DNA of 64,000 nucleotides from Calonectria ilicicola (lineage: Eukaryota; Ascomycota; Sordariomycetes; Hypocreales; Nectriaceae), in NCBI GenBank assembly GCA_020809705.1, contig CP085834.1:372001-436000 (forward strand), given 5' to 3'. The notes below the pieces were generated by a model. It was not told where the DNA came from, did not search any database, and worked only from the letters and a program-made list of their open reading frames with translations. Made by a program: the position numbers and the translations under genes. Every line of letters starts with the position of its first letter. Position 1 is the stretch's first letter. Positions 1-64,000 of this stretch are shown here, in pieces.

Positions 1-163
1 TATGCTGTTTTTAGCGGCCTAAAGCATACAATATTAAGTGGCTAAAATAGATGTTAAATAAAAACTTATAAAATAATAAATATAACCTAAAATAACTCTC
101 TAAATATTAAACTTTTAAAGATAAAAGTTAAACTATTGAATAGCTGAATTTTTTCTTACTATT

Positions 164-303
164 TGTAAGGATCCGTACTTCCCATTACGTCAATTAGCCC
201 GTCAGGCCAAAAGATAAGTCAATAATCGCAATGCTTGCAATTACAGGTACGGATAACAGCTATTAAATAGGGTCTCGTGCGCCTGGTTGCACAGGTCGTA
301 ACA
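164..303. repeat. Left terminal repeat of the TRIM-like element
   Basis: This is the 140-bp copy whose partner is at 519-658. It starts TGTAAGGATCC and ends GGTCGTAACA. CTATT precedes it at 159-163. Confidence 0.85.
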
Positions 304-518
304 CGATGTCTCCCCTCCAATGGGCATGCCCTCAGGCCCTATTGCCTCTCATTGGTTCACTGCGCTGATAAGGATAACCAAGCCTTATCATCTTGCGCCA
401 CACATAGCTGCCTCACCCCAACTAGCCACAGCGGGGCCTAGTTTGAGCCGGCGTTGAATTCCTTGTCAAAGCATGTGACCCTGGAATCGAACTCATGACC
501 CACAGTATGCGATTATCG

Positions 519-658
519 TGTAAGGATCCGTACTTCCCATTACGTCAATTAGCCCGTCAGGCCAAAAGATAAGTCAATAATCGCAATGCTTGCAATTACA
601 GGTACGGATAACAGCTATTAAATAGGGTCTCGTGCGCCTGGTTGCACAGGTCGTAACA
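519..658. repeat. Right terminal repeat of the TRIM-like element
   Basis: This is the second 140-bp copy, matching 164-303. CTATT follows it at 659-663, completing the target-site duplication. Confidence 0.85.
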
Positions 659-747
659 CTATTATAAGCTAATATAGTATTAATAATACTATATATACTG
701 TATAGAAAAATCAAATATTTTGATTTATAATAAATGATTATAAATCC

Positions 748-895
748 ATTGATTTATAATATAAAAGGCTTATAAATCATTGATTTATAATATAAAAACT
801 TATAAATCATTGATTTATAATATAAAAACTTATAAATCATTGATTTATAATATAAAAACTTATAAATCATTGATTTATAATATAATTGCTTAGAA
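748..895. repeat. Tandem repeat, about 30-bp AT-rich palindromic unit
   Basis: Five successive units start near 750, 781, 811, 841 and 871. The middle three are 30 bp long and appear identical, the first is 31 bp with a small change, and the last is partial. Each junction contains TATAAATCA, one central T, then TGATTTATA, an odd palindrome that could form a cruciform. There is no coding potential. It sits in an AT-rich, gene-free stretch. Confidence 0.85.
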
Positions 896-2220
896 ATTAA
901 AATATTGAAATTGCTGATTAATAAAGGAAATATTCATCTATATATATAACATATAGCCCCTCTAAAATAAAATAATAATACAATATATACTTATTTAATA
1001 AGTTTAATTTTAAGCTTATCCTTTTTACCTTCCACTGTATTATAACCTCTAACAATAGATAAGATAAATGAGGTGGTATGTAAAGTGTAATAATTTTATT
1101 ATTCTTATAATATTTTTTAAATTTGATTAAATAATAACTTTTATATCTATCAAGAACTAAGAAATAATAATAACTAATTAATTAATTACTTATATAATAA
1201 TTAAAGTACTTTAACTACTTAAGATCTATTTTATTATCAGTCCAGCTATTTTAAGTAATTATAATAGCCTAATTGCCTAGAAGGTTGCTTTCTTTATACT
1301 AATTAGTAAGATGATATTGGCCTGCAGTAATAAGAAATAGCAGGATAGCCTAGCCTTTTATATTAATAGCTTTAATTACTATTATCTATTCTCGGTTTCT
1401 AGGCTAGATCAATTTCAGGTTTATATATCTTTCTATACCTATTATAACCATTCTACTTACAATAATATCTATTATAAAGCTAATCTTATTAAAGTTATAG
1501 ATATTATCTAATTAAATATTATACTTACTTATTATATTAGCTACAAGCTAAAACTAATTATTAATTATCTTTAAATCTTTATATTTAACCTTTTTATAAT
1601 TATATTTTTAAAAGAATTATATTTTAAACTCTAAATAATATTTAATAAAATTTAAAACCTACTACTTACTAATAGATAATATATTTTAATTAAAAAATAA
1701 TTAATCAGTTATTTCTTAAACAATATATAATCTTAAAAGAATCCTCATAAATCTAGATCTAGAATAAAGCTAATAATAATCTCTTCTTTTAAATTAAATA
1801 ACTTACATAAATTAAGGATAATATCATCTCAAGATTAAATTCCCTACTACCAACAATATAATCACCACCAACTTACTCTATAGACTGCTATAACTTTTTA
1901 TATACTTAATTTTAGGTCATTTTGAAAGGCTTAAAGATAAAGAATAGCTTTAGCTTTAGTATTTGATTGGGACATTACTGGTTGTTAAGAAGCATTTGAT
2001 TAAATGATTTGTGTTGTGTATGAGGGATTTATGGTGCGCTCGCTTATGTGGTGCGCTCGCTTATGGAGTACGTTATTACTTTTTTTTATTTATGTTTTCT
2101 TCTACTACCAAAATGTAAGAAAGCGGGAAGAGGGGTAGGAGAGCATGAGAGTTGTGCAGACACCTCCACTACTCTAGCTCGATTTGACTACTTTCAGTAA
2201 TGTCTCGTTTCATTTTCGTT
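896..2220. other. AT-rich gene-free region, probably degraded repeats
   Basis: The sequence is very AT-rich, full of TAATAA and ATTATA runs, with stops in all frames and no believable gene. This is the appearance of transposon DNA eroded by repeat-induced point mutation. At 2032-2065 a 17-bp unit (TGGTGCGCTCGCTTATG) occurs twice in tandem; it is the only GC-rich part. No element family can be named. Confidence 0.6.
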
Positions 2221-3261
2221 CTATTGAAGCTTCAAGATCTCAAGCGTCTGTTCCCAAAGCTTCTTTTCTTTAGCTTCATCATAAGCATAAGGTTTGACAC
2301 CTTTTGACCCTGGGATGAGCGTCTCTTCTGAAGCTGCATCACAATCCTCCAGGTACTTTCCACCTTTGCCCTCCCATTCATGTGAGACTGCAGCATATAT
2401 GGTTGTTGCCGCACCTTGTTCCGTGTTTTTCATGAAGTCTGTCACATCCTTGTTGCTGGTCCAACCTCGCTTGGTTTCCTCCGGAACGTGCTTTTGCAAA
2501 TTGGTGAAAATACCACCAGGCATCAGACTTAGCGCATGCAAGCCCTGAGGTCCATAAGTACGATCAACATAGTTGGCCATGTAGATCTGGGCCAATTTGC
2601 TTTGTCCGTATGCGATCCAAGGCCCATAGGCCCCCTCCTTTGTGAGGTTTAGATCATCAAAGTGAACCTCTGAGGCGTGGTGTCCAGAACTCGACACATT
2701 GACAAGGCGAGAATTAAACTCTGGGGTTGATGCCTTCAGAAGCGCGTCTTTTAGTAACCAGAACAATAAGAAGTGTCCAAGGTAATTGGTTGCAAGCTGA
2801 ATCTCAAATCCATCAACTGATTCCTCGCGTTCGGGAACAGCCATCACGGCAGCATTGCAGATGAGAACGTTCAAGGTAGGCGATTTCTTCATGAATTCGG
2901 TTGCCGTCGCGCGTACGGAATCAAAGGAACTGGTGTCCAACTGCAACAACTCCACACGGCCGGGCTCCAGAAAAGAACCACAGGCCGCTTGTCCTCTTTC
3001 CAAAGATCGCACTGCGATAAACACCCTTGCCCCAGTTGCAGCTACAGCACGGGCGGTCTCGATACCGATGCCTGAGGAGCACCCGGTGATGAGAAAAACC
3101 TACAAGCAGGTTAATTGATGGTATTAAAAAGTGAGGAGGGCTGTTTTTACTTTTCCTTTCATATTATTCTTGCGGTCTTCATCTTCGATGATCTGTAGGG
3201 CTGTTGGGCGGGAGTCGCCAGGACCTGAGGGCTTTTCGAATGTTGCGGCGTATCGAGACAT
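2221..3261 (-). CDS. Short-chain dehydrogenase/reductase (SDR), retinol-dehydrogenase-like
   Basis: Exons are 3261-3151 and 3099-2221, with a 51-bp GT..AG intron between them; the product is 329 aa. It is an NAD(P)-dependent oxidoreductase of the classical SDR family, of the type often annotated as retinol dehydrogenase 12, WWOX or TIC32-like. Motifs are the cofactor-binding TGCSSGIG at about residues 42-49, an NAAV motif in place of NNAG, the catalytic Ser in NVSSSG, and YGQSK (YxxxK). The first exon supplies 37 residues and is needed to complete the beta-1/glycine-rich segment, so the start at 3261 is preferred over the internal ATG. The substrate cannot be read from sequence. It diverges from the Zn2Cys6 regulator that starts at 4105, which could control it. 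Confidence 0.88.
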
Positions 3262-4104
3262 TGTGTTTTGGAATTCAGCTATTGTGTTTGTTGACGAGTA
3301 CTCTCAAGCAGTGGGACAGTCGACTTATAAAGAGGAATGATGTATGTAGTTAGGTTAAGCCATCCAATGATGTTCATGCATGGTGGAGGGGATAAGGGGC
3401 TTAAGTCCGAAAGTTTGTCGAGATGCATCCGCAAATTGCTTAAGTCAGCCACGATGCATGGCTGAGCATACATTTGTAACCCGGAATTATCTTAGTTCTC
3501 CGATGGATCGTTTATTTGACATGGATCTGTGCTTTTGAGCGGCGATTATGACACTGGATTGAATCAATTGGACGGTATCCTTTTCATAAGCCCGCTAGCG
3601 CCGGGAGACAGCAGATCCGATGGAACAGTTGAACATGATGTCATTATCAGCTATCCAATCCAGTTTATACCGTACCATGACGGGGCAAATAAATAAAGCT
3701 GGACTGGGAATAAAAAACCATGAGCCTCTTGTCAATGAGAGAGAGTCGCCTCCCCAGCTTACAGCAGTGTCAGTGAATTTGCAGGGAATCAGATTAAAAC
3801 CACCATTTTGCCGGCAAATTCGAGGAAATGGTGAAAAGTCCGTCCAATTCCATCCAAAAATCTTTGCCATAAATTCAACTACATTTACAGTGATTAATCT
3901 CTTTCGGATGAGCGACATACGTCTGGAACATGTGATCATCCATCTTTGTTGCAGGTCGCTTGTCATGGTCTCCTGTGTCACGTGGCTGAAAATGCGACTC
4001 TTCAGCGGCTTTTGGTGGCCCGAGCGCGAACTGAGTCTTGTGCTCGTCACTGGTCAATTCTTATGCTCTGCTACTCATCCGCTGCATGTAATCCGAGTAC
4101 ATAC
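3262..4104. other. Intergenic region between divergent SDR and transcription factor
   Basis: This stretch of about 840 bp separates two divergently transcribed genes, so it presumably holds both promoters. Open frames here are short and overlap on both strands without coding features. No convincing regulatory motif was identified. Confidence 0.5.
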
Positions 4105-6522
4105 ATGTCACCGGCCAGTGCAAAAGTAGAGCCATTGGCGCGACACGCGTGTGAGCAATGTCGGTGAGTGTGATGAATGGCTGCAAGGAATAACAAGAGG
4201 GAGACTGACACTCCAGAAGACGAAAAAAGACCAAGTGCACAGGCGAAAGACCAACTTGTCCGCTTTGCCAGCGTCTCAAAATACAGTGTCTTTATCTGCC
4301 AAGGGAATTGCCGCATGCCAGTGGTGTGGGTAGGAAGCGCGGAACCGGGGTAACGTGTGTCGTCGATGCAACCTTTGCGCGACCGGCGTGTGCTGACAAC
4401 TTGATCGCAGCAAAAATGTTACGGCAAGAAAAGGAGAGCATCTTCAGCTGATAGAAAATAACCTGTCCGATCTTCTGCAGTACGTTTAGCATAGCCCATT
4501 CTGTTGGCGGTGTCCTAAAGCATGCTAGATCTTTAACCTCAGGCGAGCCCCAAGCATCACATGGCTTGTCGGCTTCAATTCCCGATCCTGGCGACGTGCA
4601 CCAAGAAACCGCAGGGGCAGGGTCTCCAAGCACCTACGTAAACCATCAACATTCAAATTATTCTTCTAAATTTACAGTAACAAGGTTTTTAGCTCCTCAA
4701 ATCCGAGCACCACTTGCCGTGCCTGTGTATGACTAACACGATGCTGTAACCAAAGACCCGAACCGTCACCTGAAGCGCTAGAACACTTTGTCGATGTTTA
4801 CAAGCGACAAATTCACCTACAACCTTTACCGCTATTTCGCTCTGAGGATCTCGCCATTCAATTAGCAGCTGCGCCCCGATTCCTTCTGTGGAGCTTCTTG
4901 TCTCTGACTATGACTATGTCCAGCCATGATTTTTATGAGGGCCAGGAAGCAATTGCGCAAGCTTTCTACGCTCGCTCAGCAGAGGAAGCTGTCATGAAGT
5001 TAGTTTTCAATGGTCTTCCAGTTCCAGAGCTTGACCGGTCCTTGTGTCTCATAGCTTTGAGACACATCAGAAGTAAGAACCCTATCTCGCCAAATGGTGT
5101 AAAATTCTTACCAGATAAAAAGAAAGTGATATAACTAAAGCATGGATAAATATTGGGGCTGCAGTGAGACTGAATTCCTTGCAATCCGTCTTTGATGATA
5201 GTTCTTCCACACCGGTCGATGATTCCCGGTCTAGGATCTACTGGAGTGTCTTTCTACTCGAGAGGCTTTTTAACCCACAGACGCTGGAACCATTTCGTAA
5301 CGAGGCTCCAAAATATCCTGATAGTGCCCCGTTGCCCCCGCCACCTTCATTTGTCGGCATGATAGGTACTGAGCCGGACGCCCGAAACCCGGGGAGAGCA
5401 ACATCGCAGACTCTTGCCAAAGATGTAGGGATAATTGGACACAGTATTCGTATTGTTTCGATTTGGGGTAGAATCAAATGTTACCTGCATCGCTTACGAC
5501 GAGGCGAGATAGAAAAACCATGGTTATCCGACTCGACCCATACAAAACTGTGTATCGAGCTAATCGAGTTCGAGGCTCAACTCCCAAGACAATATTTTCT
5601 CGGCAATGCGGCATTGTCCGAACGAACGACAGCAGAGGTCTCTCAACACCGCGAATATTGGCTTCCTTGGATGACGTCGCAATTTGTCTGGCATGCTGCA
5701 CATGCTATTCTCAACCATCCATTCATCCACTTGTTCGTACTGCGAACCCCAGATAGTATTCCACCCTCTTGCCTCTTCCTTCAGCAGAGAGTGGATTTAG
5801 CTTTGTACCATACAGGATGGCTATTCCGGCTAATCCAACGAAGTCAGGATTTGTTGGAGATATTGGATCCGTTAATTGGTGATATGGTCGCTGCCACGGC
5901 GACGGTGCTTTGGCTGTTTCAGTTTTCGAAAGACACAAAAGTCTCTGACAGAGCACGGGATGATTTGAGAAAATGCGACAGGTTTCTGAGCCCTATCGCA
6001 CTGACATGGCCACATATCTCACAAAAGGTAATGAGTGAATGCATGAATTCTACATACCCGTTTTCTTTTTACATACACATGACCAATTTCTTGGATACAA
6101 AGAAGCTAGTAGGAAACAAAACTAACATCGGAATTCAGCTTGCAACACTGCGAAAACTGCAAGTTCTTGCAGAAAATACTCGCCCAGAATCTACAAACCA
6201 TCACACGACAATCAATTTCAAGGCCTCATGGTTTTGGGACCTTTTGGATCCGAAAATAAGTTATGATATGGAGACTCCATCCCAAGACCAAAGCCTAGAC
6301 TCTGGGGTTGAGCGTGACCCTGATGCGGAAATTTGTTTGAAGAACCATTTTGTCCTACCACTACATGAAGACCAAAATGCGAACCAAGAGCATCAACTGC
6401 TGGACCACGAGTCGGGAAATATGGAGTCATTTTTTGTGAACCCGGAGGACCTTGAACAATTTGACATTGACGCGCTCTCTGGTGACTTCTTACATAATAA
6501 TGTCTGGGATCAACTTTTCTGA
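4105..6522 (+). CDS. Zn2Cys6 fungal-specific transcription factor
   Basis: This is a nuclear regulator with an N-terminal Zn(II)2Cys6 binuclear cluster and a fungal-specific TF (MHR) domain. Exon 1 (4105-4163) encodes ACEQC. Exon 2 starts at 4217 and supplies RRRKKTKC, TCPLC and IQC, so the six cysteines are assembled only across the 53-bp intron 4164-4216. A further exon near 4412-4480 (frame reading GEHLQLIENNLSDLLQ) fits the linker/coiled-coil region. The frame from about 4755 to 5072 reads into the MHR. The intron 5073-5164 and an in-frame 111-bp intron 6028-6138 are well supported by phase. Boundaries between about 4345 and 4760 are uncertain. The C-terminal part reads to a stop at 6522. 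Its target may be the divergent SDR gene or neighbouring metabolic genes; this is inference. Confidence 0.82.
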
Positions 6523-6893
6523 ACCTGGTAGCTTTCTGGAATCAGCTTTTTAGGATTGAGGGAGATGAAAAAGAGGCAGAGTCTATTATCAAGAATATGC
6601 AAGTGGCCATAGATTTGATCGCATGAACAACTCAAAAAGCGGTGGTTTAGGATAGGAAATTGAGAAATTGTCCAAGAGGCTGCTTGGTAATTATTTACAG
6701 TCAACAGTTTAGCGACACGCAGTGGGGCAAAATGTGACGCCCTCCCCCCCCATCTAGGCAGGGATTTGGCGTGAGCGACACAATGGAAAGCTCTTCTGTC
6801 GAAGCGAATCCCCTCAACATGTAACAATACAGTGTCGGCTATTCTTACAACCTTTGGTAAAAGGCTTGAGTGGGAGGACTGTGGTGATAGTGT

Positions 6894-6984
6894 GGGCCCG
6901 GAGAATGACCAGGGTCGTTGAGACTGCGGGTCCGGAGATTGACTAGGGTCAGTGACTTGATGGGCACGGAAAATGACCAGGGCC
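6894..6984. repeat. Three imperfect direct repeats, 34-bp period
   Basis: A 23-bp motif of the form GGGyCCGGAgAaTGACcAGGGTC occurs at 6894-6916, 6928-6950 and 6962-6984, exactly 34 bp apart, with a few substitutions. It lies in the otherwise featureless 785-bp gap between the transcription factor stop (6522) and the asparaginase start (7308). It may be a minisatellite or a repeated protein-binding site. Confidence 0.7.
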
Positions 6985-7307
6985 TAGATTGCGTCTCGGC
7001 TGTTTTGACCAGACAAGGAATAAATCATCATTTCCCTTCTACCATGAGAAAACATTTGTTGGCCTGCATTGAGTTTTGAACTTTGGCGGTTTATCAAAAG
7101 GATCAAGCGAGCACCATTCTATACCAAATGGATTTGCCCATTTACTCCCTTTTTTCTGCTCTGCTCGTGTTGCCGCGCTCGATCAACGAAGAATAAAGAA
7201 CCACAATATATCAGGGTGGGCGTGCATCGCCAGCTGCAATCTTCACAGTTTTGTTGACACTAACTCAAGATATTTTAGAAGATCGCCAATAGCCAATCTG
7301 GCCAACC

Positions 7308-8381
7308 ATGACTCGATCCGAAAATTTACAAAATTGCGTCGTGACCGACAGAGGTGGCATCGTCGAAAATATTCACCACGTTCATGTCGCCGTGACGGAC
7401 TCTGAGGGCAATATAATATTCGCCGTAGGGAACCCGTACAGAGAAACCCTTGCTAGGTCAGCTGCGAAACCTGCTCAGGCGGTCGCCGTTATCGAGACAG
7501 GTGGCTTTGAACAGGCTGGTTTTGATGAGGTTGACCTCGCCCTGATGTGTGCTTCCCACAGCAGCGAGGATAGACATATCAACCGAGCCAAAGCTATGTT
7601 GGCTAAAGCCGGAGTTGATGAGAACTGTTATCGCTGTGGTGGACATGCCTCATTATCAGATGATATCAACCGAAATTGGATCAAGACAGACTTGAAGCCC
7701 ACAGGCATCCACAACAACTGCTCTGGCAAACATGCCGCAATGATGGCTGGGGCTCGAGCTTTAGGCGTCAATATCCAAGATTACCATCTTCCTGAGCACC
7801 CAATGCAAATCCGAGTCAAACAGGTGGTTGAGCAGCTCTGCCCTGACGCCGCACTTGTTCAATGGGGCATTGATGGTTGCAATTTACCCGCTCCTGCATT
7901 TCCATTGTTCTATCTGGCACGCATGTATGCTCTTTTTGCCGTTGCTGTGGATCGCACTGAGGTGGATGGCCTCTCTTCGCAACGAAGAAAAAGCTTATCT
8001 CGTGTATTTCAAGCTATGACGAGCCATCCTGAATATGTCGGAGGAGATGGGCGCTTTTGCACGGAGCTTATGAAGGCGTACGAAGGACAGCTGATTGGCA
8101 AACTTGGAGCTGACGCTTGCTATGGAGTTGGAATCCGCGAATCTGAACAAACCCGCCGATTAGGAGGGAAAGGGGCGCTGGGAATTGCAGTGAAGATCGA
8201 TGATGGTAGCATCGAGATACTTTATGCCGTAGTGATGGAGGTTTTGAAGCGACTAAAGATTGGTCTTCCAGATACAAGACAATCCTTGAGCAAGTGGCAT
8301 CGTCTGGAGAGAAAGAACACAATGGGCGTTGTCACAGGCGCTGTTTCTTTTAATTTCCACCTAGCCGATCTGCTCAGATAA
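7308..8381 (+). CDS. L-asparaginase, rhizobial (ReAV/asparaginase II) type
   Basis: This single-exon gene encodes 357 aa. It would hydrolyse L-asparagine to aspartate and ammonia. The protein belongs to the asparaginase II family typified by the Rhizobium etli enzyme, which is unrelated to the E. coli-type enzymes. The residues known from that family are visible: the Ser-Lys pair in RSAAKP (S51, K54), a second Ser in CASHSSE (S83), K265 in GKLGADA, and the zinc-site residues C138 and K141 (NNCSGKH) plus D189 and C191 (GIDGC). The start at 7308 has a good context (CAACCATGA) and gives an N-terminus of family-typical length. There is no signal peptide, so it is probably cytosolic. Function is confident; physiological role is not. 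Confidence 0.9.
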   Translation: MTRSENLQNCVVTDRGGIVENIHHVHVAVTDSEGNIIFAVGNPYRETLARSAAKPAQAVAVIETGGFEQAGFDEVDLALMCASHSSEDRHINRAKAMLAKAGVDENCYRCGGHASLSDDINRNWIKTDLKPTGIHNNCSGKHAAMMAGARALGVNIQDYHLPEHPMQIRVKQVVEQLCPDAALVQWGIDGCNLPAPAFPLFYLARMYALFAVAVDRTEVDGLSSQRRKSLSRVFQAMTSHPEYVGGDGRFCTELMKAYEGQLIGKLGADACYGVGIRESEQTRRLGGKGALGIAVKIDDGSIEILYAVVMEVLKRLKIGLPDTRQSLSKWHRLERKNTMGVVTGAVSFNFHLADLLR

Positions 8382-8900
8382 AAAAAGAAAGGCACAAATC
8401 ACTACAATTTGCGGAGTAAACCATTAGATGCATGTATTTATTAAATTCTGGTTGGTTCGCTATATGAAATTGCGGTGTATAGATACGAAGATGTTTATTT
8501 GTACTTGTTATGATACCGTTCAAGAACCTCCACTTTTCAGCTCTTTCGGCCCTTTCGGCCGCTCTTTTACCATTCTTTCTAGCCATGTCAAACTAATCCG
8601 TAATAGTAATGGCATTTAAGCGATTGATTCTAAAGTTCCTGCAGCCCATTTGGCCGAGGTCTCCGACACGGATATCACCCGTTGGCCAATATAATATGCA
8701 TGTGGCAAGCTTGGCCCGCCACGCTAGAGAATTTGAATTTGACTTATCGTCATTAAGCTTACCAATGTGAATTTTAAGGTCGTCACTGGTTGGATATTTT
8801 ACTGTCGCCACTTGTAATTGATAGGGCCAAGCACTCACTGGCAGGTTTCTCAGATGGAGTTTTTTGCCGCAGGGTCCAAGCTCAACAGGGCAAATGACAG
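8382..8900. other. Intergenic region
   Basis: I see no gene here. Short open frames on both strands overlap and lack coding features. The distal end holds the promoter of the downstream questin-oxidase-like gene. Confidence 0.5.
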
Positions 8901-8907
8901 TATAAAA
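8901..8907 (+). promoter_or_regulatory. TATA box of the questin-oxidase-like gene
   Basis: TATAAAA lies about 95 bp upstream of the start codon at 9002, a usual fungal distance. A pyrimidine-rich stretch follows it (TCCTCTTCTCTTCCTG). Confidence 0.5.
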
Positions 8908-9001
8908 GGCAGTTCACGATCCTCTTCTCTTCCTGTGCTCGTCAGACTATTCCAGCATTCAACATTTTACTCTCATCTCAAGCATTGGCTAGTCCGCATC
9001 T

Positions 9002-10783
9002 ATGATGGCAACATCAACAAAGATCGTCATCTCCCCAGAGAACACGGGACTATGGGGAATCAAACAGACGGAGGATGCTGCCCGAAAAGTAAGCGAGTTG
9101 ATGCAACGGGACTTGCAAGTAGGTCGCGACATTGTCTGAATCCATGTCGTGTTGGCTGTGATGTGTACTCATTTAACAAAACATTCGCTTAATTCAGGAC
9201 CATCATGTTTATCTAAACCATCTCAGATTTCATGATCACGTAAGTTTGCTAGAGAATCCCTATGTCTGTGTTTATCAATGCTAACAGAAATCCAAGATGC
9301 CACACCACATACTGGCGCTTTATGGTACTGGAGCTAGTGTTCAACAGCTGGAGAATGCCTACAATCTTCGAGATTCCCTTCAACGTCCCGTCCAGTCCTC
9401 CCATGACGACGTGATTGCCAAACTCGATGCGAGTTGGGACAATGCTGTTCATTATTTAGGTAAAGAAGAGTATTATCCAGACTTTCTCATCTACTTTCAG
9501 AAACAGATTGACGCTTTGGGCTACCCCACAGTTGTCAATGAGTACCTCTTCAAGGGCAATGAACGCGCGGATGACCTGCTCGTTAGGCTTCACGCTGGTG
9601 TCGTGCACCCCTTGATCCAGCTCATGTTTGGGCTCGAGTGGAAACAACCGGCCGTCATAGCAGAAGCTCTTGCTCAAACATGCGTGCACGAATTGGAGGG
9701 CTTGGACAAGCTGCTTTTACCCAGCGAACGTCGCGCTTTGGCTGTAGCTACTGGGGCCAAGATGCCGACACTCTTGTCTATGTATGAGAGTATTGGGGAA
9801 CATCCACTGCTTGCAAACGCAGCGCATGGAAATGATGGGACCAAAGTTAGAGGTGGCGTTTTGTCGCGGGCCTTGGAGCCAATGCTCGAGGTCCTCCAGA
9901 AAGTGCATGTCGACCACGATGAGTTGGACGAGAGGACGGCAGAGATGCTTCACACAATCATCCTCGTCAGCTCCAGCGCTGCCGTCCACCCACCCCACCA
10001 CGTCAAGTACGATTTCTTCTTAATGTAAGTACCCTTTTGTGTATGAACCTTTACATATGTTTAGTCTTTTCCAATGTGCTTACCCTCAATTAGGCATCAT
10101 GTCAATTCTGCCTTGACTTATCTTACAATCAACAAAGAAGATTGGATCCCTATCGAAACTAAGATCCGGATGCTTGAATGGAAAATTCGAATGGATCTCT
10201 TTCAATACGCAGCACAGGGTGCCCCGGTTCTGTCCCTTGACCACGTCGCTTCGTATGTTCCCAAGACGGAGTTTAAAATCGAACAATCAGTTCGAGGTAG
10301 GCCTCCTCACAATCAAGTTTTTTTCTTTTTTTTTTTTTTTTGGAATATTCCAAATAAGCCGAATTTATGATTCATCACACTGACATTTTTCGCGTTTAGA
10401 AATCGGGAAAAGACTCCTCAGCTTCGGCGATGATGGACACGGTATCAAACAAGCACGGGCTACTGCCATCGGGCATGAATTGATGAAGCAATACGCTAAT
10501 AGGCCTTGGGTCATCCTATCAGACGATAGAATATGGAAAACCATTCAGCACATGGTTGTCGATTCGCTTGAAGGGCCAGGTGTGCTCTATGTCCGGGGTG
10601 CCGGATTGCACAAAGTTTGGGAGGTAAGTCGGATCGCTTGTAGCCTAGAGTTCAGTGCTAACTAACTTCGCCCTCCAGGATGTCCCGCTCCAATCAGCTC
10701 CAAGACGGAACTCTGAATCGCTTCAGGGTCTGCAAACAGGAAGTGGTAGTTCAGAGGAAGCATTGAAGGGACTAGATCCTTGA
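9002..10783 (+). CDS. Questin oxidase-like / AflY-family protein (DUF4243)
   Basis: Six exons: 9002-9118, 9198-9239, 9288-10024, 10094-10296, 10400-10623 and 10679-10783. All junctions are phase-consistent and give 475 aa, near the usual family length. The family includes GedK-type questin oxidase and aflatoxin-cluster AflY, which take part in Baeyer-Villiger-like ring cleavage of anthraquinone-derived polyketides. Family marks are the DHHVY segment encoded by the 42-bp second exon, MPHHILALYGTGAS, HAGVVHPLIQL, MHHVNSALTYL split across intron 4, and RMLEWKIRMDL. A TATA box sits at 8901. No polyketide synthase is visible in this window, so it is an orphan tailoring-type gene or part of a cluster without its synthase here. 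The substrate is unknown. Confidence 0.87.
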
Positions 10784-11979
10784 AATTTGACGATATATGT
10801 TCTAGAGGTATCGCAAATTCATCCCTGTGTTTTCTCTGAATTTACAAATAGAAGTCAACAAACCATGCCTCTGTTCTCTGATTATGCACTCTCATTCTTC
10901 TTTTTCAACACGCACATCTCACAAACCATCTGATCCTTTATTCTTTTTTTGTAGTAAATACTCCTATGCCTTGAGTTGTTGTTATTGTCCTGGTGAAACG
11001 CACCCTACATCAGATACCAGCATTGTTTTGCTGCACGTGTTATCTGACAAACGATTGCATAAAACATGTACAGCTTTATTTTCTCTACGGCGTTTGAGGG
11101 TTGCTATCCATCCATCTTCCGGAGGCGGGGATTAGAGTATAGGCGGGAAATCCAAGGGTGTCGTGACGAAAGGAGATGGGCTCCCAGGCACTCCGTGGCT
11201 TCTTCTGGCCAGCTGAACACCTAGACTATTGAAGCGCCGCGTGACGGGGTCCAAGCATCACCACTGGCTGGACGCTGAAAGAGCGGGGACAGAAGAAGCA
11301 GGGGTGGACATGGCCATTCCTAAATATTCTAATGCGAGATGAAGGTAACAGAGTTTCTAAACTGAGAAAGATAAAACGGGAATGGGTGAGAGCACTAACT
11401 TTGCAATTTTGGCCTGACCAATTACATAAAATACTCCAAGCGTACTGTACCGTACTGAACTACCTCTCAGTCCTGTCCGCTTCGCGAGGAGCATCCCTGC
11501 GGATCTCTTGAGAAACTAGTGAAAGGCCAACCACCTAGCGCACCCTAACGAGGTTAGCATGATTTCGGCGACCGGCGGCACTGAACTCTTCATTCTCCTC
11601 CATGCCATGGCTAGGCCTCAGCTCCACGCACTATTGAGATTCTAGACCGACAAACTGAGGGATATTCACCAAAAAGGTCAGCTTCCAACCAGGTATGGCG
11701 TAGTGCGACAATAGCGTAGGCCGGTTCAGGCAGCGTGGTGGGGACCTGTCCTCTCAGTCCATCTGTTGCTACCTCAACACAATAATAATTGCTTACCTTC
11801 GTCGTTATTCTTCTCGAATGTTTTATACCAACCGCGACGACAAATCAATGCAATCTATTTAATCCAGCCACTCTTCACCATGAAGAGATTGATTGTTCAC
11901 GTCGTCATATTACAAATAGATACCAGATTCACATTCTTTTCTTCTTTCTTTACTGCAGGCCCTCGTTCACCCACTCAAC
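10784..11979. other. Intergenic region without recognisable gene
   Basis: Nearly 1.2 kb lacks a supported gene. The open frames are short and show no family motif. The last 200 bp is pyrimidine-rich and probably serves as promoter and leader for the gene at 11980. Confidence 0.5.
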
Positions 11980-12805
11980 ATGACTTCCATCAAAATCACA
12001 ATTATCAATAACTCCGGAGATAACCAGAAATTCCTCCTATTTCACAGTGTACCCGAACGTTCTCGCATTTCTGGGCAAGATTTCAGCAATGTCTACCTTA
12101 AATCCCCCTTGATTCCAACAAGTTTCGATGTTGAGAACCCGCACTCGCACGCCAGCTTCACTGTGCCCACCAAGTATTATGCGGTATATAGCACGATTAC
12201 TGAAAGCAGCGATGGATCTACCATGATTACTAGTGGCGACGATATCCCTGTTACCCTTGGGCCTAACGGCACCTATGCTGTCCTTACAACTATCAACGGG
12301 GATGGGGTCAGCCCGTGTTGGGATCAGAAGGCCATGTCTGGCCAGGTCTCTGCAGCCCCTGGTGGGTTCACCATTGCAACTGACCCTACCTTGGCAAAGA
12401 AGAGTACGCCCAACCTTTTCCTTCAACTGCATTCTATCACCCGTTTTCATTTTCTGTTTCTTCATAAAGTGTGCTCACACAAGTATCCCAGGTAAAATTC
12501 GCATTGGAGTGGGTGCTAGGGCCACCGAAGGTGATGCCATCGTGCCAATTCAAACCTACGCCGCCACTCCCGATACAAAGGCTCAAATATTCCCCGTTCC
12601 TAAATACTTCATCACTCCTGCGGCAACTACCACCGGGACTTCTCTTGATGCTACTTTCTTCAGCGATGTTTTGCAGATCGACTTCAGGGATGCCACAAAG
12701 CATGACGTCACCTTTACCCTCAACAACGGCGGTACTTATACTTCTGGGGGCGATCTCAAGGCTGATGGCATTGATTGGAAAGTAGCTCCTCTACCTGATC
12801 CTTAA
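11980..12805 (+). CDS. Conserved fungal hypothetical protein
   Basis: Exons are 11980-12403 and 12492-12805, joined by an 88-bp intron with phase-consistent ends; the product is 245 aa. It has no signal peptide or membrane segment. It opens with MTSIKITIINNSGDNQKFLLF. The rest is rich in Thr, Ser, Gly, Val and Tyr with alternating hydrophobic residues, which suggests a beta-rich soluble fold. I recall similar fungal proteins beginning with a TIINNSG-like segment and carrying a YYAV segment (here at about residues 66-69), but no function is known to me. The second exon contains RIGVGARATEGDAIVP. Confidence is high for a real gene and low for any role. Confidence 0.75.
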
Positions 12806-12936
12806 GGCTTTCATATCATGAATTAATTTTGTCATTCATGTGATTTTGAGTCTATGAATTTCGATAGCTCCGTGCGACTGGATTTCAAATATCTCCCCAG
12901 CCTTGATCTGCAAACCGCTTCTTCGTAAAGCATTCA

Positions 12937-13320
12937 CAACGCCTCACTTATCAGAGTCGAAAACAGCTTGTGCAACATAGCTATAGGCATCCCAAGGGAT
13001 GGGTTGGTCCTTTCTTAGAGTAGACCTCTTCAACCAATGAAGCTGTACGCGCATATCGTTATCACAATAATCATAAGGCTTCAAGGCAAAGGCTGCCTTG
13101 CCCCAAAGAGAATGCACTCGAGGGCCCATGCAGACGACATCCTGAACTGATAGAAGTAGATCCTGATTGATTAATACCTGACAAGAGTATCTGGCTAGCT
13201 CCTCGGGTCAAATCTCTTAATGATCGAAAGGATTAACTCCAATTGGTCGAAATCCGTGGCTGAAAATGGAAAAATGCGAGCAACCTCGCCGTTAGGATTG
13301 CCTATAAGAATACATTGACT
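12937..13320 (-). pseudogene. HNH-endonuclease-like relic, paralogous to the gene at 14088
   Basis: The minus strand encodes fragments clearly related to the neighbouring HNH protein. One piece reads VARIFPFSA, matching VAHLFPFAG. A second reads FALKP followed by VQLHWLK, matching FALKP and LQFHWLK at the corresponding spacing. An amino-terminal half, a start codon and a continuous frame are missing. The HNH histidine of the AH(L/I) motif is replaced by Arg (VARIF). It is a truncated, decayed copy facing the intact gene. Confidence 0.6.
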
Positions 13321-14087
13321 ATTATCTCAGATTCGGCACTGTTGGCTTATTAGGAATGAGAAGAACTTAATAGTGAAATTTAAAATAAATAAAAATAAAT
13401 AATAATTTAATTAAATAATAAAGTATGATTAGTATAGCAGGATATAAGTGGTGGCAAGCATACGATAAGTAATTGAGAGCAGTTGTCAGCCTATAGGCTT
13501 TAGGCAAGAGTCGTGGGAACAGAACTGTAAAAGATATCAGCAAATAAAGTCCCGCAGGACAAGCAGAATAAAGGCGCGATGCAACCAGTGACGAGGTAAA
13601 GAGTTGCGCGGCTAGTACATAGAGATATAGTAAATCGCGAGATGGAAGAGAGAGAAAAGGCGCGAGGGAAAAAAGATGAGCAGTGCGTCTGACTAAAGCA
13701 CCGTGCCGCCTGACAGCTGCTCCCAGATGCAAGTTACCAGCGTCCCTTGTTGTACCTCTGGAAGATGAAATACTATAGTAAATTAAAAGAGGTTGCGCTG
13801 TACCTAGCTGCTGTGAGGGTAGATGGTAGCGAGCCACGGAACACCATTGTGTACACTACCAAAGAATTCAAAACCCTATTCATAAGCAAACATGATGATT
13901 AACATTGATGAACCTGGTTGGTCTACTGAAGCTTTCCCAAAGTCAGGTGAATAAATCTCCATCAACCCTAAAGGCCCCGCGTAAACATACATATAGTGCG
14001 ATCTCCCCCCATAAATCTTGCATCTTCCCGTGCCATTCTTTTCCCTCAATTTTATCACAACTGTACACCAAAGAGAGCAATTTCACC
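13321..14087. other. Gene-free stretch with a long leucine/tyrosine-rich shadow frame
   Basis: This stretch separates the HNH relic from the intact HNH gene. The minus strand carries an open frame of 156 codons (13837-13367) whose product is compositionally odd and whose 3' end is pure AT repeat. It looks like degraded repeat DNA rather than a gene. The last part before 14088 serves as leader for the HNH gene. Confidence 0.4.
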
Positions 14088-15294
14088 ATGAACCCCAACG
14101 AAAAATTCAAGCTCCCGCCCCTTGAATCAGAGGGGGTGAGGGCAAGTTTGGCTGTTGCTGAATTTGAACACACCAACCAGCTGCATTTCAAACATATTCA
14201 TCCTGTACACGGTTTCGTCAATACGCATCACGAGATGTTTATATACCATAACATCATGAATGCGGACATACCTGTGCCACCAACCGGCCCCTACATCGAC
14301 AATTTTGCCGAACGATATGCCTTATTCGATTCAATGCAATTGATTTTGCGAAGCGTAGGCATGGACCCATTGCATGCAACCAGTCTCGGTATCATTATGG
14401 TCGCACCGATTCATAAGGTGACGTGGATGAAGTACCACTTCGAACGATTTGATTTGACACATCTAATGGCTCGTGCCATTTTGAGGAGAGAGACCAATAT
14501 TCTATACAATACTGGTCCTGAATTCTTAACTTCATGTATGTTTGCCGGATTGGTTATCCATCCGAGTCATATGAGCCCTGAAGCAAATTTATTAACATTC
14601 TGATTTAGTTGTTGCGAGGCGAGGACTGCCTGTCGTTACTAATGCCTCGATACCTGCGGTAGCAAAGTGTCGAAGCCGATACGGCCACCGTTGTTTAATC
14701 ACGGGCAGCGAAAATCCCGAGGTTGCTCATTTATTCCCATTCGCAGGCAACGATGATTTCCAGGACACACCGATCGATTTATTCTGGTGTGGACAAGGTA
14801 GAAAAAGTCCACAGTCTGCCATTTATTCAATACTACTCAAATTTTGGGGTTACTCCGACACATGGCGAGAGTTATTTTCCAACGGGGCCTTATCTGAATC
14901 TCGGAATCTCATCTGCTTTAGCCCCCAATTTAATCTTTGGTGGAATCAAGGCAAGTTTGCTCTAAAGCCTATCAGGCGAACGGGCAACGAAGTTCATCTA
15001 CAGTTCCATTGGCTTAAGCCTTCTTCTCTTAGCAGGGGTGAAGAGATCCAAGGCAATGCGTTTCTTCCACAAGCTGGCCTTGACAACCTCGAATGGGGAC
15101 AGCAGGTTGCCTACGACGAGAATGGGTCTCGTATCCAAACAGGGCAAGTCTTTGTGATCCGAGCACTGCACCCAGAAGACCTTCCAGATATAGGCATTTT
15201 AGAGCTTCAGTGGGATTTCATGAGAATTGCAGCTATCGCTTGTGGGGGACAGGTTGCGAATAGAGTGAGGGCGGAGCAAATGGATGGACTGTGA
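14088..15294 (+). CDS. HNH-endonuclease domain protein
   Basis: Exons are 14088-14535 and 14609-15294 (intron of 73 bp, phases agree), giving 377 aa. The N-terminal half is all-alpha and unassigned. The second exon begins with an HNH_2-type domain: CRSRYGHRCLITGS, ENPEVAHLFPF, and a later N-containing block ending WWNQGKFALKP. This matches the widespread fungal HNH-signature proteins of unknown function. The start at 14088 has the context CACCATGA; an upstream in-frame ATG at 13905 would add a basic, unlikely leader. Nuclease activity is inferred from the Cys/His pattern. A degenerate inverted paralogue lies at 12937-13320. Confidence 0.8.
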
Positions 15295-15430
15295 TGATGT
15301 TTTATCAGTATGAGGTGCGCGAATCAATAGTTACTTGTGCCCTCAAATAAAATTTTGGCTCCATGAATATTGCGTATTCCTATTAGACGGGCATCGCACA
15401 TCCGTCACCTCGCGGATCGCTTCTACCACT

Positions 15431-17406
15431 CTAAACCACAGTTCCTGTGTCCTCGTCAACCTTGCGACGGATAATCTGCCCTCTGCCAAACTTTGCACGC
15501 TTGTGACCACAAAGCAACTCAACACGGTGCCCCAAACTTTTCAACCCTAGAATAGCAGCATCATTAATACCCTCTTCTACAAAAATGATTGGACCATGCA
15601 TCGCAGCAGCCCCGTGACCAGTCGCACTGATGCAAATTCTCGGAGCATCAAGTGCCTGCTGTGGGTTCATGCCAAACATTTCCATGTTGAGAAGAACTTG
15701 CAAGTGCCCTTGCGGTTGCATAAAACCGCCCATGACTCCAAAAACACTGTGCAACTCTCTATCAAGGTCGCTGTTGCCGACTGTGGTCAATCCTGGAATG
15801 ATTGTATGGTACGGTCTTTTTCCCGGCTGATAAATGTTGGGATGATCGGAAGGGCCAAGCTGGAAGTTTGCCCCTCTATTTTGCAAAGTGAAGCCACATC
15901 CTTTTGGAATGATAGCGGAACCAAACCCTTCATAATTGCTGTTTATGAAGCTTATTCCATTTCCGTATTGATAAGTTACGCAAAAATAGACAGTATCACT
16001 ATGGTTGTGAGCAGGACTCGGACTAGGCTCACCGTGTGAGTGATCCTTTGCTTCTTCTTTGTCAAACAGCTTTGCCCGGGAAGCCAAATAAGGCTTAGAA
16101 ATCATCTCTGCTGGACTTGCCTTGCTATAATTTGGATCAGTCACCCACCAGCTGGCGTCGGCGAATGCAATCTTCAGTGGCTCGATGATTGCATGAAGGT
16201 AGGGGACGGAATTGTGGTCTTTCCTTGAAAATTTGCCCACTTCCTGTCGTTGCTGGAGCTGTTGAAAAATCCCAAGCGCCATGAGAGCTACTATTCCTTG
16301 TCCGTTCGGGGGATGTTCCCATAGCTCAACACTCTTGCTGCCAATTTCCCCATCTGCCTGGTTTGATCTTAGAGCATCCTAGCCTCTAAATTTGAGTGAT
16401 ATGGGAGTTGTCTCTTCGCTCCCAGCATCCAAATAATTTTAAAGATCAAGTAAGTCCAGATGACCACCACGGAAGTTGACGACATCAATAATTGCCTTTG
16501 CAATACGACCGGAGTAAAATCCTTTCTTGCCTTCGGCTACCAGAGTTCGAAACGTCTTTGCCAAGTTGGGGTTTCGCATAATCTCTCCGGCTCGAGGGGC
16601 TCGAACGCAGTTCTCTGCTGACGCGTCGTATTTCAACATTTCATGAAAATTTGGAGACGCGTCACGAAGTTCCTGCTCTCCATTCTTCCACTATAACAGA
16701 TTAGAATTTTGTGCATAAGGTTAGAATACTGCGCTTACAAATCTGGCGCTCAATTCGCTGACGGGAAATCCTTGCTCACCAAGGTCAATGGCAGGCTTCA
16801 AAATATCTTCAAGACTAACTTTTCCACTGCCAAAGTTCTCAATAGTGTCCAACCACCCCGCTGCTGCACCAGGAACGGTCACGCTCAACGCAGACTTAAA
16901 TGGCATTCTCCCTTCGAATCCAACGTCAACCCCGAGCTCCTGGCGTATTTGTTCGAGCGTGGTATTCCTTGCAGATCGGCCAGAGCCGTTGAGAGCATGC
17001 ACCCTTCTTGTGTTGGAATTAAAATAGAGACAAAACATATCGCCACCTATGCCAGTATTCGCAGGTTCAGTCATATTCAAGGCTGCCGCTGTAAGGTAGG
17101 TCAGAATCTAGAGCTGTATGAATTTTGGTCAACTTTACTCACCAACCGCTACTGCTGCATCCTAGTATTTGTTATTTTTCTAGTTTCAACGATCTCGGAA
17201 TAACTTACTGCTGCATTGCCTCCCATCTTGAGAATCCTTTGACCGACTTCCGCCGCAAGCGGCTGAGTACATGCGACCATTCCATTAGTGCTATATACAA
17301 CACTCCTTCTGCTTGAGAACTCCAGATAGTGAGGGTCACTATCAAAGCTCCTCTCAGCTGGAAGGGCGGTGGAGGTGGATAGTGATGGTGATGGAATTGA
17401 TGCCAT
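15431..17406 (-). pseudogene. Gamma-glutamyltranspeptidase family, two in-frame stops
   Basis: Exons are 17406-17209, 17161-17143 (only 19 bp), 17088-16739 and 16690-15431, all phase-consistent, for 609 codons. GGT enzymes move or hydrolyse gamma-glutamyl groups after self-cleavage at a Thr. Early GGNAADAAVAV and GIGGDMF are present, as are LWEHPPNGQG, the cleavage region DTVYFCVT, GFGSAIIPKGCGF and GKRPYHTIIPG. There is no evident signal peptide. In the last exon TAA at 16441-16439 and TAG at 16381-16379 interrupt a frame that keeps family similarity on both sides. No reasonable intron removes them. The expected function is therefore probably lost, unless the stops are sequencing errors. Confidence 0.8.
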
Positions 17407-18550
17407 GATATTGGGTTCAAGATTGGGGTTGGAGATGGGAAGAGCATGCAGATAAATTCAAGCAATCGCTGACGCAACCCACAAAACCTTTGCCCTAGTC
17501 GTTGAGATGGCTGGTCCTGGCTTGTCCCATTCCGCTTAGCGTATCTTTAAGGTAACATCAGGCGGATGACGGTTAGCGGTCCGCTACCCACTGCATGAAT
17601 TCTATTCAGCGCTTGAGAGCTAGTCGAAGCGGATTTGGCTCATCCACACACGTGTCTACTGGCCAGAATTGTTAGAATTTGTGGTCCTCTGAGTCATGGA
17701 ACTACAAGCGGAACAGCAGAGAGGGCTTTCAATGCTTGGCTGCAACAGTGAATTCTGAGCCCTCACTGAGTTAGACTTGCCTGGAAATAAGGGTCTATTA
17801 TGTTTGAAGCCTTAACAGCCCAAATCTCTTCATATCAGGCGTCAAGAAAACTGAAAATTTGGAACCCTTTGGGTCTTAGTCACTGTCAAAGGCTGGGTAT
17901 GAGCTTCACTGTCTGCATCTCACTGTTCTTAGCCTCACGGCATTATCTACTGTTTCCTTCTCGCAAGAGCAGGCACCCTTTGAAGCAAAGGCCAGATTCA
18001 ATACTAATCAATCAATGTATTCAGTTGGGAATATGGCTCGAAATAGCTGAGGGGTGCTGCCATGGTCCACATCTCCACCAACAACCAACAACCAACTGAT
18101 AACAAGGTAAACGGGCATATTTCAAGCACAGCTGTCTATGCCTGCCAAACTGCCTACTCGCTTAAATTTGACTCCGCCGCAAACACATCCTGATTTGTCA
18201 CCCTTGTTCAGTATTTTCCAAGAAGAGTAAGGTGACCCAACCAAGATTTAGTTCGCCATTAGTCGTCTCAGAGCATCCCTTCTTACGAAAATTGATGTTT
18301 AATACTAAAAAATAATGAAGTCTCCTCTCCGGCCACAAACTCTCGACTAGGCTTTGCCTGTCGTCCTGCACCAACTGCAGCGACACGCCACTGCCGTTAT
18401 CCTTCTCTGGTCGCTCTTCTAACCAAGTTGCATTGAAGAGCTTCCATTGTTGAGAATACCGGATCGCCCCAAGTGAAATTGGTGATGCGCGCATTAGGGC
18501 GTGCTCTGAGTGAACCGCCGCGCGCAATCAAGTTGCGAAGATCTGTTGCA
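17407..18550. other. Intergenic region between GGT-family pseudogene and isocyanide synthase
   Basis: No supported gene lies here. Minus-strand frames at 18198-18681 lie directly behind the isocyanide synthase stop and might be eroded coding sequence, but they show no recognisable domain. Confidence 0.4.
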
Positions 18551-19816
18551 CTATGAGTATAATAGCCCTCTAGCAACCCCTCCTTGCATTTTGTGTGACA
18601 GCTGGTCCTCCATGATAATTTTATCAAGGTTGTCTTGCCTCTTTTCCTGAAAATGGCTCGGGCGACCATCCACATGGACAATTTCTAGCCTCGGGTCTCT
18701 TAGAAAATCACCCATCGGTGCACTAAGCCATTCGCCATCTTCCATCTGAGCAACACTACAATGCCATGGAGTGGTGAACCCAGTCTTGGTGTTGAGTAAA
18801 CTCATTGACACCTTATGCTCACCGGTCGACTGATGTATGGAAAGGCGGAGGTGGTTTGGGAATGCTGACTTGACAGCCTCTGCAAAAGCCTGTTTGAATG
18901 TAAAATTTAGCTATTGTATCCCTGGAAATATCAGCATCCAATACACTTACATATCCTCGCACCAGCATTTCCTTAGCTAGATACTTAATGTTTCTTTTAT
19001 AACTGTTGTTTGTTCTGCCATTACCAGCCGGGAAGATGTGTTGCAAGTCTGACTCCAGGAATCGCCGGTATCCTCTATAGGTCATCAACGTATCAGCATT
19101 TGTTGCAATTTCGTGATCAACATCAAGGTCATCCTTCCCATATTTATTGAGAAGGGATCGGCGGAAATTAGTGGCATTCGCTACGTAGGTGATTTCCTCC
19201 AGTTTTTTAGGCATTGGGAAATCTACCAAGTCTTGAAGTCTGGAGAAGCCAATATGGATGAAGCCCTTTTCGAATGACATAGCGCGTAGAGCCTCTCCAT
19301 AAGCCCAAGTATCACGATCCGATATGCAGAGTAAGTCTATCCTCAGGGTTCGGTGTTAGTGAGAAACTGCGACTAAGCTACTCCTTGCTTGAATATACGT
19401 TACGTACCATTGTAAACAATACCATCGGAGATAATAGTGAGCCTAGCGCCTGGTTCGTATATGCTCCTAATACGTGCACACATATCGTTGAGACGCTCAA
19501 GAGCTAGCTGCTCCGCCTTGTCAGGGAATATATCAAACACCTTATATACCTTATTGGCCGACTTAAACGGGAACGCAGGAAGGCACATTTCTACTTGGAC
19601 CTCCGCCAATACAAATCTCTCAATGACTGCTAGGAACCCGGGTGTGCCTGAGATGAGACGTTCGATCGTATCGTCAAATTTATTTAAAGCGAATTCGAAT
19701 ATGATGGACAGGATCTTGACGGAAGTCTCCGACACCCCCCTAGGGATATGTGTCGATGTCCCCTCAGTAGGACAATGGCCTACGAGGGAGTTTGATATTT
19801 TGGGCAGAACTTGCAT
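18551..19816 (-). CDS. Isocyanide synthase (DIT1/PvcA family), stand-alone
   Basis: Exons are 19816-19408, 19336-18951 and 18889-18551, with introns of 71 and 61 bp. Phases agree and the product is 377 aa. Isocyanide synthases turn the amino group of an amino acid into an isonitrile using ribulose-5-phosphate. Family marks are MCLPAFPFKSANK, TIISDGIVYND spanning intron 1, WAYGEALRAMSFEKGF, FPNHLRLSIHQSTGEHK just after intron 2, FTTPWHCSV, and GRPSHFQEK near the end. The start at 19816 is the first ATG in frame before the conserved region. It has no fused TauD-like dioxygenase or NRPS module. It is divergent from the A-T-transferase gene at 21780 across about 1.96 kb, implying a shared pathway. 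Confidence 0.9.
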
Positions 19817-21779
19817 GTTGGACCATGGAGGACTAGAAAGGTCAGATCTCGAGAATATTATTTTGAAGTAAAGGGAGGCGAGTGATGTGATCACGGTGGG
19901 AATGTCAAAATCGGAGGTCAGGATGGTACAAGTGAGAGCGGATGTACATACATAGATAATTAAAGGGGTAAGATGGAAGACCGTTGATTGGTGGATGCCA
20001 GCTTTATGCCGCCCATTCAACCGCAGCAGGCCAAGGCGGGGTTGTAGTAATCTATGCCACAAAAATCAGCCTTTGCTTTTGTCCATCTGGATTTGGCAAG
20101 TGCTAACCTAAAGCGTGCGCTATGTGGATCGTCGCGAATCATACGTACAACACAAAGTCTCCCATGGACAGACCTGGTAATATAGTAATAATGCCATTAT
20201 GATCGGTGCGGGTATTAGTCCGATGATTAGTGGAAGGATTAGTATTTCAATCAATATTGGTCTCAATATTATTATTGGTATTAGTAGAACATAATATCAA
20301 GCCCCGCTTGATTCAGGACAAAACGGAAGGTGATAAGAGACCATGTTGAGAACGACTAACTAAAAATACAATGCACCCCTTGAATGTAACGGAGTAGACC
20401 CTAGCCACTACACCAAAAGGATATGCGTTGTGATGTCTACAACATCACAACTAGCTATGGTATATATAGGGCACAGCTATGGCTGTGACATTGGAAGATT
20501 GTCCCGTTGTGACTTATTCACGTTAGAGGCGCTAAAGCCCGGTTACTCCAAATCTACAAACTAAAATAAATAATAAAATAAATAAATAACTGAGAACCTT
20601 TTATTTTATTTTATTTTATTTACAAATCATTTTCATTTAGGCTCTATAGCTATGAATTAATAGGAAAAGTAGAAGCGGGACAATGTTTCAATGGTTGTAC
20701 TTTATACCCCTGTTCTTTTATTCGGAGTTTTGCATGTGCCGAGGAGATCCTGGTCTGGCCGTTTGATTGAATGGACCGACCGGAGTGGCTGAATCATTTC
20801 GAAAGTCCGAATGTAGCACCAGGCATCGAATTAAAAAATAGCCCAATAAGAACGGTTTGATGTCGAGATATATTACTGGCTAATCAATTTATTTGATGGT
20901 GGATATCAATCTAGCTATTTAAGTGTATGTTTTCCTACAGCATGTAACTACTTGCCAATTTTGTTTAATTGATGTTATTAGATAGATTACCCTTCTGGCT
21001 AGAGAATAACCATGTGTGGAAAATCGGGAGAAAGATGCTGCATTGCTGAGTTCGGACACTGAAAGGAATAAACTCCGTCCGAGCTGTGGGTCCTGATATC
21101 CCTTGTATGTAACATTTGTCTCCAAGGCCAAGTGTTAGTTTATTAGTCATCGGAGGAATGAATGAATGTATTGGCTCCAAGTGGGGTTAGGACCCACGGT
21201 CTAGGCGCACTCTTTGAGTTAAAATGGCATAGACTTTGCTGCGCCGGCAACGCATGAAAACTAAAAGTATTATTGGCGATTAAGCCCGGCTATTGCTCAT
21301 ACAAAACTTTTCCGAATGCAACATTACCGCCTCATTCAAATTTGAGTGTGCTGTTACAGTTATGTGATTGGTTTGGTCTGGATTTTATTACTTTTTTCCA
21401 TCAGAACAAGACCGAGTGAGAAATATGTAGCTGGAGGTCATCTGGACATGACGACTACTCCTTGCTCTTTTTATTTAGTTCCGGGCCGAGCAGGGTCTGG
21501 GCTTTCGTCTTACTATTTGTCTTAGTATAGGTAGACTAGCCATGCAAAGGTGGCACCACCTGGGCACTTCATTCAGAGTGCTGGTCCACTTATTAAATCT
21601 TTGAACCAAAACAGTTAATTTTTTAATTTAGCCAGATCCCGCGTACTGCCTGTGTTGCATAATCGTATCCTCTTCCCCGGTGGTAACTGCTACTTCTTAC
21701 AGATAGCCTTGTTGAATCCCTTCCGCTGTACTGATCTTTCACTTTGACAACAAATCCCTCTGAAGCTACCACAACGACT
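19817..21779. promoter_or_regulatory. Divergent intergenic region of the isocyanide gene pair
   Basis: This 1.96-kb region holds the promoters of both pathway genes. It contains a perfect 10-bp inverted repeat with a 5-nt spacer at 20427-20451 (GTTGTGATGT..ACATCACAAC). A 6-bp inverted repeat CACAGC/GCTGTG follows near 20473, with TATATATA between them. At 20560-20620 there is an A-rich then T-rich palindromic tract. I looked for the copper-responsive TTTGCTCA-like motif and found only weak partial matches (ATTGCTCA near 21291). Confidence 0.45.
20427..20451. repeat. Perfect 10-bp inverted repeat, 5-nt spacer
   Basis: GTTGTGATGT, a 5-nt spacer CTACA, then ACATCACAAC. It lies between the two divergent isocyanide-pathway genes, closer to the synthase, and could be a dimeric regulator site or the end of a small repeat element. 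Confidence 0.6.
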
Positions 21780-24700
21780 ATGGATCCCTCACTACAATAT
21801 GGAAAGAGACTTATTCCTCAAATATTGGATAGTCTGGCCTCTAGCGACCCTGATCGTATCATTTACTCCCTAGCGAAGTCTGTTGACATCTCGCATGGAT
21901 TTCGCCATGTTACCGCTCATGAATTCACAAAAGCCGTTGACAAAACCGCTTGGTGGCTTTATGAACAAGTGGGAAATATCTCATCTATTCAACCAGTGGG
22001 TTATATCGGACCCCGTAAGTTACAAAGCTCATCCTGTTTCAGGGCTCCTTGTCATTCTCTAACAATATTAAGACGATCTTCGACATATCCTATTAATATA
22101 CGCGTGTGTCAAAGTTGGTTGTACGGTACTAGAAGCTGCTTTATTCTTTGAATGAGGGATCTACAGACTAACATCATTGCTTTGAGTTATTTTATAGGCC
22201 CTGCTTTTGTCCCCAAAAAATAGTACTGAAGGTGCTCTGGCTGTCCTCGAAGCAGCTAACTGCAACATTTGGATCAAGCCTCGGGAGGAGCCGTGCCTTT
22301 CTCTAGTCGAACATGTTCTCCAGAAACGCCCCATGAAGCTCCTAGACCTCCCTGAGCTCGAGGAGCTTCTCGATACTGAAAGTTCAGACAGTTATCCGTA
22401 TACAAAAACATTTGAAGAGGCTATTCAAGATCCCTTTTGTCTTCTTCATACATCTGGGTCCACCGGGCTACCAAAACCCATATCATGGTCGCATGGCCTC
22501 CTGGGAACAATGGATGCTGTGCGACTGCTTCCGTCTACTGAAGGTGATCATGGTTTAGTGCCATGGACATCGATGTGGAATGAAGGTGATAGAATATACT
22601 CTTCGTTCCCTATGAGCCATGTGAGTAATCCATTTTCACTTGAAACTAAAACTTGTTGCTTAATTTAACTTTCCGCTGTTTGAAGGGTGCCGGCATTATT
22701 ATGAACCTCCTCATGCCTGCATACTTCCGTCTTCATTGCGTCCTTGGACCAGCGGGTGTGATACCCAACATGAATCTGATGGAATCTCTGGCAGATCATG
22801 CAAATATTGATATCTGGAGCATGGTTCCATCACTTGTTGATGAGCTGGGCGAGACTCTCGATATATTGGAAAAGTTCAAACCGTCAAAATTCATTTGTGC
22901 ATCTGGTGGTGAGCATGGTCTCATCTTCGTTCTTATGACCGTACTAATTAAACTCTCTGCAGGTCCTGTTAGCCCTCTTATCGGCTCAAAGGTCAATGAA
23001 ACCATTCGAGTTCTCAACTTGACCGGCACAACGGAGGGTCTGTTCATAGGTAATCTTATTGTGGAAAGGGAGGACTGGCTGTACTTTGCCTTCCATCCCT
23101 TCTCCGGTTTTGAATTCAAGGAGGTGGAACGAGGCATCTTTGAGCATTGGGTGCACCGTAATGACAAAGAACTTCTTTTCCAGGGAATCTTCTACACATT
23201 TCCGGACCAGAAAATGGTCAACCTCAAAGATTTATACACTAAGCATCCCACAAAACCGGGCCTGTGGGCCTACAAGGGAAGAAATGATGATGTTGTAGTC
23301 CTATCAAATGGATACAAAATCTCCCCTCTAGATACCGAGGCCTTGGTCACAACCCATCCAGCAATTGATGGCTGCCTGATGGTATGTGTATTTTGCGAGG
23401 TTTATACACACATGTGTTTCACAATGCTAATAAAGTAGCGAAATAGGTCGGAACTGGAAAGGCACAGGCCGGTCTGCTCATTGAATTGAAAGATCCATCG
23501 AGGCGCGATAACGGACTATTTGACAGTATTTGGTCATTAGTACAGAGAGCCAATTCGTTATCTTTACACAAGGATCAACTTCAAAAGGACTATATCGCTT
23601 TTGCAGAAGCAGATAAGCCGTTCATTCGTACAGACAAGAGAACTATCAAGCGGCGTGCTACTTTGGCCATCTACGCTGACTATATCGAACGATTCTATAA
23701 CTCCAGAATGGAGGAAGAAGATGTAAATCCATCTATAACCTTTGATTCAGATTCGCTAGAGTCAATTATGGGCGTGATCCGTCAAATTTTGGGCTCTTTA
23801 CTACCATCATTCAAGATTGCATCTCCAGAAACCGATGTCTTCAGTTTGGGACTGGACTCGATCCTTGTTTTTAGAGCTATCAAATCTATTCGTAGTGTTT
23901 TCAAGCTACGGGACAGGCTTTCTCCTAGGGATCTTTACGCAAATCCTACTCTAGAGAGCTTCTCTACCGCTGTCTCACGCTTATTAGCTGAATCAAAGAA
24001 AGACAATGGTGCCGCTGCAAATGGACTGGTCGATGACAAGCTTGCCAAATTGAATCAGTTAATTCACAAACACAAAACACGTCTCTCAACCAAGGCAAAT
24101 CCATTTGATATGACATGTCCAAATATGTATGGGAGACTGAATTTCTTTATCCCCCTACGCAAAGGTGTTAGCTTCCGGAGAGCGTTTAAAGGATTACAAG
24201 AGGGTCTTAAGCGCACTATTGAGCTTATTCCAGTCCTGGAAGGCAAGATTATTCACTGCTCTGAAGAAGAGACTAGTTATAAAAAGGGTGAGGTTCGCAT
24301 CGACCTTCCCGCTCTTCCATCTACAGCCACACCTGAGGCCAATTGTTCGGACTCTTCTGACGGCCCAAAGCAATTGGTATACAAGGATCTCTCTCAAATT
24401 CTTCCTTCATATCAGGAGTTACACGATGCTGGATTTCTTGCTTCTGCGTTCGCAGACGAAATGTTGAACGAGGGACCTTGGATTCCATCACTTCCAGCTG
24501 ACGTTTTAGTCTCACAAGCCAACTTTGTCGAAGGCGGCTGCATCCTGGCTGTTAATGTACATCATGCGTGCTTTGATGGCGCCGGTATTATCATTGCCCT
24601 AAAGGTCTGGGCTGAGAGCTGCAGATATGTTCAGGGGGATACGTCTAAAGACTGCAGTTGGTTGGATCCTGAAAGTTCCAACCGTAGCCTTCCATATATC

Positions 24701-25627
24701 TTGTATGAACAAGAAGGGTACGCTAAGCCGGCTCATGAAGTGGATCCTGCTGTTTGGGGATTTCTACCATTTCAAAGTCCAAAGGGGCTTGTACATAAGG
24801 ATGAAGGAGGCAAGTCCAAGAGCCTTTGGTCAAGTCTCCCTGCACCGCCGGCGTACACGCGTCAGCTATCCTGGCCACCTCGTCCAACTGAAGATGGCCG
24901 TCATTTAACCTCGACTACTTTTTTAATCCCATCTGAAAAACTGCAAGAGCTGAAGCAGCAAGTACTTGCTGACCCGGAGGCCAAGGGAATCGTCACATCT
25001 GAGAGCGATATTGTACAAGCTTTTTTCTATCGGGCAGCGTTGAAGGCACGGTACCGTGCGGCAACAGAACTTCTAGGGAAACGCTTTAATCCCAATGATA
25101 TATCGATTCTTGAGATGGCAGTTGATGTTCGATACTATTTCTCCTCTTTGCTCCCAGCGTCCTATATGGGCAATATGGGGATCACCAACCGTCTTTCTTT
25201 TCCCATCGAGACAATCTGTTCTCCAGAAACCAGCGTTGGACGCATTGCCTATGATATTCGGGATTCGGTCAAGCATATTACACCTCCGCTCGTTCATGAT
25301 TGCTTCACACTGTTACAATCAGTGTCTGACTACAGTGCGCCTAGATATGCTGGCATGGGCATTGACGGGATGCACATGTTGATGAACAATCTAATGATGT
25401 TCCAAACGAATGACATCTCATTTGGCAGCGATCTATTTGAAAAGGATGGATGCCCCGATGCTCTACGTCTACCTATGGGTGGATTTAATACAGCCCTGAG
25501 AGTACTAGTTATCTATCCGATCCGCGAGGACGGCGGCATTGAGATGGTACTGGGCACATATCCTGAGGAATTTCATATACTTATAGCAGACAAAGAATTC
25601 ATGAAGTATGCCAGATTTCTTGGATAG
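21780..25627 (+). CDS. NRPS-like protein: adenylation, thiolation, acyltransferase (CrmA-like C-terminal half)
   Basis: Six exons: 21780-22014, 22073-22125, 22198-22620, 22686-22908, 22963-23381 and 23447-25627. All phases agree, for 1177 aa. An adenylation domain spans about residues 1-540, with the ATP-binding TSGSTGLPKP near 181, YKGRNDDVVVLSNGYKISP as the A8 region, and an RTIKRRATL-type end. A carrier domain follows with LGLDSI; Ser589 is the expected phosphopantetheine site. The C-terminal 500 residues form a BAHD-like transferase with HHACFDG at about 823-829. There is no condensation, reductase or thioesterase domain. The order A-T-transferase is, as I recall, that of the CrmA-type isocyanide synthase-NRPS proteins after their synthase domain. 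Here that domain is the separate divergent gene 18551-19816. Its substrate is probably the isocyanide acid or an amino acid; this is inference. Confidence 0.88.
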
Positions 25628-27119
25628 CCCCTATGGCTTCACCCCGGCCAACCTTTATAGCCATTAGCTCCCTTCAGATGAACAAAGAAAGCCCCACACA
25701 GTTCATTTTAGAAAAGATATTGATAGTGAAGCCTGCCTTTGTCTTGAAAATATTCTGTTTCCTCGCTATGACACACTGCGGAACATAGTCAGTGAAGTGT
25801 GCTTCCCAACACAACTATTCTCTGCGCAGTTACTAGGTCATCACATTAGAGTTAGTGGGATGAGGATATGATCAAATTCCTTTATGAATTAAGTACTATC
25901 GTGATAGGTATACATGCCACCGGGTAGGTGAGCTGATTGATGGCCACCCGCTTGAATTACCTCTCAAAACTTTTCCTTGTCCAGAGGAAGCGACCATTAT
26001 TTCTCAAGATTGTTTAGTCCATTGGATAATTAGTGGGCTAGGAAACTATGTGTTTTAGTTAGATATCCCCTATGAGAGGCAGCTCGACCTACTCGTCTAG
26101 GGAGCAGTCCGATTATTCTTGCCTGCTAGATGCGACGGCAAAATAGTAACCTGTATCATTTCTGCCGTAAGATACCGTAGATGTCGAAACCTTGAGGTGA
26201 AGGTTTTCAATGACCTCGATGAGCCTTTCCTGGGAACTTTATCGAGACCTGAGTATAAGAGCAGCTTCCCGGGCTAAGCGTGATCCAAACCATCACCAAA
26301 GCAATCCTCGTACAATCACCAAAATGGAATTCCCAGCTAGCAAAGTATGACTCCAGAGATAGAATTCAAAGCTATGAGATAACTAGAGCTAGCGTAGACA
26401 ATGCCAAGCTACCATACATCTACCGCAGATGGAACCGCAACGATGGGGCAAGCCCTGAGCCAGTCAATGTAAAAATTGGCTATTCAAAAGGTCTTCTTTT
26501 CTATGGTAGGAAATGGGCAGGCTTCCTCTTGTTCACTAAGACTGACCTCGTGCAGTTTACCCCGTTTGCGGCAAGTATTCCTTCTTCAAAGCAGTACAAG
26601 AGCCGACTGTCGGGATCCCAAGTCAACTAACCATGCTCTACTAGGGGCGCAGGCAGTGTTGGAGTCTCTCCAAACCAGAGGGTTATTGCCAACATTTAGA
26701 CTAAACACATGGCTCCCATATGATGATACATGTAGACTTGTATAGTTTTCGCACCCGTGTGCTGCTCTCAGGAACACAAAAATGGAGAGAATAATCGACA
26801 ACATGTTTTAGGATACAAGAGGCTCAAATCCCATGATGATGCCAGTAACATTCAAACTCGATTTCCATTCTCTCTATACCCTTCACAAATCCGAAATAAT
26901 AACCCAAATCTCATCCGAGTTTAACGCAGCATGTGCCATCTCCCATCCAGCTCCAAGCTTGGTCAACCCCACAGCTTCCCCGCACAATGGTCTAAATTGC
27001 AGCGCACAGGATCCTTCGCTGGCGGGCCGCCTTCCGCCCCATGGTCGGCGGAGCTCCGAGAGGTCACCTACAGATTCAGGAGGAGCTCCGCTGTCAGCAT
27101 TGCTGACCTGCCGGAAACG
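25628..27119. other. Intergenic region
   Basis: About 1.5 kb without a supported gene. A frame of 116 codons at 26280-26630 has no motif and no good start context. A GC-rich island at about 27000-27130 carries overlapping open frames on both strands and two copies of a GGAGCTCC palindrome. Confidence 0.4.
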
Positions 27120-27126
27120 CTTAGCC
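27120..27126 (-). promoter_or_regulatory. Possible XlnR-type site upstream of xylitol dehydrogenase
   Basis: CTTAGCC on the plus strand is GGCTAAG on the minus strand and fits the GGCTAA core bound by XlnR/AraR-type regulators. It lies about 180 bp before the dehydrogenase start. One short match is weak evidence. Confidence 0.25.
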
Positions 27127-27306
27127 GCTGAGCTGAACACCTCGCACCAAGACAGAAGGGGGGATATGATGATGAGCTCCAGCTACAAGAGTTACAATGA
27201 AATTATCGACTCCTTATTAATTTTGATCAAATTGATTTTCATTTTGGGCAGTTGCAAGCTTCATTAAACCCATTCTCCCAAATAATTCCAATATACAGTC
27301 ACCATA

Positions 27307-28495
27307 ATGGACATCTCCTCTGCGAGTGTAAGTGGATTCTCTCATTCTGCCATGAATCAATAAATATTATTAAATGATTTTCTCCTCCTTTTTTCTCCTA
27401 AAAAGCAAAAAAGATGATACCTAATATCCACATTCACTCCAGAATCTCTCTTTCATTCTGAACAAACCCAATGATCTCAGCTTCTCTGACCGGCCAGTCC
27501 CGAGTCTTAGCTCTCCTCGAGATGTTCTAATCGCAGTTAATTACACTGGCATCTGCGGATCTGATGTGCATTTCTGGAAAGAAGGTTCTATTGGGCATTT
27601 TGTACTCAAGGAGCCCATGGTCCTCGGTCACGAATCGGCTGGCACTGTTGTCTCTGTGGGAGATCTAGTCAAAACACTTGTACCCGGCGATCGAGTCGCT
27701 CTGGAACCCGGATTCCCATGTCGTCACTGTGAGCGCTGCTTGGGTGGCAAGTACAATCTCTGTCCGGATATGCAGTTTGCCGCATGCCCGCCACATAATG
27801 GCACCCTCACGGGCTTCTGGGTATCACCGGCGGATTTCTGCTATAAGCTCCCTGATAATGTGTCTCTTCAGGAGGGCGCATTCATCGAGCCTCTGGCGGT
27901 GGCAGTTCATATTATGCGGCAGGCCTCCCTGACCCCTGGGCAATCCGTCGTAATAATGGGCGCCGGCCCTGTTGGGCTATTGTGCGCAGCAGTCGCGAAA
28001 GTGCATGGTGCATCTAAAATCTGCAGTGTCGATATTGTCGAGTCAAAGCTAGAGTTTGCAAAGACCTATGCCAGCACGCACACGTACATTTCCCAACGCA
28101 TCGATGCCGAGCAAAATGCAGCCAACATCAAACAGCATATCGGATGTCCTGAGGGGGTTGATGTTGTCATAGATGCAAGCGGCGCTCAGCCGAGCATTCA
28201 AGTCTGCTTACACACAGTACGAACTGGTGGGACGTACGTCCAGGGCGGAATGGGTAAGAGCGATGTTAAATTCCCCATCATGGCCATGTGCATCAAAGAG
28301 ATTACCGCAAAAGGATCCTTTCGGTACAACAGCGGGGATTACAAAGTCGCCATTGACCTAGTGAGCAGGGGAATGGTGGATGTCAAGAAGTTGATTAGCG
28401 ACACGGTACCCTTTGACCAAGCGGAGCAGGCCTTCAATAAGGTAGCTAAGGGGCAAGTTATCAAGATTTTGATCGCCGGGCCAAACGAGAAGTAG
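27307..28495 (+). CDS. NAD-dependent xylitol/sorbitol dehydrogenase (zinc MDR)
   Basis: Exons are 27307-27327 (7 codons) and 27443-28495, with a 115-bp intron; the product is 357 aa. It is a zinc medium-chain dehydrogenase of the polyol group, which oxidises xylitol to D-xylulose or sorbitol to fructose in pentose and polyol catabolism. Catalytic zinc residues are in GICGSD and GHESAG. The structural zinc motif is PCRHCERCLGGKYNLC with four Cys. The nucleotide fold shows GAGPVGLL, followed by an acidic residue in SVDIVESKL, which points to NAD rather than NADP. A possible XlnR-type site is at 27120. Which polyol is preferred cannot be decided from sequence; xylitol (D-xylulose reductase) is the likeliest. 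Confidence 0.9.
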
Positions 28496-31400
28496 AACAA
28501 GACGACTACGGCTACAGCCTCAGCGATGTGAGACGTGATGAGGGCCAGAAACCAGTGTCAATAGTGTACTTAATTGTTTTCTCCTCCAAATCTTGAATCC
28601 TTTCTGTGGTATCTTATTAGTCATTTGTGAAGGAGCTTACTATAATTTAATACGCTCGGAGGCTGACAAGAACATCGTCGAAGGGTCCCTGTCATTAGAT
28701 TTGGAGCTCATACTCAGTTGGGTGAAGCACCTCCCTGCAAGTGGCAAATCGCTAACCAGTGGCGGGAATGAACCGCTTGCCGCCTCACCGTTTACTTTAT
28801 TCAGAATGCCAACCTTGTCTTATTAGTGCGGAGACTGGCCAGGCGTGTGGTGGGTCCGATACGGCTTCAAACTATCTCCCCAGCATGCTATCCACCGGAT
28901 TGCCGGTCAAAGTAGTCCAGATAGAGAAAATAAGACTGAAACCTGACCGAAGAGCTTCTCTTTCACCAAAAATGATCTCTCGGTAGCAATCCCAACAAAA
29001 TTAGACAAGTGGAGAATATGGCATCCATACGCTGATTCTTCGTTCAACCTATGAAGCTCTCAAACCCATCAGTAATTGCGATTCTTTGTATTTTTATTAT
29101 CTAGATTCCTTTCTTTAGCCACCAGGATGCTTAGTTCATCAGAAAACGAAGCCGAAGTGACTATCAAACCCCAAAACATCGGTCACTTCCGGCGGTGGAC
29201 CGTGGATGTCAACACTCAATGGGGTGACATTGTGCTCCTCGTATTGAATTTCTAGCTTCTTGAATGACCTCTGGGCGTTAGTTACTCTCGCCATGTCGAC
29301 ATTCAACAATAGAAAAGCCGCGTGTATGACAGCTCCTACCCTACGGTACATTTCACGATGTGAAACAATGTACCTCATGGATTGCAAACGTGACTTGCTA
29401 CAAGCAGTCAGAAAAACTCATACAATAAGCCGTCTTCTCATTGCTGCATCCTAAGATTTAATGTTACTAAGACTCAGAGAGCCTTAATTCGCGGCCCAAT
29501 ATCTCCACAAGCACCCCGGCGGTTAGGAAGGCGAGCAGGTCTCCACCCGTCTATAGCATTCTCCGCATCCAGATTAATGTGGAAAGTCTTGGAGAAGGTT
29601 GCCCAGCGGCAAGCGGAGTACTACTTCATTCTTCATCCACTGGTCAAATACGAATACCCTTGTCAGGCTAAGGGCTGGTTATCAAAGTGGAGAACCCAGT
29701 TTGTGGGGAACCGGTAGCGGTTCGCTCTCCGCAAGGCAACTGAGAGCGAAATGAAGGCTTGTCTCAACTTAGCTTAGTTGGGATTAGTGCGTTCAGTTTT
29801 CAGCCTAGCACTGAGGTTTATGAGCTAACGCAATGAGCAAGCTCCTCAACTTGAGGCCGCTTTTCGTCTACATCTATGCCTACATGTCAAAATATTTGTG
29901 TGGTGGTTGGTAATTCAATCATACAGATCGAGATAGGGGACGAACCTGCAGATCTTCTTCAGTGGCATTGCTGCTGTGCTCACATGATGGGTCTTGATCC
30001 ACAATAAACGAGAACAATGTGGAGACAAGGTATAGATGGCTATGCTCCAGAAGCCACCGATGATCTTCTTTTTCAACTTCTAGCGTCAAGGCAAACCCCA
30101 TTGTACACCAATTCATTAGGTGCCCGGAAGTTAATTCTACTGTACTAGACTGCTATCAGCATCCCGCCTCAATGGCATGACGATATGTATTTCTTGGCAA
30201 GTTGCTGATGCAAAAATCACAATAGCCTAAGGCCACATAAACAACCGCCAGCACAATCCCCCGCCCTAATAATTCGTCAGACCACGTAATACCACCAACC
30301 CCGGAGATAAGATTCATGTTTGCGGATAGTTGTAAGAAATGTTGGGACCACAGTTGTAACACCCAGCTTGAGAGACACGTTGTTTTCCATTCGTAGTTTA
30401 GTTTGGGAATTTCTGTCCATGACGCTTTAGTTATGACCAAAACTAGAGATCTGTTTTGCAGGTGAAAGACTAGTGCGTGTCCTAAACATTCATGTTGATG
30501 AGGTGCTTTTACGTCATTTACGACCCACTTTACTGCTCATAAAATAAGATCACAATCATTGTTGATTAGCATTAGGCTTGTCTAAACAAGCTGAGCTCAC
30601 TATCTGGAACCAGGTTTATCTCGTGGCAGAAAGATTCTGACATCAGGATGCGCTTAGATGACGCCGGGTAATTTCTCGCTCGAGATACTGGAGTTACCCG
30701 AGGAGCGATTGCAAACGTTCAGCATTCGGTGTGACCTATACCCAACAAGATCAGTCTAGGAACAACCAAAAGTATTTGACAAAATATCATCATTTTAAAG
30801 TGCTGCCAATGTTGTATACATTATGTTACATTATTATTTTAATGGTATAGTTTTACTACCAACCTATACACTAACAATGCTCCATTAGAATAACGTGAAT
30901 GTTGACATTCCCGGCCTAGGTCTCTGAGCTTGATGGTGAGTTACTGGCTCTACTTGCAGTAATAAAAACCTGGCTTCAAAATATTTTATCCACTTTGATA
31001 TCACAAGTCTCTGAATCAACTTGGTCGTCCACGGCTAGTCATCCAGCTAATTTCATATTTACTAGTCTAAACGTCTAGCCAGTAATTGAGTGCGCGCGGC
31101 CACAGTTCTAAAACCCATTAAAGTGTAAAATGACGCCAAAAAGAACGCTATGTTGAGCTTGAGATCCACTGATTCATCCGAATACTACCAAAACGAAATT
31201 ATGGCATGCCAAGGCTGAAGCACTCGGACCACAACGTTCCAGATTTAAGTTTCAATGCACTAAAATTACCAGGGCAAGTAGATCTACACAGCCGAAAGAA
31301 ACAAACCAATCATCGTGCAGTATGTACGAGGCTGATGTGAGATCATGGAGTGACCAGAATAGGCTTCTACTTTACTAAGAGAGCTTCAACAGCCCTGAAC
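28496..31400. other. Long gene-poor interval
   Basis: Nearly 3 kb lacks a convincing gene. On the minus strand, 29387-29139 is an open frame of 82 codons preceded by a plausible 3' splice site (CTTGTAG), possibly the last exon of a decayed gene. Other minus-strand frames at 29919-30116 and 30156-30440 show no family features. Confidence 0.4.
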
Positions 31401-31406
31401 AACGAA

Positions 31407-31414
31407 TATAAATA
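31407..31414 (+). promoter_or_regulatory. TATA box of the secreted repeat protein gene
   Basis: TATAAATA lies about 140 bp before the start codon at 31551. The intervening sequence is rich in CTCTCTTT and ACTCTC stretches, as in many strongly transcribed fungal genes. Confidence 0.45.
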
Positions 31415-31550
31415 TCATTCATGTTTTATCGCAAGATATAATTTATGCTCACATAACATTCACTAAAATAAATACCATTCTTTACGCTACTCTCTTTGAA
31501 CAAAACTCTCTTTCAAAACGCATATAATCACTTTATTATCCAACGTCACA

Positions 31551-31910
31551 ATGAAGTCTTTTGCGCTCCTCGTTCTCGCCGCCACTAGCGCCATGTCAAC
31601 TCCCATCGCCGACGAAAAGCGTCAAATCACTTGCGAAATCTTTCGCGTCGCTGGTGTCCCAGGGCCCTGGGATCCTATGATTGAGAAGTGTCGCAATTGG
31701 AAGCCGAGCCACTCCCAGCGAGATTCCAACTCCGTTACTAGTGATGTGTCAGCTAGCGTGGACAACGAAAAGCGTCAACTCACTTGTGAAGAGTGGCGTA
31801 TGGCTGTCGCTATGCCACAGCCCTTCGACCCTATGAGAGAGAAGTGCCGCACTAAGAAGCAAATCCGCTTCCAGCGCGATCCCAACTCCGCCACTACGTC
31901 TGATAAATAA
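31551..31910 (+). CDS. Small secreted protein with two Kex2-separated repeats
   Basis: This 119-aa, intronless protein has a typical signal peptide (MKSFALLVLAATSAMS, cleavage near residue 19-20). Two repeats each follow a dibasic Kex2 site: EKRQITCE at residues 22-29 and EKRQLTCE at 73-80. Both then share an R.A..P.P(W/F)DPM pattern, EKCR, and QRD.NS. Each repeat has two Cys about 20 residues apart (28/47 and 79/99). Kex2 cleavage after KR would give peptides beginning with Gln, which can cyclise to pyroglutamate. This layout is that of kexin-processed secreted peptides and some fungal RiPP precursors. No modifying enzyme is seen next to it. Function is unknown; an effector or signalling peptide is possible. 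Confidence 0.82.
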   Translation: MKSFALLVLAATSAMSTPIADEKRQITCEIFRVAGVPGPWDPMIEKCRNWKPSHSQRDSNSVTSDVSASVDNEKRQLTCEEWRMAVAMPQPFDPMREKCRTKKQIRFQRDPNSATTSDK

Positions 31911-32448
31911 GGGCTTTATTCCTGCTCTGGGAGAAAAGATGGACGGCTACGATGAAAACCCCGTTTAATCGCCAAGATGTGTCCTTTTCTACCAGCCTTG
32001 CACATGCCAACTCCACAAGCATGTCGACATACCACTTATTTTACATTGAAAATCATTGGGCGCAGTTGAACGACTAGACTGAGCATGGATTTCTTTGTTC
32101 ATTTTGGAAGGGAATACTATGGAGTTGTTGAGTTATGAGGTCAATGGGTTTTTTCTAAAAATCACTGATCCATAAAAAGTGTCAAAATAGCCAACTTTGT
32201 AGCGGAATGAAAAGAAATCTGACCGTTTTCGCCCAAAAGAATGCATCAGACACAAAAGGTTCTTGCACTCAACTGAACCAATACCAGTAAAACTGTTCCA
32301 TTCGCCCACTCGAGCTCGCGCCACTAATGCTTAACACAAGCAATATTATTTAGATATACTGTGAAAGTTAACACGGCATGAACTATCAGCATCTATGTAG
32401 CGTGCATCTTGCCTGCATCTTGCCTGACCCTTACCCTGTCATATAACA

Positions 32449-32790
32449 CAGATACATGCCAACAGCTCTGTGTTTCCTACGGCTAGCAACAATGCTGTCC
32501 ATTCAAAATGTGCGGCATGTGTCAACGGGGCGGTTAATTTATGCGAGGAATCAAAAGAATCAGGCTTTGACGACTGCATCTGCATCGATGAAGGCGGAGA
32601 CGAAGTCGTCGGCGAATGTGGCAAGAATGATTCATATAGCACTGCCTCCAGAGAGTTATGGAGGTACTGCGTTGCAGATTACCCACATCTCCCATTATTA
32701 CGACGACTACCAAACCTCTTCACAGACAAGAGGCAGGATCGGGCGCTAGAATCCAATATTGACTCATTCAACGATTCAACAGTGCCTTGA
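32449..32790 (+). pseudogene. Orphan Cys-rich coding fragment
   Basis: After a good acceptor (AACACAG, ending near 32449) one frame reads through a Cys-rich segment with CAACVNG, LCEES, DDCICID and GECGK, ending at a stop at 32788-32790. The spacing of about eight Cys and the polar composition resemble an exon of a small secreted Cys-rich fungal protein. No start codon, signal peptide or upstream exon is found, so it is probably a fragment of a lost gene. It could instead be the last exon of a gene I cannot trace. Confidence 0.35.
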
Positions 32791-32980
32791 AAAATATATA
32801 AGGTTCGAATTCCCGTATGCTTTTAAGGTGATTTCGCGCTCTATTTAATCGATAGTATGTTGTCTAATAACGCCGATTTATGCATATTCTTCCCCCAAAA
32901 TTAAGTAGTTATGTCATGATTCCATCACGCTGTCCGAAAATTCCCATCATTAAGTATTATTGTGTATCCCTTCATATCCT

Positions 32981-33451
32981 TTACAGACCACAGAACTTCT
33001 TGTCAACGCGGACAACGCTGGTATCGATGCGGCCAAGCTGGGCAGCCTTGCCACCAGTAAGGGCATCCATAGCGGTCTTGCCAACGTTGAGGCCATTGGC
33101 AGCATGATCAATGGCAAGGACGTAGATGGTGTTGCTTCCATAGGTGGCCTTGTAGCAAAGACCACAGTTGGCAGAGTTCCATCCAGCGATGGACTGGGCA
33201 CCACCAACGTAGGGGAATCGAGGGATATCCCCCTGCTTCTTCCAGTTGGGGTACTTGGTCATGAGACCGTTGGCTCCGTCAGAGCAGGAGACAGTTGTGA
33301 GAGATCGGCTGGCATCGTCATATCCAGTGTCATAAGAGACTAGACTCGGTTAGCCTCACTTGTATGGGTAGACTGCCAAAGAGTTCTTACCAGAGATGGC
33401 CGAAGCGGCGGTAGCGAGGGTGAAGATGGAAAGGATGTTGGAGAACTGCAT
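32981..33451 (-). CDS. Cerato-platanin family secreted protein
   Basis: Exons are 33451-33391 and 33339-32981, separated by a 51-bp intron, giving 139 aa. Cerato-platanins (Sm1/Epl1/SnodProt1) are small secreted fungal proteins with a barwin-like double-psi barrel. They bind chitin oligomers or self-assemble at surfaces, and plants sense many of them. The product has a signal peptide ([18 protein letters not shown]), then VSYDTGYD, the four conserved Cys (VSCSDG, NCGLC, KFCGL at the end) and [19 protein letters not shown]. Length and Cys pattern fit the family well. A TATAAAG element at 33608-33602 lies about 150 bp upstream. Strong expression is typical of the family but not shown here. Confidence 0.95.
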
Positions 33452-35110
33452 ATTTGCGGTGTTGTTGAAGTTGATTAAGAATTAAAAGTAGAAGTAGATA
33501 GGTAGATTATTGAGAGTTGTGAGGCGGTTGTTAGAATGCTTGAGTGTGTTGTAGACGTGAGTGATGATGAGAGAGTCAACTTGAGAGAGCCTTCGTCGTC
33601 CCTTTATACCATGATGGTGATGGGATAGAAACGTTACGTTACAATGCCTATAGCTGGTCGAGACCCGCCTCTCTTCCATTGAAGCCATGTTTACACTCCA
33701 CTTTGATGGCTGGTCCGTGAGATGCCGCCGCCAGACGGCTGTTCTCGCAACCCTAAATGAAAAGTCAGGTGCACATCGCTTGGAACTTAGTTATTTCCGC
33801 ACTCTTTAGGGACCCATCAGGACGCTTTTGGTTGGCTGGTGGTTTCATGCACTAACCGTATTAGTACAAGATTGTCCGTGTTCAATTCGACGGACCAGAG
33901 CACTGTGGGTACTTCTCGTATTCACCCAGCATGGCTCAAAAATAGCACCAAAAATAGATCTCTCCGGCGTGTCCGGGGCCATCAACTGTCGACCAAAGTT
34001 GCGGTCGGCGTATTTTCCATAGCTTCCAGAACCCTTGGGACCATCCGCAAGGTGCCTGTCCAGCTTTAAGGCTCAAATGATGTCATGACAGTGCTAACCT
34101 CGTGCGACTCGTATCCAGCCTTTTTTCGGTGCACGGTTGAAGAGGCGCAGAATACGCCATGCAGTGAATGACTAGAGCATGCCTTTCCAATGCCGCCACA
34201 GAATTGATGATGGCCACATGTATTAAATGTACTAATCGTAGATTGGTACATTACCAAGAACCTATCAAGCACCTTGAGTCTTTTGAGTTCTAGCTAAAAG
34301 GGGATTAAACAATAAATAAATCGAGATAGCTATTTCGGTTGTCCACCACATGTTCTCGCGTTAATCAAACTATGACAGGCCCATTTGGCTAGGTGATTTT
34401 TAGGGGCCTTGATAGACAAAACCCATACATACTTTTCATAGAATATAACAATTTAGAATTATTGTTTGGTTGGTCTATTGAACTGAAAATATTTGATCAT
34501 CTAGAAAAGTGAAGCTACCCTATACGGAGAGGTTTAAGCGATGCCCAAATTTAGAGACGCCACATTGTGGCTGTACACAGCCACGCTTACAATACAAGAT
34601 TGTCACCTCTACTTTTTCCTACTATTTTTTTTTAGGGGGCTTAATACGGAAAAAAAATAAAATAAATAAATTAGATATATAATTTTATTTTATTTATTAT
34701 TATTTATTTCTAGGCATTAGCTTGATATTTTGAGTAGTTAAGTTCTATGATGCCTTATTGGAAAATGTCACTGAGGCACAATCCTTCAGGGGTTGTATTG
34801 TACATGTTGCTTGCACCAAAAAAAGCAACCTTTCCCAATCTGGACAAGCCTAAACAAACACTGGCGATGGTGGAGCAGCACGATGACCTGCATGGCCACA
34901 TTGCAAGCATACTAACCACCAGCACAGGCGAGAGCAGAATAAGAAGCTGGGTTAGAATACTGATTCAATTTGATTAATTTGGGAATTCAAATGATCGTGA
35001 GCATTCAAATTCAATAGAAAATCAGATTTTGTCATGTGCTAATTCATCTCATGGTGTTTCATCTAAATATTAGTATCACAAGAACCTCCGCGTTTCGCGC
35101 GACCTGTATC
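33452..35110. other. Intergenic region
   Basis: No supported gene. Short frames overlap on both strands. At about 34625-34715 a poly-T/poly-A-rich stretch with AAATAAATAAAT and TTTATTTATTATT halves forms an imperfect inverted repeat, similar in character to that at 20560-20620. Confidence 0.45.
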
Positions 35111-36634
35111 TTATTTCTTTGTACCATCTGGTGATTGGCCCACTGCAAGATATCCCGTTTTGGACACAGGCTCAGGGCTTTGGCGCTCTGCCGCCTGGCC
35201 GTCCTCGTAGTGAATAGAGGCAAGATCGCTGGATTTAGCTGCTAGTCCTTCCAAGCAGCCCTCGCAATACATCAGATACGGGTATTTGCGAGCTAAGAAA
35301 TAATCAATCGAAAGCTTAAATAGCTTCCATATAGCCGAAAGCAAAACAATATTGTTGACAAGGACTGAAAAGATCAACGACGAGGCCGGCTTCAGACGTG
35401 GCTCTTGGCAGAGATAATCGGTCTGGATGATGCTGGGATTGATGCCCAGGTCGTACTTTGATGTATCGGTGAGGTTGAATGGACTTGCAGCAAGACCGTC
35501 AAGATCATTGATATCCAAATTATCACCGAATTCAACGGGTCCATTGTTGATCGCAGTAATATTTTTGCTAAAATAGGTGAGTAAGTCTGCGTCATCCAAG
35601 ATATTGGGGCCTGAAGTGGTTTGGCCAAGATCAACCAGGATGGTCGAATAAAACACCTTGGCCAAACTATCGGAGGATATCCAAATCCCGGGAAGTATAG
35701 ATTCCGTACTGTTTGCATCGGAGTGTGCTAGATTGGATATGGTGTCACGGTTGCCCATTCCTTTGTGGTGGCAGTACCAAACATGGATTTCGTAATTGGT
35801 GTCTGTAAATGGAATAAAAAAGCAGCCGGCGTCGAAGAAATCGAGAGACATAATATCCTTGGCCGAAGGAGTGCCAGTTTCCGTCCGAATCAAACTCGCT
35901 TCGCCTTTGTATATTGGCTCATTGATCTTTGTAAACTGTTCGTTTGCGATATACATGTCGCTGACCAACTCCTCATAGTACCAGCCCAGCAGGGATTCTC
36001 CCCACCACAAGCTAGCCTTGGAAGTGACATTGCGGCCCATGAAACGAGAAGAGTCAATACCGTACCTGTCTTCTGGATTGAGATCATATGTTGTTGTCAA
36101 GTTCATGTTGAACTTGCCGTCGGATGTTTCGATGCCGCAGTTTATCCAGGATTTTAGAGACACTCCCCACTGTTGTTCGGCAATCTGCGCTGAACCGCGT
36201 TCAACGCCTTCGAATGTTATTGTAGTCGCCATGATGGAGCAGTCTTGTAGGAAGTTATTGTGGTAGGGAAAAGACCCAACCAGGATTTGCTGGTTGGTCC
36301 TCTGGTCATTTTTCCAAATGCTGGACACGGTGTACTTGAGTGCCGTATTATTGGTGTAGAACTCGGTCCCAATCGTAAAGGTAGCTGATGAACATATTTT
36401 CTTCGTGTTTGCAGTCAAGAATGATGGCCAGCCGGAAAACACATTGGTGCTTGTGTCGTTGGGGTTGGACTCGTAGCGCGAAACGAGTTCGTATCCTTGC
36501 GTTGACACACTGAGGAAGGTGATTAACGCGATTGCGATTGCGCCTGCGATAAAGACCGTCGGAGTAAACCACTTGAAGGGATATGGTCGGCTCAAGCCGT
36601 ACGAGAATATTGAGGAGTGCATCTTGTCTCGCAT
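35111..36634 (-). CDS. Fungal membrane protein with large glycosylated ectodomain
   Basis: This single-exon frame encodes about 507 aa; a second in-frame ATG lies at 36622. There is one N-terminal membrane span (WFTPTVFIAGAIAIALITFL) and one near the C-terminus (LIFSVLVNNIVLLSAIW). Between them lies a long region of nearly 400 residues with many N-x-S/T sites and scattered Cys. The C-terminal tail has about 70 residues. This layout recurs in uncharacterised fungal proteins. The family has no assigned function known to me, and nothing nearby suggests one. It carries no HxxHC motif of the UstYa/DUF3328 family, so it is not an obvious partner of the secreted repeat protein at 31551. Confidence 0.75.
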   Translation of the reverse strand: MRDKMHSSIFSYGLSRPYPFKWFTPTVFIAGAIAIALITFLSVSTQGYELVSRYESNPNDTSTNVFSGWPSFLTANTKKICSSATFTIGTEFYTNNTALKYTVSSIWKNDQRTNQQILVGSFPYHNNFLQDCSIMATTITFEGVERGSAQIAEQQWGVSLKSWINCGIETSDGKFNMNLTTTYDLNPEDRYGIDSSRFMGRNVTSKASLWWGESLLGWYYEELVSDMYIANEQFTKINEPIYKGEASLIRTETGTPSAKDIMSLDFFDAGCFFIPFTDTNYEIHVWYCHHKGMGNRDTISNLAHSDANSTESILPGIWISSDSLAKVFYSTILVDLGQTTSGPNILDDADLLTYFSKNITAINNGPVEFGDNLDINDLDGLAASPFNLTDTSKYDLGINPSIIQTDYLCQEPRLKPASSLIFSVLVNNIVLLSAIWKLFKLSIDYFLARKYPYLMYCEGCLEGLAAKSSDLASIHYEDGQAAERQSPEPVSKTGYLAVGQSPDGTKK

Positions 36635-37180
36635 CACCTATGCGAAGTGTCGGGAATCATCACTAAAGCGAGACCAACAGATGAAAACGGTTGCAAAATC
36701 TAGATCGCGGTGGACCTAACCAAACAACGCGACATGCACTTTTTTCCTACAAGTGGGAACTGGTCAGCTGACACTTGATCAAGACGAAAAGCAAGCTTGC
36801 TTCCGAATGATGATGAAGGATCGGCATGTTGCATGGTAAGCCCCAGGTAGGGCCAAATAGCTGTGCATCGCCCCGCTGGATTTGGTGTCGTGGGGGCCAA
36901 GTCGCAGCATCATCTCTAATTCTATTCGACGCCCTGGAGGTTCACTATTAGGTACCAGTAATATGATTTGCTGTGCCACAGCATCTTATGCTTATGTGCG
37001 CCCACCAGAATCATCATCACTGCAACAGCCCTGGGCCTGGTGCTGGTGGCGATCAGACCCACTGCGGCTGAGCCGTTTTAGCCGGGTTTAGTGAAACTAA
37101 ATTAGTGACTGAAATACCATCAAACTTGCTGTCTGTATGTCTGGAATATGATTTCCGAGGGAGATAAATTGTAAATTCAA
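36635..37180. other. Intergenic region
   Basis: This stretch of about 550 bp lies between the start of the membrane protein gene and the end of the GH3 gene. Nothing recognisable is present apart from presumed promoter sequence. Confidence 0.5.
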
Positions 37181-39663
37181 CTAGTTAATAACTACAGCAT
37201 CGAATAGTTGTAAATCCCTGCTGCTGAACCCAATTTTAAACGAGAATTTGCCTTTGGTTATCAGCCACTTTTGTGATTCTGTATCCCAGTAACTCAAGTC
37301 TCGACGCATCAGTTCAAAGGTGGCCATCTTGGTCTGCCCGGGGTCTGGATCTGTCTTATCAAACCCCCGGAGTTGATTTGGGGGAGTACCGGCAGGCGCA
37401 CTGCTGGGAAAGCCAATGTATAGCTGAGGCACAGCAGCACCGGAAACACTTCCAGTGTTGGTAACCGACACCTTGACAACATATATGATTTCCCAGAGGG
37501 CCGGGTTTCCCCCAGGGCAGATTTCTCTCTCCTCGGGCTCTGAGCTAAGGTTTTTCTTCAAAGACTCTATGGAAATGTTGGAGAGACTAAAGTTTGTTTA
37601 GGAAAGACTGAATCCGAACTCATAGCGCACTGATATATTGTTGGCATCATAATAACGGTAATCCACTTCGAGCTTTTCATCAAACCATGACTGCCAGTCG
37701 TAGCGGCCCGTAGTGTTGATGGCGGTGGTGATGGGTGCATTGTAGTCTGAGGTGTTGTATGCAATGGTGTAAGGTAGTCTGCCTGAAGGGTTAACATCGC
37801 CGTATAGAACGTCGACAATAGAATTTCCGGTTTGTTCGCCAGGGAAGTGCGCTGCGATTATGGCCGTCACATTGGGGTGATCAGCCCACGGCATTGAGTT
37901 GGCGCCGGCCGAATGAGTAATGACGACGGTATTACTACAGCCACTAGCAACAGTATCGACCACATCATCGCCATTCCAATCGGTGGCTAAAGTATCTCGG
38001 TCTTCTCCTTCAGTTGAGAATGACTTGAGAAAGACAAGACAGACATTCGGTTCTTGCGGGATCCAAAGCATACTTAGAGTGGCACCCGCAACAGCAGTAT
38101 TGTTCAGAAAGTATTGAACAAGCGACCTATCTTTAATTGCTCGAGCTTTTATAGCTTCAAGCGGGCTCACGAGATATGAGAACCGGCCTGCTGCAGAACC
38201 ACCTCCAACAGCCATTGTGCCCATATCAAAGTCATTCATGGACCACATGCCGGCAGTAAGATCGCTTGCATCATTTCCAAATACAGCAATAGATCTCGGC
38301 TTTTTAAGCGGGAGAGTATTATTCTTGTTTTTGAGTAATATGGTGGCAGCTGCGCCGTGCTTGCGAATCATCTCACCGTGGTCATCGCGAACATCACGGT
38401 CTCGAGTGCCATTCAAGTTATAATCGTGAATCCAGTCAGCACGGTTTGTTAAAACGTTGAGGTCGGCGCAGGAAGGGTCAATAGAGGGAAAATCGCTGTC
38501 TTGGCCGAGCCAATAGTAAGGTGTCATAATCCGAACAATCATGTCGTCGATGCGTGAAATTTCGGGAGTTCCATTCTGAACGGCCATGGTAATGTTTGTG
38601 CCGAAGAAGGATCCAACATTGTGTGTCATACCATAGCTTCCAAGACCTCCAGGCATGTTCATATCGAGCCCGCTCTTGGCGGAAGCAACGCCGGAATAAG
38701 TTGCACCCCAATCTGACATGACATATCCTTGGAAGCCAAGCTCTTCCTTCAAGAGTCCGTTGAGTGCTTTCGAGTTTTGACAGGAATAAGATCTGTTGAG
38801 TCTCTGGTATGAGCACATTACGGCAGCACAATTCGCGCGAATCGCATTGGCAAAGGGCCAGAGATACATTTCATGCATGGTTCTATCGTCGATGTTTGAA
38901 GACACAGCGTCGGCATCAATATCTGTCAACGATCCACCATCCTTCCAGGTTGGAAGCCTCATTTTCTCCTGCTCGTTCCCAATGAAGTGTTTGGCCGTAG
39001 CCTGGACGCCGACCGACTGCAAACCGGAAACGGTTTTCTCCATGGCAATGCCGCTAAGGTAAGGGTCTGGCGAAAAGCCTTCCCAATTGCGTCCTCCATT
39101 GACAGACCGACCGAGAGGACCGACAGATGGGCTTAGAGCGATATGGGCACCCTTTCCTCTGAACTCTTTGCCCATGGCTTGACCACGCTGATACAAGATA
39201 TCTCTGTCCCAGGTCGATGCGGCGGTAACACCGGCAATGAAAACGCTGGCATAGTCGGCGAAGCGGATTGAGAGTGGCCCGTCTTGAAGGCAAAGGCCGC
39301 CGAAACCGAGTCGATCAACTGAAATTATATTTCCGGTACAAGGTCCCGATTGTCCAGTTACCATCCATGCCTTCTCGTCGAGGGTAAGCTTCGATACGAA
39401 GGTTTTTGCTTTGGAAACTGCCTCTTCCCATGTTCCAGTGCCGGTAACATTGGCTAATGAATGGTAGTTTAGCCATTTCTGCAAATTTTATTTGCATATG
39501 GGACATAGAAAAGACACGTACGGCTAGGATAGACTGCTGGGGAATGTCCATATGGACCCAAAATAACCGTGTCTAGAGGTTGTGTATAGGTGAGAGTCGA
39601 GTCGCCTGCCGCCGCCAGAGGTAGCCAGAAGGCCCCAAGAAGAAGTGTTGGCAATGTCTTCAT
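37181..39663 (-). CDS. GH3 beta-glucosidase, interrupted by one in-frame stop
   Basis: Exon 1 is 39663-39522 and exon 2 is 39453-37181; the 68-bp intron is phase-consistent and its ends restore AVYPSPNVTG. The frame has 805 codons. GH3 enzymes release glucose from cellobiose and other beta-glucosides outside the cell. A signal peptide (MKTLPTLLLGAFWLPLAAAG) is present, then GRNWEGFSPDP, KHFIGNEQE and SDWGAT with the nucleophile Asp near residue 295. A TAA at 37600-37598 (codon 666) sits in FGFSLS*TNFSLS, where the family normally has a Tyr codon. Beyond it the same frame continues for 139 codons with the FnIII-like C-terminal domain (GSVSGAAVPQLYIG, LMRRDLSYWD). The product would lose this domain, or the stop is an error or is read through. 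Confidence 0.85.
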
Positions 39664-40839
39664 TATAGTCAATGGGGAACCTTCGGAATACACCCATTGT
39701 ATCGTTGGTCGGGTATTCGCCGAGGTTTTAAGGAATGCATGTTTTGCTAGTGTGAGGAGCAGCACAAGGGCCGATGGTCAAAGAGCAAACCTTGACGATG
39801 ACGGCTGCGGGGATCGTGCGTAATGACGCCTGAAAATGGCAACGCTCCGAGAACGAATTGGTTCATAAACAAGCCTGAAAACAGGCGAGATTGGAGCTGG
39901 AGAGACGTCAAGCCTGTTCTAGATGACTGATTACGACGCCGCCCTGACAATTTAAAGGTTTCAAGTGATGACATCCAGGTCGTGGCCCACTCCGGACAAT
40001 TCCGCCCGGCGCTAAGAGCGTTTCAGTATCCAAATTTTCGTATTGTCGCAATTTTCGTACTTAGCCACCCCATTCATCCCTCACTGAAATCTGCGAGGTT
40101 ACCGAAGTCGATCTAGTTTGTGGCATGCCTGGTTTATTCACTATGTATTTGCACCTATTGCCTTACCGTATGTGTAAAAAGCTGTGAGCGCATACGCTGA
40201 AATCCATTCTGTCCTTTGGGAGTCTTGTGTTAATTGACCCGGCTAGACGCAATGCTTAGCAGCACAGGCCCCTTGAATTCTATGCCAAGATAACAACTGA
40301 AGTCTCCATTTGCACTAATCCAGCCCCCTGGTCTGTCTTGATCACTTGCCCCACAGGATAACTTTCATGGGCACAGGTTAAGGGACAATAGGATAAATCC
40401 AGTGCTAGGATAATTTATTTTGTCTGAACCCTGAGATCCTTTGTAGTGGTGTATGTGGGATCAGGAATTGGCCCAGAACTAACTGGCGATCGATCCCCAA
40501 TGTGTGATACTGGGTATTATCCTCACCGCCATCTGCCAGAATTGTGCTTATTGACTCATATCTTCGTTTGGCAGGCAATAGGACGGAATGGGAACCGCAA
40601 CTCTTGCGAGGAGCCACCAAAATGGCCCGACTCAAGGAAAAAAGAGGGGGATTCTCACTGCCAAGAAAATCAGCCTGCTGCCTGAATGATATCGCACACT
40701 TTCTGCAGGGATACTATGGGGCGCTCGATATTAGGTAAGCACAGAAGCTGAAAAGCTCACCGAGTTCCTCTTGACTCACTTCTACTCTCATCATTCTTCA
40801 ATATTTGTTGGCATTTGGTAATTTGGTTCAGAGCAAAAA
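39664..40839. other. Intergenic region between divergent GH3 and NLR genes
   Basis: No supported gene in 1.2 kb. It should hold the promoters of both flanking genes. A TTAGCC (GGCTAA on the minus strand) near 40055 is a possible XlnR-type core about 390 bp before the glucosidase start, but single matches are common. Confidence 0.45.
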
Positions 40840-43800
40840 ATGGCTCCATCTCTACGGCAGAGACTTTCAACCTTTGTGCATCGCAAGATCCGACAGGACT
40901 CTGCCACTAAAGCCGAAGGTAGTTCGGGTATAACCGGTCATGAGTCACAACTTGTAATTTCACAACCTCCAACAGATGAAGTCCCAATAAACTATGCAGA
41001 AGCTGTCCACCGATCACTTCAGAGCAAACTTTGGGATGAAGCATACGATCAATTGAAAGCCGAAAAACTGGATATTGTGGAAGGATACCAAAAGATTCTG
41101 TCTCAGGAACTACAAGATGGCAGCGAAACGGCATTCGACAGCGCAACTCAAAAGGACGTCATTGAAACCGACCAAAATATACGATGGAAACAAATGAAGA
41201 GCATTACACAGGCAGGCCTTGAAAAGATCAAGAGAGAAGTCCAAGTCGAAGACAGCCTGGAGAAAATTGATACTATCAAAAACATGGTGGATATGGCGAT
41301 CGAGGTTGCACCTGATGCTGCAGGCATTGCATGGTCCGGAATTTGCCTTGGTTTTCAAGTAGGGCTAAATCAAATAAATGGCCTTGATTAAGCGAATAAT
41401 ATGAACGATGCTAACTGCCTTTAGGTCATCTCGAATCCGACAAAGCAGACAACCACCAATAGCGATGGTATGAATTATATCATATCCAGAATGGATTGGT
41501 ACTGGCACCTGTCAGATCTTCTTTTAGACAGCAACACACTGACACTGACTTTGGACGAACCTCTCGAGCATATGAGAATTCGCATCATTGATCTCTATAA
41601 ACAGCTACTGCTCTATCAAATGAAGAGCGTCCTGAATTATTATCAGTATAGAGGGCTAGTTCCCCCTAAGGATTTGGTATGGATTGGCTGTTTTGATGGC
41701 CATATAAATACTATTAAAAACATAGAGCAGGCTATTATCGAAGATGCACGATCATTCAACACTTTGGACATCCAGAGACATCTCGAAACCTTGGTTTCTA
41801 CTGGAAATGCCTTACTGAAGGGACTTCAAGAACTTGAATTGGGCATCGGTGATGTTTCTTTACAGCGAAGAAACGGAAATGAAGAGGAATTGCTGAACAG
41901 ATTATGCCTCATTGATCCCTCCAATGAAAAGAAACGAATCGAAGACAGCAAGGGAGGTCTTTTGAAGGACTCCTATAATTGGATTCTTGATAATAAGGAA
42001 TTCAAGAGTTGGATATACAACCCAGGAAGTCAGTGCTTATGGATCAAAGGAGATCCTGGGAAAGGCAAGACAATGCTGCTGTGCGGCATTATTAACGAGT
42101 TGCAGAGCACCATTAAACCACCACGTTACTTCTTTTGCCATGCGACTGATGTTCGTTTCAACAGTGCTACCGCTGTTCTCCATGGACTGCTAAATTCACT
42201 CGTCTCAAAATACAGCCACCTCCTCCAATATATCTCCAAAGAGGATTGTATTTCTGGGAAGAGCGTTTTACAGGATGCCTCCCCCCAAAAGTTAGACAGG
42301 AGCTTCAAAAATTTCCTCAGAGACCCGATTTTGGCAGGTCAGGTGTTTATTATTGATGGGCTTGATGAATGTATCGTGGGGCGATCGCAACTTCTCACAT
42401 TCATTACAGAAACATTAGACAAGTACAATGTGAAGTGGCTTATCTCAAGCAGATACTTGGATGTCATCCCACGAACCCTGGGACCTGATGAGAACACAGC
42501 CTACTGTTCTTTAGAACTCGATGAGCAATCCATCTCCATGGCATTTCGATGCTACACTGTGCTTCGAGTAGCTGACCTAGTTGGAAAATATAACCTTCAC
42601 AAGTCAGATGAGGCCAAAGTTCTCAAGTACCTGAATGACAACGCGAATGTGAACTTTTTATGGGTCGCTTTGGTTTGCGACGAGCTTCCCAAAACTTCAA
42701 GAGTGGATATAGAAGATTTAGTGGCGAAATTCCCTCCTAGCCTAGACATTTTGTATAGGCGCGTACTGGAAAGGGTTGAAGTCTCGAGACACAAGAATGT
42801 TTGTCATGAGATTCTACGTTTGGCGTCACTTGTTAACCGGCCACTCTCCATATTTGAGCTGAAATCCCTGATGAGCTCGGAACACAATATTGGGAGTGTT
42901 GATCAGCTGAAAGATTTTATCTCCTTGTGTGAACCGCTTCTTTTCATCCGAGATGATATCGTCTACTTCGTTCACCAATCGGCCAAAGACTATCTTATAG
43001 AACAAGCGCAGCAGTGGATTTTCCCCTGTGGGATCGACCAGCACCACTATTCGATATTCTCTCATTCGATTCAAATTCTCTCAGCGATTTTGCGGCCGGA
43101 CATATACAATGTACGAAATCCAGGAGTCTTGGCTGGCCAAGTGAAAACAACAAATTCAGACCCTCTAGAGGAGGTCCAGTACTGTTGTATCTTTTGGTTA
43201 GATCACCTTTCGAAGGCTGTGCAGTCAAAAAGTGCCCTTTTGAACCACTGTTTGAAGGACGAAGGAGAACTTGACCACTTTCTATTGAGCAAGCTGCTGA
43301 ATTGGCTAGAGGCTGTTAGCTGGTTAGGAGAATTACCTGAGGCTATCAGAGCCCTGGGTGATTTCAGTACCCAAGTAGGTATATATAAAGCCTATATCAT
43401 GCAGAATGTCATCTAATTATATCTTAGACTATCGGAAAAACAAACAGGACAGGAAAGATTATCAGGGACGCTTATCGATTTGTTTGCCTAAATCGGGAGA
43501 TTATCGAGACTAGCCCATTACAGATTTACAGCTCAGCCCTCGTATTCAGTCCAATCAATAGCCTGATACGAAAGGCATTCGAGGAAACTCAAGGTGCAGA
43601 TTGGATCACCATAAAACCAGATGTACAGCTAGAATGGACTGGCTGTCTACGAACATTGAGCGCTTGGGATCGTTCTAGCATTCAATTTCTCGCCTTTTCT
43701 CCAAGTGGGAAGCAGTTGGCCTCCCTATCATCATCATCAAGCTTGAACATCTGGGATCTAGCCACGGGATCATGCCTTAGGGAAATCGCATGGAAAACCG

Positions 43801-45443
43801 AAAAAGTTACAAAGGGTGGTATGGATAGTGCTGAAGACGAATTTCGGGCGCTATCATTCTCACCAGACGGCACACGCCTGTTGACCTTGTCGCCTTCAGG
43901 TATTAAGACTTGGGACTCAATGACTGGCGAATGCACCGAAACACTCACAAATGAATCGTATCGCTTCTTGACAATGGTCTTTTCGTCAAGCGGTAACCTT
44001 TTGACGCTTGTATATGATGCACAGCGAGGTTTTATCCTCCTAAAGGACAAATGCCCTATGCGCACTAGCTTCATTCATGAGGTTTCGAGGTCAAATCAAA
44101 CCAAATTGCCACTAAATTTGCAGGATAGGGCTGCAATGTCACCTGATGGTACGAAAGTAGCAATGAGGTTTCTCCACAGTGCCATTCTTATTGTCTGGGA
44201 TCCACACACCGGAAACTCTCTCTGGGAGAAACAGTTGGAAGGGTTCTGGCATTGCAACGCTGTCTTTTCACCAGACGGCTCTGTTGTAGCCATCGCTAAC
44301 ATTTCTATTCAAATATTTTGTGCAAAAACGGGGACTCTCCTACATACACTGGATGATCACGAAGACAAAGTGCAATCGCTCGCATTTTGGAAAGATAGCA
44401 CGCAGCTGGTAATTCAACCATTTAGTGGTGGGACCAAAATATGGGATATAAAGAAAGGTACATTAATAAATACACATGATGGCCATAATAGCGTTCGTAT
44501 GCCAGTCGCATTCTCGCCAGTTGGCCCGTGGCTACTCTCTGCATCGGGTTCTCAAATACGAATTTGGGATGCACCTATTAAACCGATAACCCAGAGACAA
44601 ACCCACAAATCTCCCGTCAAGAGAATTACGCTTTCATCTGATGGCAAAAAGCTATTGACTGCATCATGGGATTGCGCTTTCATTTGGGATGCAATGAGCG
44701 GCGATCGCCTGTGCTCGATTGAAGGTCCCTTTCACGAGGCCGCTTTTTCATTTGATAGCTCGCGGTTCGCCTTGTCAAAAGAAAATAATCAGAAGTTAAC
44801 TATCCACGTTCATAATTCGATCACCGGAGAGCTCTTGAGCAAATTTGACACAGATATCGATACGTCGACTTTGGCTTTCCTGTCGAACGAGAACTTGTTA
44901 GCGACAGCGAACTGGTACCGAGGAGAATTTTCTGTTTGGGACATAAAGGCAGGGTCCCGTCAGCAGAAGAAATTAATTCACCGTGAATACCCCGGATATT
45001 GTGATGATGTCAACGGCGTTGCTTTTTCAGAAGACCGCAGTGAGCTAAAAGTTGAGCTGGAGAATGATGCGATCGAGGTCTACGACGTAGACACGGGCGA
45101 GTGGCTGAGAAGGGTGAAATATTCATGTGGGCCATTTCTGAAGAGTCGCTTCTCATTAGAAGAGGATGTTGTTGATGAGAACCAAAAACGGTTCAATTTC
45201 GAAAAACTTAACGCAAGTACCCTGTTAAGTCAGGGTGAAGCTCAAAGCTTTCCGGCTCCAGAATTGAGCATCAATGCAGACACGTCATGGATTCTCAGGA
45301 ATGAGAAGCCAGTGCTCTATATTCCCCCAGAATATCGCCCTAATACATTTTTGGTATATGGGGAAATCGTGGCATTAGGTTATCGGTCAGGCAACGTACT
45401 CTTGATTCGACTTTCTAATGCTCGGCTGGATAAGAAGTTATGA
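40840..45443 (+). CDS. NLR-type protein: NACHT NTPase with C-terminal WD40 repeats
   Basis: Exons are 40840-41358, 41425-43378 and 43453-45443; phases agree and the product is 1487 aa. The layout is that of the fungal HET-E/NWD group of intracellular receptors that sense non-self and can trigger regulated cell death. The N-terminus (about 1-300) resembles the N-terminal domain of NWD NACHT proteins (LWDEAYDQL, EGYQKILSQEL). The NACHT has the Walker A GDPGKGKT near residues 382-389, the Walker B-like VFIIDGLDE, and VKWLISSR. The linker LQIYSSALVFSP follows intron 2. WD40-type repeats follow, ending in LNIWDL, IRIWDAP, FIWDAMSG and FSVWDIK. The repeats are diverged rather than near-identical, so this is not one of the hypervariable WD40 NLRs. 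Confidence 0.88.
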
Positions 45444-45900
45444 GTAACCCCTTCTTATTGAGTGAGCACAGCCACAATAAAATCTTTTTCTTTTTTTTTT
45501 TTTTTATAAAAAAATCTAGCTTTAATTTCTTAAAACTAGTTGTATATGTTAAAAGTATAGGGACTAGGTAGCTAACTACATCTGTAAACCATAATAGAGA
45601 TCCCTAAGGGAGATGAAACCATTCATAAGGTCCAGCATAAGAACCATCCTAATCCACTCAAAAGAACTGAAATATCGATGCTGAGACCATCTACGAGGAC
45701 TCTATTTTAGTGCTAGAGCAGAGCAAAAAATACAACCATTGATAGATGCAGCATTCCGTGGTACTATTCAGAATCAAGCCATGATCGGTGCCATAATTGG
45801 AGCCGTTATAGCCCGCGTTTGATGACGATAATTCTAGTCGCGCATAGAGTTCGTGAGACTTGAAACATCACCACTGGCGCGAACGTAGTGATTACTGGCA
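45444..45900. other. Short intergenic region
   Basis: This is the 3' space between the convergent NLR and ATPase genes. It has a T-rich run at 45485-45505 and no gene. Confidence 0.5.
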
Positions 45901-48900
45901 CTAGATCTTCGACCAGCGCAGAAGCACCGCAGCAGCAATAACTGGAAGCACACTTACCAACTCTCCCAGCCCCGCAAACTCTGGAGGAATCCTCGCGTTG
46001 ACAAAGGCACCGGCAGCAAGAAGAATGGCAAAAATATTGTACACGAAGCTCCACCCAAAGTTGAATTTGATGCGGTTGACTGACTTGTGGCTAGCATTCA
46101 TCATGGTCAGAATACCAGTCAGGGCAGGCCGCATAAGAACAACATCTGCAGCTGATTGCGCAACATCTGTGCCTTCGTTCATATGGACGCCGATAGTAGC
46201 CTGTGCGAGGGCAACGGCATCGTTTGTGCCATCGCCACAGAAAACTACAACAGGTTTCTTGCGATCTATTCCATTGCCGAGAAGAGCCTGGATGTAATCC
46301 TTCTTGTCGGCGGGAGAGCTCCGAGAGCGCACATTATCAGCAGGGATGCTCAATTTGGATGCGAGGGTTCGAACGGCTCCATCATCGTCGCCCGAAACCA
46401 CATGAACTGAAACACCACGTTTTCGCAAGGCTTCAACCGTTTCAAGAGCATCCGGTCGAAGTTCGTCTTCAAGCCCATAGACCGCTATCATCTTATTGTC
46501 GATGGTAAAGCAAAACACGGTATAGCCCCTAACAAGCATCGGCTGGACGAATTCATTGTCCGATAGATTGAGCCAGCGAGAATTGCCAGCTCGAAGGGCC
46601 TGGCTGTTGAAGGTGACCTCAACACCTTTACCAGTTAAGCTTTTAGGCTCAGGAACAACCGAAGTCATGATCCCCTTGCTCTTAAGGTGAGTGGTGATAG
46701 CCACCGAAACCGGATGCCGACTGTTTTCAACCAGACCCAGAAGAAGGGGAAGCTTTTTCTTGTCCACACATTTACTTTCAACAACAGAGAGCTTTCCTCG
46801 AGTCAATGTCCCTGTCTTGTCAAATACGACATGCGAAGTCTTGTGAGCAACTTCTATAGCGTCGGCGGATTTGAAGATAATGCCTCGTTCCGCTGCGACT
46901 CCACTGGCAATTACAACCACCATAGGAACAGCCAAACCAATTGCACACGGGCAAGAAACTATGAGAACAGTGATGGCATAAGTGATTGCCTGGATGGTTG
47001 CTTCAGATCCTCCATCATCGCGGACTGCCACGCCCACTGCAACCCAAATGACAAAGGTCACGATAGTTAATGCCACCACCACAGGGACAAAGTAGGATGC
47101 TACTCGATCTGCCAGATCCTGTAATTTAGGTTTTGACAGTTTAGCTTCATCCACCATGGAAGCAATGGCATGAAGAGTATTATCACCAGGCAGGCGGTTC
47201 AGCCGAACTGTCATGACACCAGGGCCATTGATGGATCCAGCAACTACCACCGATTTGGGATACTTCTCCACCGGTTTAGATTCACCCGTGAGCATAGATT
47301 CGTCGACCTCAGAGGACCCGGTGACGACCGTGCCATCAGTAGGAATTCTAGTGTCGGGAAGCACCTTGAATGTGTCGCCATGTTGAAGGAGTCGAGCATC
47401 AATCTCACGCTCTGTTGCACCTTCTGTGTCAACGAGGATGGCTGTCGATGCCTGCAATGACCGGATGGAGATGGACTCGACCGCTCTCTGACGGGCGAGA
47501 GCTGCGACCCATCGGCCGACCATGATTAAAGTAACCAAGAGAGTGCTAGTTTCAAAGAATTGTCCAGTCGAGAGGGGTTTGCCTGCGACAAAGTATCCAA
47601 AAGAGACAATAGAAAAGATGTAGGCAGCACTGGTGCTCAAGACGATCAAGAGATCCATTTCGATGACTCTGGAGAAAACGAGCGCCTTCAGAGCCTTGGG
47701 GTAGAAAGGCCCTGCAATGACAAATTGAACGATTGTTGCCAATGCGAGTGAAGCGGAGGAATAAGCTAACTCTCGGTCTGGAAGGGGAGCCCAAGCCATG
47801 ACAAGAACAGGGATAGTCAGAACAGTGGAAAGTAGGGTCGTGTATCCGACATGACGAACATGCTTGCTCCCAGCCTCCAGTGAAGGGTCACCACGGGGCG
47901 GAGCAAGCTCAATCGGGGGACCCCAAACCTTTTCAACGAGGTCTCGAGCTCCCACAATGTTCGGATCAAACGCAACCTGGACAATCTGCTTGTCCACAAG
48001 CATCATATCAATGACACCTTTGGGCCATTTCTCACTGATGAAATTCAAGGGCTCACCAGGGACGACGATTTCCAGGCTTGAACCCTTGTTCTGAACCCTT
48101 TCGCACTTGAATTCGGTGGTTCGCTCGAGATGCTTCACGACTTCTTCGACGGAGGCAAGGCGAAGGTCGACATTGAATTCGGCTCGCGAGAGAACCAGGC
48201 TCGTCTTCAGGTCTTTGACAGCGGGAACCGTAGCGAGAGTCCGGTTGAGCTTTGTCTCACAGCCAGTACAAGTCATGCCGGAAATGGTGAGCACAACACG
48301 CTCCTTACCGGTGCCCTGGTTCTCTATGTCGGCGATGGTCTGGATCGGAGCATTCTCAAGTATCGGCGCGTCCTTAAGCGGCGCGGAGGAGCAGCAGGCA
48401 TCAGTGGAAGAGCTCGCACAATCAGATTTTGCTTCTTTGAGATTGCCCTGCTTCGGTGGCTTGCAACAAGATCCAGCGCATCCTACCTTGGCAGATGATT
48501 CTTTCTCGGGGCAACAAGATGCAGCCGGCTTGATATTAGCTGTAGCATCAACAATAGGGCCGGCCTCTCGGCAGCGGAGCTCAGACGGAGGACCCTCGGC
48601 AGGATTCGCATCGGTGCAGCAAGACTTGGGGCATTTGGCCTTGACTGAGGGCTCCTTAGCAGGCTTACTCTTGGAGCAACAGGAGCCTGCGCAAGCGTTT
48701 GCAGATGGCTTCTTTCCAAACTTGGCGCTTTCGCTAGAGCCTTTGCGGAGGCGAAGACGGTTCTGCGCAGCTTGGTCTTGGGTGACGACGCTGCTGCTGC
48801 TGGAGGAGCTCAGTGAAGTCCTAGAAGTCTTATTGGAGTATCGCTCCCCGTCTAGTGAATGACGTTCGCGAATTTCACAACAAGTTTCCAGGCCGAGGGC

Positions 48901-49353
48901 AATAAGAGAACGGCAGATGCATCCCAGAGCCTGGAGAGTAGCGCCGTAGCGATCGAGAGCCGAAGTGCTATGCCGGGTGCATGGCTTGCCGTTGGCGGCT
49001 CCGGTGCAAGCTGGGTCGTGTTAGCAATTTCAAGTGCCTCTCGTCAAGAGCTTCCACTCACTCTCGGTCTGGGCGTCTACCCCAGGACCAGCAATGGCAC
49101 TCATGGCGCATTCCTTCATCGCCAAGCGATCCAGGCACGACATGTCGCAGCACGGGCTTGCCTTACCACGGCAGCATTCAGGCGCGTCTGCCTCATCCTC
49201 GACCTTAGTGTCAACGCATTTACCCGAGGAACAGCAATCGTCCGGCTCATCCTGGCCAGTGTCACTCTGCTCGGAGAGATTGCTCTCCTCAACTGGAGCC
49301 GCGACAGGAACAGCCGGAGCTGGAGTTGGACCGGCACAACAGTCGCATCCCAT
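45901..49353 (-). CDS. P1B-type heavy-metal (copper) ATPase with Cys-rich N-terminus, CrpA/Pca1-like
   Basis: Exons are 49353-49062 and 49010-45901, with a 51-bp intron, giving 1133 aa. It would pump heavy-metal ions, most likely Cu(I), across a membrane. The first 330 residues hold about a dozen Cys-Cys pairs (CDCC, DDCCSSGKC, PECCRGK, GSCCSKS, KSCCTD, GSCCKPP and others) that can bind metal. A heavy-metal-associated domain follows with GMTCTGC near 342-348. The pump core has TGES (about 673), the metal-site CPC (about 784), DKTGTLT with the phosphorylated Asp near 828, and GDGTND. The C-terminal membrane part reads GLGELVSVLP, as in the fungal CrpA/Pca1 group. Copper versus cadmium cannot be settled from sequence. 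It shares the window with the isocyanide genes. Confidence 0.9.
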
Positions 49354-49969
49354 GATTGGAGTTTTTTTTATTTTTCGCTTCCTGATACGAATTTGGCCAC
49401 TGAGATTAGAACGGTGTTAGAATTTGACAATAGTTGAAAATATGAATGTGCTGTCAGACTCGTCTCGCACTCGCGCTCGTGCTCGCACCTGGGCTGCCCT
49501 TTCACCGACACGCCAGCACGTGATTTGTTTTGGGAGCTGCCCAGATATCGCTCAGCATCTGATTGGTCTAATTCGTGGTCGTGTCTGTTTTAACCATTTT
49601 GGGCATAGCGAATACAGGATGCCAAGATCAGAAAATGTTACGGTGGCTACAGGGTATTTTTGACCCAATGTATTTACTGACTTTTCTTCAGGTTTTTTCC
49701 TATTAGAAATAAATAATTAAGAAATAAATAATTGGAAAAAAAACTAAATAAAATTAGGGTAAAGCTGCCAGAATTATAGTCTCATCCGGGAATTCACCCA
49801 TTTCCAATTTTTTATTCATCGCACCCCACGAAGTCGCATTACCCGCAATGGAAACATTCTATCCTTTGGGTCAAACCTTATTATAGCTCACATGTGATGG
49901 GCTGCATGGTAAGTTAATAAGATTTTATAGACTAATATTGACCCAGGCAGACTTATCGACTACATTGCC
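49354..49969. other. Intergenic region
   Basis: The first part is the promoter side of the ATPase gene. At 49700-49760 there is an AT-rich patch with AAATAAATAATT repeats. No gene is seen. Confidence 0.5.
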
Positions 49970-51327
49970 TTAAACCATTTCTATAATGACCTTGCCAACA
50001 TGCTTTTGGTCCCACATATACTGGAAAGCTTCCTTAGCTTGTTCAAACTTGAAAACGTGGCTATCCAAGACAGGGTGAATGTCATTGGCTTCAATGGCAC
50101 GATTCATTTCCTCAAATTCCCGTCTAGACCCAACTGCAACCCCTCTAATAGTGAATGTTCTAAGGACTGTCTCTATGAAAGTTGGCTCGGGTTCCTTGTC
50201 GGGAGATGCGTAGTTCGCAACGGCGCCCACCATTGAAACCAGACCATCAACCTTCAGAGCTGTGAGCGCCTGATGATTTCCCAGTGGGATTAGCGATCTG
50301 TGTGTCTAAATAGAGTCAGAGAGAAGAGTGCTTACCTGTCGGAGGCTTGCGGTGCCTCCAACCTCGACAACAATAGACACACCCTCTTCACCCGGGGTGT
50401 AACTCTTGACCACTTGTCCCCAAGCTGGATTCTCTTTGTAATTAATGACAAAGTCTGCCCCCAGCTGTTTGAGCTTTTCAGCCTTATGGCTAGATGAGGT
50501 TGTGCCGATAACTTTTGCGCCTGCCGACCTAGCAAACTTGAACAATGTTAGAAACAAGTCCCAATCGTTAAAATAGTATGCTAGGTATGAAGGCAAAGGA
50601 AATTAAAACCAAAGGAAATAGGTACCTGGATAGCAAAGGTGCTGACACCACCTGTTCCTTCGGTAAGGACAAATTCTCCTGGCTTGAGGGCTCGACCTTC
50701 AAGGCCATACAGAGCACTCCAGGCAGTCAAGGCTGCGCAGGGTAATGTGGCAGCTTCCTGCAAAGTCAAGTTACTGGGGACGCTGACAAGGCCATCTTCC
50801 GAATAGACAGCATATTCTTGCAAGACTCCATCGAGATGACCACCAAGACTACTGTTACGAGCTCTGGCATCTAACGGCCCGGCGAGATGATACTGATGGA
50901 ATAGGGTTGCAACTCGGTCACCGATTTTGAACCGATTTACGCGAGGTCCGATAGCAATGATGATACCCGCTCCATCAGACACTGGTACGAGGTTATCCTT
51001 GAGTGGAAAGGGAGATAGCCCCTGACAATATCGTTAGTTTCCATATACAAGACGCCAGAAGACAAAACTAAGGATCAAGGGTCAGGGATAGAGTCAGTAC
51101 CATACCTTTACGGTCATCAAGTCGCGGAAATTTAGTGAAGCAGCATGAACTGATGTAAGTTATGTCAGCTTCCGAGGCGGAGTAAAAAATATTAAGCCGC
51201 TTTTCTCACTCTGAACCAAGATATCTCGGTCACCAATTGGGGGAATTGGGACATTAGTTTGAAGCTTGAGACGTTCAAAGCCTTCACCAGTGCCAATCAG
51301 CCACTGCTTTTGGTATTGAGGGATCAT
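49970..51327 (-). CDS. Zinc-type alcohol dehydrogenase / quinone oxidoreductase-like (MDR)
   Basis: Five exons: 51327-51210, 51149-51106, 51021-50626, 50536-50336 and 50269-49970. All phases agree, for 352 aa. It is an NAD(P)H-dependent oxidoreductase of the medium-chain family, class COG0604. It shows HAASLNFRDLMTVKG, VPVSDGAG, the nucleotide-binding region TEGTGGVSTFAIQFARSAGAKVIGTTSS spread across intron 3, and VVEVGG. The structural zinc Cys cluster is absent, as is usual for quinone-reductase-like members. For the last intron the acceptor giving LRQALTALKVDG (intron 66 bp) keeps the frame; nearer AG sites do not. It is divergent from the bZIP-like gene at 51710 with 382 bp between starts, so the two may be co-regulated. 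Substrate unknown. Confidence 0.87.
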
Positions 51328-51709
51328 TTTTAGTAAATAAATAGAGCTGAGATTGATACAGACAAGGCAATGTAGTTTTTTTTTCTTAGAGCGAGACATG
51401 AGGAAGAGAAGAGGATGTTTTAATATACAAACCTGCGACATCAGTAACCATGTTCTTGCTATGAGTTTACAAGGTTCGGATTTGTGAAGGCGCCGAGTTC
51501 CCGATTGGCCCCACAATTTGTCTATTTCACCTTTGTCATCAAGCTCTCACTTATAATGACCGTGCAACCCCAAAGTCTATCCCACAATTTGTCTTCACTC
51601 TTTGTAATAACTGCGCAGTTTACTATGGTAAGAGAAGGACAGGAGCGACTTACACTGTTGCATTTGTAATATCCCGGCATTTGGGTAATTAATGCTCACT
51701 CTGACAAAT

Positions 51710-53091
51710 ATGGAGCCACAAAATGTGGATTCCCAGCCAGCTCGACGCGGCAGGCCACCGCTGGAACCGCAAGATGAGCCCAAAGACGATCTCAGTGTAA
51801 GTTGCAGGGGCTCTTCTTTCTCTCTCACGGATAGCTAAGTGATTTTTAGAGAAATAGATTGCGGATGCGATTGGCGCAACGAGGATATCGGGCTCGCAAA
51901 CAGCAGAAGCTTACTTCAGAAAGAGCTCGGACTGAACAGCTGAGTAAAGCGCTTGACCAGGCTTTTTCGATCTTTACCGGTCTCTATAAAAATCTGGCAG
52001 ACTCACCTCAGACGGAGGACTCGCCAATTTTTGTCCATCTGAATGAGGCCGCCTCGCAGATGACTGCTGTCGCTCACGGGGTGAATATGGACCTGGAGCT
52101 TTCACTGCCCATCAATGTTCTCTGTCCAATCACTCAGAAGAAGCGCATAGGGCAGCAGGCGGTCCCAGCTTCTGAAGCCATCTCCATTTTTCTCCATACA
52201 GAAAGTCATAGTACAAGCTCTATGTCGGAAAGGATATTTCGAGCCTGTCTTCGGCGTACCATTTCAATCCTGTCTTGTGCAGGAATTGAGGCCCGATCCC
52301 CAGTTCTGACTCTACCTCTCAATTTTCTGAGTGAGGGGACAATTATGTTTAGGTCCCTCCGAAGGCTGTCGCTGGGCCAGCTTTCCTTGGCTGATTTTCA
52401 CTATCTGCCCCAAAATGACAGCCGTGTTCCGCAGATGTACCGCGTCGTCGAAGGCGGAAGCAAAGCTGTAGTTCGAATGCCAGCGCCACTGGTACAGCAA
52501 ATAGTACGCGGTAAGACGAGGACCATGCTACGAACAGAATCAATACAGCTACAGGGAGAGTGGCTCGAAGCTGTTGACATTGAAGAATATTTAGAAGAGC
52601 GCGGGATCCAGCTGCGTAGGGAGGCTTCTTCAGAGGGCGAGCTTCTTGGAGTGGAAGAACAGCAGCAGGTGCAAAAGTCGGTATCTGGCCCACAGTCTGA
52701 CTTTGAGACGACAAATGATTCGGATCGGGGAAAATTGCAAAAATGGTCAAGGGAGATCAGGCCTGGTGCTTCTGCAGACTCGGAAGCTGGTTGGTTTGGC
52801 CACGAACCCGGCGTCGATTATTCAATTTTCGGACTTTCAATGCCACAACAATGGAGCGGTCCTGATGACTGCAGGCGAGAGATGCGGAAAGGGACTGTTC
52901 CTGTCGAAAATTCAATTACTCCATGGGTGGGCTTTAGCGATGACGGCAGGTCGCCGGGCTCCCAAATCACCATAGATCTGGATAGGCTTGTGCAACTCAT
53001 CGCAGCCAAGACAGTTTGCCTTGGCCCCGTCCCAGGGATCCGACAAGCTGCGGTGGATTCTTGCATTCGGGCATCTGTGGTTACGACCTAG
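51710..53091 (+). CDS. bZIP-like transcription factor
   Basis: Exons are 51710-51796 and 51850-53091, giving 442 aa. The basic region RLRMRLAQRGYRARKQQKL at about residues 32-50 is assembled just after the 53-bp intron and fits the RxxxRxAQRxYRxRK pattern of fungal bZIP-type regulators. It is followed by a short heptad-like segment (LTSERARTEQLSKALDQAF). The leucine zipper is weak. An RRGRPPLEP element in exon 1 resembles an AT-hook. The remainder has no known domain beyond an apparent fungal TF-like helical region and an acidic stretch. It is divergent from a zinc-type dehydrogenase gene, whose expression it could control. DNA target unknown. Confidence 0.8.
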
Positions 53092-54221
53092 CAAATCCTT
53101 AATTCTTTAACTCGATATTTGCAAGTGCCAATGCAGGATGATGGCTTGATGAACTTAATTTCAGCTCAACAAACATGGCATGAACCCAAAGCAAGGTAGC
53201 TTTCTGGTATATGATGTAATGATGACCACTTTAGTTCATTATTTTTCGGCCTGTAAATAAAAACCTTCAGCCCCAAATACATATGCCCATATTGTCATGG
53301 CTACCAGGCTGCTTGAGACATTTCGTGTGGAACACACCTGGACTCCACTGAAACCATTCCCGAGGTCCATGGGCCAAGTTTGACAGGTATTTTGCTTATG
53401 CCCAAGATGACGATTGTCTGAGACCCAATGCTTTGATGGACAACAAAACCACTCCCTGATTAAGGGGGTGCAAATGCCCCTATCAATTCTACACCAATGA
53501 GCGGATTCCAGGTTCAAGCCAAACGAAGGATCATCTGCTCCAGTGCCTAAAAAAGAATAAGGTAAATTTTAGTCAAAGGTTAGCCTGTGGATGGCGTCGC
53601 TTAGCCTACATAGAGTTTGGTTGATCTAGCCAAAATAAATTTCGCTCCAGGGGCCACTTGGCCGTAGACCGCCACCCCAGCCCAAAGGTTTCGGCAAGTT
53701 CCTTGATGTCTGGATGTCATTATAACGCACCGCAAAACTGCAAAGATCCACAACCCGGCAAGAATGTAGCAAAAGAATTTTGTGATTCAACTGTGCCATT
53801 TTGTTTCTGAATTTTGCTAAACTTGCTCAAGAATGGTAAATATGGCGAAGATTTCTGAGGAACCTTGCCCATCTAAAGTAATGTGACACAACACTGAGCC
53901 ACACTCAGCTGCATGGTTTTTTGTGAACTTTCTTTTGTTTCTTTTTATGCAGGGGCTGCTTAGTTTGCCTTGTCGATTGAGTTGGATCTGCGTCCAGATG
54001 CTTAAACAGAGTAATTTAACACACCGCTAGCGATGTGACCCTCTAAGACATGGCGTTTACTGTCTCGCCTAGGCAAAAACTAGGCGCCCCGTAATCAAAG
54101 TACGGGCGCAGCAGCATACCGACATGTGCTCAGCTTGGCAACATTTAAATTGATCACATCAGACTTCTGGAAGTGGAATTCGATCTTTAACTCTCTTTCT
54201 TCTGCAGTGAACTTTGATAAA
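53092..54221. other. Intergenic region
   Basis: About 1.1 kb without a supported gene. An open frame at 53517-53239 on the minus strand is short and featureless. Confidence 0.5.
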
Positions 54222-55088
54222 ATGCGCCCCATTGCATATTCCAGCCTCGCGGTCTTGCTTTCCAGCATAATCACGGCCAACGCATTGGGACGATGCCGCC
54301 CAAACAGCAGTGGCACCACACTATCAACAACCACGAGTTCCACGGGAATCATCTCATCCCCAACTGAAGATGCTTCTACACCGCTCACCACCCCGACAAC
54401 AACGCCCGCAGCCAGCACAACCACGACACCAGCAACCATTACAACCACGACACCAGCAACCATTACAACCACGACACCAGCAACCAGTACAACCACGACA
54501 CCAGCAACCGAACCAACGATTGATCCGGTGTTGAAAGAGGCAATAGAAGAAGCACAAGCGGCAGCGAACGCAGGGGCGGACGCTATAGTCAGGGCACAGA
54601 AAGCGTACGACCTAGCAATAAGCACCCAGCCACAGATTGCGCCATACAAGTCACAAATCGAGGCAATCATAGCCGAGGCAAATAGGATACGCAATAAGAT
54701 ACCTTCAGGGAATGAAGCAGGAACGGCAGCAGGAGCAGCACAAGATGCACAAGGAACTCTGGGAAGGATATACGGAGCAGAGGGGCAGGCCCAGGGCGGA
54801 ATAGCAGCGGCACAGTCGGCACTCTACGGAGCTCAGCAAGCGGCTGGGTACGCAGCCAAGCAGGCTGAGGAAGCAGCAAAAGCAACATCCGTATCAGACG
54901 CTCAGCAGAACGCACAAGCAGCGCAGGCAGCAGCAAATAATGCCATCATCACGGCAAACGGGGGTGAGCAAGGGGCAGCACTGGTTCAATCAGCTGTCCA
55001 AGACGCAGCCCAGGCATTGGTACTAGCCCAGCAAGCGTTGGACAAGGTCAAGCAGGCGGCAAAAGACGCAGGAGTTGATACTAACTAG
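54222..55088 (+). CDS. Secreted protein: Thr/Pro-rich repeat stalk and Ala/Gln-rich helical C-terminus
   Basis: This single-exon gene encodes 288 aa, starting at the ATG at 54222 that begins a clear signal peptide (MRPIAYSSLAVLLSSIITANA). Residues 25-100 are rich in Thr, Ser and Pro. They contain four tandem copies of an eight-residue TTTTPATx unit, probably O-glycosylated. After EPTIDPVLKEAIEEAQ the rest is Ala/Gln/Glu-rich with few hydrophobics and predicted to be long amphipathic helices (AAQAAANNA, AKQAEEAAKA), without Cys. There is no GPI-like C-terminus. No family was recognised. The combination of a mucin-like stalk and an alanine-rich coiled helix suggests a wall- or surface-associated protein. 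Function unknown. Confidence 0.72.
   Translation: MRPIAYSSLAVLLSSIITANALGRCRPNSSGTTLSTTTSSTGIISSPTEDASTPLTTPTTTPAASTTTTPATITTTTPATITTTTPATSTTTTPATEPTIDPVLKEAIEEAQAAANAGADAIVRAQKAYDLAISTQPQIAPYKSQIEAIIAEANRIRNKIPSGNEAGTAAGAAQDAQGTLGRIYGAEGQAQGGIAAAQSALYGAQQAAGYAAKQAEEAAKATSVSDAQQNAQAAQAAANNAIITANGGEQGAALVQSAVQDAAQALVLAQQALDKVKQAAKDAGVDTN
54417..54512 (+). repeat. Minisatellite of four 24-bp units inside the secreted-protein gene
   Basis: Four adjacent 24-bp units at 54417-54440, 54441-54464, 54465-54488 and 54489-54512 encode TTTTPATx. The first 21 bases appear identical in every copy and only the last codon changes (ATT, ATT, AGT, GAA). A unit of 24 bp keeps the frame when copy number changes. 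Confidence 0.9.
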
Positions 55089-56107
55089 AAGCCTGTACAA
55101 ATGTTGGTCGATTATTTCAAAGGTTTAGCCTCATCGGCAAGACATAGGTGGAGAAAACTAGGAAATGGCGCATAATAAAGATAACATTATAATACAATGA
55201 GGTATATGCTACATTGCATAATACAGTTACTCTATGGGAGTCTCGACGCAGCTGGCTGCCGCACTCATGCACATTTCCATCTACGCTACTCGCTCACTGT
55301 TTACCCTCGAATTTCTGTCTTGCCTGAGAAATACTCCTATCCTCGGTATGTATGTTGAAGAGAAAATGGGTTACCATGTTTCTCATTCTTGTCAAACAAG
55401 TGGACTAAATGAGTAGAGTTGCTTTGCAATCTTCTCTTTACCTATGCAAGGTGTAGCTATCCAGCAGGGTCGAGTCAATACACCACCACATCATTAACCT
55501 AAGAAAATGGACGCGAATGGTTTATTTCGTGACCAACGATTTGATGCATTCCCAAAGAATATATGAGGATCTCAAGTGTGTTTTACTCTAGATAATTAGG
55601 TTTGAGAGTGGCACTTTTGAACCAAGAAAACAAAAATCTCCTGCAGTGCATCTTCATTGTTTTTGGCGAGTGTACAGAGCCCTGTCACTTTAACGGCTCA
55701 TGAGCCTTCGTCTTGGCAACTTGCACTTTTTAAGTGCGGCTGAGCAAGTTCGCGCCTTCGCGACATTCCCGCCGCTTATTCAGAAATTGTGGGCAATGTG
55801 GAATCATTTCCTGCGAATTAAGAAAAAAAGCATTCCCAGCCCCCAAAATCTAGTTTCCTTCCATATTGCCACCAAACTACATCATGGATCAGCTGCCCTC
55901 GGCCTCGCGCTTGAACCAGTGCCGATCCACACCACTTGGTCTCGCGTCGGAGAAAGCAACGATAGGGCGCGAGCACCCCGCATTGATTTGAAGCGAGCAT
56001 CGGGAATTATTTAAGCATGAGATCAGATCTCAACTTTATCAATCCTTTAACACAATTAGTATCATCTCCAAAGCATACGTCAACGCTAAAAGGAAATTAC
56101 CATCACC
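55089..56107. other. Intergenic region
   Basis: No supported gene. The last 100 bp is the likely leader of the amidohydrolase gene. Confidence 0.5.
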
Positions 56108-57644
56108 ATGTCCACAACTCTTCTAAAAAACGGCACCCTTATTTTACGTAATAATGAGGGAACCATTAAGCCCCGTAAAGCTGATGTTCTCATCGAAGGC
56201 AACGTGATTTCAAAAATCGAAGAAAATATCGAGGTCGGCAACGATACCACTGTCATCGATTGTGCAGGAAAGATTGTGTCGCCTGGCTTCATCAGCACCC
56301 ACCACCACCTTTGGCAAACCCAGTACAAGGGTAAGCATTGCAACCATACTCTACTGCAGTACATGGGTCCGGGAAATCTTGCAGGGGGCTTCTATACTGT
56401 CGAGGATGGGTTTTGGGGACAATTGGCCGGCTCGATGGAAGCTATCGATGCCGGAACCACGACCGTCGTGGATCATTCCCACCTAAATTTCGGTCCTGAA
56501 TATCGTAAGTAGGCCACCAAGTCATCGATGCGTTCATACTCATGCTAAATAAACAGCTCCTACATTAATCCAGGCCATAGCGACCTCCGGTCTGAGGGCC
56601 GTGTACTGCCAAACCGTCCCCCGACAGATACAAAGCCGAGATCCATTTCGTTGCACAGATGATCACTCGCCCAAAAGCGCCTTAAGGACGTGGAAGGATC
56701 TCGCCTCTCTTGCACCATTTGCAGGTGACAGGATTCAGATGGGCTTTGCCATTGATAATCTATTTTTGCCGGCATGTCATCTTCAAGAGATTTATTCTGA
56801 GCTGCGTGCTTCCAAAGCCAAGATCATTACAACGCATGATGCAGGCGACGCCAGCTTTAAAAATGCGTCATCCTCATTGAGCATTCTTAACAATAATAAC
56901 CTTCTTGGTCCAGACATTCTTCTTTCGCACGGAAAAGTGCCCAATGATGAGGAAGTGAAGCTCCTGGCTCAGCATGGAGTCACCTTCTCCACAACTCCTA
57001 ACACAGAGCTCCAAATGGGCCATCCGCTATTGGCACTGAGACCAGGGTTGGAATCCCATTGCAGCCTTGGAATCGACACCTGCAGCTGGGGCGTGGGCTC
57101 TATTCCCGGTCAAATGAGACTTCTCCTTCAACATGCACGCACAGCTCGCGCGGAGAAGCTGGCTGCAGAGGGGCATTGGAGCCGACATGTCGGATCGCTG
57201 GTCGAAGATGTTTTCAACCTGGGAACTCTGGCTGGTGCGAGAGCAATCGGAATGGCTGGCGAGGTTGGACAGATTAAAATTGGAGCCAAAGCAGACTTGC
57301 TGATCTTCTCTGCGACAAGCCCATCAATGCTCGCTGCCGCGGCGGAAGACCCGGTCGCTGCCATTGTACTGCATTCCAGTGAGCGCGATCTGGAGACAGT
57401 AATTGTAGATGGAGTAGTTAGGAAGTCGGAAGGTAAACTTTTACCTGTCTCAGTTGCGCCGCGCATTGGCTACGGTGAGGGTATTGGCTTGGAGGGAAAA
57501 CAATTTACTTGGGAAGACGTTGCTGGTGAGGTCCTGGATAGCAGAGTGCACATAAATGAAAGATCGACAGGTATTGACTGGAAGAAGACGGAGGAGTCCA
57601 TTATTGACGCGTTTTACATGGACAGGTCGGGAATGGTCGAGTAA
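56108..57644 (+). CDS. Metal-dependent amidohydrolase (ATZ/TRZ-like deaminase group)
   Basis: Exons are 56108-56504 and 56557-57644 (52-bp intron), giving 494 aa. It is a cytosolic hydrolase of the amidohydrolase superfamily, related to SAH/MTA and guanine deaminases and chlorohydrolases. The N-terminal beta-sandwich strand LLKNGTLILRN leads to the barrel with the metal-binding STHHHLWQTQ, then ITTHDAG, LLSHGK (His) and SLGIDTCSWG with the metal-binding Asp. GAKADLLIF closes the beta-sandwich. The Asp replacing the usual Glu in the THxAE position may change specificity. The start at 56108 gives the usual N-terminal length (CACCATGT context). Substrate unknown. Confidence 0.87.
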
Positions 57645-57974
57645 CAGGAATGGGAAAATACTAAACATACCCGGGCATCAATTCTGTGCCACTGATATTG
57701 CTTATTCGAAGACAGTGGTCGACATTTCTATTAATTGGGCATGTATTCTATAAACACAGAGGCAATTGATCTAAAATTATAAAACAACAGAGCGGTGTAC
57801 ATGAAAAGGTATAACTCAAGACATAGCCAAAAAAAAAAAAAAATTAATTTCTCTCTGATTCTAGTATCGTGTGGTCTTGAGTAAAAGATGGTAAGTATGA
57901 TTTATTTTATCCCATATCTTATGCCGTTTTGTTACATATTATTAGGCCCGATTCCAGCCCAGCACCTCACATAG
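57645..57974. other. Intergenic region
   Basis: Contains an A-run at 57830-57842; no gene. Confidence 0.5.
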
Positions 57975-58540
57975 TGATCTTATATGTTGTAAGTACTGAG
58001 GCATGTCCGAGGGTCACTCATTGTCCTTGGCATTTGGATTTGCTGAAGGTGCCCCAACCACCTTGGTTTGGGGTTTTAACACCGTTAGTGCCTTTCCCTT
58101 GCGGTAAATTAAACCGATGCGATCTTGTGGCTCTAGCTTCTTGTTTTGGGAGTTCCATGGATTAATAGGTGACCAGGTGGTTCCCTGCACCTTGACCGGG
58201 TCTGGGTTGGCGACTCGGAATGAGTCAACTAATTCTTGAGCTTGCAGCAAATCTGAAATGGGCCAAGAGGCATTCTAATATCCGCAGTCCTTATCTTTTA
58301 AACCTTCGACTCAGTCCAAGCTTGAGGGTGCATTAAAGTCACCAACCAATAACAGAGGAATCAGATCAATTTGAGAAATGCAGGTGCCCTTTGTTGATGG
58401 TGTCTTGTTGATCTCTTGCACGCGACTCGACGGGTGAGAGGCTAATACTTGGCCATTGACAGTATTAGATAAAATTGATCGTGTCCCCCCAATGCCCCAG
58501 TTGTTGAAGTACATGTCAGCTCTTCTCCACCCCGTCATCC
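57975..58540 (-). pseudogene. Endonuclease/exonuclease/phosphatase-family relic
   Basis: The minus strand keeps LLVGDFNAPSSLD, then LVDSFRVANPDPV, TTWSP, PQDRIG and a final PSD segment, in the order of the EEP superfamily C-terminal half (GDFN, and S-D-H at the end). The frame is broken by TGA at 58313-58311, TAG at 58277-58275 and TGA at 58016-58014. At least two of these fall where the family normally has Trp. One missing base near 58003 shifts the frame just before the SDH motif, whose His is lost. The N-terminal half is not recognisable. It is nonfunctional. Confidence 0.65.
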
Positions 58541-58672
58541 GCCTAATACCTGTCAGGCATGGGTATGATAGATTAAGTCAAAATATCCGTGGCGAAATCT
58601 AGGATGTCGAGTTCTCCATCTACAGATGATGTGTGAGTGTATCGTAGATAATTGTGCCTAATAGAATGAAGC

Positions 58673-61600
58673 CTATTTTCTATCTTTCTTATCAAATCGT
58701 AGCTTTCTTTGTAATTTCCTCCACACGGAACTGATATAGGCTTTATCATGATGCTGTGGTGGAGGTAATACACTTGAAGTGCCAACCGATTCTGTCGCTC
58801 CTTTACTCACCAACAGTGTGATAAGACTATTTTGGAACCGAATTAATTCCTCGTCACGGAGGTCTTGAGAAGTCTGGGGCAGTTTAGAAAATTCAAAGAT
58901 TTGAGTGTCCTTGCGAATGGAAGAATACAATAGACCTATGATCGTGAGGGCCGAAACATCCGTCACACCGACCTGACCGACAAACACAAGGTCAATTTGG
59001 TTCTTAATTGTGGCGTTTACATCTGCGCCTGAGTTGATAAAAGCTAAAAGAAGCTTGGAGAATAAATAAGCCGAACGGTGCCCCAAAAAGTCTTGTTGAA
59101 ATTGAGTCCTGACTTCTATTTGCGAGGCAGCGTAGTCAAGAACCAACTCCCAAGCACTATAGGATTCGCTTCTAATCCTATCGTTCGGATCTGCACCGCT
59201 ATTCAAGAGAATTTCGGCTATTTCAATGTATGTTGGATACATCTCGTGCAAACCTGAGGTTGTGGGTGATGTATATCGTATGACATCGATTAGGAGCCTT
59301 GAAGCTTGGCTTGTAAATACGCCTGCGTTAGATATTTCCCGCTCCAGGTTAGGCGGATAATCATGTAGAAAGTCTTTTAGACCATGAACCACAGCTATGG
59401 AATGAAAGGATAACGGGTCTGTTGCGTTTGGTAAATATCGCCGGGCTGGGGATTTGGATGAAAATGTTTTCGACAAGAATATGTATGCACAAGCCCAATG
59501 AAGTTCTTTTGTATACAGGACATTAGGGTCATCAATCCGAAATTTGCGATTAGGCCTCCAGCGTTGGGATATATTGTGGTTGAACTGTTCTAAATGGTTT
59601 GGTGGAAGGGTCCAACGGGAATAAAGCTTCCAGCGTTGTGACATCATGCGGTCCAGCTCTTTTAGATATGCCGATGGAACGGGATGAGCAGACACTTCAG
59701 CATCTTTTGCATAGTGAATTGCTCGCGCCGCATAGTACCACACGGCGCTAGTACTGAGATCCATGTCCATTTCAGCCGTCTTGCATGCCATAAGGCAGGA
59801 GCGGCAAAGACTTATAGCCGGATGGAAAGAGGTCTGTTCCGTTAACTTTTGCATATCGTTTAAAACTTCTGGAAGTTGAAGGAATTCAACTGCTGTTCTA
59901 TGGATAAATTCCACATACTTGTGTTGTACAATTCCAGATGACCTTATACTCGTCATTCGAAAATTGAGAGAACAAATCTCCAGCAAACCAGCACATCTTG
60001 ATCGGAGCCTGCCCTCGATCTCGTGTGATATCTCGGCTTCCTTCTTCACTGCGACCAATTCCACAGGAGCTTCAAGCACATCCTTATCGTTCATCTGAGC
60101 GAAGTGCAATTGGATCGGGGTCAATTGTTGGCCCTCACGTTCCTCTACGTGATCCGACCGCAGGGCAAGAAGACATATTTGAAACAACACTGACGCTTGT
60201 TGCCGATATGCCTGTGGCATCCTCTTTAACATAGCAGCATACAGATCTTCAAGGTCTGAAGGCAGTTCATTTAACCTATCCGTCAGTTCTTCCAAGTTAT
60301 CCCAGTTCTGTAAACCTGTCAAGAGTGAACGAACAACCAGTACAACCCAGAGGAAAACGCCGCAAGACTTTTCGGCTATTTGATCCATAACTCTCTCCCA
60401 TTCGCTGCCATATCGAAGCTGAAATCGGTCTTTTAGATGATCTTCGGCATAGCGGTGAATGTCGTTCTTTGTGAGATCCTGTAAGCGGAGAGTCGGGAAG
60501 TTGCCAAATGCATCTACACAGGCTGGTATAGGACGACTGGAAAGAAGAAACTTGACATTCTCATTGGAAGAGACAGAGAGAAGAAGGTTAATGAGATCCA
60601 AATAATCTCCTTCGTATTCGTCGATGCCATCAATAAGAAAAAAAAGACGGAATCGAGGTGTTGCTTGACCTAGCAGTCTCTGAAACCAGCGAGCCAGCTT
60701 ATTGTGGGATACAACGGCTAGCATTTCATTAATTGGACGTGTAGCGCCGGTTAACCACAATTCCGGCATCACTACAGAGATAAGGCTAGGATTTTGATGA
60801 AGGATATCATAGAGTAGAGATCGAAGCAGACCCTCCTGCGACTTTTGAAGTTCTGAACCAAGATTCCAGAAAAAAAAGGAAGCCAATATGTACTCTGGGT
60901 TCGACACTCCGGCCCAAGTACCTAGGGCTGTCTTGGTTCTGGGATTCTGTAGAATGAATTTCATGAGGGTTGACTTTCCAGATCCAGCTTTTCCATTGAT
61001 CCAATAACACCCATGTCCATGCTCCAGCCATTCAATAAACGGGGACCACGGTAGGCACTCATCTATTTGACGGCTGAATATCCATTCATAAGTTTCAACA
61101 TGAGCATATTTCACGCTTTCGAATCGGTCACCGTACTGTGGGAAGTATAGGCTTCTTAGCACCTCGTCTTGAATTGGCTTGAAATCTTGAAGGCAAGCTT
61201 GTGCAGGATCCACCTCAGATTGAGCCTTGATTGTCATCAACTTCTGTGCGCCTTTTCCGAGGGCGAAGGGATTAGCGCTTGGAGAAGTGATGAATCTCGT
61301 ATCTCCGTTTTGTAGAGTCAGTATGGCAGCCAGCGTTTTTTCAGCATGCACGGCTCCCCTCTTCTCGCTGTCCTCGATGAGACGACCCATGGACTTTTCC
61401 TAGACGAAAAACTTGTTCTAGTTTATCTTCAGATACTGCGAGAACCCCCAAGATTTTTGAATGATTTTGTTCCAGTGTATCGAATCTCTCATTTTGAAGC
61501 ATGTCTCTAGTTATTGTACTGCTATTAAGATGCTCTAACATTCGAAGGGTTAACTGATTTTGGTATATTTTCAGTTGCTCGCTAAGGTGCAGGATTTCTT

Positions 61601-62019
61601 CATGCTTCCATGCTGCTCGCATATACCCTATGAGCTTGGATGGCGAATGTCCTTGGTTGCGAATTCTCTCGAATTCAACGAATATATTTGACAGATCTTG
61701 AGCTACCCTGGAACAGTTTGTGACTAATTTATCAATAGCCTGGAGATGTTAGACACGTAGTACCGCTATTATTGCGTGGACCGGTTCATACTACTATGTT
61801 TGGGTTGTCCGAAAGGTTCCCAGCATCATGAGCTCGTCTCTCTCCCAATAGAGCCGAGAAATCCAAAAAGTCACGAGCTGAATTATCAATGGCTAGCTTA
61901 TCTAGCATAGCTTTGTTCCCATTATGATAGATCCTTTCAACAGCCTGACATTTCTTGCTTGCAAAATCGAGAAATTGTAGGACGGATGTGCCAATACCAA
62001 GTGCTGAGAGCGGGTCCAT
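58673..62019 (-). CDS. NLR-type protein: NACHT NTPase with ankyrin-like C-terminus
   Basis: Exons are 62019-61792, 61739-61437 and 61399-58673, for 1085 aa if the last intron is real. The N-terminus (MDPLSALGIGTSVLQFLDFASK) is the fungal STAND N-terminal domain. A helical linker with EEILHLSEQLKIYQNQL follows. The NACHT has Walker A NGKAGSGKST, Walker B-like FFLIDGIDE, and VKFLLSSRP. The C-terminal 250 residues contain weak ankyrin-type segments (EILLNSGADPNDR, FINSGADVNATI). The second intron (61436-61400) would be only 37 bp, below the usual fungal minimum. Without it the frame is broken, so this point needs checking. It belongs to the innate-immunity-like NLR class, as does the gene at 40840, but with different N- and C-terminal domains. 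Confidence 0.82.
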
Positions 62020-62960
62020 GTCTCGCGAGTATTCCCAAGCATGGAAGTAAGAGAAGGGCGTGCGGATCACGGAAGGAGAGGATATGAGATCGGTTATCAA
62101 ATTGAGTCAATTTAAAATCACGTTTGATGAAGCTGGGGAAGATGTGCTGGTCAGCCTCGTCTCACTTGAGGGTTTTTACAGCGTGGCTGAACCCTGCACC
62201 AATCAACTTCTGCCAACACAGGAGAAATATTATTCCGCGCTAACCCCTTCAAATTATATGGTATGAAGGTTGGGCGAATTGATTACAACCAGACTAAAAG
62301 GAAATATGAAATAAATTTAACAAATATTAAAACTAATTACAGATAGGAAAAGGAAAAGCACCTATCCCAAGCAAAATAACTCTTGTTCAAACAGTATTGT
62401 TACAATATCTAACCACCACGACCGATGTAAATCCCTAGCTGACCTAAGTCGTGCGATTAGTCAGAGCAAGTAGCATAATTCTAGAGGGGGAGTAAGCAGA
62501 TGGATGTGGTTAACCTCGGCTTTCATATGACTAGCAACAAATTTGTTCGTAGATCAGGGTGATGAATGGGTAATCGACAGCGTTCCACAGATTCGATTTA
62601 ATAGAAACAGCATTCACAAACCGGTCATAAAAGACCAAAGGTACCGGGTTTAGAATTCCGCCACAGGGATCGTTTACGATGCGATTGCGCAGTCTCGACG
62701 CTTCCATGGCCTGTTTGGGATTCAGCTGCGGCGAGCTATTGGCAATCAATTCGCTCAACACTCCCACAACCCAAAAAGAAAACAGAACCAGGACGATGAT
62801 ATATAAGCAGCTTAGGCTAGCCTAGACTATTGTCTAGTATCATTAGAGGCACTGCTCCTCCTCGGCCAGCACATACAACTCACTCAAGCCAGCCGGGCGA
62901 ATTAGAGCTAAATCAAAATTCCGGTAATAATCCGAGTTCAGGGAAATTTCATGAGTCTTG
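62020..62960. other. Intergenic region
   Basis: No supported gene. A minus-strand frame 62767-62531 of 78 codons has no recognised family. The first part serves as promoter for the NLR gene. Confidence 0.4.
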
Positions 62961-63125
62961 CTGCGCGCACACATATATTTTGCTAGGTGCATACGTCAAA
63001 CTATGTAGTGAGGGCTTTTCTAGAAAAGATTAAAACTTTAATTCATTTTCTTCTTATTTCTTTATCTTGATATTAAATTCAAGTGCTTTATGTGTGCACT
63101 TAGCAAAATGCATGCGTGTGCGCAG
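62961..63125. mobile_element. MITE-like element with 35-bp terminal inverted repeats
   Basis: The 35 bases at 62961-62995 (starting CTGCGCGCACACATATATTT) and the reverse complement of 63091-63125 (starting CTGCGCACACGCATGCATTT) align without gaps. They match at 28 of 35 positions, and all seven differences are transitions. The 165-bp unit has an AT-rich, non-coding middle. No clear target-site duplication was seen. Small size and terminal inverted repeats fit a miniature inverted-repeat transposable element, mutated by C-to-T changes. Confidence 0.6.
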
Positions 63126-64000
63126 GAAAACTCAATTTTATTATGACTAGCTAATTTATTTTATGGCTGGATTCATAATTGAGCTCTAGAATTATATAAG
63201 TCACATTGTCTCTGTACAGCATTGTTGCTTTAGCACTAAATTGTAATGTAATCCTCGTCCAAAAGTCGGCAACGGGCGTTCTGTACATTTCACTACCTTG
63301 GGCTCTGAAAGAAAATAGATTGAAAGTTAATATATGAATTGTGACCTTTTTCTTTCTGGAAGAACTTTGGAAACCTTGTTTATTTATCAATCCTAAAATT
63401 ATTATCCTAAGCTCAAATACAAAACCGACCCTTACCCTATGGATCCACATGAAGCATCATATCCTGTAAACTCATTACCACACATTTATGTTTACATGGC
63501 GGTGCTAAAAATCAAAATTTCAAATCAAATTCTAATTGGCACATCTATTAATAGTTTGGTAAACGTTTTTTTCGGACTTCCCTACTTGTCGCGGGATGGG
63601 AACTTAGCCATAACAGAACGACAACACGGCTGTGTCCCCCTAATCCTACCTTTCTCAAGTCAGAAGGCGATGCATTGCAACCATATCCCTAAAGGTATCT
63701 ATCTTGTCCGAGAATATGATGACCAGAGAAGAATTTATTAACCAGGCCATATGATTTGTGACAGAATTGGTATTTCCCTACTGCTGTGTAGCTGGCTAGT
63801 GATTGAGGATAACTGGTTGGCAGTACCTCAGACATCGGTAACGGGCGTCCCACAAGCCACTTTCAAAGAACCTAAAACAAGTCGCAGGACAGCCTGATTG
63901 CCCTTAAAGCGGCCATATGACTAAGGCGTCTGTGCTGTTTCAGTTGGGGCTGCGTTAGCTTGGGGTTGAATCAGGCTGCGGCCGAAAATATTGTCTAAGG
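63126..64000. other. Gene-poor window end
   Basis: AT-rich sequence. Open frames at 63450-63151 (minus) and 63439-63741 (plus) show no family features. A 13-base motif CGGyAACGGGCGT occurs at about 63268 and 63836. Any gene here could continue beyond the window. Confidence 0.4.

What the first reader, a model, noticed from the sequence alone, without database searches (positions are those of the whole stretch)
18551..25627. Split isocyanide synthase plus A-T-transferase pair: a divided CrmA-like pathway
Seen in the sequence: a complete isocyanide synthase of 377 aa on the minus strand, and a divergent gene for an adenylation, thiolation and BAHD-like transferase protein of 1177 aa, 1.96 kb apart. 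Known, as I recall: in the CrmA-type fungal enzymes these domains are fused in one chain. Inferred: the two genes form one pathway that makes an amino-acid-derived isocyanide, loads it on the carrier and transfers it to an acceptor. A natural split form would show which domain interfaces matter and whether fusion or fission came first. It may make an undescribed product.
Basis: partly seen in the sequence, partly recalled or inferred. Interest (0 to 1): 0.88.

Follow-up and report, generated by a model that had tools for sequence, protein, structure and literature searches.

The report
Two-gene version of fungal CrmA
A fungus carries, side by side, two separate genes that in better-known fungi are fused into one enzyme (CrmA) involved in making isocyanides; the split layout is already published for Fusarium, but here it belongs to a different branch with an unusually divergent transferase domain, in a genome that also keeps a fused copy.

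Summary
In detail: a 377-aa isocyanide synthase (ICS) gene on the minus strand and, 1,963 bp away, a divergent 1,177-aa adenylation-thiolation-BAHD transferase (ATE) gene, inspected core motifs intact. Interpretation partly supported. The two halves are relatives of the halves of CrmA and are linked in many fungi, so the pair is one unit. But the split form is not new: Nickles et al. 2023 (PMC10153163) reported it in Fusarium (GCF 8) and proposed fusion. Added here: (1) the same genome holds two more divergent split pairs and one fused CrmA in a crm-like cluster; (2) same-contig split pairs occur beyond Fusarium (other Nectriaceae, Colletotrichum, Lecanoromycetes, Dothideomycetes, Leotiomycetes); (3) the window belongs to a separate clade whose transferase has diverged more than its ICS and A domains, suggesting the same isocyano-acyl donor and a different acceptor; (4) rooted trees mostly place the fused forms inside a split grade, favouring fusion, yet none of five AU tests rejects fused-first (p 0.125-0.425). 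No product, expression or copper response is shown. Known kind, new variant.

The parts
18551..19816 (-). Monodomain isocyanide synthase gene, 3 exons (19816-19408, 19336-18951, 18889-18551), 377 aa
   Evidence: model; PF05141, 329.9 bits; 79% over 87% to Thelonectria olida
19817..21779 (.). Shared divergent intergenic region, 1,963 bp, GC 41%; one TGCTCA (Mac1-like core), 1.43 expected
21780..25627 (+). ATE gene (adenylation-thiolation-BAHD-type transferase), 6 exons, 1177 aa
   Evidence: model; Pfam; 67% over full length to Thelonectria olida
23858..23860 (+). Carrier (T) domain serine codon in the SLGLDSI motif; Ser in 68 of 68 aligned rows
   Evidence: sequence (codon placed by eye)
24560..24580 (+). 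Transferase HHACFDG motif; second His and Asp invariant in 68 of 68 aligned rows
   Evidence: sequence (placed by eye)

Best explanation
The pair is a two-gene form of the CrmA pathway. The ICS turns an amino acid (valine is the best guess, by analogy with CrmA) into an isocyano acid; this small acid is free to diffuse, is adenylated by the A domain, held on the T domain, and passed by the BAHD-type transferase domain to a hydroxyl or amine acceptor. Shown here: both genes open throughout, inspected core motifs present, homology of each half to CrmA, linkage and co-evolution of the halves across fungi. Inferred: the chemistry, the substrate and the order of steps. Also inferred: because ICS and A domain stay CrmA-like while the transferase has diverged, this branch probably keeps the donor and changed the acceptor. 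The separate genes are probably the older state and CrmA a fusion of them (favoured, not proven).
For: Gene models and domains; A motifs, T serine, HxxxD; nearest rows by tree path are split pairs (five of five; the fused Lojkania is third and fifth); 23 of 70 same-contig pairs, 10 of the 23 with consecutive locus tags (names); Mantel r 0.77 for 26 split pairs, 0.83 for 25 without one suspect pair, 0.90 for 21 fused halves; apart from one distant NACHT-type match the four ICS/ATE regions of this genome share only these two genes; identities to A. fumigatus CrmA: ICS 65, A 67, T 42, AT 48%, whereas Alternaria CrmA has A 69, AT 66; at A identity 64-70%, AT averages 64.1% (range 56.8-69.7) for 33 fused-fused pairs, 61.8% (54.3-70.9) for 197 other-split/fused pairs, 48.8% (40.0-61.8) for 178 window-clade/fused pairs. 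Published: CrmA makes 2-isocyanoisovaleric acid and related mannitol esters depend on it (PMC9381783, passages); in F. oxysporum FOXG_09770 (an ATE, P0189) and its crmA are both bound by Mac1 and induced without copper, though with high variability between repeats (PMC11563359, passages).
Against: No expression, metabolite or biochemical data. [quoted passage not shown] Window branches are long (ATE end branch 0.43-0.59 against 0.14-0.17 for Thelonectria), which could also mean relaxed constraint. Raw identity distances of the halves correlated weakly (r 0.43 for 33 rows). Copper motif not enriched. Fused-first is not rejected by any AU test.
Confidence: 0.72

Rival explanations
1. Fission: a fused CrmA ancestor broke into two genes, and the window pair is a product of that break.
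For: AU tests do not reject all split rows as one clade against fused plus outgroup (p 0.177; 0.125; 0.287; 0.126; 0.425). A few ICS-only records (P0050, P0069, P0071, P0082) fall inside the fused clade, though they may be partial gene models.
Against: With 10 outgroup proteins (ICS-TauD type) the root lies on the window side of a 98/91 branch, all fused rows on the other; same with concatenated halves (98/100) and with transferase outgroups (100*). The base of the ATE tree is unresolved. The three split pairs of this genome are divergently transcribed, which a simple break would not give; the orientation of pairs in other species was not seen.
Confidence: 0.25
2. Neighbours by chance: ATE loads a different acid and does not use the ICS product.
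For: The T domain and transferase are only 42-48% identical to CrmA; no biochemical link known.
Against: Repeated linkage in distant fungi, co-evolution of tree distances; five A-domain stretches that I chose differ from A. fumigatus CrmA at 3 of 24, 3 of 18, 0 of 13, 1 of 18 and 5 of 16 positions; only these two genes recur at all four loci of this genome.
Confidence: 0.08
3. The window pair is a decaying paralogue; the fused CrmA on contig C1 does the work.
For: Long window branches in ATE and transferase trees.
Against: No stops or frame breaks in either model, invariant catalytic residues kept; ICS and A domain remain 79 and 77% identical to Thelonectria.
Confidence: 0.07

Closest known systems
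CrmA, the fused ICS-NRPS-like enzyme of Aspergillus fumigatus (crm cluster, Won et al. 2022, PMC9381783)
   Same: Same four domains, same family in each half; ICS 65% and A 67% identical; inspected A, T and HxxxD motifs present
   Different: Two divergent genes instead of one chain; no AATase, hydrolase or transporter Pfam hit in six frames of 9900-18601 and 25600-35201; transferase only 48% identical; HHxxxDG where 18 of 21 fused rows read NHCCLDG
GCF 8 of Fusarium: monodomain ICS next to an NRPS-like gene (Nickles et al. 2023, PMC10153163)
   Same: Same split architecture of the same two kinds of protein
   Different: Window lies in another clade than the Fusarium pairs of the F. verticillioides type; no terpene synthase hit nearby, whereas 89.5% of the 95 published ICS clusters with both NRPS-like and terpene synthase genes are GCF 8; the window genome is probably not Fusarium
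F. oxysporum crm genes FOXG_09770 / crmA (PMC11563359)
   Same: FOXG_09770 (P0189, 1209 aa) is an ATE without ICS, 56% identical to the window ATE; the gene listed next to it is crmA
   Different: P0189 clusters (80% or more) with the F. austroafricanum ATE, outside the window clade; it sits in a five-gene cluster under Mac1 control (passages). The paper describes crmA as ICS-NRPS-like; that it is a monodomain ICS is my inference

Membership tests
CrmA (fused ICS-A-T-transferase) | ICS, A, T and BAHD-type transferase domains of the CrmA lineage | tested here: met
CrmA (fused ICS-A-T-transferase) | All domains in one chain, ICS first | tested here: not met
   Two genes on opposite strands; in 51 of 51 proteins with ICS similarity (50 of the 120 listed plus own C1) the ICS lies N-terminal
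CrmA (fused ICS-A-T-transferase) | Copper-starvation induction | not testable with these tools
   TGCTCA 1 in 1,963 bp, expected 1.43: uninformative
CrmA (fused ICS-A-T-transferase) | Valine-derived isocyanide product | not testable with these tools
   Needs metabolomics; chosen A-domain stretches resemble CrmA
GCF 8 (split ICS + NRPS-like, Fusarium) | Monodomain ICS beside an NRPS-like gene with CrmA-type domains | tested here: met
GCF 8 (split ICS + NRPS-like, Fusarium) | Terpene synthase in the cluster (frequent in GCF 8 by the published count, perhaps not strictly defining) | tested here: not met
   No terpene synthase Pfam hit in six frames of 9900-18601 and 25600-35201 at E 0.05; published count
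GCF 8 (split ICS + NRPS-like, Fusarium) | Groups with the Fusarium pairs | tested here: inconclusive
   F. verticillioides-type pairs lie with Oidiodendron, apart from the 12-row window clade. But the F. kuroshium, F. sarcochroum and F. decemcellulare pairs lie in the window clade; which of these GCF 8 covers could not be read
BAHD acyltransferase | HxxxDG catalytic motif | tested here: met
   phmmer finds trichothecene 3-O-acetyltransferase structures 2zba, 2rkv, 2rkt
BAHD acyltransferase | DFGWG structural motif | not tested
   not examined; motif recalled

The most novel reading that the evidence does not exclude
Split ICS/ATE pairs are the ancestral, widespread form of the CrmA pathway and work as a donor-constant, acceptor-variable platform: several paralogous pairs in one genome load the same isocyano acid, while their fast-diverging transferases hand it to different acceptors, giving a family of undescribed isocyanides beside the fused crm product.
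Probability: 0.3. Interest if true: 0.72.

Novelty: new variant of a known kind. Interest (0 to 1): 0.5.

Why it matters
It gives a natural two-protein system in which the isocyanide-forming and the activating/transferring steps of CrmA can be assayed apart, which matters because the authors of the CrmA paper leave the acyl transfer step to an unknown transferase. One genome with three split pairs and one fused copy, plus split pairs in Lecanoromycetes, Dothideomycetes, Leotiomycetes and Sordariomycetes, makes the fusion-or-fission question testable and suggests the split form is not confined to Fusarium as described.

Tried and rejected
Mac1 copper motif: TTTGCTCA absent from the intergenic region (one hit in the window, at 44836, 4.28 expected); TGCTCA core 1 observed against 1.43 expected in the window promoter, 2 against 0.53 (C3), 0 against 0.85 (C11), 1 against 1.09 (1,500 bp upstream of C1): no support either way.

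Wider cluster: Pfam on 20 long ORFs and on six frames of the two flanks gave a gamma-glutamyltranspeptidase, a zinc alcohol/polyol-type dehydrogenase and a cerato-platanin gene near the pair, but no P450, terpene synthase, transporter or AATase in those flanks; the flanks are not shared with the other three loci, so I treat the pair as the unit. A link of the dehydrogenase to the acceptor is speculation.

Single fusion: in ATE trees of the paired set all fused rows are one clade (97/97; 96*), but in ICS trees Lojkania stands apart (six changes in the larger) and in the transferase-only trees three changes are needed; one clade is not rejected for ICS (p 0.356). One versus two or three fusions stays open. 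In the first ATE tree of 68 rows four changes were needed; two 'split' rows inside the fused clade (P0228, P0232) are jgi-source records and may be partial: P0228 still starts with 43 residues of ICS.

Congruence on raw percent identity was poor (r 0.43 for 33 rows; r 0.06 for 19 rows); the second set had been cut by a naming slip that dropped all Fusarium pairs. Tree distances gave r 0.77-0.83. The Ilyonectria 2586-kb pair falls in different clades for the two halves and is probably mispaired; it was kept and dropped.

Rows dropped before trees: one search clustered 124 rows to 68, 175 to 99; P0223 and P0228 were left out of the ICS tree.

Faulty steps, redone: one search picked a wrong intron in the C1 CrmA model (fixed); one search used a truncated own C1 row; one search used a wrong-strand outgroup fragment (145 aa), replaced, where the outgroup falls next to the window and the window clade is not resolved; one search queried exon 1 alone and found nothing.

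Full report
What is there. The window is G000:C10:372001-436000 of a 69.9-Mb fungal genome in 12 contigs. Pfam finds PF05141 in the first and AMP-binding, AMP-binding_C_3, PP-binding, TRI-like_N and Transferase in the second. In an alignment of 68 ATE rows the carrier serine and the second His and Asp of HxxxD are invariant, and the window keeps each A-domain motif inspected.

The rest of the genome. PF05141 finds 21 exon matches, which I read as eight ICS genes. Four have an ATE beside them: the window; C3 (ICS start 3750217 minus, ATE start 3750941 plus); C11 (ATE start 1159826 minus, ICS start 1160996 plus); and C1, where ICS and ATE form one 1630-aa chain starting near 249775. C1 sits beside an alpha/beta hydrolase, an AATase and MFS genes, as in published crm clusters (AATase crmB, transporter, hydrolase in some species; PMC9381783, passages). 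So one genome holds three divergent split pairs and one fused CrmA. A blastp of ORFs of 60 aa or more in the window and 40 kb around each other locus finds nothing shared between loci besides ICS and ATE, except one NACHT-type match between C11 and a distant part of the window.

Relatives. The ICS search found 499 proteins and listed 120; the ATE search found 616 and listed 120. Of those 120 ATE records, 50 show ICS similarity by blastp (P0223 and P0228 only for a C-terminal piece) and 70 do not. Of these 70, 23 share contig length and species with an ICS record among the 120 listed; 10 of the 23 have consecutive locus tags, one (F. xylarioides) has tags six apart, and the other 12 show no comparable tags in the names given. 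The 23 include Thelonectria, Ilyonectria, Fusarium, Colletotrichum, Niveomyces, Paramyrothecium, Xylographa, Teloschistaceae, Clathrospora, Plenodomus and Oidiodendron. Classes looked up: Xylographa and Polycauliona Lecanoromycetes, Oidiodendron Leotiomycetes, Plenodomus Dothideomycetes, Thelonectria Sordariomycetes; others recalled. The count is a lower bound because 379 of the 499 ICS hits were not listed.

Trees. The paired set has 26 split pairs (22 same-contig pairs, F. verticillioides matched by tags from two strains, and three own) and 21 fused proteins. The ATE tree makes the fused rows one clade (96*; 97/97 and 100% of 200 bootstrap trees). The ICS tree leaves Lojkania apart (0% of 200 bootstrap trees with one change), but one clade is not rejected (p 0.356). 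A 12-row window clade (window, own C3, own C11, Thelonectria, F. decemcellulare, Xylographa, Niveomyces, F. kuroshium, F. sarcochroum, C. acutatum, Ilyonectria 817, Paramyrothecium) recurs: ATE 100*, A domain 98*, and, taken together with the outgroup as one side of a branch, transferase 100*, concatenated 98/100, ICS 98/91. It is not resolved (other model and outgroup) nor starred. Patristic distances of the halves correlate: r 0.82 for 47, 0.77 for 26 split, 0.83 for 25 without the suspect Ilyonectria pair, 0.90 for 21 fused; 0 of 5000 permutations reach each.

Fusion or fission. Outgroups attach on the window side, leaving all fused rows on the other side, in the ICS tree with ten outgroups, the concatenated tree and the transferase trees; the base is an unresolved fork of split groups and the fused clade. 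That favours split-first. Yet forcing all split rows into one clade is not rejected in any of five AU tests: p 0.177, 0.125, 0.287, 0.126, 0.425. Outgroup branches are long in all but, so direction is favoured, not shown.

How it may work. Against A. fumigatus CrmA the window has ICS 65%, A 67%, T 42%, transferase 48% identity, while Alternaria CrmA at similar A identity (69%) keeps transferase 66%. At A identity 64-70%, transferase identity averages 64.1% (33 of 210 fused-fused pairs), 61.8% (197 of 294 other-split/fused comparisons) and 48.8% (178 of 252 window-clade/fused comparisons); the ranges overlap (56.8-69.7, 54.3-70.9, 40.0-61.8). Within this genome the three split pairs have A 69-76% but transferase 44-52%. 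18 of 21 fused rows read NHCCLDG; all 12 window-clade rows read HHxxxDG, but so do 4 of the 14 other split rows. The plainest reading is a conserved isocyano-acyl donor with a changed acceptor; this is inference, and uneven rates from other causes are possible. These comparisons share sequences and are not independent.

What is known. Nickles et al. (PMC10153163; abstract, passages and section 20 read) state that GCF 8, closest to crm, has a monodomain ICS beside an NRPS gene with the same domain, call it Fusarium-specific and infer fusion; its supplements and the final journal version were not read. PMC11563359 (passages) shows FOXG_09770 and crmA bound by Mac1 and induced without copper, with high variability; since FOXG_09770 is an ATE without ICS (P0189), that 'crmA', described there as ICS-NRPS-like, is probably a monodomain ICS (inference), so a split pair would already have been seen to be co-regulated. 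PMC9381783 (passages) gives CrmA's valine isocyanide and the mannitol esters and leaves acylation to an unknown transferase. PMC5974471 (passages) gives the three ICS architectures. PMC11433043 (passages), on Nectriaceae genomes, mentions isocyanides but no split pair. In the searches I saw no description of the split pair outside Fusarium, but apart from these five papers I saw the results only as listings with abstract starts.

Verdict. Real, apparently intact, conserved, and a new branch of a known two-gene arrangement; not a new class.

Noticed in passing
window 45904-49020 (-): Large ORF with HMA, PCA1-type HMA and E1-E2 ATPase domains: a PCA1-like heavy-metal P-type ATPase about 20 kb from the ATE; any link to isocyanide/copper biology is untested.
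   Followed up: no
window 41425-45440 (+): NACHT-N/NACHT ORF followed by a WD40-repeat ORF, an NLR-like gene of the kind seen in fungal self/non-self recognition (reading recalled).
   Followed up: no
window 58676-61399 (-): Second NACHT-type ORF with DUF7791; a relative (31%) lies near the C11 split pair at C11:1167724-1169796.
   Followed up: no
window 15401-17092 (-): Gamma-glutamyltranspeptidase match just downstream of the ICS gene.
   Followed up: no
window 27425-28492 (+): Single-ORF zinc alcohol/polyol-type dehydrogenase next to the ATE gene; could bear on a polyol acceptor but not shared with the other loci.
   Followed up: partly
window 32984-33340 (-): Cerato-platanin match.
   Followed up: no
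window 1-2000: GC 26.7% against 41-51% in the other 2-kb steps: an AT-rich island at the window edge.
   Followed up: no
L011 (C8:5187000-5196999): Two ICS genes in tandem on contig C8, only distantly related to the window ICS.
   Followed up: no
P0017, P0019, P0023 and others: Several standalone ICS records are listed with the ABC transporter N-terminal domain PF14510; whether real fusion or gene-model error is unknown.
   Followed up: no
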